NCBI GenBank assembly: GCA_945905925.1
Contig: CAMDQN010000057.1
Location: 1-41,360, forward strand
Length of the DNA: 41,360 nucleotides
From: Singulisphaera sp. GP187
Lineage (GTDB): Bacteria > Planctomycetota > Planctomycetia > Gemmatales > Gemmataceae
Direction of reading: 5' to 3'
The notes beneath the pieces were generated by a model. That model was not told the origin of the DNA and ran no database searches. It worked only from the letters and a program-made list of their open reading frames with translations. The position numbers and the translations under genes were made by a program. Positions within the stretch are counted from its first letter, which is position 1, and each line of letters starts with the position of its first letter. Shown here piece after piece: positions 1-41,360 of the stretch.

Positions 1-285
1 CGAAGTTGTTCTTGAAGAGCGCCTGCCGACAAAGTGGGGATGCTGGACATTGGCTTCTCCTGTCAACGCACGCGAATTCGCAACTCCTTCAACACGTCAA
101 CGGATAGCACTCTCATATGTAGACGCCCCCGGAAGATTTGCCACACCCCGCCGGGCAGATGTGGGAGAACACGCTTGACCGAGGTTCCGCTGATCGCGGA
201 CAATGACAACTTGACCTGCTTTGCCACGCCACGCCTGACCTGCCTCATTCCAACCCGCCTGCCGCCCGTTCTGTCGGAGGGATCA
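1..285. other. Leading non-coding stretch, no gene supported
   Basis: I see no credible gene here. A reading frame in phase with the first gene stays open through this stretch, but its translation is arginine- and proline-rich without any family likeness. The signal peptide and the ribosome binding site both place the true start at 286. The stretch probably holds the promoter of the DUF1549 gene, although no convincing -35/-10 pair could be picked out. Confidence 0.4.
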
Positions 286-2871
286 ATGCGACACGCTCGA
301 CCCTCGAATCGCTTTGTCCCCTGCGCGAGTCTGGCCGCGCCGGCCGCGTTGATTCTGTTGGTTGCGTTCGGCCTGCCCGCTCAAGAGAAGCCCAGTGACG
401 GCCAGTTCGCTCCCGCCGTTGCGCAGGCCGAACCCCCATCGTTCAATCGTGAAGTCGTGCCGATACTCAGCCGACTCGGGTGTAACGCCGGCGGTTCGTG
501 TCACGGCATCGTGAAGGGGCAAGAAGGCTTTCGGCTCTCCCTCTTCGGCGCACAACCGGCGCAGGACTTCGAGCGCCTGACGCGTGAATTCGGCGGTCGG
601 CGGCTCGACCGTCACCGACCCGATAGCAGCCTCATCCTGATGAAGGCAACCGGGCAAGTTCCGCACGGCGGCGGCAAGCGAACCGAGGTCGGTAGCCGCG
701 ATTACCAAATCCTGCGCGGGTGGATCGCGAGCGGCGGGCGACTCGATGATGCCGCGAAGGCACGCGTCACGCGGTTGGCCGTTGACCCGGCGGAACTGCT
801 CCTAAAGGTCGGCGAGTCGGGGCGCTTGAAGGTCACCGCGACCTACGCCGACGGCACGACCGCGGACGTGACCCACCTCTGCCGTCACGAAACGAATGAT
901 GCGGAAGTCGCGACCACCAACGCATCCGGCGTCGTTCAGGGGCGGCGAGTGGGCGACACGGTCGCCGTCATCCGGTACGGCGCCGAACCGGTTCTCGTGA
1001 ACTTGCTCGTTGTGCCGAAGGAGACGCGAAACGCGTTCCCCGATGTGAAGGCTCACTACGTCATCGACGAGCAGGTTCTCGCCAAACTGCGCGCGATGGA
1101 TCTGCCGCCCGCGGCGCTCTGCGACGACGCGACCTTCCTCCGCCGGCTTTACCTCGACGTGACCGGCTTTCTGCCGCCACCGGAGGAGGTGCGCGCGTTC
1201 CTCGCGGACAAGACCGCCGACAAGCGGAACAAGAAGATCGACGAGGTACTCGCGAAGCCGGGGTACGCCGAAATCTGGGCCGCGAAGTTCAGTGACCTGA
1301 TCAAGCCGGTCGAGCGCGGCAACGACGGCGGCAACAACCTCGTTGGCGGTCAGGTACTCCGAATCCGGTTCTACGAGTGGCTGCGGGCTCGCTTGGAAGA
1401 GAACACCCGATACGACCAGTTGGTCGAACGCATCTTCGTTTCGAGCAGCGTGGAAGGCCGGCCCGTTGAGGAGTGGATCAAGGAGTTTCAGGCGCTCCGC
1501 GACGAGGTGACCAAGAAGAAGGACAAGACACTCGGAACCGGACCGCTGCTATCGGTCTACAATTCGCGACGGACGCTCGACCTGTTCTGGGAGCGCGACG
1601 GTGCCACTGGCGTTACCGGCGCGATGCAGTTCGCCCACGCCTTTCTGGGGTTGCGGCTACAGTGCGCACAATGCCACCGGCACCCTTACGACACCTGGCA
1701 GCAAGACGATCTCCTCAGTTTCGCCAACTTCTTCACGGCGGTGAACACCGGCGGGTCGCGGAAGAACAGCCCGGAGGTCGAAACGCATAAGGAGAAGCTC
1801 CAACCCGAACTGAAAGCGTGGGCCGAGGAACTCAAGACACTGAGCATGTCGAAGGACGCAGCCGACAAGAAGAAGGCATCGGAGCTGCAAGCGAAGATCG
1901 CGGCGACACAGGCTCCGTTCGCGACCGAGGTCGCACCGCTGAACGCTGCACCGGTCGGGTCGGTGCGCGTGACAAGCCCACTGGGGGCGCAATCATCGAG
2001 CGTGGCGCGGCTTCTCGGCGATAAGGCGCCGAGCGAGTTGGCCCCCGGTCAGGACCGGCGGAAGCTCGTGATGGAGTGGCTGCGGAAGCCCGATAACCAC
2101 TACTTCGCACGCGCCATCGTGAATCGCGTTTGGGAGCATTACATGGGTCGCGGTCTGGTCGATCCGGCTGACAACCTTTCGCCGCTGAACCCACCATCAC
2201 ACCCCGCCTTGTTGGATGCGTTGTCGCGAGACTTCATCAAGAGCGGTTACGATCTGAAGTGGCTGCACCGCACGATTCTCCAGAGCCGCACCTATCAGCA
2301 GAGTCACGAGGCTCACAACGCGAGCGGACGGGACACCCGCAACTACTCGCGGTTTGCGCTCCGCCGACTGCCGGGTGAGGTGATTCTCGACGTGGTAAAT
2401 CAGGCGACCGGCGCGAAGGAGAAATACCCGGCGACGTGGATGTTCCGCGAAGGCGAGCGCGCGGTCCTCACCGCGGGCGTGATGGTGGACGTCTACAACT
2501 TCTACAACATCAACGACCCCTTCCGGTATCTCGTCTTCGGTCGGCAACTCCGACGCACCAACGTGCAGTGCGATTGCGAACAGGGGCGCGACGTGGCCCT
2601 TCCGCAACTGTTGTTCCTCGCCAATCACGAAGAGGTTCGCCGCAAGATCACCGCTGACGACGGCCGCGTGGCACTGCTGGCGAACAACGACAAGTTGACC
2701 ACCGAGCAGCGGATCGAAGAACTGTTCCTGGCCGCACTCGGCCGCCTTCCGAGCGCCGACGAAATCAAGGCGGGTTTGGAGTACGTCAAATCGAGCGCCA
2801 CCCCGCGAAAGGGACTCGAAGACGTGCTCTGGAGTTTGGTGAACACACGCGAGTTTCAGTTGAACTATTAA
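286..2871 (+). CDS. Planctomycete cytochrome c / Big2 / DUF1549-DUF1553 exported protein
   Basis: An 861-residue exported protein of the large planctomycete family that joins a cytochrome-c-like PSCyt1 segment to DUF1549 and DUF1553. Its biochemical role is not established; redox function is inferred from the haem motifs. The start at 286 has GGAGG a few bases upstream and begins a hydrophobic signal segment (about residues 14-31). A haem-type motif CNAGGSCH lies at residues 66-73, then a bacterial Ig-like Big2 domain (about 163-243), then DUF1549 (about 258-430). A second motif, CAQCH, sits at 460-464, and DUF1553 follows from about 595, including the typical NRVWEHYMGRGLV segment. The first haem motif has five residues between the cysteines, not the usual two. 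The DUF1501 gene follows after 56 bp on the same strand, the usual partner, so the two are probably co-transcribed. Family confidence is high. Confidence 0.93.
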   Translation: MRHARPSNRFVPCASLAAPAALILLVAFGLPAQEKPSDGQFAPAVAQAEPPSFNREVVPILSRLGCNAGGSCHGIVKGQEGFRLSLFGAQPAQDFERLTREFGGRRLDRHRPDSSLILMKATGQVPHGGGKRTEVGSRDYQILRGWIASGGRLDDAAKARVTRLAVDPAELLLKVGESGRLKVTATYADGTTADVTHLCRHETNDAEVATTNASGVVQGRRVGDTVAVIRYGAEPVLVNLLVVPKETRNAFPDVKAHYVIDEQVLAKLRAMDLPPAALCDDATFLRRLYLDVTGFLPPPEEVRAFLADKTADKRNKKIDEVLAKPGYAEIWAAKFSDLIKPVERGNDGGNNLVGGQVLRIRFYEWLRARLEENTRYDQLVERIFVSSSVEGRPVEEWIKEFQALRDEVTKKKDKTLGTGPLLSVYNSRRTLDLFWERDGATGVTGAMQFAHAFLGLRLQCAQCHRHPYDTWQQDDLLSFANFFTAVNTGGSRKNSPEVETHKEKLQPELKAWAEELKTLSMSKDAADKKKASELQAKIAATQAPFATEVAPLNAAPVGSVRVTSPLGAQSSSVARLLGDKAPSELAPGQDRRKLVMEWLRKPDNHYFARAIVNRVWEHYMGRGLVDPADNLSPLNPPSHPALLDALSRDFIKSGYDLKWLHRTILQSRTYQQSHEAHNASGRDTRNYSRFALRRLPGEVILDVVNQATGAKEKYPATWMFREGERAVLTAGVMVDVYNFYNINDPFRYLVFGRQLRRTNVQCDCEQGRDVALPQLLFLANHEEVRRKITADDGRVALLANNDKLTTEQRIEELFLAALGRLPSADEIKAGLEYVKSSATPRKGLEDVLWSLVNTREFQLNY

Positions 2872-2927
2872 CCCCGTTTAGCCGCGACCCGAAGGGGAGC
2901 GCGGTGGCAGCAGAAGGAGCCTCTCCC

Positions 2928-4274
2928 ATGAAGCCCGGTTGCCGCGAGTACCATCGGTTCAGCCGCCGCGACGCTCTACGGGTCGGCGGCGCCACGTTCT
3001 TCGGCCTCACTGTGCCGCAACTCCTACGCGCCCGCGAGGAGGCGCCCGCCGCCAAGCCCGCGAAGGCGAAGCAAGTTCTACTCGTGTGGATGTACGGCGG
3101 GCCGTCGCAGATCGACATGTTCGACCTGAAGCCGGGTTCCAAGAAGGACGCGGTGCGACCGCTGTTCAAGCCGATCCAGACCGCGCTGCCGGAACTTCAC
3201 GTCAGCGAACTGCTGCCGCGAATGGCCCGCATCGCGGACAAGTATACGGTGCTGCGCTCGATGTGGGCCGGGTCGCTCCACTGGACCCACTCCGCCCTCG
3301 CGTACATGCTCTGCGGTAACGCGCGGACGCCCAATTCGCTCGCCTACCCGACGATGGGTTCGGTGGTTGCGAAGGTGAAGGGTGGCCCGGCCGACATGCC
3401 CAACTACATCGCGCTGAACATGTTCCCCGCGAAGGGCGCCGACGGAGTGCCCGGTGCCGGCGATTGCTTCCTCGGGGCCGCCTACGAACCGCTCGTTTTG
3501 CAACCCGACGCCAGCGCCAAGAACCCGATGGCCGAGATGCTCGTCGCTCCGCACCTCGACGTGAAGACATTCGAGCGGAAGACGAACTTGCTGAAAGCGT
3601 TCGACCAGAAACTGCGGAGCATGGACCGGCTCGACCCGCTCGTTGAGGCGATGGACCAGCACCAGCAGAAGGCGTTCGACATGCTGCGGTCGCCGAAGAT
3701 TCGCGAAGCGTTCAACCTGACGAAGCTCTCCCCGAAGGTGCTCGACCGCTACGGCCATTCCAAGCATCCTTACGGCGGCGGGGACCAGAACCAGAGCCTG
3801 CTCGTCGCGCGGCGACTGATCGAAGCCGGCGCGCCGTTCGTTCACGTCGATTACCAGAACTGGGACTGGCACGGGGCGCCGGAGAACGTGTCGGGGCAGC
3901 CGAAGTTGCTGCCGCAGTGGGACACGGGGATGTCCGCGCTGTTGGAGGACATGGACGATCGCGGGCTGCTGGAAAACACGATCGTCATCGCGATGGGCGA
4001 ACAGGGCCGCGGGCCGCTGGACCGGAATCACTGGAGCGGTACGCAGTTCGTGCTGCTGGCCGGCGGCGGCTTCGCCCGCGGGCGGGTCGTGGGGGCCACC
4101 GACGCCGACGGCATGAAGCAAACCGAGGACGAGTGTTTCCCCGAAGACTTGGCCGCGACCATCTACGGGCAACTCGGCATCGATCCGCACGCGCAACTGA
4201 TGGCTAACGGCGAACGACCGGTTCGCATCGTGGACAAGGACAACATCAAAGTCATCAAGAAAGTCCTCGCGTAA
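2928..4274 (+). CDS. DUF1501 family protein
   Basis: A 448-residue DUF1501 protein. The family has an alkaline-phosphatase/sulfatase-like fold and in planctomycetes normally sits directly after DUF1549/DUF1553 genes, as here. Its substrate is unknown. The N-terminus carries a Tat-type signature (SRRDALRVGGATFFG, about residues 12-26). The hallmark GGPSQIDMFDLKPG follows near residue 55, and HVDYQNWDWHG lies in the second half. The ATG at 2928 is preferred over a GTG at 2904 because AAGGAG lies about nine bases before it and the Tat motif is then close to the N-terminus. Export is inferred from that motif; the haem protein upstream is likely exported too. Confidence in the family is high, in function low. 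Confidence 0.93.
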   Translation: MKPGCREYHRFSRRDALRVGGATFFGLTVPQLLRAREEAPAAKPAKAKQVLLVWMYGGPSQIDMFDLKPGSKKDAVRPLFKPIQTALPELHVSELLPRMARIADKYTVLRSMWAGSLHWTHSALAYMLCGNARTPNSLAYPTMGSVVAKVKGGPADMPNYIALNMFPAKGADGVPGAGDCFLGAAYEPLVLQPDASAKNPMAEMLVAPHLDVKTFERKTNLLKAFDQKLRSMDRLDPLVEAMDQHQQKAFDMLRSPKIREAFNLTKLSPKVLDRYGHSKHPYGGGDQNQSLLVARRLIEAGAPFVHVDYQNWDWHGAPENVSGQPKLLPQWDTGMSALLEDMDDRGLLENTIVIAMGEQGRGPLDRNHWSGTQFVLLAGGGFARGRVVGATDADGMKQTEDECFPEDLAATIYGQLGIDPHAQLMANGERPVRIVDKDNIKVIKKVLA

Positions 4275-4301
4275 TTCACGTTCCGGGTGACGGTGCCTTT
4301 G

Positions 4302-4332
4302 TCGTGGTGAAGGCCGGCCGCCTGCACCACGA
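4302..4332. terminator. Possible hairpin between convergent genes
   Basis: An 8-bp perfect stem, TCGTGGTG (4302-4309) with CACCACGA (4325-4332), encloses a loop containing GGCCGGCC. It lies 28 bp after the DUF1501 stop and 65 bp from the end of the convergent oxidoreductase. There is no T-tract, so a terminator role is only suggested by position. Confidence 0.3.
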
Positions 4333-4396
4333 GCCGCGAAAGACTTACTGACGAAAGGTACCGGGTTATCCGTTGTCCTGTTCAGCGACGTTGACA

Positions 4397-5506
4397 TCAC
4401 GTGGAGCGTGATGACTCCGATGAAATCTCCACCAACGCCCCGCCGTTTCGCGCGGACGCGAGGCACGCGTCCATCACCACCTGCGTTTTCAGCGCGAGGT
4501 CGCCCCACGTTGCATCGAGTTTCCCCGACAGCGCTAACCCGCTGAACGTGCGGATCATGTTTGTTTCCGGGGCGTCGGGCGCGCCGTCGCTGTACTCGGT
4601 CACGGCGAATCGTTTTGGGTGGCTCTCCCAGTGATAGCGAGTGCCCTTCACGTTGAACACCGGCCGGTCCGCGACGAACGACGATTCGCACCCGTAGTAC
4701 GGCAGCACGAAGTCCGCCACGTTGATGCTGCCATTCGTGCCGCTAACGTGCGCCCACTGCTGCAACTCGGTGTTGAACGAGCAGTAGAAGGACGCCGACA
4801 CGCCGTTGTCCCAGAATAGTTCGCCGCTGAATTCCATCGGCACGTTAGCCGCGTTCTCGGTGAGCATTCTGCCGCTCACCTTTGTCGGCATGGCGTACTT
4901 CATCACGAACAGCGCGAAGCGAATGTTGTACCAGCCCAGGTCGCCGAGCGCTCCGAGTGGTTCCATCTCGCGGCTCACGCGGATGTTCCCTTTCATGAAG
5001 TCTTCGCCGGCCGCGAAACTGAACTGCGACGTGATCCGTCGCAATTGCCCCACGGTTTCGCCGCCGTCGATTGTGGCGCGTAACAGCGGAAGCCGCTTGC
5101 TGTGCATGAACATCACGCCGTCCATGAACTGCACGTTCTTGGCCTTGCACGCGTCCAGCATCACGCGAAGTTCGGTGGCGTCCGGGCCGCACGGTTTCTC
5201 GCAGAGGACGTGTTTGCCCGCGTTCGCGGCTTTTACGACCCACTCGCGGCGGATCCCCGTTGGGAGCGGAATGTACACCGCGTCCACGTCGGTGCGCTTC
5301 AATAGTTCGTCGTAGTTGCACGCGGTCGGTGCGGTGGGGAAGGGGCACTCGCTCTGATTCGCGTCCAGCCACTCCTTCGCGCGCGCCGGTTCGCGGCTCG
5401 CGACCGCCGTCAGAGTGGCGTTCTCCGCGAGCCGAATCGCCTTCCAGTTCTTGCGCGCGATGTTGGCGGCGCCCAGAATCCCCCACCGACAAACAGTTAC
5501 TGGCAT
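4397..5506 (-). CDS. Gfo/Idh/MocA family NAD(P)-dependent oxidoreductase
   Basis: A 369-residue member of the Gfo/Idh/MocA dehydrogenase family, which oxidises or reduces sugars and related polyols with NAD(P). The N-terminal Rossmann motif is WGILGAANIA (about residues 8-17). The family signature GKHVLCEKP is near residue 100, and its lysine belongs to the conserved EKP catalytic/binding motif. The C-terminal half has the usual beta-sheet substrate domain. No signal peptide is visible, so a cytoplasmic enzyme is likely. I chose the ATG at 5506 over a GTG nine bases earlier because CGGAG is well spaced upstream. It is divergent from the molybdoenzyme gene, with about 60 bp between the two starts. 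The substrate cannot be told from sequence. Confidence 0.93.
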   Translation of the reverse strand: MPVTVCRWGILGAANIARKNWKAIRLAENATLTAVASREPARAKEWLDANQSECPFPTAPTACNYDELLKRTDVDAVYIPLPTGIRREWVVKAANAGKHVLCEKPCGPDATELRVMLDACKAKNVQFMDGVMFMHSKRLPLLRATIDGGETVGQLRRITSQFSFAAGEDFMKGNIRVSREMEPLGALGDLGWYNIRFALFVMKYAMPTKVSGRMLTENAANVPMEFSGELFWDNGVSASFYCSFNTELQQWAHVSGTNGSINVADFVLPYYGCESSFVADRPVFNVKGTRYHWESHPKRFAVTEYSDGAPDAPETNMIRTFSGLALSGKLDATWGDLALKTQVVMDACLASARNGGALVEISSESSRST

Positions 5507-5569
5507 GTTGCGCACTCCGAGGTATCATCAGCGAACCGTTTCAACCGTTGGTGTATGAAGGGCCAAGCC

Positions 5570-6826
5570 ATGAGCGACGCGAAACAGTTCCTGACCGAAC
5601 ACAACGACCTCACGCGCCGGTTCTTCCTGCGCTGTGGCGTCACGCTCGCGGCGGGTACTGCGGTGGCGGCGAACGCGAACGCCGCCGACACCCCGGCCGA
5701 ACTCGCGCCGGTGTTGGAGAAGCTCGAAAGCTACTTCACCACGCAGGACAAGTTCGGCGATGTCTCTCGCGGACGCCCGGTTCCGCACACGCTGCCGCTC
5801 GCGAAGAAGAAGGAAGTCGGACTCACGCGCGAAACGTGGAGCCTCGACATCATCTCTGACCCCGACAACCCCGCGACGCTCGGCAAGCAATTCACCAAGA
5901 AGGACAACACCGCGATCGACTTCGCGGCACTGGTGAAGCTCGGCGAGAAGCACGCGGTGCGGTTCGCCAAGGTGATGACGTGCCTTAACATCGGCTGCCC
6001 GCTCGGAATGGGCATCTGGGAAGGCGTGCCGCTACGCACGCTCGTGTGGCTCACGCAACCAAGAGAGAACCTGCGCCGCGTGTTCTACTACGGCTACCAC
6101 AACGACGACCCGAAGCAGATTTTCCGCAGTTCGCTGCCAGTCGGGCGCATTCTCGAAGACCCCGACAACGTGCCGCCGGTGATCGCGTGTTACAAGCTCA
6201 ACGGTGAATGGCTCACGCCGGAACGCGGCGCTCCCGTGCGAATCGTCGTGCCCGAGCACTACGGTTACAAGTCGGTGAAGTGGCTCACGCACGTCGTGTT
6301 GAGCAACCTGTACCACGCGAACGACACCTACGGCACGCAGAACAACGATGTCGATAGCCCGATGAAGACGTTCGCCGCGACGATCCACGTGCCCAACGAA
6401 GCGAAGGCCGACACGCCGATTCCGATTACCGGTTACGCGCAGTCAGGCATTTCCGGGCTGTCGAAGGTGCAAGTGTGGGTGAGTCCGGCGGGGAAAGGCT
6501 GGGACAAGGACGATCCGTATTTCACCACCGCGCCGTGGACCAACGCAACCATCCTCCCGCTGCCGAAGAAACTCGGTGGCGACCTGCCGGGCGGGGCGAT
6601 CCCGAAGGACACGATGGGTTTCGACGCGACCGGTAAGCCGGCCGAGTGGCCGATGCGTCTGGCGAAAGCGCACTGGGCCGCGCTGCTCCCAGGCTTGCCC
6701 GCGGGCGAGTACACGCTTCGTTGCCGCACGATTGACGTGAAGGGCGCGGCCCAACCGATGCCGCGCCCGTTCAAGAAGTCGGGAAGGTGTGATATCGAGG
6801 CGACGAAGTTCACCGTCGCGGGGTGA
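5570..6826 (+). CDS. Tat-exported sulfite-oxidase-like molybdopterin oxidoreductase
   Basis: A 418-residue protein of the sulfite oxidase/SoxC/YedY superfamily, which binds a molybdenum cofactor and oxidises or reduces small sulfur or related compounds, usually in the periplasm. The N-terminus has a Tat-like twin arginine (TRRFFLR, residues 15-21) followed by an alanine-rich segment. The Mo-pterin domain shows IWEGVPLRTLVWL, then LNGEWLTPERGAPVRIVVP and YGYKSVKWL, all typical. Cys138 (MTCLNIGC) is the likely Mo ligand; a second cysteine at 143 is unusual. The C-terminal part (about 270-418) matches the Ig-like dimerisation domain of the family. The ATG at 5570 is chosen over one at 5555 because GAAGGG precedes it. 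No cytochrome partner is adjacent, so the electron acceptor is unknown. Confidence 0.88.
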   Translation: MSDAKQFLTEHNDLTRRFFLRCGVTLAAGTAVAANANAADTPAELAPVLEKLESYFTTQDKFGDVSRGRPVPHTLPLAKKKEVGLTRETWSLDIISDPDNPATLGKQFTKKDNTAIDFAALVKLGEKHAVRFAKVMTCLNIGCPLGMGIWEGVPLRTLVWLTQPRENLRRVFYYGYHNDDPKQIFRSSLPVGRILEDPDNVPPVIACYKLNGEWLTPERGAPVRIVVPEHYGYKSVKWLTHVVLSNLYHANDTYGTQNNDVDSPMKTFAATIHVPNEAKADTPIPITGYAQSGISGLSKVQVWVSPAGKGWDKDDPYFTTAPWTNATILPLPKKLGGDLPGGAIPKDTMGFDATGKPAEWPMRLAKAHWAALLPGLPAGEYTLRCRTIDVKGAAQPMPRPFKKSGRCDIEATKFTVAG

Positions 6827-6889
6827 CACGACTACCCGCCCAGCAACAACCTCTCCCCAACCCCGCTGTTCACCAGGCGGGAAACAAAC

Positions 6890-6915
6890 AACCGCCGCCC
6901 GTGAGGGCGGCGGTT
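6890..6915 (-). terminator. Rho-independent terminator of the giant gene
   Basis: A perfect 11-bp stem, AACCGCCGCCC with GGGCGGCGGTT, has a four-base GTGA loop. Read on the minus strand the stem is followed by TTGTTTGTTT, a T-rich tail. It lies 35 bp after the stop of the giant minus-strand gene and 63 bp after the convergent molybdoenzyme, so it may stop both transcripts. The T-tail favours the minus direction. Confidence 0.75.
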
Positions 6916-6950
6916 CGGGTTATCGCGAGGGTAGCCTGGCGGCCCCGAGA

Positions 6951-9900
6951 TCACAGGGCGCGGAAGCGGAAGTACTCCTCACCCCGCAGGAGCAAGCGAA
7001 TGATGGTCTGCTCGGTGTCCGCGATGGCCGGGTTGTTCATCCGGGCCACCCAGAAGTCGCGCTCCGGGATGGTCGCCGCCCGCCCGAGGTAGGTGACGTA
7101 AATGCGGTTCACCAAGAGGCGGCGGAAATCGGTCGCGATCGCGACCCCATTGAGGATCCCGTTCGTGATGTCGTAGGCGACAAGGAGCCGGGCGTTGGCG
7201 AGATCCTGTGTCGTCAGCCCGTTCGTGGCGTTGGGCGTCTGGCTGTCGAGGTAGGCCAATCGCTGGGCCGCGAGGTTGCCGGTCACGCTCTGATTGAGGA
7301 GGTCGCTGTACACGTTCGTCAGCCAGCCCGAGTTCGAACTGCCCGACCCGCTGAGGAGGAAGTACTCGTTGAGCGAGGTGATGTAGGCCTGGACCAGTTC
7401 CAGACGCTGCCCGTACGGCTGGTACACCAGGTTCTCCGCGAAGTCCAGTTCGGCCTGCGTGGGTACCCGCACCGGCCCCGCGGTGGGGATGAGATCGGCG
7501 TAGTAGGACGTGTACTGGCGGTTGCGGTACTCCAGGCTGCTGACAAGCTGCCCCAGGATCGTCTCGCGGGCGGCGAAGTAGTTGCCCAGCACCGTCGTCA
7601 GCACGCCGTTGAACTCCCCCACTGCTGTGGCATTGGTCACTGTCGCGGTGCCCGGGTTCGCTGTCAGGGCGTATGTGAAACTGGTCGCGGTCGCGGACAC
7701 GACGGTGAACGTGCCGTTGTACCCGTTCGGGATCAGGCTCCCGGCGATGCCCGCGACAGTCACGTTCTGGCTGGGCACCAGGACGTTGTTCGCGGTGATC
7801 GTCACCGTCCCGGCGGACCACGACGCGGCGGTGATGGGTGTTGACGGCTGGGTAGTCAGGATCGACGGGCGGCCCAGAGCCGTCGTGTAGATGCTCTTGA
7901 GCCACTCGAAGTTGCTGTTCCCGTGAACCCTCAGGTATTCCGGCGACGACACCAGCGCGAGAACCACCTGCTGGTCACCGGTCGGTTGTCCGGCGGCACG
8001 AGCGGTTCGGAGCAGGGGAACCAGGGGCGTGGTCTCGTCTAGCGCGGGGTCGGCATTGCGAACCGGAGTGCGGCCCAGGAGCGCGACGAAGTACCCGCTC
8101 ACCGTTCGCTGATACCACGCGTCTTGGACGACCAGGATGTTGGCGACCTGGGTCCGCGTGATGGTGCCGGCGTTCAACGAGTTGACCAGATTCACACCAG
8201 CGGGAAGCGAGGCGACGTTTGCCAGGCCCAGCGTGTCCATGTAGGCCCGGTTCACCCAACCCGCGTTGGTGCCACCAGCGCTCGCGAAGTACTCGGGGGT
8301 GTCGATCAGGAAGGCGGCCACCGGACCGAACGTGCCGCCGCTCAGGATGTAGTTCCGAGCTGGGACCAGTTCCGCCCCGGTCGGGACGCGGCGGAGGTAC
8401 TGCTGGTAGTACATCGTCATCAGGCGGTCCACCTCCTCGTTTGTCCCGATCAGCGATCGGGCGACCGAGTTGAGCGACGCCAGACGGGCCGGTTCGAGGA
8501 TTGTGTCATTCTGGTTGGCGAAGCTCGGGTTGTCCGGTGCCCGGCCGAGCAGGTCTGTGTACGCGGCTGCGATGAACCGACCGCTGTCGGTGTGGTTGAC
8601 CGTCAGCGTCACGCCGAACAGGTCGCCGACGTTGGTACTGGTTGGCACCTCGCCGTTGGCGGCGTTGGCGTTCTGGTTGAACTGGTTGCCCGTGTTGGCG
8701 TACGTCCCGTTCTGGTCGATGAAGTCCTTCGGCACGATATTCAAGATGTTGGGGATGATGTAGAACCCGTACGTGCCGTCGAACAGTTGTGGGGCGAACG
8801 TCGCCGTGTACGTCAGGTTCGTGCTATCGTTCGGGGTGATCGAGAGCGGCGAGACCGACCCGGTCGGCCCCAGGAGCACCGCCGGGGCGCTGGTCGCCAG
8901 AATGGTCGGGAGTGCGTTCCGCTCGGCCTGATTGAGCGGTCGCCCCGACAGGGAGCGGGACAGGGAGTCCAGCCAGTTGCGGTCGGTCGCGACCTTCAGT
9001 ATCCCTTGTTGCTCGCCAACGATCTGTGAGACGAACTCGCTGCCTTCGTATCCGATCACCACATCGAGAACGCCGTCCTGGTTGGTGTCGCCGAGTGCGA
9101 TCGCAGCTGGCAGGACGCCGGTAACCGGGTACGCGAGCCGGCTCTCGAACGTGAGTGGCAACGTTCCGGCTCCCGTCGTCGTGTTGAACAGGATCGATAG
9201 CGCGGGGTCGGTTAGGGAATCGTTCGCAACCACCAGATCGGGCCGGGCGTCGCCATTCATGTCACCCAACCGGACCGAACGCGGGTTGGCCCCGACCGCC
9301 GCGGTTGTGGGCGTGAACACGGATGCACCGGCGTTCTGGAACACGAGTACCTGGCCGGCCGCGGTGTCCGCAGTCGCGACGATATCCACGTCCGCGTCCG
9401 CGTCAAGGTCGCCGACTGCCACCGAGGTGACCACGACCGGTGTGGCACCGGTAAGCCGGTTGGCGAGCAGCGATACCGTCGGTGTTCCCACGACGGTCGT
9501 GGTGTTGGTCAAGACCGTCACGCCGGTCGCGCCCGAAATGATCAGGTCATTCCGGCTGTCACCGGTTACATTCCCCAACGCGATGTCCGTTGGGCTGAGC
9601 ACCTCGCTCACGGTTACCGTGGCATCGTTGTTGGCCACCTGGTAGCGGCGGGTCGCGCTTCCGACGGTCACCCCGGTGAAGGTGCCGTTGCCGATCCCGG
9701 CCGCGCCGTTGCCGAGTAGCACGCTGGCGGTGTAGTAGTCGTCGGCCCCGTTGGCTGGGGTGTTGTTGTCGTAGAGCGCCTGGTTGGCGACTACGAGGTC
9801 AGCGATCGAGTCGCCGTCCACATCGCCGGCCGCGATGCCGACCGGCTGGCCGCCCGCGTTCAGGTCGGTGCGGGCGCCGAAACTGAGCGTCGCAGCGTTG

Positions 9901-12900
9901 TTCAGGGTTGCGGTGCCGGGGTTGATCGTCAAGGCGTAGGTGAAACTGGTCGCGGTCGCGCTCGTGACGACGAACGTGCCGTTGTAGCCGTTCGGGACGC
10001 TGCTTCCAGTGATCCCCGAGATGGCCACGCTCTGTCCGAGGATCAAGGTGTTGTTCGCGGTGATGGTCACCCTGCCGCCAGCAGTACTCGCCCACGAGGC
10101 GGCGGTGATCACGGACCGGGTGTTGAGGAACAGGCTCAACGTGTTGTTGGAAGCGCTCTCGGCCAGACCGGAGTTGGCGACCGCGAGGTCCAACCGGCCG
10201 TTGTTGTTGAAGTCGGCGATGACGAGGTCGCCCGGAGCGGCCCCTCCGGGCAGGGTGAGAGTTAGGGTTGGGGTGAGGTCGTAGCCGCCGCCGGCGCGAC
10301 CCTGGAAGATACGGATCGTGTCGTCGCTTCCGCCCACGATCAGGTCCAGGATCGGGACGTTGAAGGAATCGACCGCCCCGGTGAGGTTGGCCGTGGCGAT
10401 CGCGGTCGTGTTGACCCCTGCGGGCAATGCGTAGTCGTTGCCCATCTTCTGGTACGCTTCGGTTGTCGAGAGAACCCCGGCGGTGACGTACAGGAGTTGG
10501 GTTCCGAGTGGAATCGTGGCCGGGAATCCGGGCGGGACGATTGGCGGTCCAGTCTGGAGCAACGTGACCTTGGCGGTGATCTCGTCGCTGGACGCGCCAA
10601 CGGCCGGGTAGTTACGGGCCAGGTGCCGGTTGAACAGGTCCGCGACGACGTTGGTGTGGAACTCCCGCGACAACGGGTTGAGGTCGCCGAACTGGTTCTG
10701 CGGGTCCAGACCAGTCAGTTGTCGCGCGACGGCCAACCGGGCCGGTTGGCTCATCGAACCGTTGGCGTTCAGGTAACTCACGATGCCGGCCGTCTGCGGG
10801 TCGCCGACGCTGGTGCGCCCGAACAGATCCATGTACAGCTTTTCGACGTAGGCGGTGTTCATGGCGGTCAGGGTTCCCGACCCGGCCGCCGAGTTGTAGT
10901 AACCCTGGTCGGCCACCAGGTACGAGATGAACAGGAACTCGCCGTCGGGTCGGGTGGCGTTAATGGGCACCCCGCCCAGGAAGACGCTGGTCGTTTGTGC
11001 GATCGCGCCGGTGGTCGGGTTGTAGGAGTTGAAGTAGAGTCCCCGACCGAAGTCGATTGCGGCTTGGGAGCCGACCGCCGACGGGATGTACTTCTGGAGC
11101 AGCGCGTTGATCCGGTTGGTGACGAAAGCGTTGCTCGTCAGCGGGATCAGCGTCATCTGGGCGCGGGCGGTGTTGTTCGCATCGGCGGTGAACGTTCGGG
11201 GATCGACGGGAGCGTCGAACGTGACCGTGACGGTCGTGAGACCGCCGGTGGTGACAGGAGTGCCCGGCGTCGCGGTCACGACGGCTGGGCCGAGGCGGGC
11301 CGTCGAGAGGACGAACACCCCGCGACCCTGGGTCGCGGCGGCGAGCGTTTCCAGGTCCGGGTTGAATTCCAGACCCACGACCGGTGCTGCCGGCAGGCCG
11401 TTGCCCAGCGACTGCCACGACGCTCCGTTATCGACGGAGGTGAACACACCGCGGTCGGTGCCGACGTAGAACCGGCCGTTCAATGCGCCGGTGCTTGGCC
11501 GTGGGTCGATGACTAACTTGTACGCCGCCGCCAGCGGGAGGAACCCGGTCCCGCTGCCCGGGACCGCGGACCAGGCGTTGGCGCCCGCCCCGCCGTTGGT
11601 CGTCCGGTACACGCTTCTGGAACCGAGCGGAGTGCCAAGCATCACATAGATCGTATTCCCGGTAGGGTCCCGCGGATCGACGGTGATTCCGTTGATTCGG
11701 AACGCAGTTCCGACGACCGCGGTCAGGTTGCTGGTGATGTTGGTGAACCCACTGGTGGCGCTCGTTCGGAACACTCGCCCGGTGTCGGTCCCGGCCAGGT
11801 ACACGCCGTTGAACACCGAGAACGCCAGCGCTGAGTACTTCTCGGCGCCGGCGGCACCGAGGTCGGACCCGGGGATCTGGTCGAACACGTTGCCGCTGGT
11901 GCGCGACAGGTAGACCTTGTTGGTGCCGAAGAGCAACTCGTCGAACGTGTCCGCCCCCACGACGACCTTCTTGGTGTTGATCGCCAGGACCGGCGCGATG
12001 TTGGACGTGTCCTGTGCGCTGATGCCGGCCGAGTTGCTGGTGGAGAAGGTTCCGCCGGCGTCGATCGAAACCTCGGGGATCAGCGACTGCGAGTTGCGGT
12101 TGTACTGCCACGTGCGGTACAGCGTGGTGACGCTATCGATCGGGGCGCCCGGAGCCAGGTTCGCGGCCACGATCTGGAACGAGTTCGGGATGCCCAGGTC
12201 GCCGGCGCCTGTGACGGTCGGCCCGGTCAGGCCGGTCGATTGCCACGCGCCGGGACCGGCCGTGGAGGTCGCGGTCCCCACCCCGGACGCCGAGATGTAC
12301 AAGGTGTTCCGGTTCGTCGGATCGATCGCGACCGAGGTCACGTCGGTGATCTGCAAGTTGCCGTTGAGTTCGGTGATCGTCATTCCAGTCGGGTTGAACG
12401 CGGGGCCACCGCCGCCGAACCCGCCGCCGCCGCCGCCGCCGAACCCGCCGTCGAGGATGCCGTCGTACGCACTATCGAAGTCGTAGCCGAAGCCCAGGGC
12501 GGTGCCACGGTACAAGCCGTTCTCGGTTCCGAACAGGAGCCGGCCCTGGGTGTCGAACGTGATCCGGTGGATCGCGGTCGGCAGGCGCCGCAGCATGCCG
12601 CTGTCGCTGGCCTCGCCCTGCTCGATGTCGTACCAGTACACGCCCTCGCCGTTGTAGCCGACGCCACCAATCGGACCGATCCCGCTGAGGTTGACCGGGT
12701 AAATGCCGAGGGCGTTTCGGGCGGCTGACGCCTTGTCACGGTCGTCGCCGTCGTTGGGGAGCCGGTTGGGGAACCCGACGGGGAGGGTTGCGTCACCGAC
12801 GTAGTCGGCGTCCTGCATGTTCCCCGTGTCCACGCGGATAAGCGCGTGCTGCGGGGTGGTGGTGTCATCGAACCGGCGCGAGCCGCCCACATACACCACG

Positions 12901-15900
12901 TTCGGGTTGCTCGGATCCACCGAGAGCGCGCCGACCGTCGATCCCTCATCCCCGACCAACCCGATGTCGACGTAGTTCTCGGTGAACCGGTTGTGCATGA
13001 AACCGGGTTGCTTCAACATCACGCTCGTGAAGTCGAGCATGTTGTTCTTGGACTTGTACAGCCCCATGTAGCCGCCGTTGTCGAACTGGCCGGGGTTCGT
13101 GCCAGGGGACGCGTCCGCGATCAGCGCATAAACGAATTTCTCGTCGCCCACCCGCCCGGTGCCCTGGCTGAGGGTGATGCGCCCGATCTTGGGCCCCACG
13201 AAGCCGTAGATCAGAAGGAACGGCTCGGCCCCGTTCGGCACCTTGCCCTGGAGTTCAAACTGCCGGAAGGAACCGGCCAGCGAGAGGTTGCTGGCCAGGT
13301 CCGGGCTGTCCCCACCCTGCTGGAGCAGCCAGTTCGCGCCGCTGTCAGTGGACAACCAGACGCCAGTGCAACCCGAGGTTGGCAGGTAGCCGATGTTGCC
13401 CATCCCGATGATGAGGCGTTGCGGGTTGAACGGGTCCACGAGGAGATCCGTCACCGATGTGATCGGGTCGCTCATTGTGCCTGGGAGGCCGGCGCCCGAA
13501 AGGGGTGTGTTGCCCACGAACATGTTGTTTCGGGTCAGAAGGCTGACCCACGTCGGGTTCACGGAGGTCCCGTTCCCCGTGCGGAACACGTTCGGCTGCT
13601 TGTTTGGGGTGTCCCACGAGGCCACGGACACGTACACGATGTCGGGGTTGCTCGGATCGACCACGATCTTCGAGACCCGAGCGCCGGTGAACACGTTCGC
13701 GTTGTTGAGCACTGCCCAGGTGCGCCCGTTGTCGAGGGACCGCAGGACGCCGATGCTCGACCGCGAGGAGAACGCGACATCGTCCACGCCGGTCGCCGCG
13801 TAGATCGCCTTCACGGTCCCGGCGGGGTTGACGCCGAGGGTGAGGCCGCCCACGGACACGTTCACCCGCTGACCGGACGGATCGGTCACGTTGTCTGTGA
13901 CCGCGAGGTAGCCCCTGCCGCCGTCTGTGGTCTTCCACACGCCGCCGTTGGCCGAGCCGACGTAGAACGTGTTCCCACTCGGGTCGCTCGGGTCCATTGC
14001 GATCCCGGTGATCTTGCCGGACACGGTGGTGTAATTCAACTGGGCCGTGGAGATGTCGATTGGCCCTGGCCCGGCAGACGCCCAGTTCGTCAAACTCGGT
14101 CCCTGGAGGACGAACTGGAAGTTCTGGGTGACCGCTTGACCCGCCTGATCCACCACCTGTACGGGGACGGTCTGAATCCCCGAGAGCAGGGTCGTGGGCG
14201 TGAAGGTGAAGTACCCGTTGGCGTCGAATGCGGTGATGTTCACGTCGTCCGCACCGCCGAACCCGTTGTTCCCCAGGTCGAAGGTCACTTGCTTGACGTT
14301 GTTGATCGAGCCGTTATCGCTGAGCAGACCGACGATGGTCGGGTCGGTTGATTGCTCGAGGGTGTTGGGACCGGCTAGGAACGATGGGTTCCGCAGGTTG
14401 ATCGCGTCGAGGCTGGGTTGGATGGTGTCCGTAAACACGGTCTGGATGCGGACGTTGTCCAGGCCGACGATCAACTTGCCCTGGTTGTTGGTTGCCGCGA
14501 TGCGGAGCCGGATTGACATGCCAGCGAACGCGCTCAGGTTAATGGCGTTCACGCCGGTGAGGTTGCGGGTGCCGGTGAGCGCGTCGGTGGGCAGGGTCTG
14601 GAGAACGTTCAAGAGCACGTTCCCATTGCTGCCGACGTTGGTGACGCCGAGTACACCCAAAGTGGCGTTGGGGAAGGCGAGATCCCCGGTCGTGCTCATG
14701 ATGTCGACGCGGACTTGCTGGTTGGGGGCACCGGTGCGGTAGTCCAGGGCCGGGTTGTTGGCCGCGTCGGTCCAGGCCGTGGCGCTGTTCAGATACAGGC
14801 TGAACGAGAGTTTCACGCTACTCGCGTTCAGCGGGACCATGATGTCCTGGTAGATCGCGTGCGACCCGGCGTAAGTGTCGTCGGCGTTCGGGTTATTGTT
14901 CCCGCTGAAGGGTTGGAGGTTCTGCTGGTCGAGCATCGCCTGGTACTTGCCCGAGGGCGGGGGCACGGTGGTGCCGCTCAAGGGGCTGGTCCCGAGCGTT
15001 TGGACGCCCCACGCTCCGGCGCTGCCGCGAGTTGTGTCTCGGAGTTTGTAAGTGTTCCAGCCGGTCAGGTTCCCCTGCTCATTGGTCAGGTCGCGGGCGT
15101 CGAAGTTCCCGTTGCGGATCAGGTTCACGCTGACCGTGGTGCCACCGATGTTGAACGTGGAGAGCAAGCGGAACGGGTCGCTGACGATCGCCACGCGTGA
15201 CGGGACCGGGGTCGCGGCCCCCATAGTTGGGGTCGTGGTCGGGATGTCCACCGAGTAGTCGTCGATGTTGGTCGCGAATCCCCCATCACCAGTGCCGAGC
15301 AGTACGTGCGTGTTGTTGATCGGGTTCGGGGGCGGCGGCGGCGAACCCTTGCCCGGTGGGTCGTACGCCCGCGAGGTGACGACCAGGTCGATGAACGCGT
15401 CCGAGTTCACGTTCAGTGCCGCGAGGCTTTGGAGTGGGAGGCCGCTGGTGACCGTCGTGTTAACGGCCGTCTGGAACCCAGTGCCCAGGCTGTTCAGCAG
15501 GACGCTCACGTTGTCCGTGGTCGTGTTGTTCCGACTGACGGTCGCAATATCCGTGAATCCGTCGTTGTCGAAGTCGGCGACGGTGAGGTCGGTTGGGTTG
15601 GATCCGACGGTGAAGTCGCCGCCATTGGTGAACGTGCCGTTCCCGGCCCCGGTCAGGAGTCGCACACTTCCCGGTGTGTTGTCGTTGGTAACCGCGATGT
15701 CGAGGTTGTTATCCTGGTTGAAGTCGGCGATGCCCAGCGCGGTGGCGCGGCGACCGGACGCGTCTGCAATTTCGGACTGGGCCTGGAACGTACCGTCTCC
15801 GTTGCCCAGCCGTATCGTGACGCCGCGGTTGTTCCCGCCGCCGAAGCCGCCGCCGCCGTTGTGCGCGACGAGCAGGTCCAGGTCACCGTCGTTGTTGACG

Positions 15901-18455
15901 TCCGCAAGCATCACCTGAGTGGGCGTGTTGCCCACGGTGAAACGGGTGGCGTTGGCGAACGTCAGCGGGCCGCCGACGTTGGTTGTGTTCAGGAAGACCG
16001 CGACGTTGCTGTCTCGCGAACTGGCGGTGACCATGTCGAGCCGGCCGTCCCCGTTCAGGTCGCCCAGCGTGACCGAGACCGGATCCCGGCTGTTGCCTCC
16101 GGCGTTGGGCGAGAACGTTTGCGGCGCGGCGTAACCACCGCCCTTGAGGGCCAGGAATACGTTGACGTTGTCGCTGGTTGTATCGATGGTTATCAGATCG
16201 CGGAGCCCGTCCTTGTTCAGGTCGCCGACCACCGGTTCGCGAGCGTCGCGGGTGCCGGCGCCGGAGAGTTGGAGGTTGGTGGCGGCAAGGAAGGTGCCGT
16301 CGCCCTTGCTGGTCGCACTGTTGACGGACCCGGTGAAGAACGAAAGCGTGTTGTCGCTGTTGGGCGGAGTGAGAGTGGGGGTGCCGTTGTTGACCGTGAC
16401 CAGGTCGTTGACGTTGTCGCCGGTGAAGTCCCCGATGGCGACGCCCAGTGGCGTCGCCCCGGTCGCGTAGGGCACGAGAGTGACGGTGCCTGTGTTCGCG
16501 GTGTACGTTCCGGTGAGAACCAGGCTATCGGTTCCGTTGAGCGTGAACTGGCTCGCGCTCACGCGGGTGATGAAAAAGGTGCCGTTCACGCCGGCCGACA
16601 ACCCGCCGACGCCTGCGATCGTGATCTGTTGCCCGGTGCGCAGCCCGTGGTTGGGGCTATCAATCGTGATGGGGGTGGCGGAGACGGCGGTGTCCGTGGC
16701 GTTCGTCACGCCGGTGATGATGCCGGGCAGCGCGAGCCACGTGCCCGTGTTGACATCCCCAGTCAGCGCACCGGCCGGTGGCACCCCGACCAACTGGAAT
16801 GTGTTGGCCGTGACACCAGTGATGTAGAACGTGCCGTTGGCGTTGGGGTTCGGCACAGTGGCGGGGGTAGCGTCGAGGTAGGTAGCGCCGCTGATGATGA
16901 CCCGCTGCCCGTTGACCAATCCGTGACCGTTGCTGGTGATGGTGGTCATGGTGGCGGTGCTCACCGCCGCGGAGATCAGTCCGGTCTGGAGTGGCGAGCG
17001 GGAAACCGCGCCACCAGCCAGTGCTCCGTTCACGTACACCAGTTCCGGCTGCGCCGTGCCAGTCCCGTTGAGATCCCGGAGTTGCAATCCGGTCGGGGAT
17101 GCGACCCCGGCCGTGATGACGTCGGTGGGCCGGAACGTGCCGGCAGCGCCGGCGGCGCCACCACCGTTGTTCAGGTACGCGACTAACTGCCCAGTGCTGG
17201 TCGTGGTGACGACATCGAGTCGCCCGTTTCCGTTGGCCCGAATCTGACCAACCCCCAGCGAGGTGACTGCGGGGCCGGCAAGGAACGTCGCGCCGAAGGT
17301 GTGGGCCGTGAGGGTCGAGGTGTTCAACAAGATGCTCACGCCAGTGGCACCACCGACCACGATGTCGTTGTCGCCGGCGCCATTGAAGTCGCCGACGGCG
17401 ATACTCGACGGGACCGTCAGGTCTGCGCCCGCGAGTCCGACGATGATCGGCGTGGGGGTAATCACGAACGTGCCGTCGTTGTTGCCCGTGAGGACGTTGA
17501 TGACGTAATCGGTGTTCAGGGTGGAGTTCGCGACGACGAGGTCCACGCCCGCGCCCACGCCGAGTTGCCCGACTGCGAGTGCCACGGGCGAGTCGCCGGC
17601 CGCGAAGTTGGTCGCGGTGCTGAACAACAGTTCGCCCGCCGTGGTGTTCTGGTTCAGGAACACGCTGACGTTGTCGGTCCCCTTGTTGGCGACCACCACA
17701 TCGCGTTTGCCGGCCACACCCGAGATCAGTTGTGTCACGAGGATCGCGCTCGGCGCCGCGCCGGCCGGCAGTGCGAGGGTCAGGTCAGCGACAGACGAGA
17801 ACCCGCCAAGCGGGTCACCGAGGTACACCGAGACGTTGTTGAACCCGCTGCTGGCGACGAGGAGGTCGTTGAGGCCGTCGTAGTTCACGTCTGCGGCGGC
17901 GGCGGCGGTGGGCATGTAAGCCGTCGCGCCCTGGAGCGGCAGTCCGACTGTCTGGACCGCGCCGAGGTTTGAGCCGGTGAGCGAGACCGTCGAGAGATTG
18001 CCGCGCCCGCTGTTGGCGACGACGATCTGACCCGGTGCAGCGAGCGTGTCGGTCGGCACGACAGCGTCCGCGATCTGGTCCCCACGTAGGAACAGCGAGT
18101 ACGCCCCGGCCGTCAACCCCGCAGGCGGGGTGATGGTTGCCTGGAACGTTACGGGGTTGTAATTGATGTCGGCGTTAACGATAGGGAAGGCCGTGCCGTC
18201 GGAGCCGAACAGCCGGTAGTTGACGGCTAGGTCCGCACCGGACACGTCGATTGAGTACGAAACCACGATCGGCGTAGTTGGCGTGGTGAGGCTTCCGCCG
18301 GTCGCAGGGACGACGCTCAGAACCGTCGGGGTCGCGGGCACCTCGCGCGGTTCCAGTGCTTCCAACGCAAGTTGGTGGCGTGGGCGTGCTGGGGTCTTCT
18401 TTGAGATCGGCCGCTTCTGGGAACTGACCAGGCGGAAGAACTTGAACCAGTTCAT
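6951..18455 (-). CDS. Giant secreted/surface protein: FG-GAP, BNR propeller and DUF4214
   Basis: A 3,834-residue protein, probably exported or on the cell surface; its function is unknown. The ATG at 18455 (GAGAAAGG upstream) gives a basic N-terminus followed by LEALEPREVPA at residues 31-41, a variant of the LEPR-type motif of planctomycete exported proteins. Approximate order: FG-GAP/VCBS-like calcium-binding-type repeats such as GDLNGDGRLD and DVNNDGDLD (120-1080), interrupted by two HGL-G-I-NGTF modules (500-660); a jelly-roll carbohydrate-binding-like domain (1110-1345); an Ig-like domain (1345-1450); a long BNR/sialidase- or sortilin-like propeller region with Asp-box-like SxDxGxTW motifs (1455-2385), containing a glycine run near 2010; a DUF4214-like segment (2420-2670); more FG-GAP repeats (2695-3140); and further DUF4214-like segments to the C-terminus. 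I noticed only one cysteine. No frameshift was seen, and the terminator at 6890 closes the gene. Adhesion or matrix roles are inference. Confidence 0.9.
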   Translation of the reverse strand: MNWFKFFRLVSSQKRPISKKTPARPRHQLALEALEPREVPATPTVLSVVPATGGSLTTPTTPIVVSYSIDVSGADLAVNYRLFGSDGTAFPIVNADINYNPVTFQATITPPAGLTAGAYSLFLRGDQIADAVVPTDTLAAPGQIVVANSGRGNLSTVSLTGSNLGAVQTVGLPLQGATAYMPTAAAAADVNYDGLNDLLVASSGFNNVSVYLGDPLGGFSSVADLTLALPAGAAPSAILVTQLISGVAGKRDVVVANKGTDNVSVFLNQNTTAGELLFSTATNFAAGDSPVALAVGQLGVGAGVDLVVANSTLNTDYVINVLTGNNDGTFVITPTPIIVGLAGADLTVPSSIAVGDFNGAGDNDIVVGGATGVSILLNTSTLTAHTFGATFLAGPAVTSLGVGQIRANGNGRLDVVTTTSTGQLVAYLNNGGGAAGAAGTFRPTDVITAGVASPTGLQLRDLNGTGTAQPELVYVNGALAGGAVSRSPLQTGLISAAVSTATMTTITSNGHGLVNGQRVIISGATYLDATPATVPNPNANGTFYITGVTANTFQLVGVPPAGALTGDVNTGTWLALPGIITGVTNATDTAVSATPITIDSPNHGLRTGQQITIAGVGGLSAGVNGTFFITRVSASQFTLNGTDSLVLTGTYTANTGTVTLVPYATGATPLGVAIGDFTGDNVNDLVTVNNGTPTLTPPNSDNTLSFFTGSVNSATSKGDGTFLAATNLQLSGAGTRDAREPVVGDLNKDGLRDLITIDTTSDNVNVFLALKGGGYAAPQTFSPNAGGNSRDPVSVTLGDLNGDGRLDMVTASSRDSNVAVFLNTTNVGGPLTFANATRFTVGNTPTQVMLADVNNDGDLDLLVAHNGGGGFGGGNNRGVTIRLGNGDGTFQAQSEIADASGRRATALGIADFNQDNNLDIAVTNDNTPGSVRLLTGAGNGTFTNGGDFTVGSNPTDLTVADFDNDGFTDIATVSRNNTTTDNVSVLLNSLGTGFQTAVNTTVTSGLPLQSLAALNVNSDAFIDLVVTSRAYDPPGKGSPPPPPNPINNTHVLLGTGDGGFATNIDDYSVDIPTTTPTMGAATPVPSRVAIVSDPFRLLSTFNIGGTTVSVNLIRNGNFDARDLTNEQGNLTGWNTYKLRDTTRGSAGAWGVQTLGTSPLSGTTVPPPSGKYQAMLDQQNLQPFSGNNNPNADDTYAGSHAIYQDIMVPLNASSVKLSFSLYLNSATAWTDAANNPALDYRTGAPNQQVRVDIMSTTGDLAFPNATLGVLGVTNVGSNGNVLLNVLQTLPTDALTGTRNLTGVNAINLSAFAGMSIRLRIAATNNQGKLIVGLDNVRIQTVFTDTIQPSLDAINLRNPSFLAGPNTLEQSTDPTIVGLLSDNGSINNVKQVTFDLGNNGFGGADDVNITAFDANGYFTFTPTTLLSGIQTVPVQVVDQAGQAVTQNFQFVLQGPSLTNWASAGPGPIDISTAQLNYTTVSGKITGIAMDPSDPSGNTFYVGSANGGVWKTTDGGRGYLAVTDNVTDPSGQRVNVSVGGLTLGVNPAGTVKAIYAATGVDDVAFSSRSSIGVLRSLDNGRTWAVLNNANVFTGARVSKIVVDPSNPDIVYVSVASWDTPNKQPNVFRTGNGTSVNPTWVSLLTRNNMFVGNTPLSGAGLPGTMSDPITSVTDLLVDPFNPQRLIIGMGNIGYLPTSGCTGVWLSTDSGANWLLQQGGDSPDLASNLSLAGSFRQFELQGKVPNGAEPFLLIYGFVGPKIGRITLSQGTGRVGDEKFVYALIADASPGTNPGQFDNGGYMGLYKSKNNMLDFTSVMLKQPGFMHNRFTENYVDIGLVGDEGSTVGALSVDPSNPNVVYVGGSRRFDDTTTPQHALIRVDTGNMQDADYVGDATLPVGFPNRLPNDGDDRDKASAARNALGIYPVNLSGIGPIGGVGYNGEGVYWYDIEQGEASDSGMLRRLPTAIHRITFDTQGRLLFGTENGLYRGTALGFGYDFDSAYDGILDGGFGGGGGGGFGGGGPAFNPTGMTITELNGNLQITDVTSVAIDPTNRNTLYISASGVGTATSTAGPGAWQSTGLTGPTVTGAGDLGIPNSFQIVAANLAPGAPIDSVTTLYRTWQYNRNSQSLIPEVSIDAGGTFSTSNSAGISAQDTSNIAPVLAINTKKVVVGADTFDELLFGTNKVYLSRTSGNVFDQIPGSDLGAAGAEKYSALAFSVFNGVYLAGTDTGRVFRTSATSGFTNITSNLTAVVGTAFRINGITVDPRDPTGNTIYVMLGTPLGSRSVYRTTNGGAGANAWSAVPGSGTGFLPLAAAYKLVIDPRPSTGALNGRFYVGTDRGVFTSVDNGASWQSLGNGLPAAPVVGLEFNPDLETLAAATQGRGVFVLSTARLGPAVVTATPGTPVTTGGLTTVTVTFDAPVDPRTFTADANNTARAQMTLIPLTSNAFVTNRINALLQKYIPSAVGSQAAIDFGRGLYFNSYNPTTGAIAQTTSVFLGGVPINATRPDGEFLFISYLVADQGYYNSAAGSGTLTAMNTAYVEKLYMDLFGRTSVGDPQTAGIVSYLNANGSMSQPARLAVARQLTGLDPQNQFGDLNPLSREFHTNVVADLFNRHLARNYPAVGASSDEITAKVTLLQTGPPIVPPGFPATIPLGTQLLYVTAGVLSTTEAYQKMGNDYALPAGVNTTAIATANLTGAVDSFNVPILDLIVGGSDDTIRIFQGRAGGGYDLTPTLTLTLPGGAAPGDLVIADFNNNGRLDLAVANSGLAESASNNTLSLFLNTRSVITAASWASTAGGRVTITANNTLILGQSVAISGITGSSVPNGYNGTFVVTSATATSFTYALTINPGTATLNNAATLSFGARTDLNAGGQPVGIAAGDVDGDSIADLVVANQALYDNNTPANGADDYYTASVLLGNGAAGIGNGTFTGVTVGSATRRYQVANNDATVTVSEVLSPTDIALGNVTGDSRNDLIISGATGVTVLTNTTTVVGTPTVSLLANRLTGATPVVVTSVAVGDLDADADVDIVATADTAAGQVLVFQNAGASVFTPTTAAVGANPRSVRLGDMNGDARPDLVVANDSLTDPALSILFNTTTGAGTLPLTFESRLAYPVTGVLPAAIALGDTNQDGVLDVVIGYEGSEFVSQIVGEQQGILKVATDRNWLDSLSRSLSGRPLNQAERNALPTILATSAPAVLLGPTGSVSPLSITPNDSTNLTYTATFAPQLFDGTYGFYIIPNILNIVPKDFIDQNGTYANTGNQFNQNANAANGEVPTSTNVGDLFGVTLTVNHTDSGRFIAAAYTDLLGRAPDNPSFANQNDTILEPARLASLNSVARSLIGTNEEVDRLMTMYYQQYLRRVPTGAELVPARNYILSGGTFGPVAAFLIDTPEYFASAGGTNAGWVNRAYMDTLGLANVASLPAGVNLVNSLNAGTITRTQVANILVVQDAWYQRTVSGYFVALLGRTPVRNADPALDETTPLVPLLRTARAAGQPTGDQQVVLALVSSPEYLRVHGNSNFEWLKSIYTTALGRPSILTTQPSTPITAASWSAGTVTITANNVLVPSQNVTVAGIAGSLIPNGYNGTFTVVSATATSFTYALTANPGTATVTNATAVGEFNGVLTTVLGNYFAARETILGQLVSSLEYRNRQYTSYYADLIPTAGPVRVPTQAELDFAENLVYQPYGQRLELVQAYITSLNEYFLLSGSGSSNSGWLTNVYSDLLNQSVTGNLAAQRLAYLDSQTPNATNGLTTQDLANARLLVAYDITNGILNGVAIATDFRRLLVNRIYVTYLGRAATIPERDFWVARMNNPAIADTEQTIIRLLLRGEEYFRFRAL
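7625..7840 (-). repeat. Intragenic module repeat, copy A (giant gene)
   Basis: This stretch encodes a module of about 70 residues beginning ITAASW and containing NGYNGTF and SFTYAL, at residues about 3538-3610. Copy B at 9895-10112 is closely similar in both DNA and protein. The copies sit between different neighbouring domains, which suggests duplication of a module within the gene. Confidence 0.75.
9895..10112 (-). repeat. Intragenic module repeat, copy B (giant gene)
   Basis: The partner of copy A, at residues about 2781-2853, inserted among FG-GAP repeats. Shared runs include NGYNGTF and SATATSFTYAL. More distant relatives of the same module (GLVNGQRVIISG, GLRTGQQITIAG) lie near residues 500-660. 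The module resembles small beta domains found in tail-fibre-like and surface proteins; I did not assign it to a named family. Confidence 0.75.
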
Positions 18456-19413
18456 CGGAGAGGCCTTTCTCTTCGGAGTGTAACGTTTATTTGCGCGGAC
18501 CGGCGCCGCGGCGCCGGTGCGAATCGGGTGGAGGGGACGCCCGTTGTTTCGTGACCGGGAATCAACCCGGCCGCGCCATCGGGGAAGCAAACGAATGAAC
18601 TACTGGGACGAGTCAGACACTCCACCGCTTGGGAGCCACACGAATGGGGGTACGCCCCGTCGGTGTAGCGATCGCGTAACAGTTCAGCAAACCCCTCGGT
18701 GAATACAAGGTTTCGCGCGGGCGGTGTCCGGGGTGCCGGACCGGTGGGATTCGTCACGGGACGAAAAGGCAGACACTGTCGATGTCGCGATAGTCGCGGA
18801 AAAATGAACAAACGATGAACGTTTGCGGCGCACGGGTACTGCGCGCCGCAAAGGGCCCAGCGACTGTCGGTTTTTCGGTCAATCACGTCCACCCGCTCCG
18901 GTCCCTTCGTTCGCGGTGTGTTCCGCCCACACGTCGTCGGTTGCGCCGTCTCGTCTCATCGTGTGGTTGCGGTCCGCGCCTTCGATCAGAAACGGAAAAC
19001 CAGAGCCCGCGAGACACCAGTTCGTGCGGTGATCAGTGCGGGCGCCGCGTTCGGTTCCCGGCTCGCAACCGGCGCGCGCGGCACCACCGGTACGGCCGGT
19101 CGAACCGACGTAGGCAGACATCTCTTCGCGTCCGCCGGTGTTGAAGATGCAGCGCGATGGAAGGATTGGGCGAAGTGATCTTTCCGGCTTTTCCCTGAGG
19201 CTTTACCATCTCGTTACCTTGTTGTCTCGTCTGAATCAGTGAGGAACTGCCCGTCGGGCAACTGGGGGTTGCGCTCCAGGTTAATGAACAGCCGCCATAC
19301 AAGGGCTGAAGACAGAAAACCAATTCGTAGCCTATGGGCGCAAGTCCCAGGCTCGCGACTCTCTCCCGGGATCGCCGCGCCGGCGGTCTGTTCTACTTGT
19401 TCGAGGAGCCACG
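18456..19413. other. Long divergent intergenic region between two giant genes
   Basis: About 960 bp separate the divergent starts of the 3,834- and 2,130-residue proteins. Short open frames exist on both strands, but their translations are arginine-rich and lack family likeness, so I call none of them. Visible structure: a perfect 20-bp palindrome at 18499-18518; a small inverted repeat CAAACG/CGTTTG at 18809-18825 overlapping the direct repeat ATGAAC; and a TGCCCG/CGGGCA hairpin near 19249. Promoters for both genes must lie here, but no strong -35/-10 pair was found. Confidence 0.6.
18499..18518. repeat. Perfect 20-bp palindrome upstream of the giant gene
   Basis: ACCGGCGCCGCGGCGCCGGT is fully self-complementary. 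It is centred about 54 bp before the giant gene's start codon, so it probably falls in the promoter or 5' leader. It could be an operator or an mRNA hairpin. There is no T-tract. Confidence 0.6.
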
Positions 19414-22400
19414 ATGCGACGCGCGACGGTTTGGTTGATGGGTGGGTTCCTCGCGACCCTTGCCGGCACGGTGCTCCTGACACCGAACTCCACGGCCGGT
19501 GACATCGGGTTCATCGAGGACTTCGCGCTCGCGAAGGACCGCACTATTGCGCTGAAGCAACTCATCCCGGGCAGCGAAGACTTCTACTACTACCACTGCC
19601 TGCACTACCTGAACTCGGGGCAGTTCGAGAAGATCGAAGCGCAGACGAAGTTGTGGCACGAGCGCCACGGGCAGACGGCCCGGCTCACGGAGATCCAGAC
19701 GCGGCACGCGCTGCTCGCCTACGAGAACGATCCGAAGAAGGCGCTCGACTACGTGCGCTCGCGGCTCGGACTGCACTTCGACCACCAGAAGGAGGTTGTC
19801 GGCGTCGCGGTCAACCTGCCGACCGCACTCGACCAGAAGCTCATCAGCCGCGACACACTGAAGGCCGAGTCGTTGCGTCGGTGGGGGACGCTCGACAACT
19901 TCGAGGCGAGTGCGCTGGAGTGGCTCGCGTCGGATGCGCTGTCGTGGGAGAACCGGCGCCAACTGTTGTCGCGGCTCACGCGGCCCGACATCGCGAACCT
20001 GCCGAAGCTCGTCTCGGACGATTTGTCCGCACCGCACCCGCAGTCGTTCGGCGCGTACAACGTTCACCGCCAGATGACGCTGACGCAACTCGAAGACCTC
20101 GTGAAGCTGAAGCCCGGCGTGCTGAACGAGTCCGCGTTCGTCTCGGCTTACGTGACGAAACTTCAGCCCAGCACCGACGACGACTGGAAGCGCGACCGCA
20201 AACTCGCGAAAGCGTTCCTCGATAGGCTCCAGGTTTTCGCGGACCGGCTCGACCCGGTTCACAACCCGTTGAAGGCGCACATCGCGTACCACCGGCTTGT
20301 GTTCGACCGCGCTGAGGGCACTTACAACAAGGACCGGTTGATCGACTACCTGAAACTGCCGCGTGGTCAGGCGTACATGCACCGCCGGTTGCTCGACTCC
20401 GAGTCCGCGCGCAAGTATCCTGCGAACCTCGGCGTCGATTACGCCGCGATCACGCTCATGCCGATCGTGGGCGACGACTCGCCGCTGGTTCGCAGTTACC
20501 TGCTTCACTTCCTGACGGACGCCGCGACCACGAAGGATTTCGACTCCTACATCGACGACGTGGTGTTGAAGCACCTCTTCGCGGAGTCGAAGTTGACTAA
20601 CGGCGTCGGTGACGCGGAGCGTTGGGCTTCGCTGATTCCACCCGAAGCGCTGAAGTCGCTGAAGGATCGCGTGGACATCGACTTCGCGTTCACCAACAAG
20701 ACCGATGTCGGCGTGGACGAACCGATTCGACTCGAAGTCTTCGTGAAGAACGCGCCGACGCTGCTGATGAAGGTGTACGAGATCAACGCAAGGCACTTCT
20801 ACCGCACGCACGGCCGTGAGATCGACACCGACATCAACCTCGACGGTTTGGTCGCGAACGCGGAGCGCGTCATCACCGGGAATGCGGACCCGTTCCGCCG
20901 CTCGGCGCTCACGCTGGAACTGCCGGACCCGAAGGGCCAACCCGGGTTCCCGGAAGCCGGGCGCGCCGGCGTGTACGTGATCGACCTCATCGGCGGCGGC
21001 AAGAGCAGCCGTGCGTTGATCCGCAAGGGCCGGCTGTACCCGATCGTGAGCACCGGCACCGCGGGCCACGTCGTCCGTGTCGTGACTGAGAAGAACCAAC
21101 CCGTGAACGACGCGGCCGCGTGGCTCGGCGCGGTCGAATACAAGGCCGACAAGGACGGCACGATTCACCTGCCGTTCAGCACGAACCCGGGCCGGCGGAA
21201 CATCGTCCTGTCGCGTGGCGACTTCGCGTGCCTCGATTACTTGAACCACCAGGCCGAAGACTTCCGCCTCACCGCGGGCATCCACATCGACCGCGAGAGC
21301 CTCATTTCGCAACGCATCGCGCCGATCTTCATCCGCCCCGGTTTGAAGCTTAACGGCAACCCGGTGTCCGTGAAGTTGCTCGAAGAAGTGCGCGTTCGCA
21401 TCACCTCGACCGATCACGACAACGTGCCGTCCTCGACCGAAATTCCGAATTTCAAACTATTCGAGGACCGCGAATCGATCCACGAGATTCGCGTGCCCTC
21501 AAGATTGTCGAAGTTGGAAGTCACGATCAGCGCGAAGGTGAAGGTTCTCAGCACCGGCAAGACGGTGGACTTGATCGCGTCGCAGTCGTTCGCGGTGAGT
21601 GAGTTCGCACGCACCGACAAGATCGAAGACCTGCACCTCGCGAAGTTCGGCAGCGATTATGTCATTGAACTTCTCGGCCGCACCGGGGAACCGAAGCCGG
21701 ACCGCCCGGTGACGCTCAGCATCAAGCACCGCGAGTTCAAGGAAGCGGTCCACGTCCTCCTCAAGAGCAACGCTCAGGGCCGTGTGCTTCTCGGTTCGTT
21801 GGGCGACGTGACCTCGGTTACCGCGACCAACCCCGACGGTATCGCGCACACCTGGACCCTGTTAAGCGACCGGCACACCTATCGCCAACTGATCCATGCG
21901 AAGGCAGGCGATGCGGTCACGCTCCCGCACCTCGGCGCCGCGGGCAAGCCGGCGCGCGAAGAACTCGCGCTGTTCGAGGTTCGCGGTGACATGATCCGTA
22001 CCGACAAGTTCGCGCTGCTCTCAATCGAGAAGGGTTTGATCGAGATTCGCGGCCTTGCGCCCGGCGACTACGATCTTTACCTGAAGCGTTCGGGGGAGAA
22101 GATTCGGATTCGCGTGGCAGAAGGCGCCGCGCAGGACGGCTACGTGCTGAACAACGTGCGGCAACTTCAACTGCCCGGTCTGAAGCCGGTGCAGATCGAA
22201 ACCGTGACCGCGGACAAGGACAACGTTACTGTCAAGTTGCAGAACGCGTCGAAGTTCTCGCGAGTCCACATCTTCGCGACGCGTTATCAGCCGGCGTTCT
22301 CGGCGTTCGGCAACTTCGCAAAGGTGCGCGACACGGAGCCAGAAGGCGCGTTCCCGCTGCACGCGGAATCGGTGTACTTGACCGGCCGCAACATCGGCGA

Positions 22401-25400
22401 CGAGTACCGCTACGTGCTCGAACGGCGCAGCCAGAAAAAGTACCCCGGGAACATGCTCGCGCGCCCGGAGTTGCTCCTCAACCCGTGGGCCGTGCGCTTG
22501 ACTGAAACCGGCGAGCAAGTCGCGATCGGCGGCGATCAGTTCGGACGCGGTGGCGGTGTCGTGCCCGGTTCGTCCTTGCCGCCAGCGGCGCCACCGGCGC
22601 CGGAGCCGAACGTCGGGCCGCTCGTCGGCGACTTCGCCGATCTCGATTTCCTGTACGACGCCTCCGCGGTCGCGATGAACCTCAGCGCCGACAAGGACGG
22701 CATCGTTACGCTGCTGCGCAAGGACGTCGGACCGCACGCGATGATTCACGTGGTCGCCTGCGACCCGCTGAACACCACGTACCGTTCGGCGAGCCTCGCG
22801 GAAGCGCCGGCCAACTTCGTCGATCTGCGCCTCAAGAACGGCCTCGATCCGACGAAGCACTTCACTCAGCAGAAGCAGGTCACAATCGCGGACCCGAATA
22901 AAGTGTTCGTGCTCGATGACGTCGCGGGCAGCAAGTTCGAGGCTTACGACAGCCTCGCGAAGGTGTACAGCCTCTACGCGACTATCTCGAAAGACCCGAA
23001 GTTGGCGGAGTTCGCGTTCATTCTCCGGTGGCCGACGCTCAAGATCGAACAGAAGAAGGAACTGTACTCGAAGTACGCGTGCCACGAACTCAGCTTTTTC
23101 CTGTCGAAGAAGGACCCTGAGTTCTTCAAGACCGTCATCAACCCGCACCTCGCGAACAAAAAGGACAAGACGTTCCTCGATCACTACTTGCTCGACGGCG
23201 ACGTGAAGGGCTTCATGCAGCCGTGGGAGTTCGGTCGGCTGAACGTGCCGGAGCGTGTTCTCCTTTCGCAGAAGATCGCGGGCGAACCGGTCAAGACCGC
23301 GCGCCACCTAGAAGACCTACTCCGTCTCTTGCCGCCGAACGCGGACCGCGACCTGTTTCTGTTCAACGTCGCGGTGGAGAACACCGCGCTGGGCGCGTCC
23401 ACGAGCGATCCGTTCGCCAACGCGAAGTACCCCCCGCCGCCGCCGGTGTTGACGCTGCCGCCCGGCCCGGCGCCGCCGAGCGAGCCGTCCGCGCCGCGCC
23501 CGTCTGCGGGTCCCCCGCCAGGCGGGTTCCCCGGCACGCCGCCCGCGGAGAGGCCCGGTTTCGGGCAGAAGGGCAAAGATGGTCGCGGAGGGGAAGCGAA
23601 GAAGGACGCCAAGGAAACCGGCGACCCGAAGGGCGGCGACAAGGGCGACCCGGACGACGCCAAGAAAGCGCGCGATGTCGAGGACCGCTATTACCGCGAT
23701 GACCGCGAGAAGTTCGTTCCGCGCGCGCTGTACCGCAAACTCGACCCGACGATGGAGTGGGCCGAGAACAATTACTACAAGTTGCTCATTCAGGAGCAAA
23801 CCGGCGACTTGGTGAAGGTGAATCGCTTCTGGGCCGACTACGCGGCGCACGACGGGAAGGGCACCTACCTGTCTCGCAACCTGCCGATCGCATCGAGCAA
23901 CTTCACGGAGATGATGTTCGCGCTCGCAATGCTCGACCTGCCGTTTGAACCCGCGAAGCACGAGGTGAACTTCGCGCAGGGCAAGATGACTTTGAAGCCC
24001 GGCTCGAAGATGATCGCGTTCCACGAAGAAGTGCGCCCGGCCGAAGGGAAAGGCGGGCAACTGCCAATCCTCGTGAGCCAGAACTTCTATCGCCACGGCG
24101 ACCGGTTCCGCGAAGAGGGCGGCGAGAAGTACGACAAGTTCGTGACCGAAGAGTTCGTCGTCCACACCGTCTATGGTTGTCAGGTGGTCGTGACGAACCC
24201 GACATCGTCGCGTCAGAAGTTGTCGGTGTTGTTGCAACTGCCGGTCGGCGCGCTCGCGGTCGCCGGCGGGCGCCAGACGAAGGCCGTGCAGCTCGCGCTG
24301 GAGCCGTATCACACGCAGACCATCGACTACCTGTTCTACTTCCCGATCCCGGGCAAGTTTAACCACTTCCCGGTTCACGTCGCGAAGAACGAGTTATTCG
24401 TGACGAGCGCGCAACCGTTCCAGTTCAACGTGGTGGCGAAGGCGACGAAGCTCGACACGACAGCGTGGGACTACGTCTCGCAACATGGCACGAACGACGA
24501 AGTACTCGCGTTCATGATGCGCGAAAACGTGCGTGCGCTGAACCTCGACAAGATCGCGTTCCGCATGAGGGACCGCGCCTTCTACTCGACGGTCATTCAA
24601 CTGCTTCACGATCGGCACCTGTATCAGAGTACGCTGTACAGTTATGGGGTTCACCACGCGGACGCCGCGACCGCCAAGCAGTTCCTGATGCACCAGGACG
24701 CGTTCGTGGCCCAGACCGGCGGCCCGATTGATTCGCCGCTGCTGTTCGTCGATCCGGTCTCGCGTCACACATACGAGCATCTCGAGTACAAGCCGCTCGT
24801 AAACGCTCGCGCACACTCGCTGGGCAAGCGCCGGCAGATCGTCAACGACCGGTTGTTCGAGCAGTATCACAAGATGCTGAAGGTGATGTCGTACCGCAAC
24901 GAACTGAACGACACAGACCTGCTTGCGGTGACGTACTACTTGTTGCTGCAAGACCGCATCGACGAAGCGTTCGACACCTTCGCGCGTGTGAATCGCGACA
25001 AGGTGACGACGAAGATGCAGTACGACTACTGCTCCGCGTATCTGGAGATGTTCGACGGCGACCTGAAGAAGTCGCGTGCGATCGCCGCGAAGTACACCGA
25101 GTACCCGGTGGACCGCTGGAAGACCACGTTCGCGACGATCATTGCCCAGATCGACGAGATCGAGGGGAAGGGCGGGAAACTGATCGACCCGAAGGACCAC
25201 GTGCAGAACCAGGGCAATCTGGCCGCGACCGAACCGGGCTTTGAGTTCGTGATTGATGCGAAGTCGATCAACCTCACGTGGCAGAACCTCGACACGGTGA
25301 AGGTGAATTACTACCCGATGGACGTGGAATTGCTGTTCAGCACGAGTCCATTCGTGCAGCAGAGCGGCGGGCAGTTCGCGTCGATCCGGCCGAACATGAC

Positions 25401-25806
25401 GAAGGAGATTTCGCTTCCGAAGGGCGTAAACAAACTCGCGGTGCCGCTGCCGGAGCAGTTCGCGAGCAAGAACGTTCTCGTGGAAATCGTGGGTGCTGGC
25501 AAGACGCGTGCGGTGCCGTACTACGCGACCGCGATGACCGTGAACGTGACGGAGAACTATGGTGCGCTTCGCGTGGCAGACACCGCGGCGGGCAAGGGCT
25601 TGCCGAAGGTGTACGTGAAGGTGTACGCGAAGTTAGCCGACGGCAGTGTGAAGTTCCACAAGGACGGGTACACGGACCTTCGCGGTCGTTTCGACTACGT
25701 TTCGGTGAACACGCCGGAGCGTCAGGCGATCGAGAAGTTCTCGGTTCTGGTGCTAAGCGAAGACCGCGGCGCGCTGATTCGCGAGGTGGCGCCTCCGCAG
25801 CGGTAA
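19414..25806 (+). CDS. Very large secreted protein of unrecognised family (2,130 aa)
   Basis: I do not recognise a named family. The ATG at 19414 has GAGGAG about eight bases upstream and starts a signal peptide (hydrophobic to about residue 22, then NSTAGD). Residues 30-410 look largely helical. About 420-900 look like successive beta-sandwich units, with segments such as GRLYPIVSTGTAGHVVRVVTE and DKDGTIHLPFST that recall macroglobulin-type (alpha-2-macroglobulin) domains. No thioester GCGEQ-type motif is present. A proline/glycine/lysine-rich linker covers about 1337-1425. Residues 1425-1980 are mixed, and the last 100 residues look like another beta domain (KVYVKVYAKLADGSVKF). No membrane segment follows the signal peptide, so a periplasmic or secreted protein is likely. 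It is followed after 146 bp by a TlpA-like thioredoxin on the same strand. The macroglobulin likeness is a weak inference. Confidence 0.9.
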   Translation: MRRATVWLMGGFLATLAGTVLLTPNSTAGDIGFIEDFALAKDRTIALKQLIPGSEDFYYYHCLHYLNSGQFEKIEAQTKLWHERHGQTARLTEIQTRHALLAYENDPKKALDYVRSRLGLHFDHQKEVVGVAVNLPTALDQKLISRDTLKAESLRRWGTLDNFEASALEWLASDALSWENRRQLLSRLTRPDIANLPKLVSDDLSAPHPQSFGAYNVHRQMTLTQLEDLVKLKPGVLNESAFVSAYVTKLQPSTDDDWKRDRKLAKAFLDRLQVFADRLDPVHNPLKAHIAYHRLVFDRAEGTYNKDRLIDYLKLPRGQAYMHRRLLDSESARKYPANLGVDYAAITLMPIVGDDSPLVRSYLLHFLTDAATTKDFDSYIDDVVLKHLFAESKLTNGVGDAERWASLIPPEALKSLKDRVDIDFAFTNKTDVGVDEPIRLEVFVKNAPTLLMKVYEINARHFYRTHGREIDTDINLDGLVANAERVITGNADPFRRSALTLELPDPKGQPGFPEAGRAGVYVIDLIGGGKSSRALIRKGRLYPIVSTGTAGHVVRVVTEKNQPVNDAAAWLGAVEYKADKDGTIHLPFSTNPGRRNIVLSRGDFACLDYLNHQAEDFRLTAGIHIDRESLISQRIAPIFIRPGLKLNGNPVSVKLLEEVRVRITSTDHDNVPSSTEIPNFKLFEDRESIHEIRVPSRLSKLEVTISAKVKVLSTGKTVDLIASQSFAVSEFARTDKIEDLHLAKFGSDYVIELLGRTGEPKPDRPVTLSIKHREFKEAVHVLLKSNAQGRVLLGSLGDVTSVTATNPDGIAHTWTLLSDRHTYRQLIHAKAGDAVTLPHLGAAGKPAREELALFEVRGDMIRTDKFALLSIEKGLIEIRGLAPGDYDLYLKRSGEKIRIRVAEGAAQDGYVLNNVRQLQLPGLKPVQIETVTADKDNVTVKLQNASKFSRVHIFATRYQPAFSAFGNFAKVRDTEPEGAFPLHAESVYLTGRNIGDEYRYVLERRSQKKYPGNMLARPELLLNPWAVRLTETGEQVAIGGDQFGRGGGVVPGSSLPPAAPPAPEPNVGPLVGDFADLDFLYDASAVAMNLSADKDGIVTLLRKDVGPHAMIHVVACDPLNTTYRSASLAEAPANFVDLRLKNGLDPTKHFTQQKQVTIADPNKVFVLDDVAGSKFEAYDSLAKVYSLYATISKDPKLAEFAFILRWPTLKIEQKKELYSKYACHELSFFLSKKDPEFFKTVINPHLANKKDKTFLDHYLLDGDVKGFMQPWEFGRLNVPERVLLSQKIAGEPVKTARHLEDLLRLLPPNADRDLFLFNVAVENTALGASTSDPFANAKYPPPPPVLTLPPGPAPPSEPSAPRPSAGPPPGGFPGTPPAERPGFGQKGKDGRGGEAKKDAKETGDPKGGDKGDPDDAKKARDVEDRYYRDDREKFVPRALYRKLDPTMEWAENNYYKLLIQEQTGDLVKVNRFWADYAAHDGKGTYLSRNLPIASSNFTEMMFALAMLDLPFEPAKHEVNFAQGKMTLKPGSKMIAFHEEVRPAEGKGGQLPILVSQNFYRHGDRFREEGGEKYDKFVTEEFVVHTVYGCQVVVTNPTSSRQKLSVLLQLPVGALAVAGGRQTKAVQLALEPYHTQTIDYLFYFPIPGKFNHFPVHVAKNELFVTSAQPFQFNVVAKATKLDTTAWDYVSQHGTNDEVLAFMMRENVRALNLDKIAFRMRDRAFYSTVIQLLHDRHLYQSTLYSYGVHHADAATAKQFLMHQDAFVAQTGGPIDSPLLFVDPVSRHTYEHLEYKPLVNARAHSLGKRRQIVNDRLFEQYHKMLKVMSYRNELNDTDLLAVTYYLLLQDRIDEAFDTFARVNRDKVTTKMQYDYCSAYLEMFDGDLKKSRAIAAKYTEYPVDRWKTTFATIIAQIDEIEGKGGKLIDPKDHVQNQGNLAATEPGFEFVIDAKSINLTWQNLDTVKVNYYPMDVELLFSTSPFVQQSGGQFASIRPNMTKEISLPKGVNKLAVPLPEQFASKNVLVEIVGAGKTRAVPYYATAMTVNVTENYGALRVADTAAGKGLPKVYVKVYAKLADGSVKFHKDGYTDLRGRFDYVSVNTPERQAIEKFSVLVLSEDRGALIREVAPPQR

Positions 25807-25812
25807 GGAGCG

Positions 25813-25864
25813 GCGCGATCCTCTTTGTAACCCCGGATCGCAGGGATTACAAAGAGGATCGCGC
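25813..25864. repeat. 18-bp inverted repeat after the 2,130-aa gene
   Basis: GCGCGATCCTCTTTGTAA (25813-25830) is exactly complementary to 25847-25864. After one mismatch, three further pairs extend the stem, leaving an 8-base loop. It starts six bases after the stop codon and ends about 90 bp before the TlpA-like gene. It could terminate or attenuate transcription, though no T-tract follows. It could instead be a dispersed palindromic repeat. Confidence 0.8.
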
Positions 25865-25952
25865 TGGTTGTGGGCCTCTTCTTTCCCGCGTCTTCATCAG
25901 ACGTACACTCAATCTTGTCTCGCTCCCGATTCACATTAGAAGGGTATCTCTC

Positions 25953-27023
25953 ATGCGCAAATTGTTCGCTCTTGCCGTACTCGCCGGGCTGGTCGCTCCG
26001 GTCGTAGCCCAGGAGCCGAAGAAGGAGTCCGCACTCAAGGTCGGCGACAAAGCCCCCGCGATCAAAGCCACCAAGTGGCTCCAGGGTGCCGAGGTCAAGG
26101 AATTCGCCGAGGGCAAGACCTACGTCATGGAGTTCTGGGCCACGTGGTGCGGGCCGTGCATCGTCATGATGCCGCACATGGCCGAACTGCAGGCCGAGTA
26201 CAAGGCGAAAGGCGTCACGTTTATTGGGTTCACCAAGAAAGACCCCAACAACACGGAGGAGAAGGTCAAGACGTTCGTCGAGAAGCGAGGCCCGAAGCTC
26301 GCGTACACCTTCGCCTACGCCGACGACAAGGACACCTACGACGCGTGGATGACGGCCGCCGGGCAGGGCGGGATTCCGTGTTGCTTCGTCGTCGATAAGA
26401 CCGGCAAGATCGCCTACATCGGCCACCCGATGTACCTCGACGTGGTGCTGCCGAAGGTCGTCGCCGGGAAGTGGACCGCGGCCGACCTCGAAGGCGTGAA
26501 GAAGATCGAAGAGGAAGTGGACGCGGTGTTCAAGGCAACCGGCGACAAAGACCCGGAAGTGTTCCTGAAGACGCTCGGGGAGTTCGAGAAGAAGTACCCG
26601 GAACTGTCAAGCATCCCGTACTTCCACAGCGCGCGCCTTGGCTCACTCGTGAGGGCCAAGAAGACCGATGAGGTGAAGAAGGTCGCGGAGACGCTGCTCG
26701 CGAAGGGTGTCAAAACTGACGACAGCGGGTTGGTCAACACCGTGACGCGGACGCTCGTGCTGTTCCCGGACGCGATCGCGAACAAAGGTCTGCACGCGAC
26801 CGCACTGAAGGCGGCCGAGGCCGGGCTGAAGGTGGCCGGCGACAAGGACGCGATCGCGCTGTTCTTCGTGGCTGAGGCGCATTTCATCGGCGGCGACAAG
26901 GTGAAGGCGAAGGACTTCGGCGCGAAGGCCGTGGCCGCAGCCGACGGGCAACTGAAAGAGCAGATCGAGACGCGAGTCAAACGCTACGACGAAGAGAAGA
27001 AGGAAGAGAAGAAGGACAAGTAA
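25953..27023 (+). CDS. TlpA-like periplasmic thioredoxin-fold protein with C-terminal extension
   Basis: A 356-residue exported protein. The signal peptide is MRKLFALAVLAGLVAPVVAQ, probably cut after residue 20. The TlpA/ResA-type thioredoxin domain (about 28-170) has the active site WCGPC (Cys66, Cys69) and a cis-proline segment GIPCCFVVD, which carries two further cysteines where family members often have threonines. Such proteins reduce or exchange disulfides in the periplasm. Residues 180-356 are an alpha-helical, lysine-rich extension with possible TPR-like repeats, ending in a highly charged EEKKEEKKDK tail. AGAAGGG precedes the ATG. The neighbouring 2,130-residue protein has few cysteines, so a dedicated redox partnership is not obvious. 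Confidence 0.92.
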   Translation: MRKLFALAVLAGLVAPVVAQEPKKESALKVGDKAPAIKATKWLQGAEVKEFAEGKTYVMEFWATWCGPCIVMMPHMAELQAEYKAKGVTFIGFTKKDPNNTEEKVKTFVEKRGPKLAYTFAYADDKDTYDAWMTAAGQGGIPCCFVVDKTGKIAYIGHPMYLDVVLPKVVAGKWTAADLEGVKKIEEEVDAVFKATGDKDPEVFLKTLGEFEKKYPELSSIPYFHSARLGSLVRAKKTDEVKKVAETLLAKGVKTDDSGLVNTVTRTLVLFPDAIANKGLHATALKAAEAGLKVAGDKDAIALFFVAEAHFIGGDKVKAKDFGAKAVAAADGQLKEQIETRVKRYDEEKKEEKKDK

Positions 27024-27032
27024 GGCGGGTCC

Positions 27033-27062
27033 ACCCGCGAAGCCGCGAGCGGCTTCGCGGGT
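27033..27062. terminator. Hairpin between convergent genes
   Basis: ACCCGCGAAGCC (27033-27044) pairs perfectly with GGCTTCGCGGGT (27051-27062) around a six-base loop. It lies 9 bp after the TlpA-like stop and 9 bp before the end of serS, so it is well placed as a two-way terminator. No T-tract follows on either strand. Confidence 0.55.
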
Positions 27063-27071
27063 GCGGTTATC

Positions 27072-28364
27072 TCACCCCTTCTTCGGTGTAATCACGTCCT
27101 TACCGACCCACGGGCGCAGCACTTCGGGGATCACCACCGTGCCATCAGCCTGCTGGTAGTTCTCCAGAATCGCGACCAGCGCACGCGTACACGCGACCGC
27201 CGTTCCGTTGAGCGTGTGGACGAATCGCGTGCCCTTGAAGCCTTTCCCCTTGTAGCGGATGCCCAGGCGGCGCGCCTGAAAGTCGGTGCAGTTCGAGGTG
27301 CTTGTTACCTCGCCGTAAGCCCCGCTCTCGCCGCGACCCGGCATCCACGCTTCGAGGTCGTACTTGCGGTACGACGGGCCTCCGAGGTCGCCGGTCGCGG
27401 TGTCGATTACGTGGAACGCCAGACCCAACCCGTTGAAGATTTGCTCTTCAAGCGCGCGAATCTCTTGGTGAATGGCGTCGCTACTCTCCGGCGTGCAGAA
27501 CGCGAACATCTCCACCTTCGTGAACTGATGCACACGATACAGCCCGCGTGTGTCGCGGCCCGCGGCGCCGGCCTCCGTGCGGAAACAGTGCGACAACCCC
27601 ACATAGCGCTTCGGCAACTCGGTTTCGTCGAAGACGCGGTCGCGGTGCATGCCGCCGAGCGTGATTTCCGCGGTCGCGATGAGGCACAGGTCGGTGTCGG
27701 CCACCGTGTACACCTGCCGCGTTTCGACGTTGTCGCGCGGCATGAAGCCGATGCCTTCGAGCACGTCCACGCGCGCGAGGTCGGGTGTGATGACCGGCGT
27801 GTAGCCCGCCTTCACCGCGGTCTGCATTGCGTACTGCACGAGCGCGATTTCGAGCAGCGCGCCTTCGTTTTTCAGGAAGTAGAACTTCTGACCCGCGACC
27901 TTCGTGCCCGCTTCAAAGTCCGCGAGGTCGAGCGCCTCGCACAGCTCAACGTGGTCCTTCGCCTTGAAGTCGAACTTGCGCGGCTCACCGAACTGCGCGA
28001 CGACCTTGTTCGCGATCTCCGCGCCGATCGGCGCGTCGGGGTGCGTCATGTTCGGAATGAGGAGCAGATTGGCCGTGAGATCGCCTTGCACGAGCGCGAC
28101 TTCGGCGTCGAACGCGGCGACTTCGGCGTCGATCGCCGTGGCTTGATCCTTTAGCGATTGCTTCGCTTCGGGTGTCTTCGCTTGGGGGAACTGTTTGCTG
28201 ATTTCGTTCTTCTTCGCGGCCGTTTCGCCGCGCTTCTGGGCGAGTTCCTTGCGCTTTGCCTCGGACGCGACGACGCGGTCCACGGCATCCGCGGACACGC
28301 CGCGGTTCTTGCAGTTGAGTTTCACGAGGTCGGCGTTCTCGCGAATGTATCCGGCGTCGAGCAT
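27072..28364 (-). CDS. serS: Seryl-tRNA synthetase
   Basis: A 430-residue class II aminoacyl-tRNA synthetase that charges tRNA-Ser (and tRNA-Sec where present) with serine in the cytoplasm; the length is normal for the family. The N-terminal coiled-coil tRNA-binding arm is evident (about residues 30-105, rich in Lys/Ala/Glu). Motif 2 is FRTEAGAAGRDTRGLYRVHQF (about 260-280). Motif 3, near the C-terminus, is NGTAVACTRALVAILENYQ, and SNCTDFQARRLGIRY precedes it. The N-terminal MLDAGYIREN matches the usual start. It is transcribed on its own strand run with dinB-like and citrate synthase genes upstream, but a palindromic repeat of over 100 bp separates it from them, so it probably has its own promoter. 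Confidence 0.98.
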   Translation of the reverse strand: MLDAGYIRENADLVKLNCKNRGVSADAVDRVVASEAKRKELAQKRGETAAKKNEISKQFPQAKTPEAKQSLKDQATAIDAEVAAFDAEVALVQGDLTANLLLIPNMTHPDAPIGAEIANKVVAQFGEPRKFDFKAKDHVELCEALDLADFEAGTKVAGQKFYFLKNEGALLEIALVQYAMQTAVKAGYTPVITPDLARVDVLEGIGFMPRDNVETRQVYTVADTDLCLIATAEITLGGMHRDRVFDETELPKRYVGLSHCFRTEAGAAGRDTRGLYRVHQFTKVEMFAFCTPESSDAIHQEIRALEEQIFNGLGLAFHVIDTATGDLGGPSYRKYDLEAWMPGRGESGAYGEVTSTSNCTDFQARRLGIRYKGKGFKGTRFVHTLNGTAVACTRALVAILENYQQADGTVVIPEVLRPWVGKDVITPKKG

Positions 28365-28389
28365 GGGTAGGTTCTCGTCGGCTGTCTTG

Positions 28390-28502
28390 TGTAGGGTGGG
28401 TCAAGGCTTTGCGCAGGCCCACCAGCGCTGACCAATTGCAAAGTGGTTTATCGTTCTGGTATTGCCGTGGTGGGCCTGCGCAATGCCTTATCCCACCCTA
28501 CA
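28390..28502. repeat. TAGGGTGGG-type inverted repeat, copy 1
   Basis: The left arm 28390-28424 and right arm 28468-28502 are 35 bases each and match at 32 positions when one is reverse-complemented. The 43-base spacer shows nothing notable. Each arm starts TGTAGGGTGGG, ends GGCCCACCA, and is itself an imperfect hairpin (GTGGG with CCCAC). A related element lies at 33734-33914. It occupies the space between serS and the DinB-like gene. Nested palindromes of this kind are typical of small dispersed elements mobilised in trans; no transposase is present here. Confidence 0.85.
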
Positions 28503-28526
28503 GGTTATGCGCCGCCTGCTTCGGGT

Positions 28527-29021
28527 TCACCAGATCGGCGCATGGCCCAACATGCGCCGGATCATCGCGAGTTGCCCGCAGTGAATCATCTCATGCAGCG
28601 GGGCGTAGCGCAGACCCGCGATGCGCGTCGCGAACAGTGGGTGCGGCTTCAGCGGCGGCAGGTCGAGATCAGCGTCTGGGTAGGCGAGCAACTCTTCCAT
28701 TACGCGTGCGTGAACGCAATCGTAGACGGCGCGAATCTGTGCGGCGGTGTAGCCGGTTACGGCGGTTGGTAGCGATTCGCGCCCGAAGACCTTCAGGAAG
28801 TCGTCGGGAATGAGCGATTCGTCGGCGGGCGTTCGCACGCGCAGTCGTTCGAGGCAGAGCCGGTATTCGGCCATCGCGGCGTGCCCGATCTGCCAAGCGA
28901 CGTGCGACACGCCGCCCGGCGGGACTATGAACCACTCCGCCAATGGAATCGAGTTCACCCGTTCCAGAGTGTATTGGCGCGCGAAGTCGATTTGCTCAAG
29001 AGCTTCTTGTAGGCGAGTCAT
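28527..29021 (-). CDS. DinB-fold family protein
   Basis: A 164-residue protein of the DinB/YfiT-like four-helix bundle superfamily. Members bind a divalent metal through three histidines and include thiol-dependent transferases; many have no known substrate. Candidate metal ligands are His in HVAWQIGHAAMAEYRL (about residues 40-48) and in HEMIHCGQLAMIRRMLG near the C-terminus, the usual arrangement. No signal peptide is visible. The start codon lies only three bases after the citrate synthase stop, so the two are probably co-transcribed and perhaps translationally coupled. Confidence 0.85.
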   Translation of the reverse strand: MTRLQEALEQIDFARQYTLERVNSIPLAEWFIVPPGGVSHVAWQIGHAAMAEYRLCLERLRVRTPADESLIPDDFLKVFGRESLPTAVTGYTAAQIRAVYDCVHARVMEELLAYPDADLDLPPLKPHPLFATRIAGLRYAPLHEMIHCGQLAMIRRMLGHAPIW

Positions 29022-29024
29022 GGT

Positions 29025-30173
29025 TTACGCGCGATGTTCGAGCGGGACATACTTCACATCGGTCTTCCCGATGGAGATCTGCTCTGGGCGGAAGATGCGG
29101 TTGCCGACGAGCTGTTCCGTCCAGTGGGCGAGCCAACCGGAAACGCGGGCGATCGCGAAGATCGGCGTGAACACATCGGTCGGGATGCCCAGTGCCTGAT
29201 ACACCACGCCAGAGTAGAAGTCCACGTTCGGGTAGATGCCCTTCGGGCCGTAGATGCCAGCGCAAATGCGTTCCAGTTCGAGTGCCGTTTCGTAGGACTT
29301 CGGCCGACTCGTCTCCGCGAACACGTGTTCGGCGATCTCCTGCAACACGGTCGCGCGCGCATCCTTCACTTTGTAGACGCGGTGACCCATCCCCATCACT
29401 TTGTATTTCGGGTCGACGCCGCGCTTTGCGTCGAGCCACGGTTTCACCTTCTCCGCGCCGCCGATCTCCTCGAACTGACGAAGCGCTTCCTCGTTCGCGC
29501 CGCCGTGCAGTGGGCCGGACAAAGAGCCGATCGCGGACGCGATTGTTTGGTAGGGCGTCGCGAGCGTAGAGCCGGTGACGCGGGCGGTGAACGTGCTTGC
29601 GTTCATCTGGTGTTCGGCGTGCAGGATGAGGCACGCGTCGAGAACCTTGCGAGTCGCTGGCGACGGTTCCTTGCCGAAGAGCATGTAGAAGAAGTTGCCC
29701 GCGTGGTCGAGGTCGGATCGTGGGTCGATGATCTCTTCGCCCCGGCGAGTGCGGCTGAACGCGGCGACGAGCGTGGGCAGCGCCGCGACGAGCCGACACG
29801 CCGCATCCCAGTTCTTGGCGGGGTCGGTCACTGTCGAGCACGGGTAGAACATGCCCAGCGCCGCAACGCTCGCGTGCAGCGCGTCCATCGGGTGCCCGTC
29901 GGCGGGCATGCACTTGATGAGGTCTTTGAGCCGGAAGTGGATTGCGCGCTTTTGCCGCAGGTCGTGGTCGAACTCGGCAAGTTGCTTCTGCGTCGGCAGA
30001 TCGCCTTTAATCAACAACCACGACACTTCCTCGAAGTTACTTTCCTTCGCGAGTACCTCGACCGGGATGCCGCGATATTCGAGCACCGCTTTCTTGCCAT
30101 CGAGGAAACTGACCGCGGATTTCGCGGCCGGCACGTCCTCAAGGCCCGGTTTGTAATCGGCATTGGTGCTCAT
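29025..30173 (-). CDS. gltA: Citrate synthase (or 2-methylcitrate synthase)
   Basis: A 382-residue enzyme that condenses acetyl-CoA with oxaloacetate in the TCA cycle, in the cytoplasm. Catalytic regions are clear: HAEHQMNASTF near residue 188, GPLHGGANEEALRQ near 223, MGMGHRVYKVKDAR near 265, and the aspartate in PNVDFYSGVVYQALGIP near 315. An upstream open frame in phase would add 46 residues, but these come from the repeat sequence at 30.2 kb. The ATG at 30173 gives the normal N-terminus. The short form of the family also contains 2-methylcitrate synthases; with no prp genes nearby I prefer citrate synthase. It is followed immediately by the DinB-like gene. Confidence 0.95.
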   Translation of the reverse strand: MSTNADYKPGLEDVPAAKSAVSFLDGKKAVLEYRGIPVEVLAKESNFEEVSWLLIKGDLPTQKQLAEFDHDLRQKRAIHFRLKDLIKCMPADGHPMDALHASVAALGMFYPCSTVTDPAKNWDAACRLVAALPTLVAAFSRTRRGEEIIDPRSDLDHAGNFFYMLFGKEPSPATRKVLDACLILHAEHQMNASTFTARVTGSTLATPYQTIASAIGSLSGPLHGGANEEALRQFEEIGGAEKVKPWLDAKRGVDPKYKVMGMGHRVYKVKDARATVLQEIAEHVFAETSRPKSYETALELERICAGIYGPKGIYPNVDFYSGVVYQALGIPTDVFTPIFAIARVSGWLAHWTEQLVGNRIFRPEQISIGKTDVKYVPLEHRA

Positions 30174-30221
30174 GGCGGTCTCGATTGACGGTGGGTGGGT
30201 GCTTGGGGAAAGTGTATAGCA

Positions 30222-30308
30222 GGCAGTGGGCAGTGGGCAGTGGGCAGTAAGCAGCAAGCAAAAGGCAGAGAAGATGAGGCCCGCCGCGCGTGCCTCATCT
30301 TCTCTGCC
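30222..30308. repeat. GGCAGTG tandem repeat plus 17-bp inverted repeat
   Basis: Three copies of the 7-mer GGCAGTG and one variant (GGCAGTA) run from 30222 to 30249. The perfect inverted repeat GGCAGAGAAGATGAGGC (30264-30280) pairs with 30292-30308 around an 11-base loop. The sequence after the right arm (CACTGCTCAC) also partly pairs with the tandem part. It lies between citrate synthase and the DUF1080 gene and could act as a DUF1080 terminator or be a dispersed element. Confidence 0.8.
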
Positions 30309-30329
30309 CACTGCTCACAGCCCCTCGGC

Positions 30330-31022
30330 TCACTTCTTGGGCGTGATCTTGATGTTGCGGAACGCGACTGGACCGTGGTCGCCCTGGAACATGAGCGGGC
30401 CGGTCGCGGCCTCTTTGCCGGTCAAGCCGCCGGGGGTCACCTTCATCATCTCCACGTTCTTGTGAATCTCTTCACCGTTGAGCGACACGGAGAGGAACTT
30501 CGCGTTCGCCGTCTTCTTCTCGCCCTCGAACTTCGGCGCCTGGAAGCTGATAACGAACTTCTGCCACTCGCCCGGCTTCTTCGCGAAGTTCTTCTTCGGG
30601 GCCGCGGCGCTGTAGAGTGCGCCAAGGTCGCCTTGCGTGAGCTTGTCGTCGGCTTTGCCGAAGCTGTCGAGAATCTGGACTTCGTATTCGCCCATCAGGT
30701 AGATGCCGGAGTTCGACCCTTTCGGCACCATGAACTCCAGTTCCAGCGTGAGGTCGCCGAATTTCTCTTCGGTGTAGATGTCCGTGCCGCCGCCCTTGGT
30801 GTTCGAGAGGAACGCGGCGCCGCGTTCGGGCGCCTCAAGAAAGTCTTTATCGTTCTTCGGACACACCACGACCGCGACCGCGGACCACTTGCTCTTCTTC
30901 TCGTCCTTGAACTTCCAGCCCTTGAGGTCTTTGCCGTTGAACGGCTCGACGGGTTTGTTGTCGGCCGCGATTGCGGGCACGAACGCGAATGCGATCGCGA
31001 TGGGGAGGACTAAAAGACGCAT
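30330..31022 (-). CDS. DUF1080 (3-keto-disaccharide hydrolase-like) exported protein
   Basis: A 230-residue exported protein of the DUF1080 family, a concanavalin-like beta-sandwich; some members cleave 3-keto-glycosides, and many planctomycete copies are uncharacterised. The signal peptide is MRLLVLPIAIAFAFVPAIAA. The domain begins with FNGKDLKGWKF and contains LELEFMVPKGSNSGIYLMGEYEVQ split over the usual core, then GPLMFQGDHGPVAFRNIKI at the C-terminus, which is diagnostic. A Gfo/Idh/MocA gene, often linked to this family in keto-sugar metabolism, is in the window but 25 kb away, so no functional link is claimed. Confidence 0.93.
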   Translation of the reverse strand: MRLLVLPIAIAFAFVPAIAADNKPVEPFNGKDLKGWKFKDEKKSKWSAVAVVVCPKNDKDFLEAPERGAAFLSNTKGGGTDIYTEEKFGDLTLELEFMVPKGSNSGIYLMGEYEVQILDSFGKADDKLTQGDLGALYSAAAPKKNFAKKPGEWQKFVISFQAPKFEGEKKTANAKFLSVSLNGEEIHKNVEMMKVTPGGLTGKEAATGPLMFQGDHGPVAFRNIKITPKK

Positions 31023-31203
31023 GTGGCACCTGAGAGAAAGGCGAGTGAGGAGGGAGGAGACGCGAGGGAGATGGTATCAAATGAGGAATGGCCTACCCAT
31101 TCCGAAATGACGAATGACCCACCAACGATGACCAAGGTAGCACGAAGCACAAATCACCAATGATCGGAGTGAGCCGATGAATCTGGTCACTACGAACAAG
31201 AGA

Positions 31204-32199
31204 CTACCGCACCCCAATCCTGAGGAGCACCTTGCCGCCTTTGCCGGGCGCGGCTGCGTGTTCCACCGCCTGCTTCACGTCTTCGAGTGGGTACGTCGAG
31301 GCGAACTGCGTTTGCAACACGCCCTCGCTCATCAGCGCCCGCATCCGGCGGAATAGCTTCAGCATCGTCAGGATGCGCTGTTTCTTGGCCCACGCGCCGA
31401 GCCAGAAGCCTTCGACGCGAAGATCGTTGCCGATGAAGTGCCTGGGGTGAACGGATACCGCGTCGTCGGAGAGCGAGCCGTACAACAGGCACCGCCCGCC
31501 TTGCGATAGCGCTGCGATAACCTGCGAACCGGTTTCGCCGCCGACGGGGTCGATCGCGTACCGCACGCCGTCGGGAACCAGTTTCCGCAGTTGCTCCGGG
31601 ATCGGGCCGTCCGACTCCACGATGACGTGGTCCGCACCGAGCTTCTTCAACTCCTCGACCTGCTCGCGACGCCTGACTACGTTGATCGTGCGGAACGCGA
31701 ACTTGTACCCGAGCCGAATCACCATTTTGCCGAGTTCGCCGCCGGCGGCGCTCTGAAGTAGCCACGCGCCACGCGGTACCTTCAGCACGTCTTGCGTCAT
31801 CGCGAGCGCGGTTGCGGGGTTCACGAAGAAGCACGCGGCCTGTTCGTCACTCAACGCGTCCGGCACCGGCACAACCTGACGTGCCGACGTGACGGTGTAC
31901 TCCCCCCAGTTGCCGATACGGTCGTTGATCACCGCGACTCGCTTCCCCTTGCGCAGCCATCCGAGGAAACCGCCGCCGGTTGCTTCGATGACGCCCACAC
32001 CTTCAAAGCCGGGTGTCGCGGGGAGCGGCGGCTTCAGACCGTACTTCCCCGCGATGAACATGAGGTCCGACGGGTTCACCGGGCTGGCGAGCATCCGCAC
32101 CAACACCTCGCCGCGCTTCGGCTGCGGGGCCGGAACGTCGTCTTCGAGTCGCAACACTTCCGAGGGCGAACCGACCCGATCGAACACGACGCGCTTCAC
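31204..32199 (-). CDS. MDR-family zinc-free dehydrogenase, 2-enoyl thioester reductase-like
   Basis: A 331-residue medium-chain dehydrogenase/reductase. The segments FFVNPATALAMT, WLLQSAAGGELGKMVIRLG and RTINVVRRREQVEELKKLGADHVI closely follow mitochondrial-type enoyl thioester reductases (MECR/ETR), NADPH-dependent enzymes of fatty-acid synthesis; a quinone-oxidoreductase role is the alternative. The GroES-like domain (1-125) lacks an obvious structural zinc cysteine cluster. I chose the GTG at 32199 because AGGAAG precedes it and the family N-terminus (KRVVFDRVGSPSEVLRLED) starts there; an in-frame ATG at 32277 would add an unlikely tail. It is divergent from cardiolipin synthase with 98 bp between the starts. 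Confidence 0.88.
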   Translation of the reverse strand: MKRVVFDRVGSPSEVLRLEDDVPAPQPKRGEVLVRMLASPVNPSDLMFIAGKYGLKPPLPATPGFEGVGVIEATGGGFLGWLRKGKRVAVINDRIGNWGEYTVTSARQVVPVPDALSDEQAACFFVNPATALAMTQDVLKVPRGAWLLQSAAGGELGKMVIRLGYKFAFRTINVVRRREQVEELKKLGADHVIVESDGPIPEQLRKLVPDGVRYAIDPVGGETGSQVIAALSQGGRCLLYGSLSDDAVSVHPRHFIGNDLRVEGFWLGAWAKKQRILTMLKLFRRMRALMSEGVLQTQFASTYPLEDVKQAVEHAAAPGKGGKVLLRIGVR

Positions 32200-32297
32200 G
32201 ATGCTTCCTCGCGCCAACAAGCCACTTCCGCTTTCCTTATGCCTTCCGCGCGCCGAGTGAAGCCGCAGGCATTCCATCTGACCGCTATACTAGTTCC

Positions 32298-33737
32298 ATG
32301 TCGTTCACTCAATTTGTCGGGGCGTTCTGGCAAGACATCGCGGGTTGGTTGGCGCTCGCGTACGTCGTCCTCACGCTCGGCACGCTGGGTGCCGTGCTGC
32401 ACCTCAAGCGCGAACCGATGTCGGCCATCGCGTGGGCGCTCACGGTCATTCTGCTCCCGTTTCTCGGACCGGGCCTGTTCTTCGTGTTCGGCTATCAGAA
32501 CATTCACCGGCGGTTGATGCGGCAGAAGTGGCAGCGGAAGGCTTACAAGCAACTCACCACGCGAACGGACGGAACCTCCGCCGACGTGCCCCCGCAGTGC
32601 GACGTACTCGCACGATTGGGGCACCACGGGGACGGGTTCCCGGTCACCGGCGGCAACGCGGTCACGCTCTACCACGACGGCACTACCGCGTTCGATGCGA
32701 TGCTCGCCGCCATCGCGCGTGCTGAACATCACGTTCACGCCCAGTTCTTCATTTGCCGCTCCGACGAAACCGGGCGCCGGTTTGTCGATGCCCTGTGCGC
32801 GTGCGCGCAGCGGAAAGTGCAAGTGCGGTTCCTGGTGGACTCGGTCGGCTCGTTCTACCTGCCGTCGCGCGTGCTGCGCCAGCTCCGACAAGCGGGCGGG
32901 CAAGCGGCCGGGTTCCTACCGATCTTCAACCCGCTGCGCGTGAACCTGCGGAACCACCGCAAGCTTCTCGTCGTGGACGGGCACACCGGGTTCACGGGCG
33001 GACTCAACATCGGCACCGAGTACCTCGGCAAACACCCGAAGTTCGGCTACTGGCGCGACACACACTTCCGAATTGAAGGTCCGGCGATTGAAGGCTTGCA
33101 GCACACGTTCCTCGAAGACTGGTACTTCACCACCGGCGAAGCGGTGAAGGGCACCGAGTACTTCCCGCCGCTTGGCTACACGCCCGGGAAGACACTCGCG
33201 CAAGTCGTTGCATCCGGTCCCGACGAGGACTTCAAGGCGATCCGCGAAACCTACGTCGCGGCGATTCTGCGCGCGCGCGAACGCGTGTGGATCGCGAGTC
33301 CGTACTTCGTGCCCGACGCGGGTTTACGCGACGCGCTCCTGTTAGCTGCGCGCTCGGGCGTGGACGTGCGGTTGCTCGGCCTGTTCCGGCCGGACAAGTG
33401 GCTCCCGTTCCTCGCGGCCCGCTACTACTGGACGGACATGCTCGCGGCTGGCGTGAAGGTGTACCAGTACACGCGCGGGATGATGCACAGCAAGTTCGTG
33501 TTGGTGGACAACCAGTGGGCCTCGGTCGGCTCCGCGAACACGGACAACCGGAGCTTGCTGCTGAACTTCGAGTGCAACTGCCAGTTCTTCGACGCGGGCC
33601 TGGTGAAACAACTCGAAGCGGCGTATTTGACGGATTTGGGTCAGTCGGTGCGGCTCGACAGAGAAGTGTACGCGAACCGCCCGCTGATCGGGCGCCTCGC
33701 GGAGAACGCGTGTCGCCTGTTCTCGCCGGTTTTGTAG
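32298..33737 (+). CDS. cls: Cardiolipin synthase (phospholipase D family)
   Basis: A 479-residue membrane enzyme that makes cardiolipin from two phosphatidylglycerols, or from PG plus another phospholipid. Two N-terminal membrane helices (about residues 12-34 and 42-63) precede two phospholipase-D catalytic HKD motifs: HRKLLVVD from about His220 and HSKFVLVD from about His397, each followed by the expected GGLN or GSANTD. Length and layout match bacterial ClsA. No clear Shine-Dalgarno sequence precedes the ATG at 32298. The stop codon TAG is the second to fourth base of an inverted repeat (33734-33914), so the gene's 3' end seems to be set by that element. Confidence 0.96.
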   Translation: MSFTQFVGAFWQDIAGWLALAYVVLTLGTLGAVLHLKREPMSAIAWALTVILLPFLGPGLFFVFGYQNIHRRLMRQKWQRKAYKQLTTRTDGTSADVPPQCDVLARLGHHGDGFPVTGGNAVTLYHDGTTAFDAMLAAIARAEHHVHAQFFICRSDETGRRFVDALCACAQRKVQVRFLVDSVGSFYLPSRVLRQLRQAGGQAAGFLPIFNPLRVNLRNHRKLLVVDGHTGFTGGLNIGTEYLGKHPKFGYWRDTHFRIEGPAIEGLQHTFLEDWYFTTGEAVKGTEYFPPLGYTPGKTLAQVVASGPDEDFKAIRETYVAAILRARERVWIASPYFVPDAGLRDALLLAARSGVDVRLLGLFRPDKWLPFLAARYYWTDMLAAGVKVYQYTRGMMHSKFVLVDNQWASVGSANTDNRSLLLNFECNCQFFDAGLVKQLEAAYLTDLGQSVRLDREVYANRPLIGRLAENACRLFSPVL

Positions 33738-33914
33738 GGTAGGTCGAGCCAGTTTTGCGGCGAAAGCCCACCACGACCGAAGACTCAAACACGTGACATT
33801 CTAATTTTCGCCGACGTTCCACGTGGAACATTTTACAAACGCGCACGTCTGAACGACGCGAGCCGGAGTCGGCTTGGTGGGCCTTTGCCGCAAAGCCGGC
33901 TCGATCCACCCTAC
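33734..33914. repeat. TAGGGTGGG-type inverted repeat, copy 2, ending two genes
   Basis: Arms 33734-33773 and 33875-33914 are 40 bases each and agree at 34 positions; all six differences are transitions. Both arms begin GTAGGGT and end GCCCACCA, as in copy 1 at 28390-28502. The 101-base spacer includes a parS-like site. The TAG in the left arm is the stop of cardiolipin synthase (33735-33737). The TAG in the right arm, on the minus strand, is the stop of the GGDEF gene (33911-33913). Confidence 0.85.
33815..33830. promoter_or_regulatory. Putative parS (ParB-binding) site
   Basis: CGTTCCACGTGGAACA contains the perfect palindrome GTTCCACGTGGAAC and matches the widely conserved bacterial parS pattern TGTTNCACGTGNAACA at all but the first base. 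ParB loads at such sites to organise and segregate the replication origin region. A lone CACGTG lies 20 bases upstream at 33790-33795. No parA or parB gene is in the window, so function rests on the motif alone. Confidence 0.6.
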
Positions 33915-34816
33915 GAACACACCCGGTTGCGACCGGTTCGCTTGGCCTCGTACAGCTTCTGATCGGCTTCGTTGCGCAGTTCGTCGGCGGTGATGGGGGG
34001 AATTCCTACGGTGCTCGCCAGCCCGATGCTGATGGTCAGATTGATGGGCGTGTTCTCAAACCGGTACTGGTGCGCCGCAACCGCCTCGCGTATGCGTTCC
34101 GCGACCAGTACCGCGCCGTCTTTCGTTGTTTCAACGAGGACAACGACGAACTCCTCGCCGCCACTCCGGGCGAACAGGTCTTCTTGCCGCGTTGTGCCGC
34201 GAATCACGTCCGCCAGTTCGCGCAACACGAAGTCGCCGCACAGGTGTCCGAGGTCGTCGTTGATCGTTTTGAACTTGTCGATGTCGAGGGCCAGCACAGA
34301 GAGCGGCCGGTGGTGCCGTTGCGACCGGATAACCTCGCGGCCCAAGAACTCATCCAGGTAACGCTTGTTGTGGATCTGCGTCAGACCGTCGAGGATCGTC
34401 AGCCGGTAGATCTCTTCGTGGTACTCGGCCTCGATGTTCCCGCCCGCGAGATACCGGTACAGACAATTCCCGACCCGCAGGTAGTCGCCGTCCTTGAGAA
34501 GCAGCATGCCGTCCAACTGTTTGTCGTTGACGAACGTGCCATTGGTGCTTTGCTGGTCAGAGACGTAGTACCCGTCTGCGTTTGGTTCGATCAGTGCGTG
34601 TTTGCGGGAAACCGAGTTGTCGCCGAGCCGGATGTCAGTGTCTTCCCCGCGCCCGAGGACGAGCGGCCGGTCGGTGAGTGGATACCGGCACCCCATCGTC
34701 GGGCCGGTCGGGTAGATGTGAACCAGGCACGCTTCTCGCTTGGCGGTGCATAGTTTCTTCGGCGCGGTGATTTGCGTCTCGGAAACCTTGTCGACCATCA
34801 GGCGACTCGACATCAT
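33911..34816 (-). CDS. FHA domain diguanylate cyclase (GGDEF)
   Basis: A protein of about 301 residues that probably makes the second messenger c-di-GMP from GTP in response to a phospho-signal. The N-terminal FHA phosphothreonine-binding domain shows GRGEDTDIRLGDNSVSRKHA and STNGTFVN. The C-terminal cyclase domain has LDGLTQIHNKRYLDEFL, LDIDKFKTINDDLGH and the active-site variant SGGEEF. An inhibitory I-site RxxD (RQED) lies five residues before GGEEF, so product feedback is expected. No membrane helix is visible. The start is uncertain: ATGs exist at 34816, 34813 and 34798 and a TTG at 34885, none with a strong ribosome binding site. Its stop codon lies inside an inverted repeat. Confidence 0.93.
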   Translation of the reverse strand: MMSSRLMVDKVSETQITAPKKLCTAKREACLVHIYPTGPTMGCRYPLTDRPLVLGRGEDTDIRLGDNSVSRKHALIEPNADGYYVSDQQSTNGTFVNDKQLDGMLLLKDGDYLRVGNCLYRYLAGGNIEAEYHEEIYRLTILDGLTQIHNKRYLDEFLGREVIRSQRHHRPLSVLALDIDKFKTINDDLGHLCGDFVLRELADVIRGTTRQEDLFARSGGEEFVVVLVETTKDGAVLVAERIREAVAAHQYRFENTPINLTISIGLASTVGIPPITADELRNEADQKLYEAKRTGRNRVCS

Positions 34817-35087
34817 GATAGCGCTGATCGGGTAGCGGGTGTTTCGGACACTCGAGCGCTCTCGGGAAATGTAGAGCACCCTCAACGAGCCGCGGTCGCA
34901 AGGTAGCGGTTACGTGGCCCGCTCCCTCGCGGTCGCTCGTTGGCAGAACGCTACGTCATTCCCGGAATCGCTTTATCGGAATGGTAGGTCACGGAACGGG
35001 GGTGAGTCAATCGGAGCGGAATCTTAGACACAGATTGCCCCGTCCGCAGCGAACTCGACAGTCGCATTTTTGCACGGGCGCGAATGA

Positions 35088-36776
35088 TTATGGCCGCGGC
35101 GTAACCGGTGGCACGATGCCGTTGATCTTCGCCCGCGGCTTGGTGAGGTCCACCAGGATCGGCTCGCGGGTGACGATTTCCTTTACGTTGCCGGCGGCGT
35201 CGCGCGCCGTGGCCTTCAGGTATACGCGAGCTGGCACGCCAGCGGGCACGCGCCAGCCGTACTGCCCAGTGTTCGCCAGGCGCCGCGCGATCGGGGCGTT
35301 CACCGCGGTCGCCTGAACGACCGGATCGGTTCCGGTGGTCGCGACTGGCTTCCAAGGTCCGGTTGGCGAGTCGCCCCATTCAAGCGTAATGGGGTCGTCG
35401 CCGAAGTTGCGGTCGGTTGCCTTCCACTGGATGATGAGCGTGTCCAGGGCGTTCGGGTCGGAGACCGGCGCGTACAGGTCGATTTGCGGCGGGGATACGT
35501 CGAGAACGATTCGCATCTCTGGGGCATCGCCCGCGACCGGTTCACGCTCGCTCAAGCCGGCCCCGCTCACGGGAACGAGACGGAAGCCGTAGCCGCCTTC
35601 GAGTTGCTCGTTCTCCTTCGCGTCGAGCGAGACCCGAACCGCACTGCCCTTGCCGTCGTGCTGACTCCACTTGCGCCACGAACGCCCGTCGTCACGAGTC
35701 ACCCACAGATCAACGCGGCTGATGCCGGACGGCCCGCGCTGTTCGAGGTCGAAGCCGAGGTCGAACCGCGGGTAGTTGATCGCCTGTGCGCGGGTGAGTT
35801 CGACCACAGGCGGTGCTCCGCTCCACGCGCCGACCGGCGTCGTGCTGCTGTTCGCCGGGCGGGTGTGTGTCGTTCGCGGATCGACCGTTTCGAGCGGTTT
35901 CGGACCGCCCGCGAGCGGCGAGTAGTTGGGCAGCAACGCGGTGTTGTCCGGCGCGGGCGGGTTCGGGTTGAACGGTTTGATCGACGGGCCGGGAAAGCCC
36001 GGGACCACGGGATCGGGTTGTTTGATGGGTTCGACCGGGCCGGGACCGGGCGGGATGATGTTCACCGGCGGGGGCGGGGTGATCACGCCCACTCCGGTGC
36101 CCACGTTCGACCCCGGAATGGGGTATGTAATCGCCGGCGGCTCTTTCAGGCTCGTCGAAGCGGCGTTGCCTGCGGGGAATTCTCGCGTGATCTCGGCTTT
36201 GTTCCCCGCGACATCGACCGCGCTGATCTTCACGGTCACGCCGTCGCTGACCCCGCTGGGGAACTTCACGCCGGTGCGCGACGTGGCTGGGAGCGTGACC
36301 TCCTGCCAATACGCGTTCGGGTTGCTGGTCGCGCGGAAGTGAACCTTCGTCTCCGCGTCGTTCGGGAACTTGTCGTCGATCACCCATTCGACCACGAGTT
36401 CGTCGCCGGTACGCTTCGCGTTGGTGACGCGAATTACCGGCGCGGTGGTGTCGATGACCATCTTCAGGTCGGGTGGGTCGCGGGTCAGGTCGGTCGGGTC
36501 TTTGTTGCCCTTCAAGTCCTCGATCTGCATCTTGAACCAGTAGATGCCGTCGTCCTTTGCGATGTACACGAAGGCATCCTTGTCCGGGGTGACCAATCCT
36601 TCCTGATACCACGTGTTCTCGCCGTTGCGGGCCACGTAGAGAACCACTTGTCGGATCGTTTTCCGGTCCTTCTTGTACTCGATGGGCAACTTGATTGTGC
36701 GCGAGTTCATTGGGTAGTAGTCGGGACCGAGCGACTGGCCCATCGTTAGCCCAAGTAGGGCGGCGGCGAACGTCAT
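35088..36776 (-). CDS. Secreted proline-rich protein with Ig/FN3-like repeats, unknown function
   Basis: A 562-residue protein that I cannot assign to a named family. A short hydrophobic N-terminus (MTFAAALLGLTMGQS) suggests export. Two parts look like beta-sandwich repeats: residues about 25-215, with DGIYWFKMQIEDLKGN, DTTAPVIRVTNAKR and VDVAGNKAEITREFP, and about 330-560, with SGISRVDLWVTRDDGRSW, DVSPPQIDLYAP and ARDAAGNVKEIVTREP. The two halves repeat the same theme, so an internal duplication is likely. Between them is a proline/glycine-rich linker (about 235-310). GGGGA precedes the ATG at 36776. It is divergent from larB with 135 bp between the starts. A structural or envelope role is only inferred. 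Confidence 0.85.
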   Translation of the reverse strand: MTFAAALLGLTMGQSLGPDYYPMNSRTIKLPIEYKKDRKTIRQVVLYVARNGENTWYQEGLVTPDKDAFVYIAKDDGIYWFKMQIEDLKGNKDPTDLTRDPPDLKMVIDTTAPVIRVTNAKRTGDELVVEWVIDDKFPNDAETKVHFRATSNPNAYWQEVTLPATSRTGVKFPSGVSDGVTVKISAVDVAGNKAEITREFPAGNAASTSLKEPPAITYPIPGSNVGTGVGVITPPPPVNIIPPGPGPVEPIKQPDPVVPGFPGPSIKPFNPNPPAPDNTALLPNYSPLAGGPKPLETVDPRTTHTRPANSSTTPVGAWSGAPPVVELTRAQAINYPRFDLGFDLEQRGPSGISRVDLWVTRDDGRSWRKWSQHDGKGSAVRVSLDAKENEQLEGGYGFRLVPVSGAGLSEREPVAGDAPEMRIVLDVSPPQIDLYAPVSDPNALDTLIIQWKATDRNFGDDPITLEWGDSPTGPWKPVATTGTDPVVQATAVNAPIARRLANTGQYGWRVPAGVPARVYLKATARDAAGNVKEIVTREPILVDLTKPRAKINGIVPPVTPRP

Positions 36777-36911
36777 AACTCATCCCCGACGTGCGGAACG
36801 GAGTGCCTGCGCGGAGCGCGGGCCGTATCGGGTGTATCGGCTCTGCGGGCGCGAGAATTCAGTATTTCGCGCGAGCAACCGGAATTTATTCAAGTTGCGA
36901 AGCGAGAAGCA

Positions 36912-37685
36912 ATGACCTCTGACGAACTGCAGCAGCTCCTGGAAAGCGTGCGGGCCGGCGCGGTCGGTGTGAGCGACGCCGCGGCCCGATTGGGCCAGGC
37001 GTCCGTCGCGGAGTTGAGCTTCGCCACTCTCGACCTCGACCGCAAACAGCGGTGCGGGTTCCCGGAAGTGGTGTTCGCGGAGGGGAAGACGGCAGAATGG
37101 GTGGAAGGCGCGGTCCGGCGGCTCTCGGAAGCCGGCCAAGATTGCTTCGTCACACGCCTGAGCGCTGAACAAGCGGCACACCTCGCTACGCACTTCCCGC
37201 ACGCGGAACAGGACCGGCTCGCGCGCACGTTCTGGCTTCCGCTCCCGGGCGAACGGGCTGTTCCCATTGGAAAGGTGTGCGTCGTGACCGCGGGCACGAG
37301 CGACCTCCCCGTTGCCCAGGAAGCTCTTGTGACGGCGAAGGTGATGGGCGCCGAGGTCGAGTTAATCGTGGATGTCGGCGTGGCCGGGTTGCACCGCATC
37401 CTGCGGCAACGAGACCGGCTCGTGGCGGCGGACGTGGTCATCGTCGTCGCGGGGATGGACGGCGCGTTGCCGAGCGTCGTGGGCGGGTTGGTGGATTGCC
37501 CGGTGATCGCGTGCCCGACGAGCATCGGGTACGGGGCCGCGTTCGGCGGGGTCGCGGCGCTGCTCACGATGCTCAACAGTTGCTCGGCTGGCGTGTGCGT
37601 GGTGAACATCGACGCGGGCTTCAAGGCGGGCTACGTCGCGGCCCGCTTCGTGAAGCGACTGCAAACGAAGACCGCCCAGGAATGA
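36912..37685 (+). CDS. larB: LarB, pyridinium-3,5-biscarboxylic acid mononucleotide synthase
   Basis: A 257-residue LarB, the carboxylase/hydrolase that converts nicotinic acid adenine dinucleotide to pyridinium-3,5-biscarboxylic acid mononucleotide. This is the first step of the nickel-pincer (NPN) cofactor of lactate racemase and related LarA enzymes. It belongs to the AIR carboxylase (PurE-like) superfamily. Diagnostic segments in the C-terminal domain are VVTAGTSDLPVAQEAL (near residue 122), GMDGALPSVVGGLVDCPVIA, PTSIGYGAAFGGVAALLTML and NSCSAGVCVVNIDAGF. The cysteines in DCPVIACP and NSCSAG are in the expected positions. GAGAAG precedes the ATG. No larA, larC or larE lies in the window, so this copy is separated from the rest of the pathway. 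Confidence 0.94.
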   Translation: MTSDELQQLLESVRAGAVGVSDAAARLGQASVAELSFATLDLDRKQRCGFPEVVFAEGKTAEWVEGAVRRLSEAGQDCFVTRLSAEQAAHLATHFPHAEQDRLARTFWLPLPGERAVPIGKVCVVTAGTSDLPVAQEALVTAKVMGAEVELIVDVGVAGLHRILRQRDRLVAADVVIVVAGMDGALPSVVGGLVDCPVIACPTSIGYGAAFGGVAALLTMLNSCSAGVCVVNIDAGFKAGYVAARFVKRLQTKTAQE

Positions 37686-37720
37686 TCCCGGGCGAGCCGT
37701 CGTGTCGTTGGTGAAACAAG

Positions 37721-38368
37721 TCACTTGCTGCCTAATAAGCCGGGGCTGAAATTATAGGCCTGCTCCTTGCCCGGGATCACGGGCGGGGCGGTCGGCGGCG
37801 CGATCGGGGCGAGGTTGTTCGTCGGAGGTTGCACGGCGACGAGCCCGCTCCCGGATGCTGTCGGCGAACCTGGTGGTGGCGGCGGTAGCGGATCGAGATG
37901 AGCCGGGAAGGTGGGCGCTGCGCTCGCGAGGGGGTTGCCCGGCGTGACCGGGCTGGTATTGCTGCCGTTCCAATTCGGTTGCACGCTCGGAAGGAACCCC
38001 TGTTGTCCCGGCGGGCTGATTGTCGCCGGTGCGCCCGGTTGGTTGGGGTAGTATTGGTAGTTCGGTTGGGCGGTGCCGCCGGTGTTTGTGTTCAACCCGT
38101 TGCTCCCGACCCGTGGCTGGACACCTCCGGTTTGCTGAATCACGCCCCCGATTCCGAACTGGTTGTTGGGTGCGCCGTTCTTGGCGATCGGCTGCCCGTT
38201 CGCGCCGAGCATCGGCGTGTTTGGCAATCCCGGCGTCACCTGCTTGGTGGCGAGTTTGTCTTTCTTATTCTTGTCGGTGTTCATGCACCCGATGAGGGTG
38301 GTGCAGAGCAGCACTCCCAGCCCCGTTGTTGCGACCCGCACCCATCGCCCGCGCGTTCCCTGCGCCAT
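37721..38368 (-). CDS. Proline/asparagine-rich lipoprotein, unknown function
   Basis: A 215-residue predicted lipoprotein. The signal peptide MAQGTRGRWVRVATTGLGVLLCTTLIGC ends in the lipobox LIGC (split here: hydrophobic core VATTGLGVLLC, lipobox LIGC at about residues 25-28). The mature chain is low-complexity, rich in Pro, Asn, Gly and Gln, with a PPPPPG run. No domain is recognised. The ATG at 38368 is chosen because GGGAG lies upstream and the signal peptide starts there; the open frame extends to 38464 but adds arginine-rich sequence. A second lipoprotein gene lies upstream on the same strand, with a 31-bp inverted repeat between them. Confidence 0.8.
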   Translation of the reverse strand: MAQGTRGRWVRVATTGLGVLLCTTLIGCMNTDKNKKDKLATKQVTPGLPNTPMLGANGQPIAKNGAPNNQFGIGGVIQQTGGVQPRVGSNGLNTNTGGTAQPNYQYYPNQPGAPATISPPGQQGFLPSVQPNWNGSNTSPVTPGNPLASAAPTFPAHLDPLPPPPPGSPTASGSGLVAVQPPTNNLAPIAPPTAPPVIPGKEQAYNFSPGLLGSK

Positions 38369-38501
38369 GTTTTCCGCTCCCGAACTGAAGACGACCAGAG
38401 CCGGTCCGCGCCTCGCGACATCCGTGCCGCGCGGCGAAGGACTCGTACGATTCGGGCGGGGCAATAGCGGCGGAGTGCGTTGAAATCAAGCCGACCCCAA
38501 A

Positions 38502-38590
38502 AGGCAAGCGGGGGCGTCAGCCCCCTGTTAAACCTTCGCACTCTCGTTTGGCGCGAATGTTTAACAGGGGGCTGACGCCCCCGCTTGCCT
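38502..38590. repeat. Perfect 31-bp inverted repeat (GGGGGCGTCAGCCCCC type)
   Basis: The 31 bases 38502-38532 are exactly complementary to 38560-38590, with a 27-base spacer. Each arm contains its own hairpin, GGGGGC-GTCA-GCCCCC, so the element can fold as nested hairpins. The right arm ends ten bases before the stop of the small lipoprotein gene (38601), so on the minus strand the element directly follows that gene and may terminate it. Perfect arms suggest recent insertion or selection for structure. Confidence 0.9.
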
Positions 38591-38600
38591 TGGAGAAAGG

Positions 38601-38882
38601 TTAGCGCCCGCCGGGCTGCGGCTGGCCTGGGTTGATCGGGGCGGGACCGCCGAGGACCGGGGCACCGGCCCGCCGGGCCGCGCCTTCTGGGTCTTCCTGG
38701 CTCGCCAGTTCGCGCGGCAGCGGGAACGCCGGGTCCTGCTGGAAGTACTGTGGGTAATGTTCCAGGTAACGGCCGCTGGGCAGCGTCATGCCGCCCATCA
38801 CCGTTTGGCACCCGCTCGAAGAGGTCAGGGTCAGGACGAGCAAGGCCGCGACGCTCGCCAGCCACCGCCGATTGGTTCGCAT
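38601..38882 (-). CDS. Small lipoprotein, unknown function
   Basis: A 93-residue predicted lipoprotein. The signal segment WLASVAALLVLTLT is followed by the lipobox-like SSGC, with Cys at about residue 25. The mature part reads QTVMGGMTLPSGRYLEHYPQYFQQDP and then a proline/glycine-rich tail (the motif LPSGRYLEHYPQYF is the most distinctive part). I do not recognise the family, but the combination of signal, lipobox and ordered mature sequence supports a real gene. It is upstream of the larger lipoprotein gene on the same strand. Confidence 0.75.
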   Translation of the reverse strand: MRTNRRWLASVAALLVLTLTSSSGCQTVMGGMTLPSGRYLEHYPQYFQQDPAFPLPRELASQEDPEGAARRAGAPVLGGPAPINPGQPQPGGR

Positions 38883-39289
38883 CTGAATCCTCGCTCCCGG
38901 TACGGGACGGTCAACCGCGCCCCAGTGGGGGGCGTCTGGTGTTACCGCTTGTATCGGTCGGGACGATGCTGGGGCTTCAGTGAAATTTACCGGTGGCGAG
39001 AACTGAGGTTCCCCAAGTTTGGTGGAGACGAAGTTAACGGTGTAGACTCAGACCAAGGAGTTCACCGATGGCTGGCAAGCCGACCGATGAACAACTCGCC
39101 GAACTACTCCCCAATGCCTGGTCACGTCTCCGTCAGGCCGCCGTCGCGACGACCGTCGTCGCCTGAGCCAGGCCAGTAGAGTCGCCCAGACGCAACTGCG
39201 AACTCGATGGCTTTCGCCGGGTGTGTACTCTACACTCCGCCGCTCCGACAGCGGCTAACACAATCGACAGTTACACTCGAGCGAGTGCT
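38883..39289. other. Intergenic stretch, mostly empty
   Basis: About 400 bp between the small lipoprotein and the peptidase gene. It holds one short open frame with a strong ribosome binding site (39068-39166, listed separately). The region 39019-39050 has a weak promoter-like pair (TTGGTG, 18 bp, TAGACT) upstream of it. Nothing else stands out. Confidence 0.4.
39068..39166 (+). CDS. Possible small protein (32 aa) or gene remnant
   Basis: A 32-residue frame starting MAGKPTDEQLAELLPNAW and ending in TTVVA. AAGGAG lies seven bases before the ATG, an ideal ribosome binding site, and a weak promoter-like sequence precedes it. The first 25 residues look like an ordinary amphipathic helix; the last few are simple Ala/Val/Thr. 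It may be a true small protein or the front end of a gene broken by a frameshift; the sequence after the stop in other frames shows no recognisable continuation. Confidence 0.3.
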   Translation: MAGKPTDEQLAELLPNAWSRLRQAAVATTVVA

Positions 39290-40732
39290 TCACTCCCCGC
39301 CTTTGCGCTTGGGCGGGTCGCGGTAGTCCAGTGGTGGCGGTTGATCCTTCTCCAACATCGCGGTGTACTTCCGACCGTCGAGCCGCTTCGTCAGTTCGGC
39401 TTTCGCCGCTTCGCGGAGCTTTTCGTCGGTGAACAGGTCGTAGGCGGTCGCGGCCAGCGTGCGCGCCGCGAGGTTCATGCCCTTCTTTGCGATCGTCGTT
39501 CCGCCGCACGCGACCGCCTGCCACGAGTGCCCAGGCGTGCCCGGTACCCAGCACGCGGTCCCGAACCCGACTACCGGCACCACCCACGACACGTCGCCCA
39601 CGTCCGTGCTGCCGCCGCTCGACTTTCCAGACACGTCGAACACCTGCGCGATGTCGTCCAGCGGCGGCGGCTTGTCGCCGAACGTCTCGCGCAGGCGCAC
39701 CGCGAACTTAGTTTCCGTGTCGTCGTACTTGAGATCGTTCAGCGCGGTGAGGTTCTTTTTCGCCACCTGTGCGAGCGTGTCGTTGGGTAGAATCTCCATC
39801 GTGCCGCCGAGGTACGCGACTTCGAGTTTCGTCTCGGTCGCGAGCGCGGCACCCTGCGCACACTTCAGTAATCGCGGGTAGAGCTTCTGCACCACGTCGG
39901 CCTTCGGGTGCCGCACGTAGAAGAAGCCCTCCGCGAACTCCGGCACCACGTTCGCCGCGCCGCCGCCAGACGTGACCGTGTGGTGGAGTCGCGTGCCGTC
40001 GGGCGTGTGTTCGCGTAGCAACTCGACGCCGTGCATCGTGAGCACGAGCGCATCAAGAGCAGAGCGGCCCTTCTCGGGCGAACCAGCGGCGTGCGCGGCA
40101 GTACCGTGGAACCTAAACTTTACTGCGATGCGTGCCAGACAACTCGCATCACCGGCGCTGTTTCGCGCGCCGGGGTGCCAGTGGACCACCGTGTCGCAGT
40201 CGTCGAACAGCCCGGCCCGCGTCATGAACACCTTCGCGGCCCCGCCTTCTTCAGCCGGACACATGTAGAAGCGAATCGTGCCCTTCAGTTTCCCGGCCTT
40301 GATTTGCTCCGCGATGCTAATGCTCGCGGACAACGACGCGGTTCCGAACAGGTGGTGCCCGCAGGCGTGCCCGTTGCCGTTGGCGTCTTTGCGCGGCTGG
40401 CGGAACGGCACCGCTTCTTGCGACAACTCCGGGAGCGCGTCGAACTCGCCGAGGATGCCGATGACCGGCTTGCCGCTGCCGAACTCCGCAGTGAACGCGG
40501 TCGGAATCTTCGCCACGCCTTTCGTGACTTTGAACCCGGCTTTCTCCGCGATCTCCGCGAGCGCCGCAGAAGATTTCTTTTCCTGGTAGCCGGGTTCGGC
40601 CCACTCCCAAATCTTGAGCGCCGTGCCCCAGTTCGCGTCGGCGTGCGTCCCGGCCGATGTGACGGCGGCTTCTTTCTGCGCGAACGCAAACGTCGGCAGT
40701 GCGAGTAACGCGAGCAGGGAAAGCATTCGCAT
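39290..40732 (-). CDS. Exported M20 family amidohydrolase, AbgB-like
   Basis: A 480-residue metallo-amidohydrolase of the M20D/AbgB group, related to p-aminobenzoyl-glutamate hydrolase subunit B and IAA-amino-acid hydrolases. It probably hydrolyses an amide bond of an N-acyl amino acid or peptide-like compound. Likely metal ligands are in NGHACGHHLFG (about residues 115-125), CPAEEGG (near 158) and the VVHWHPG segment. The substrate-contact motif GEFDALPELSQ is characteristic of this subgroup, as is SSGGSTDVGDVSW. The lid domain is between. MRMLSLLALLALPTFAFA is a signal peptide, so the enzyme is exported, unlike cytoplasmic AbgB. The ATG at 40732 is chosen for this signal; longer frames to 41104 add unrelated sequence. 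A membrane protein gene lies 67 bp upstream on the same strand. Confidence 0.92.
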   Translation of the reverse strand: MRMLSLLALLALPTFAFAQKEAAVTSAGTHADANWGTALKIWEWAEPGYQEKKSSAALAEIAEKAGFKVTKGVAKIPTAFTAEFGSGKPVIGILGEFDALPELSQEAVPFRQPRKDANGNGHACGHHLFGTASLSASISIAEQIKAGKLKGTIRFYMCPAEEGGAAKVFMTRAGLFDDCDTVVHWHPGARNSAGDASCLARIAVKFRFHGTAAHAAGSPEKGRSALDALVLTMHGVELLREHTPDGTRLHHTVTSGGGAANVVPEFAEGFFYVRHPKADVVQKLYPRLLKCAQGAALATETKLEVAYLGGTMEILPNDTLAQVAKKNLTALNDLKYDDTETKFAVRLRETFGDKPPPLDDIAQVFDVSGKSSGGSTDVGDVSWVVPVVGFGTACWVPGTPGHSWQAVACGGTTIAKKGMNLAARTLAATAYDLFTDEKLREAAKAELTKRLDGRKYTAMLEKDQPPPLDYRDPPKRKGGE

Positions 40733-40799
40733 GGGGTGTCCCGTGGTTAAGGTGGGAAGTGTGATTGTCGCCGAAATGATCGCCGTGTGCCACAGGCGC

Positions 40800-41198
40800 T
40801 CATCGGTCCAGGCCGTAGGCTTCGCGCTCGAACCGGTTGTCGTAATAGAAGTGCCCGCCGCGGCGCCACGCGAAGAAGCTCGACAGCGCGTAAGCCGGGA
40901 CGATGAACGCGCCCCACCGCTCGCACTGGCGAACGTGAACGTGTTCGTGGTCGCGCGCCTGGTCGAGGCACTCGCGATCTTGACCGAGGACGACGTGCCC
41001 GATACACATCGCCGAGGCAGTGATCGCGAGGCATCGGCGGAGGAAGAACCGCGTGAACCCGCCGTACACTTCCAGCGCGCCGCGCTCGATGCGGACGCGT
41101 CCACCGGTGAGAAGCGTGGGCAGAACGAGCGCCAGCCCCAGCAGTGTCACCGGGAACGCCCACAGGTAGCGGAATGGAAGTGTGAGGGCGCGGCGCAC
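40800..41198 (-). CDS. Small membrane protein with HExxH motif
   Basis: A 132-residue protein of no family I can name. One clear membrane segment (LWAFPVTLLGLALVLPTLLT, about residues 12-31) and one or two weaker hydrophobic stretches are present. The HEHVH sequence at residues 84-88 fits the HExxH zinc-site pattern and is followed by VRQCERWGAF, then a tyrosine-rich C-terminus (HFYYDNRFEREAYG). A metalloprotease function is possible but unproven; the protein is small for one. The start is uncertain: I use the GTG at 41198, with a moderate AGAAAG upstream; a TTG at 41225 would add nine residues. It sits just upstream of the exported peptidase, perhaps co-transcribed. Confidence 0.75.
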   Translation of the reverse strand: MRRALTLPFRYLWAFPVTLLGLALVLPTLLTGGRVRIERGALEVYGGFTRFFLRRCLAITASAMCIGHVVLGQDRECLDQARDHEHVHVRQCERWGAFIVPAYALSSFFAWRRGGHFYYDNRFEREAYGLDR

Positions 41199-41300
41199 GT
41201 GGGTTCTTTCTGGCAACCCTTTCAACTTTGGTTTTCTTGACGTATCTTGTCATCTGGTAACTGGTTGACCACAGTTTGTTATTCTCAGAGTCACGCACGG

Positions 41301-41360
41301 ATGCGGCTCCCTCCAACGCACAAGCCGTCCAAATCACGCGTCCAACTGGCCGATCTGTTG
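41301..41360 (+). CDS. Possible 5' end of a gene running off the window
   Basis: An ATG at 41301 opens a frame that stays open to the window's end: 20 codons, reading MRLPPTHKPSKSRVQLADLL. An in-frame stop lies 12 codons upstream. There is no strong ribosome binding site. The sequence is too short to identify. It would be divergent from the HExxH membrane protein gene. Confidence 0.25.
   Translation, partial: MRLPPTHKPSKSRVQLADLL

Follow-up and report, generated by a model that had tools for sequence, protein, structure and literature searches.

A CAGE-like, probably alpha-2-macroglobulin-related protein encoded in a planctomycete genome

The gene, its surroundings and its family

The window (the whole stretch of DNA analysed, 41,360 nucleotides) carries a genuine gene at 19414..25806 on the + strand, an open reading frame with an ATG start encoding a protein of 2,130 amino acids (aa) which appears to be CAGE-like and related to alpha-2-macroglobulin (A2M). 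A GAGGAG stretch lies upstream of the ATG, and the GC contents at codon positions 1, 2 and 3 are 0.62, 0.39 and 0.85. The upstream gene is on the opposite strand, and one same-strand gene downstream is followed by the seryl-tRNA synthetase gene (serS) on the opposite strand. Judged by the strands and identities of these neighbours rather than by a one-by-one search for mag genes, the six-gene mag operon is absent from the window. No commonly shared neighbour gene was found at the 65 family loci, each neighbour family occurring within 6 kb in at most 10 of them (lower bounds, many contigs being short). The genome has one copy of the gene, and four PF00207 A2Ms at other places.

Sixty-four near-full-length relatives align with the protein. 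The rows of this 65-row alignment were preselected by length (>2,050 or >1,900 aa); 12 of 51 loci, with partial or broken frames, and four of 29 family ORFs, shorter than 1,900 aa, are left out, and from a 40-row set five redundant rows were removed from alignments A1 and A2 and six from A3. The open frames are 2,041-2,304 aa long in 64 of the 65 rows (the window row taken as 2,130 aa) and 2,661 aa in one. Judged by hydropathy, 58 of the 63 members that could be scored have a hydrophobic N-terminal segment (two rows with too short an upstream sequence were excluded), which agrees with the first-pass annotation of an exported protein.

As to the taxonomic spread, which that annotation had proposed to check, 50 of the 51 loci carry planctomycete names and one is Verrucomicrobiales. 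The window's own phylum was represented by 149 genomes, of which 36 match at E<=1e-5, four of them through the bridging ORFs described below alone. Matches were also found in 11 of 96 genomes from the phylum to which the Verrucomicrobiales-titled MAG belongs, that MAG counted; these are presence counts, not a comparison of prevalence with other phyla. Because 13 of 21 near relatives (several of them incomplete genomes) gave no match, the gene is not fixed in the lineage, and Limnoglobus roseus has two copies. The plasmids searched contained no family relatives, and none of 24 pattern matches in viral contigs was confirmed as a relative.

The protein had been said to belong to no recognised family, and as far as databases are concerned this holds: Pfam and NCBIfam gave no match to it at E<=10 (HMMER filters remove most matches above about 0.1), and no PDB chain was matched in a sequence search with the family. 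Among 35 members scanned with Pfam, nine have CarboxypepD_reg (best E 4.2e-5) and the best A2M-specific match was bMG3 with E 0.02, in one member; four further members, with the divergent L115 and L139 among them, yielded no informative domain.

Predicted fold and domain layout

All features below lie on the + strand. The hydrophobic N-terminal segment is taken as a signal peptide (aa 1-28, 19414..19497, the cleavage site being set without a prediction tool) and is followed by helical arrays at aa 35-118 and 141-418 (19516..20667). The N-terminal part is thus helical from aa 35 to 418, as annotated, with beta structure from 421 (DSSP of the model). The annotated beta-sandwich middle is also present, but it is not limited to aa 420-900; beta regions run from 421 to about 1127 and return at 1150-1178, 1517-1674 and 1942-2125 in the models.

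For the AlphaFold2 models of both halves, the Foldseek top matches were A2M or complement chains (7q60, E 1.8e-12; 7akk_A, E 2.0e-7), consistent with the macroglobulin-like domains suggested at first pass. A first NIE and MG3-like module (aa 421-612, 20674..21249) aligned with NIE-MG1 of 4zjh (Z 9.1, rmsd 5.9, 181 aligned), and a second at the C-terminus (aa 1942-2125, 25237..25788) aligned with 4zjh as well (Z 10.5, rmsd 6.2, 175 aligned). MG-like beta-sandwiches follow the first module in tandem (aa 613-980, 21250..22353). The proposed structural comparison with A2M MG domains bore out the resemblance, residues 155..1011 of Salmonella A2M (4u48) aligning with model 390..1105 (Z 13.8, rmsd 12.3, 372 aligned). 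Tandem macroglobulin (MG) domains are therefore predicted from the models, with low global TM-scores (0.13 or less for the whole model among the Foldseek matches listed), large rmsd in the long alignments and a weak second-half model (pLDDT 68.6, pTM 0.43).

Next come a highly conserved stretch (aa 985-1035, 22366..22518), a variable Gly/Ala/Pro loop, loop1 (aa 1036-1075, 22519..22638), and strands which close the split beta domain past it by DSSP and fold comparison (aa 1085-1127, 22666..22794). A beta flank (aa 1150-1178, 22861..22947) then precedes a helical insert whose two parts (aa 1181-1322, 22954..23379; aa 1459-1506, 23788..23931) are separated by the Pro/Gly/Lys-rich linker (aa 1336-1432, 23419..23709; 29-143 aa long in the 64 other members), and a second beta flank lies past it (aa 1517-1542, 23962..24039). 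The linker is thus present as annotated, but it interrupts a helical domain, and the loop in the bait position is another one, at about aa 1036-1075. The flanks may have a CUB-like topology, with the insert at the place of the A2M thioester domain.

The beta-sandwich at aa 1553-1674 (24070..24435; model 578..717) is MG7- or bMG10-like and fits C3c/CVF chains (Z 10.7-10.8, rmsd 2.6-2.9), but since a Sec61-TRAP translocon chain fits too (Z 11.3, rmsd 2.5), its MG assignment is not specific. Helical arrays at aa 1685-1768 and 1798-1939 (24466..25230) lead to the second NIE-MG3 module; a reading of these arrays as TED-like was set aside, the alignments having 16-24 A rmsd. GH2 glycosidases, titin, fibronectin and other Ig-like proteins were also among the fold matches listed. 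Together with the translocon match and the low TM-scores, they would suit a scaffold or adhesin assembled from helical repeats and Ig-like sandwiches of a generic kind, its resemblance to A2M being due to chance. We regard this as highly improbable, since both fold lists are headed by A2M or complement chains and, as described below, two separate modules match A2M-type proteins in sequence at corresponding N- and C-terminal positions.

The protein had also been supposed to represent an undescribed family, and this view is not sustained. A 2025 preprint describes CAGE, a hollow tetramer of about 1 MDa from Tetrahymena (CAGE1, I7MLD7) and Dictyostelium (AbpF), whose subunits have about 2,200 aa, no Pfam domains and A2M-like sandwiches (PMC12485934). 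Its bacterial homologues are found mainly in Planctomycetota and Verrucomicrobiota, mostly with a signal peptide, which eukaryotic members generally do not have (PMC12485934). The window protein agrees in size (about 1,900-2,400 aa expected) and in its lack of Pfam domains together with A2M-like Foldseek matches, and its family agrees in the signal peptide expected of bacterial members (58/63 by hydropathy) and in its presence in planctomycetes and Verrucomicrobiota. In the predicted models the CAGE domain order (alpha, alpha, six beta, a linker-split helical domain, beta, alpha, alpha, beta) was recovered, so that by layout the N-terminal arrays correspond to CAGE domains 1-2, the first NIE-MG3 module to 3-4, the flank at aa 1150-1178 to 10, the helical insert to 11, the sandwich at aa 1553-1674 to 12 and the second NIE-MG3 module to 15. 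Eleven segment lengths correlated with the published CAGE1 map (r = 0.997; the layout transitions on the models were picked after reading the preprint), and none of 200,000 random and none of 200,000 permuted layouts came as close to CAGE1. The window protein is thus probably a periplasmic planctomycete CAGE subunit, A2M-related and without the thioester, the eukaryotic CAGE being compared by layout and not by sequence.

Sequence relationship to A2M-type proteins

A search of the 149 genomes with the C-terminal profile recovered four bridging ORFs of 2,683-2,816 aa (L111-L114; E 4.3e-8 to 5.9e-6 per genome), which matched the full family HMM with E 1.2e-11 to 1.1e-16 (Z=6). All four have a second, independent HMM match at their N-terminal module, a place matched in L114 by the C-terminal module of the HMM. 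With L111 as the one template, hhalign aligned aa 427-601 with 532-701 (prob 95.7, E 8.3e-9) and aa 1950-2113 with 2515-2672 (prob 97.8, E 7.4e-13); with the profiles reversed as a control, E was never better than 0.053. The profile match is contiguous over aa 1809-2113 (L111 2349-2672) and takes in part of the C-terminal helical arrays, although the helical part by itself is not significant. In a Pfam scan of three of the four ORFs (L111, L113 and L114), MG2, A2M_BRD and A2M were found in all three and TED_complement and bMG10 in two; all but one of the four ORFs carry CVEQ. These results show homology to A2M-type proteins of the same phylum for both NIE-MG3 modules, the one close to the N-terminus and the C-terminal one. 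The genomes with bridging ORFs (four) and those with family matches (at most 32) do not overlap, numbers too small to weigh.

Between the modules, at aa 613-1935, homology to A2M was never significant in sequence, either by hhalign or in a window-by-window profile test, and the middle of the protein appears A2M-like by predicted fold alone. For none of the four features tried in the window test (TED start, A2M domain, bMG10 and MG2) did the expected place come first; for bMG10 the expected windows ranked fourth and fifth (prob 0.6). Neither BLASTP nor HMM searches with the family found the four A2Ms encoded in this genome. Against the L059 A2M family, hhalign reached a best prob of 4.6 with the small alignment and 61.5, for the C-terminal module, with the large one. 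Two hhalign matches were dropped, that of aa 995-1018 having a TPR repeat as partner and that of aa 797-876 (prob 33.8) fitting the expected order but not being significant.

Candidate bait loop, possible function and known systems

CxEQ occurs in none of the 65 aligned members, in line with the thioester motif having been noted as absent, and neither the Pfam scan of 35 members (E<=1) nor the profile comparisons gave a TED match. Loop1 is a candidate bait loop, which the models put in the topological place taken in A2M by the bait region, where no sequence homology is significant; such a candidate in the CAGE-like family is new. Its mean identity to the window protein is 0.26, its length 36-48 aa and its pLDDT low, and the preceding stretch (aa 985-1035) has a mean identity of 0.71 and 51-53 aa in the 64 others. 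The motif IG[ILVT]GGG lies at or adjoining loop1 in four of 65 members and, in L111 and L113, some 100 aa ahead of the A2M domain; thus two of four bridging ORFs have it and none of the four A2Ms encoded in this genome does. In one family member it sits in the other linker.

By analogy with Tetrahymena and Dictyostelium, a periplasmic, hollow shell would be built from four chains. The beta domain that is split by the variable loop1 may preserve the ancestral bait-region arrangement, and that flanking the helical insert the ancestral CUB/thioester-domain arrangement; the client of the shell, be it a protease or some other protein, would be held non-covalently. A bait-triggered protease trap is a possible function to which we give roughly one chance in three. 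A periplasmic container or chaperone of the same fold and cage, which clients enter by shell openings without cleavage and in which the loops are spacers, has a probability not far short of even. Of the roles named for CAGE (chaperone, container and protease trap), the preprint discusses the first two and reports no substrate density (PMC12485934). The absent thioester also favours a container, as do the near-constant length of loop1 and its highly conserved preceding residues, unlike a plain bait region; the place of loop1 and the glycine-rich motif shared near it with two A2M-type ORFs point the other way. Some function other than these is unlikely.

An ordinary thioester-less type II (MagD/YfaS-like) A2M, trapping proteases non-covalently, is also conceivable, as MagD, which has no CXEQ, is described as still trapping TEV protease upon bait cleavage (PMC5764988) and as giving protection from some peptidoglycan-targeting T6SS effectors (PMC12663445). 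It seems very improbable here, given the lack of an A2M-specific Pfam domain (the single bMG3 match aside), of the operon in the window and of a widely shared neighbour (counted as lower bounds), the second NIE-MG3 at the C-terminus and the four PF00207 A2Ms at other loci.

Returning to the CAGE reading, we tentatively propose, as a rather doubtful wider hypothesis, that the CAGE family, which bacteria have in common with many microbial eukaryotes, branched off from bacterial A2M; it would have kept the bait-loop and CUB-insert topology and, like some A2Ms of this phylum, a C-terminal NIE-MG3, lost the thioester and become a cleavage-triggered, non-covalent protease cage. The sequence-level link of the CAGE-like family to A2M is new. 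By placing the family beside thioester A2Ms, with bridging proteins, it suggests an origin for the megadalton CAGE shell; loop1 as a cleavage site is open to testing, and exported bacterial versions (for example, of Limnoglobus roseus) offer material for such work.

Among known systems, the bridging ORFs (TPR-A2Ms of the same phylum) share homologous NIE-MG3 modules, one close to the N-terminus and another at the C-terminus, but the three scanned keep the Pfam MG2, BRD and A2M domains (two of them also TED and bMG10) and three of the four ORFs have CVEQ, none of which the window protein has. With bacterial A2M type I (Salmonella 4u48, E. coli ECAM) it presumably has in common the topology of tandem MG-type domains, an NIE-MG1-like pair and a split beta domain with a loop, whereas it has no thioester or recognisable thioester domain and has extra helical arrays and a second, C-terminal NIE-MG3. 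Type II MagD likewise has no thioester, but the window protein differs from it in having neither the six-gene operon in the window nor a Pfam-recognised A2M domain. CAGE1 and AbpF, being eukaryotic, belong to members generally without a signal peptide, whereas the window protein has a signal-like N-terminus; likened by published layout and not by sequence, they share with it the length, the alpha-beta-alpha(split)-beta-alpha-beta layout, the A2M-like sandwiches and, through their bacterial members, export.

Gene, relatives and neighbourhood

The 2,130-aa window protein is encoded at 19414..25806 (+) with an ATG start preceded by a GAGGAG stretch, and its gene occurs as a single copy in the 6.47-Mb assembly, of which the window is one whole contig (C57). 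The protein had no match in Pfam or NCBIfam at E <= 10, and its best E-value against PDB sequences was 0.38. When 35 family members were scanned individually against Pfam, CarboxypepD_reg was found in nine (best E = 4.2e-5) and bMG3 in one (E = 0.02). Genome contigs scanned with a sequence pattern yielded 51 family loci, 50 of which bear planctomycete names (one of these Kuenenia), the remaining one, with 40% identity, being titled Verrucomicrobiales. Judging by these names, the window probably comes from a planctomycete. The family alignment of 65 rows comprises the window protein, 39 of these 51 loci and 25 of 29 ORFs from further genomes. Using a profile of aa 1440-2128 with a cut-off of E <= 1e-5, matches were obtained in 36 of the 149 genomes sampled from the phylum, of which four match through the bridging ORFs described below only and two (G117 and G159) through short stretches only. 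The near relatives have a match in 8 of 21 genomes, the own genome counted in, and the phylum of the Verrucomicrobiales MAG in 11 of 96, that MAG counted in.

Some genomes, e.g. that of Limnoglobus roseus, have two copies of the family gene. Genome G187 (C61, C149, C246, C276) has three long ORFs (1,770-2,403 aa) resembling CAGE, a hollow tetramer of Tetrahymena and Dictyostelium, as well as separate short ORFs (147 and 115 aa) that match the C-terminal NIE-MG3 part only. The member L116:1513-9495 (+), which had no Pfam match at E <= 1, has an open frame that starts some 520 aa ahead of the part matching the family. The family genes of L002, L006 and L034 are broken over two frames in MAG contigs, possibly by assembly errors.

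The gene adjoins a 3,879-aa ORF with nine FG-GAP_3 stretches (6951-18590, minus strand), another giant and perhaps a surface protein. Immediately downstream, and also on the plus strand, is a gene for a Redoxin/AhpC-type thioredoxin-like protein (26007-27020, +), a neighbour absent from the 15 largest neighbour clusters of the family loci. A PSCyt2/PSD1 protein with a Big_2 domain (34-2868, +) is followed by a DUF1501 protein (2904-4271, +), whose cluster was found again at 15 of the 52 family loci having wide flanks.

Modules shared with A2M-type proteins

Four A2M-type ORFs of 2,683-2,816 aa (L111-L114, the bridging ORFs) gave the weakest profile matches in the 149-genome sample, with per-genome E-values of 4.3e-8 to 5.9e-6. 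The three scanned with Pfam (L111, L113 and L114) all have TPR, MG2, A2M_BRD and A2M; two of them have TED_complement and bMG10, and bMG3 exceeded its cut-off in L114 only. CVEQ is present in three of the four, L114 being the one without it. The family HMM matches each ORF twice, near the N-terminus and in a second copy at the C-terminus, which is preceded by TPR-like Pfam repeats in L111 and L114 and weakly in L113; in L114, it is the C-terminal module of the HMM that matches at the N-terminal place. Since the bridging ORFs were detected via the C-terminal module, only their N-terminal match counts as independent. By hhalign, with E-values for one template, aa 427-601 aligned to L111 532-701 (probability 95.7, E = 8.3e-9) and aa 1950-2113 to L111 2515-2672 (probability 97.8, E = 7.4e-13). 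The cross-matches of N and C copies had probabilities of 88.3 and 42.8, and the best E-value of the reversed-template control was 0.053. By these sequence comparisons, two modules of the window protein and of the bridging ORFs, at corresponding places, are homologous. In the middle of the protein (aa 613-1935), no relationship to A2M was detectable by sequence. A sequence-level tie to thioester A2Ms is not stated in the consulted sections of the CAGE preprint (PMC12485934), nor was one apparent among the papers listed by the literature searches.

Among the four A2Ms (PF00207) of the own genome, L059 (C154:3000-12754; 2,014 aa) has the thioester motif YDCSEQ, and the others have YGCVEQ or YGCFEQ at this position.

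Predicted fold and the variable loop

Two overlapping AlphaFold2 models, of aa 28-1180 (pLDDT 83.2, pTM 0.78) and aa 962-2130 (pLDDT 68.6, pTM 0.43), cover the protein. They predict helices (aa 35-418), sandwiches (aa 421-1127), a helical insert (aa 1181-1506) interrupted by a low-complexity linker (aa 1336-1432), a sandwich (aa 1553-1674), helices (aa 1685-1939) and sandwiches (aa 1942-2125). A2M/complement chains ranked first in Foldseek for both halves, and the lists also contained GH2 glycosidases and titin. With VIA-align 2, the first half matched Salmonella A2M 4u48 (Z 13.8, rmsd 12.3, 372 aligned), and E. coli NIE-MG1 4zjh was matched by model residues 386-584 (Z 9.1) and once more at the C-terminus (Z 10.5). 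For the sandwich at aa 1553-1674, MG domains of C3c/CVF (Z 10.7-10.8) were no better a match than a translocon chain (Z 11.3). Because the global TM-scores were low, the fold match to A2M/complement is one of domain by domain.

The A2M domain holding the bait region, MG6 in human numbering, is itself split, and the CUB domain of A2M is split around the thioester domain. The former is called MG8 in the ECAM paper (PMC4498604), and domain 8 of CAGE, described as split by about 130 residues (PMC12485934), may correspond to it; domain 10 of CAGE, split around helical domain 11, may likewise correspond to CUB around the thioester domain. On this topology, the window protein would share its domain order with the bridging A2Ms, namely helices, NIE-MG3, MGs, a split domain with the loop, a split domain with the helical insert, MG, helices and NIE-MG3.

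This Gly/Ala/Pro loop (aa 1036-1075) separates the two pieces of a split sandwich, a place taken by the bait region in A2Ms. Family members have an identity of 0.26 to the window protein within the loop versus 0.71 in the 51 preceding residues. The motif IG[ILVT]GGG lies at or adjoining the loop in 4 of the 65 members and in the Pro/Gly/Lys-rich linker in one. L111 and L113 have it some 100 aa before the A2M domain, on the N-terminal side; neither L112 nor L114 nor any of the four A2Ms of the own genome has it. The loop position and the motif distribution are no more than suggestive of a bait region. The stretch just ahead of the loop (aa 985-1035; 22366-22518) is strongly conserved, yet has partly low pLDDT in the half-protein model; its contacts may be with the remaining half of the protein or with a further subunit.

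Possible role and comparison with CAGE

MagD, a bacterial A2M without a thioester, is described as trapping TEV protease non-covalently (PMC5764988) and as giving protection from certain T6SS effectors that target the cell wall (PMC12663445). On this precedent, a protease or some other client may be enclosed by the window protein within a periplasmic cage. A container or chaperone role has somewhat less than an even chance and ranks slightly ahead of a bait-triggered protease trap, which is a little less likely still.

According to the preprint (PMC12485934), CAGE1 of Tetrahymena has 2,216 aa and 15 domains with no Pfam domain, A2M is the top Foldseek match of its domains 4 and 6, and it assembles as a D2 tetramer enclosing a space of about 600 nm3; among bacteria, homologues are reported to be commonest in PVC phyla and mostly to have predicted signal peptides. 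The alpha/beta transitions of the window protein agreed with those of CAGE1: across 11 segments r was 0.997 and no difference exceeded 40 aa, and none of 200,000 random layouts and none of 200,000 permuted ones was as close; the agreement is strong but not blind, because the transitions were picked after the CAGE layout was known from that paper. The two are likened by layout and published description, and membership in CAGE would place the window protein in an already known, barely described kind.
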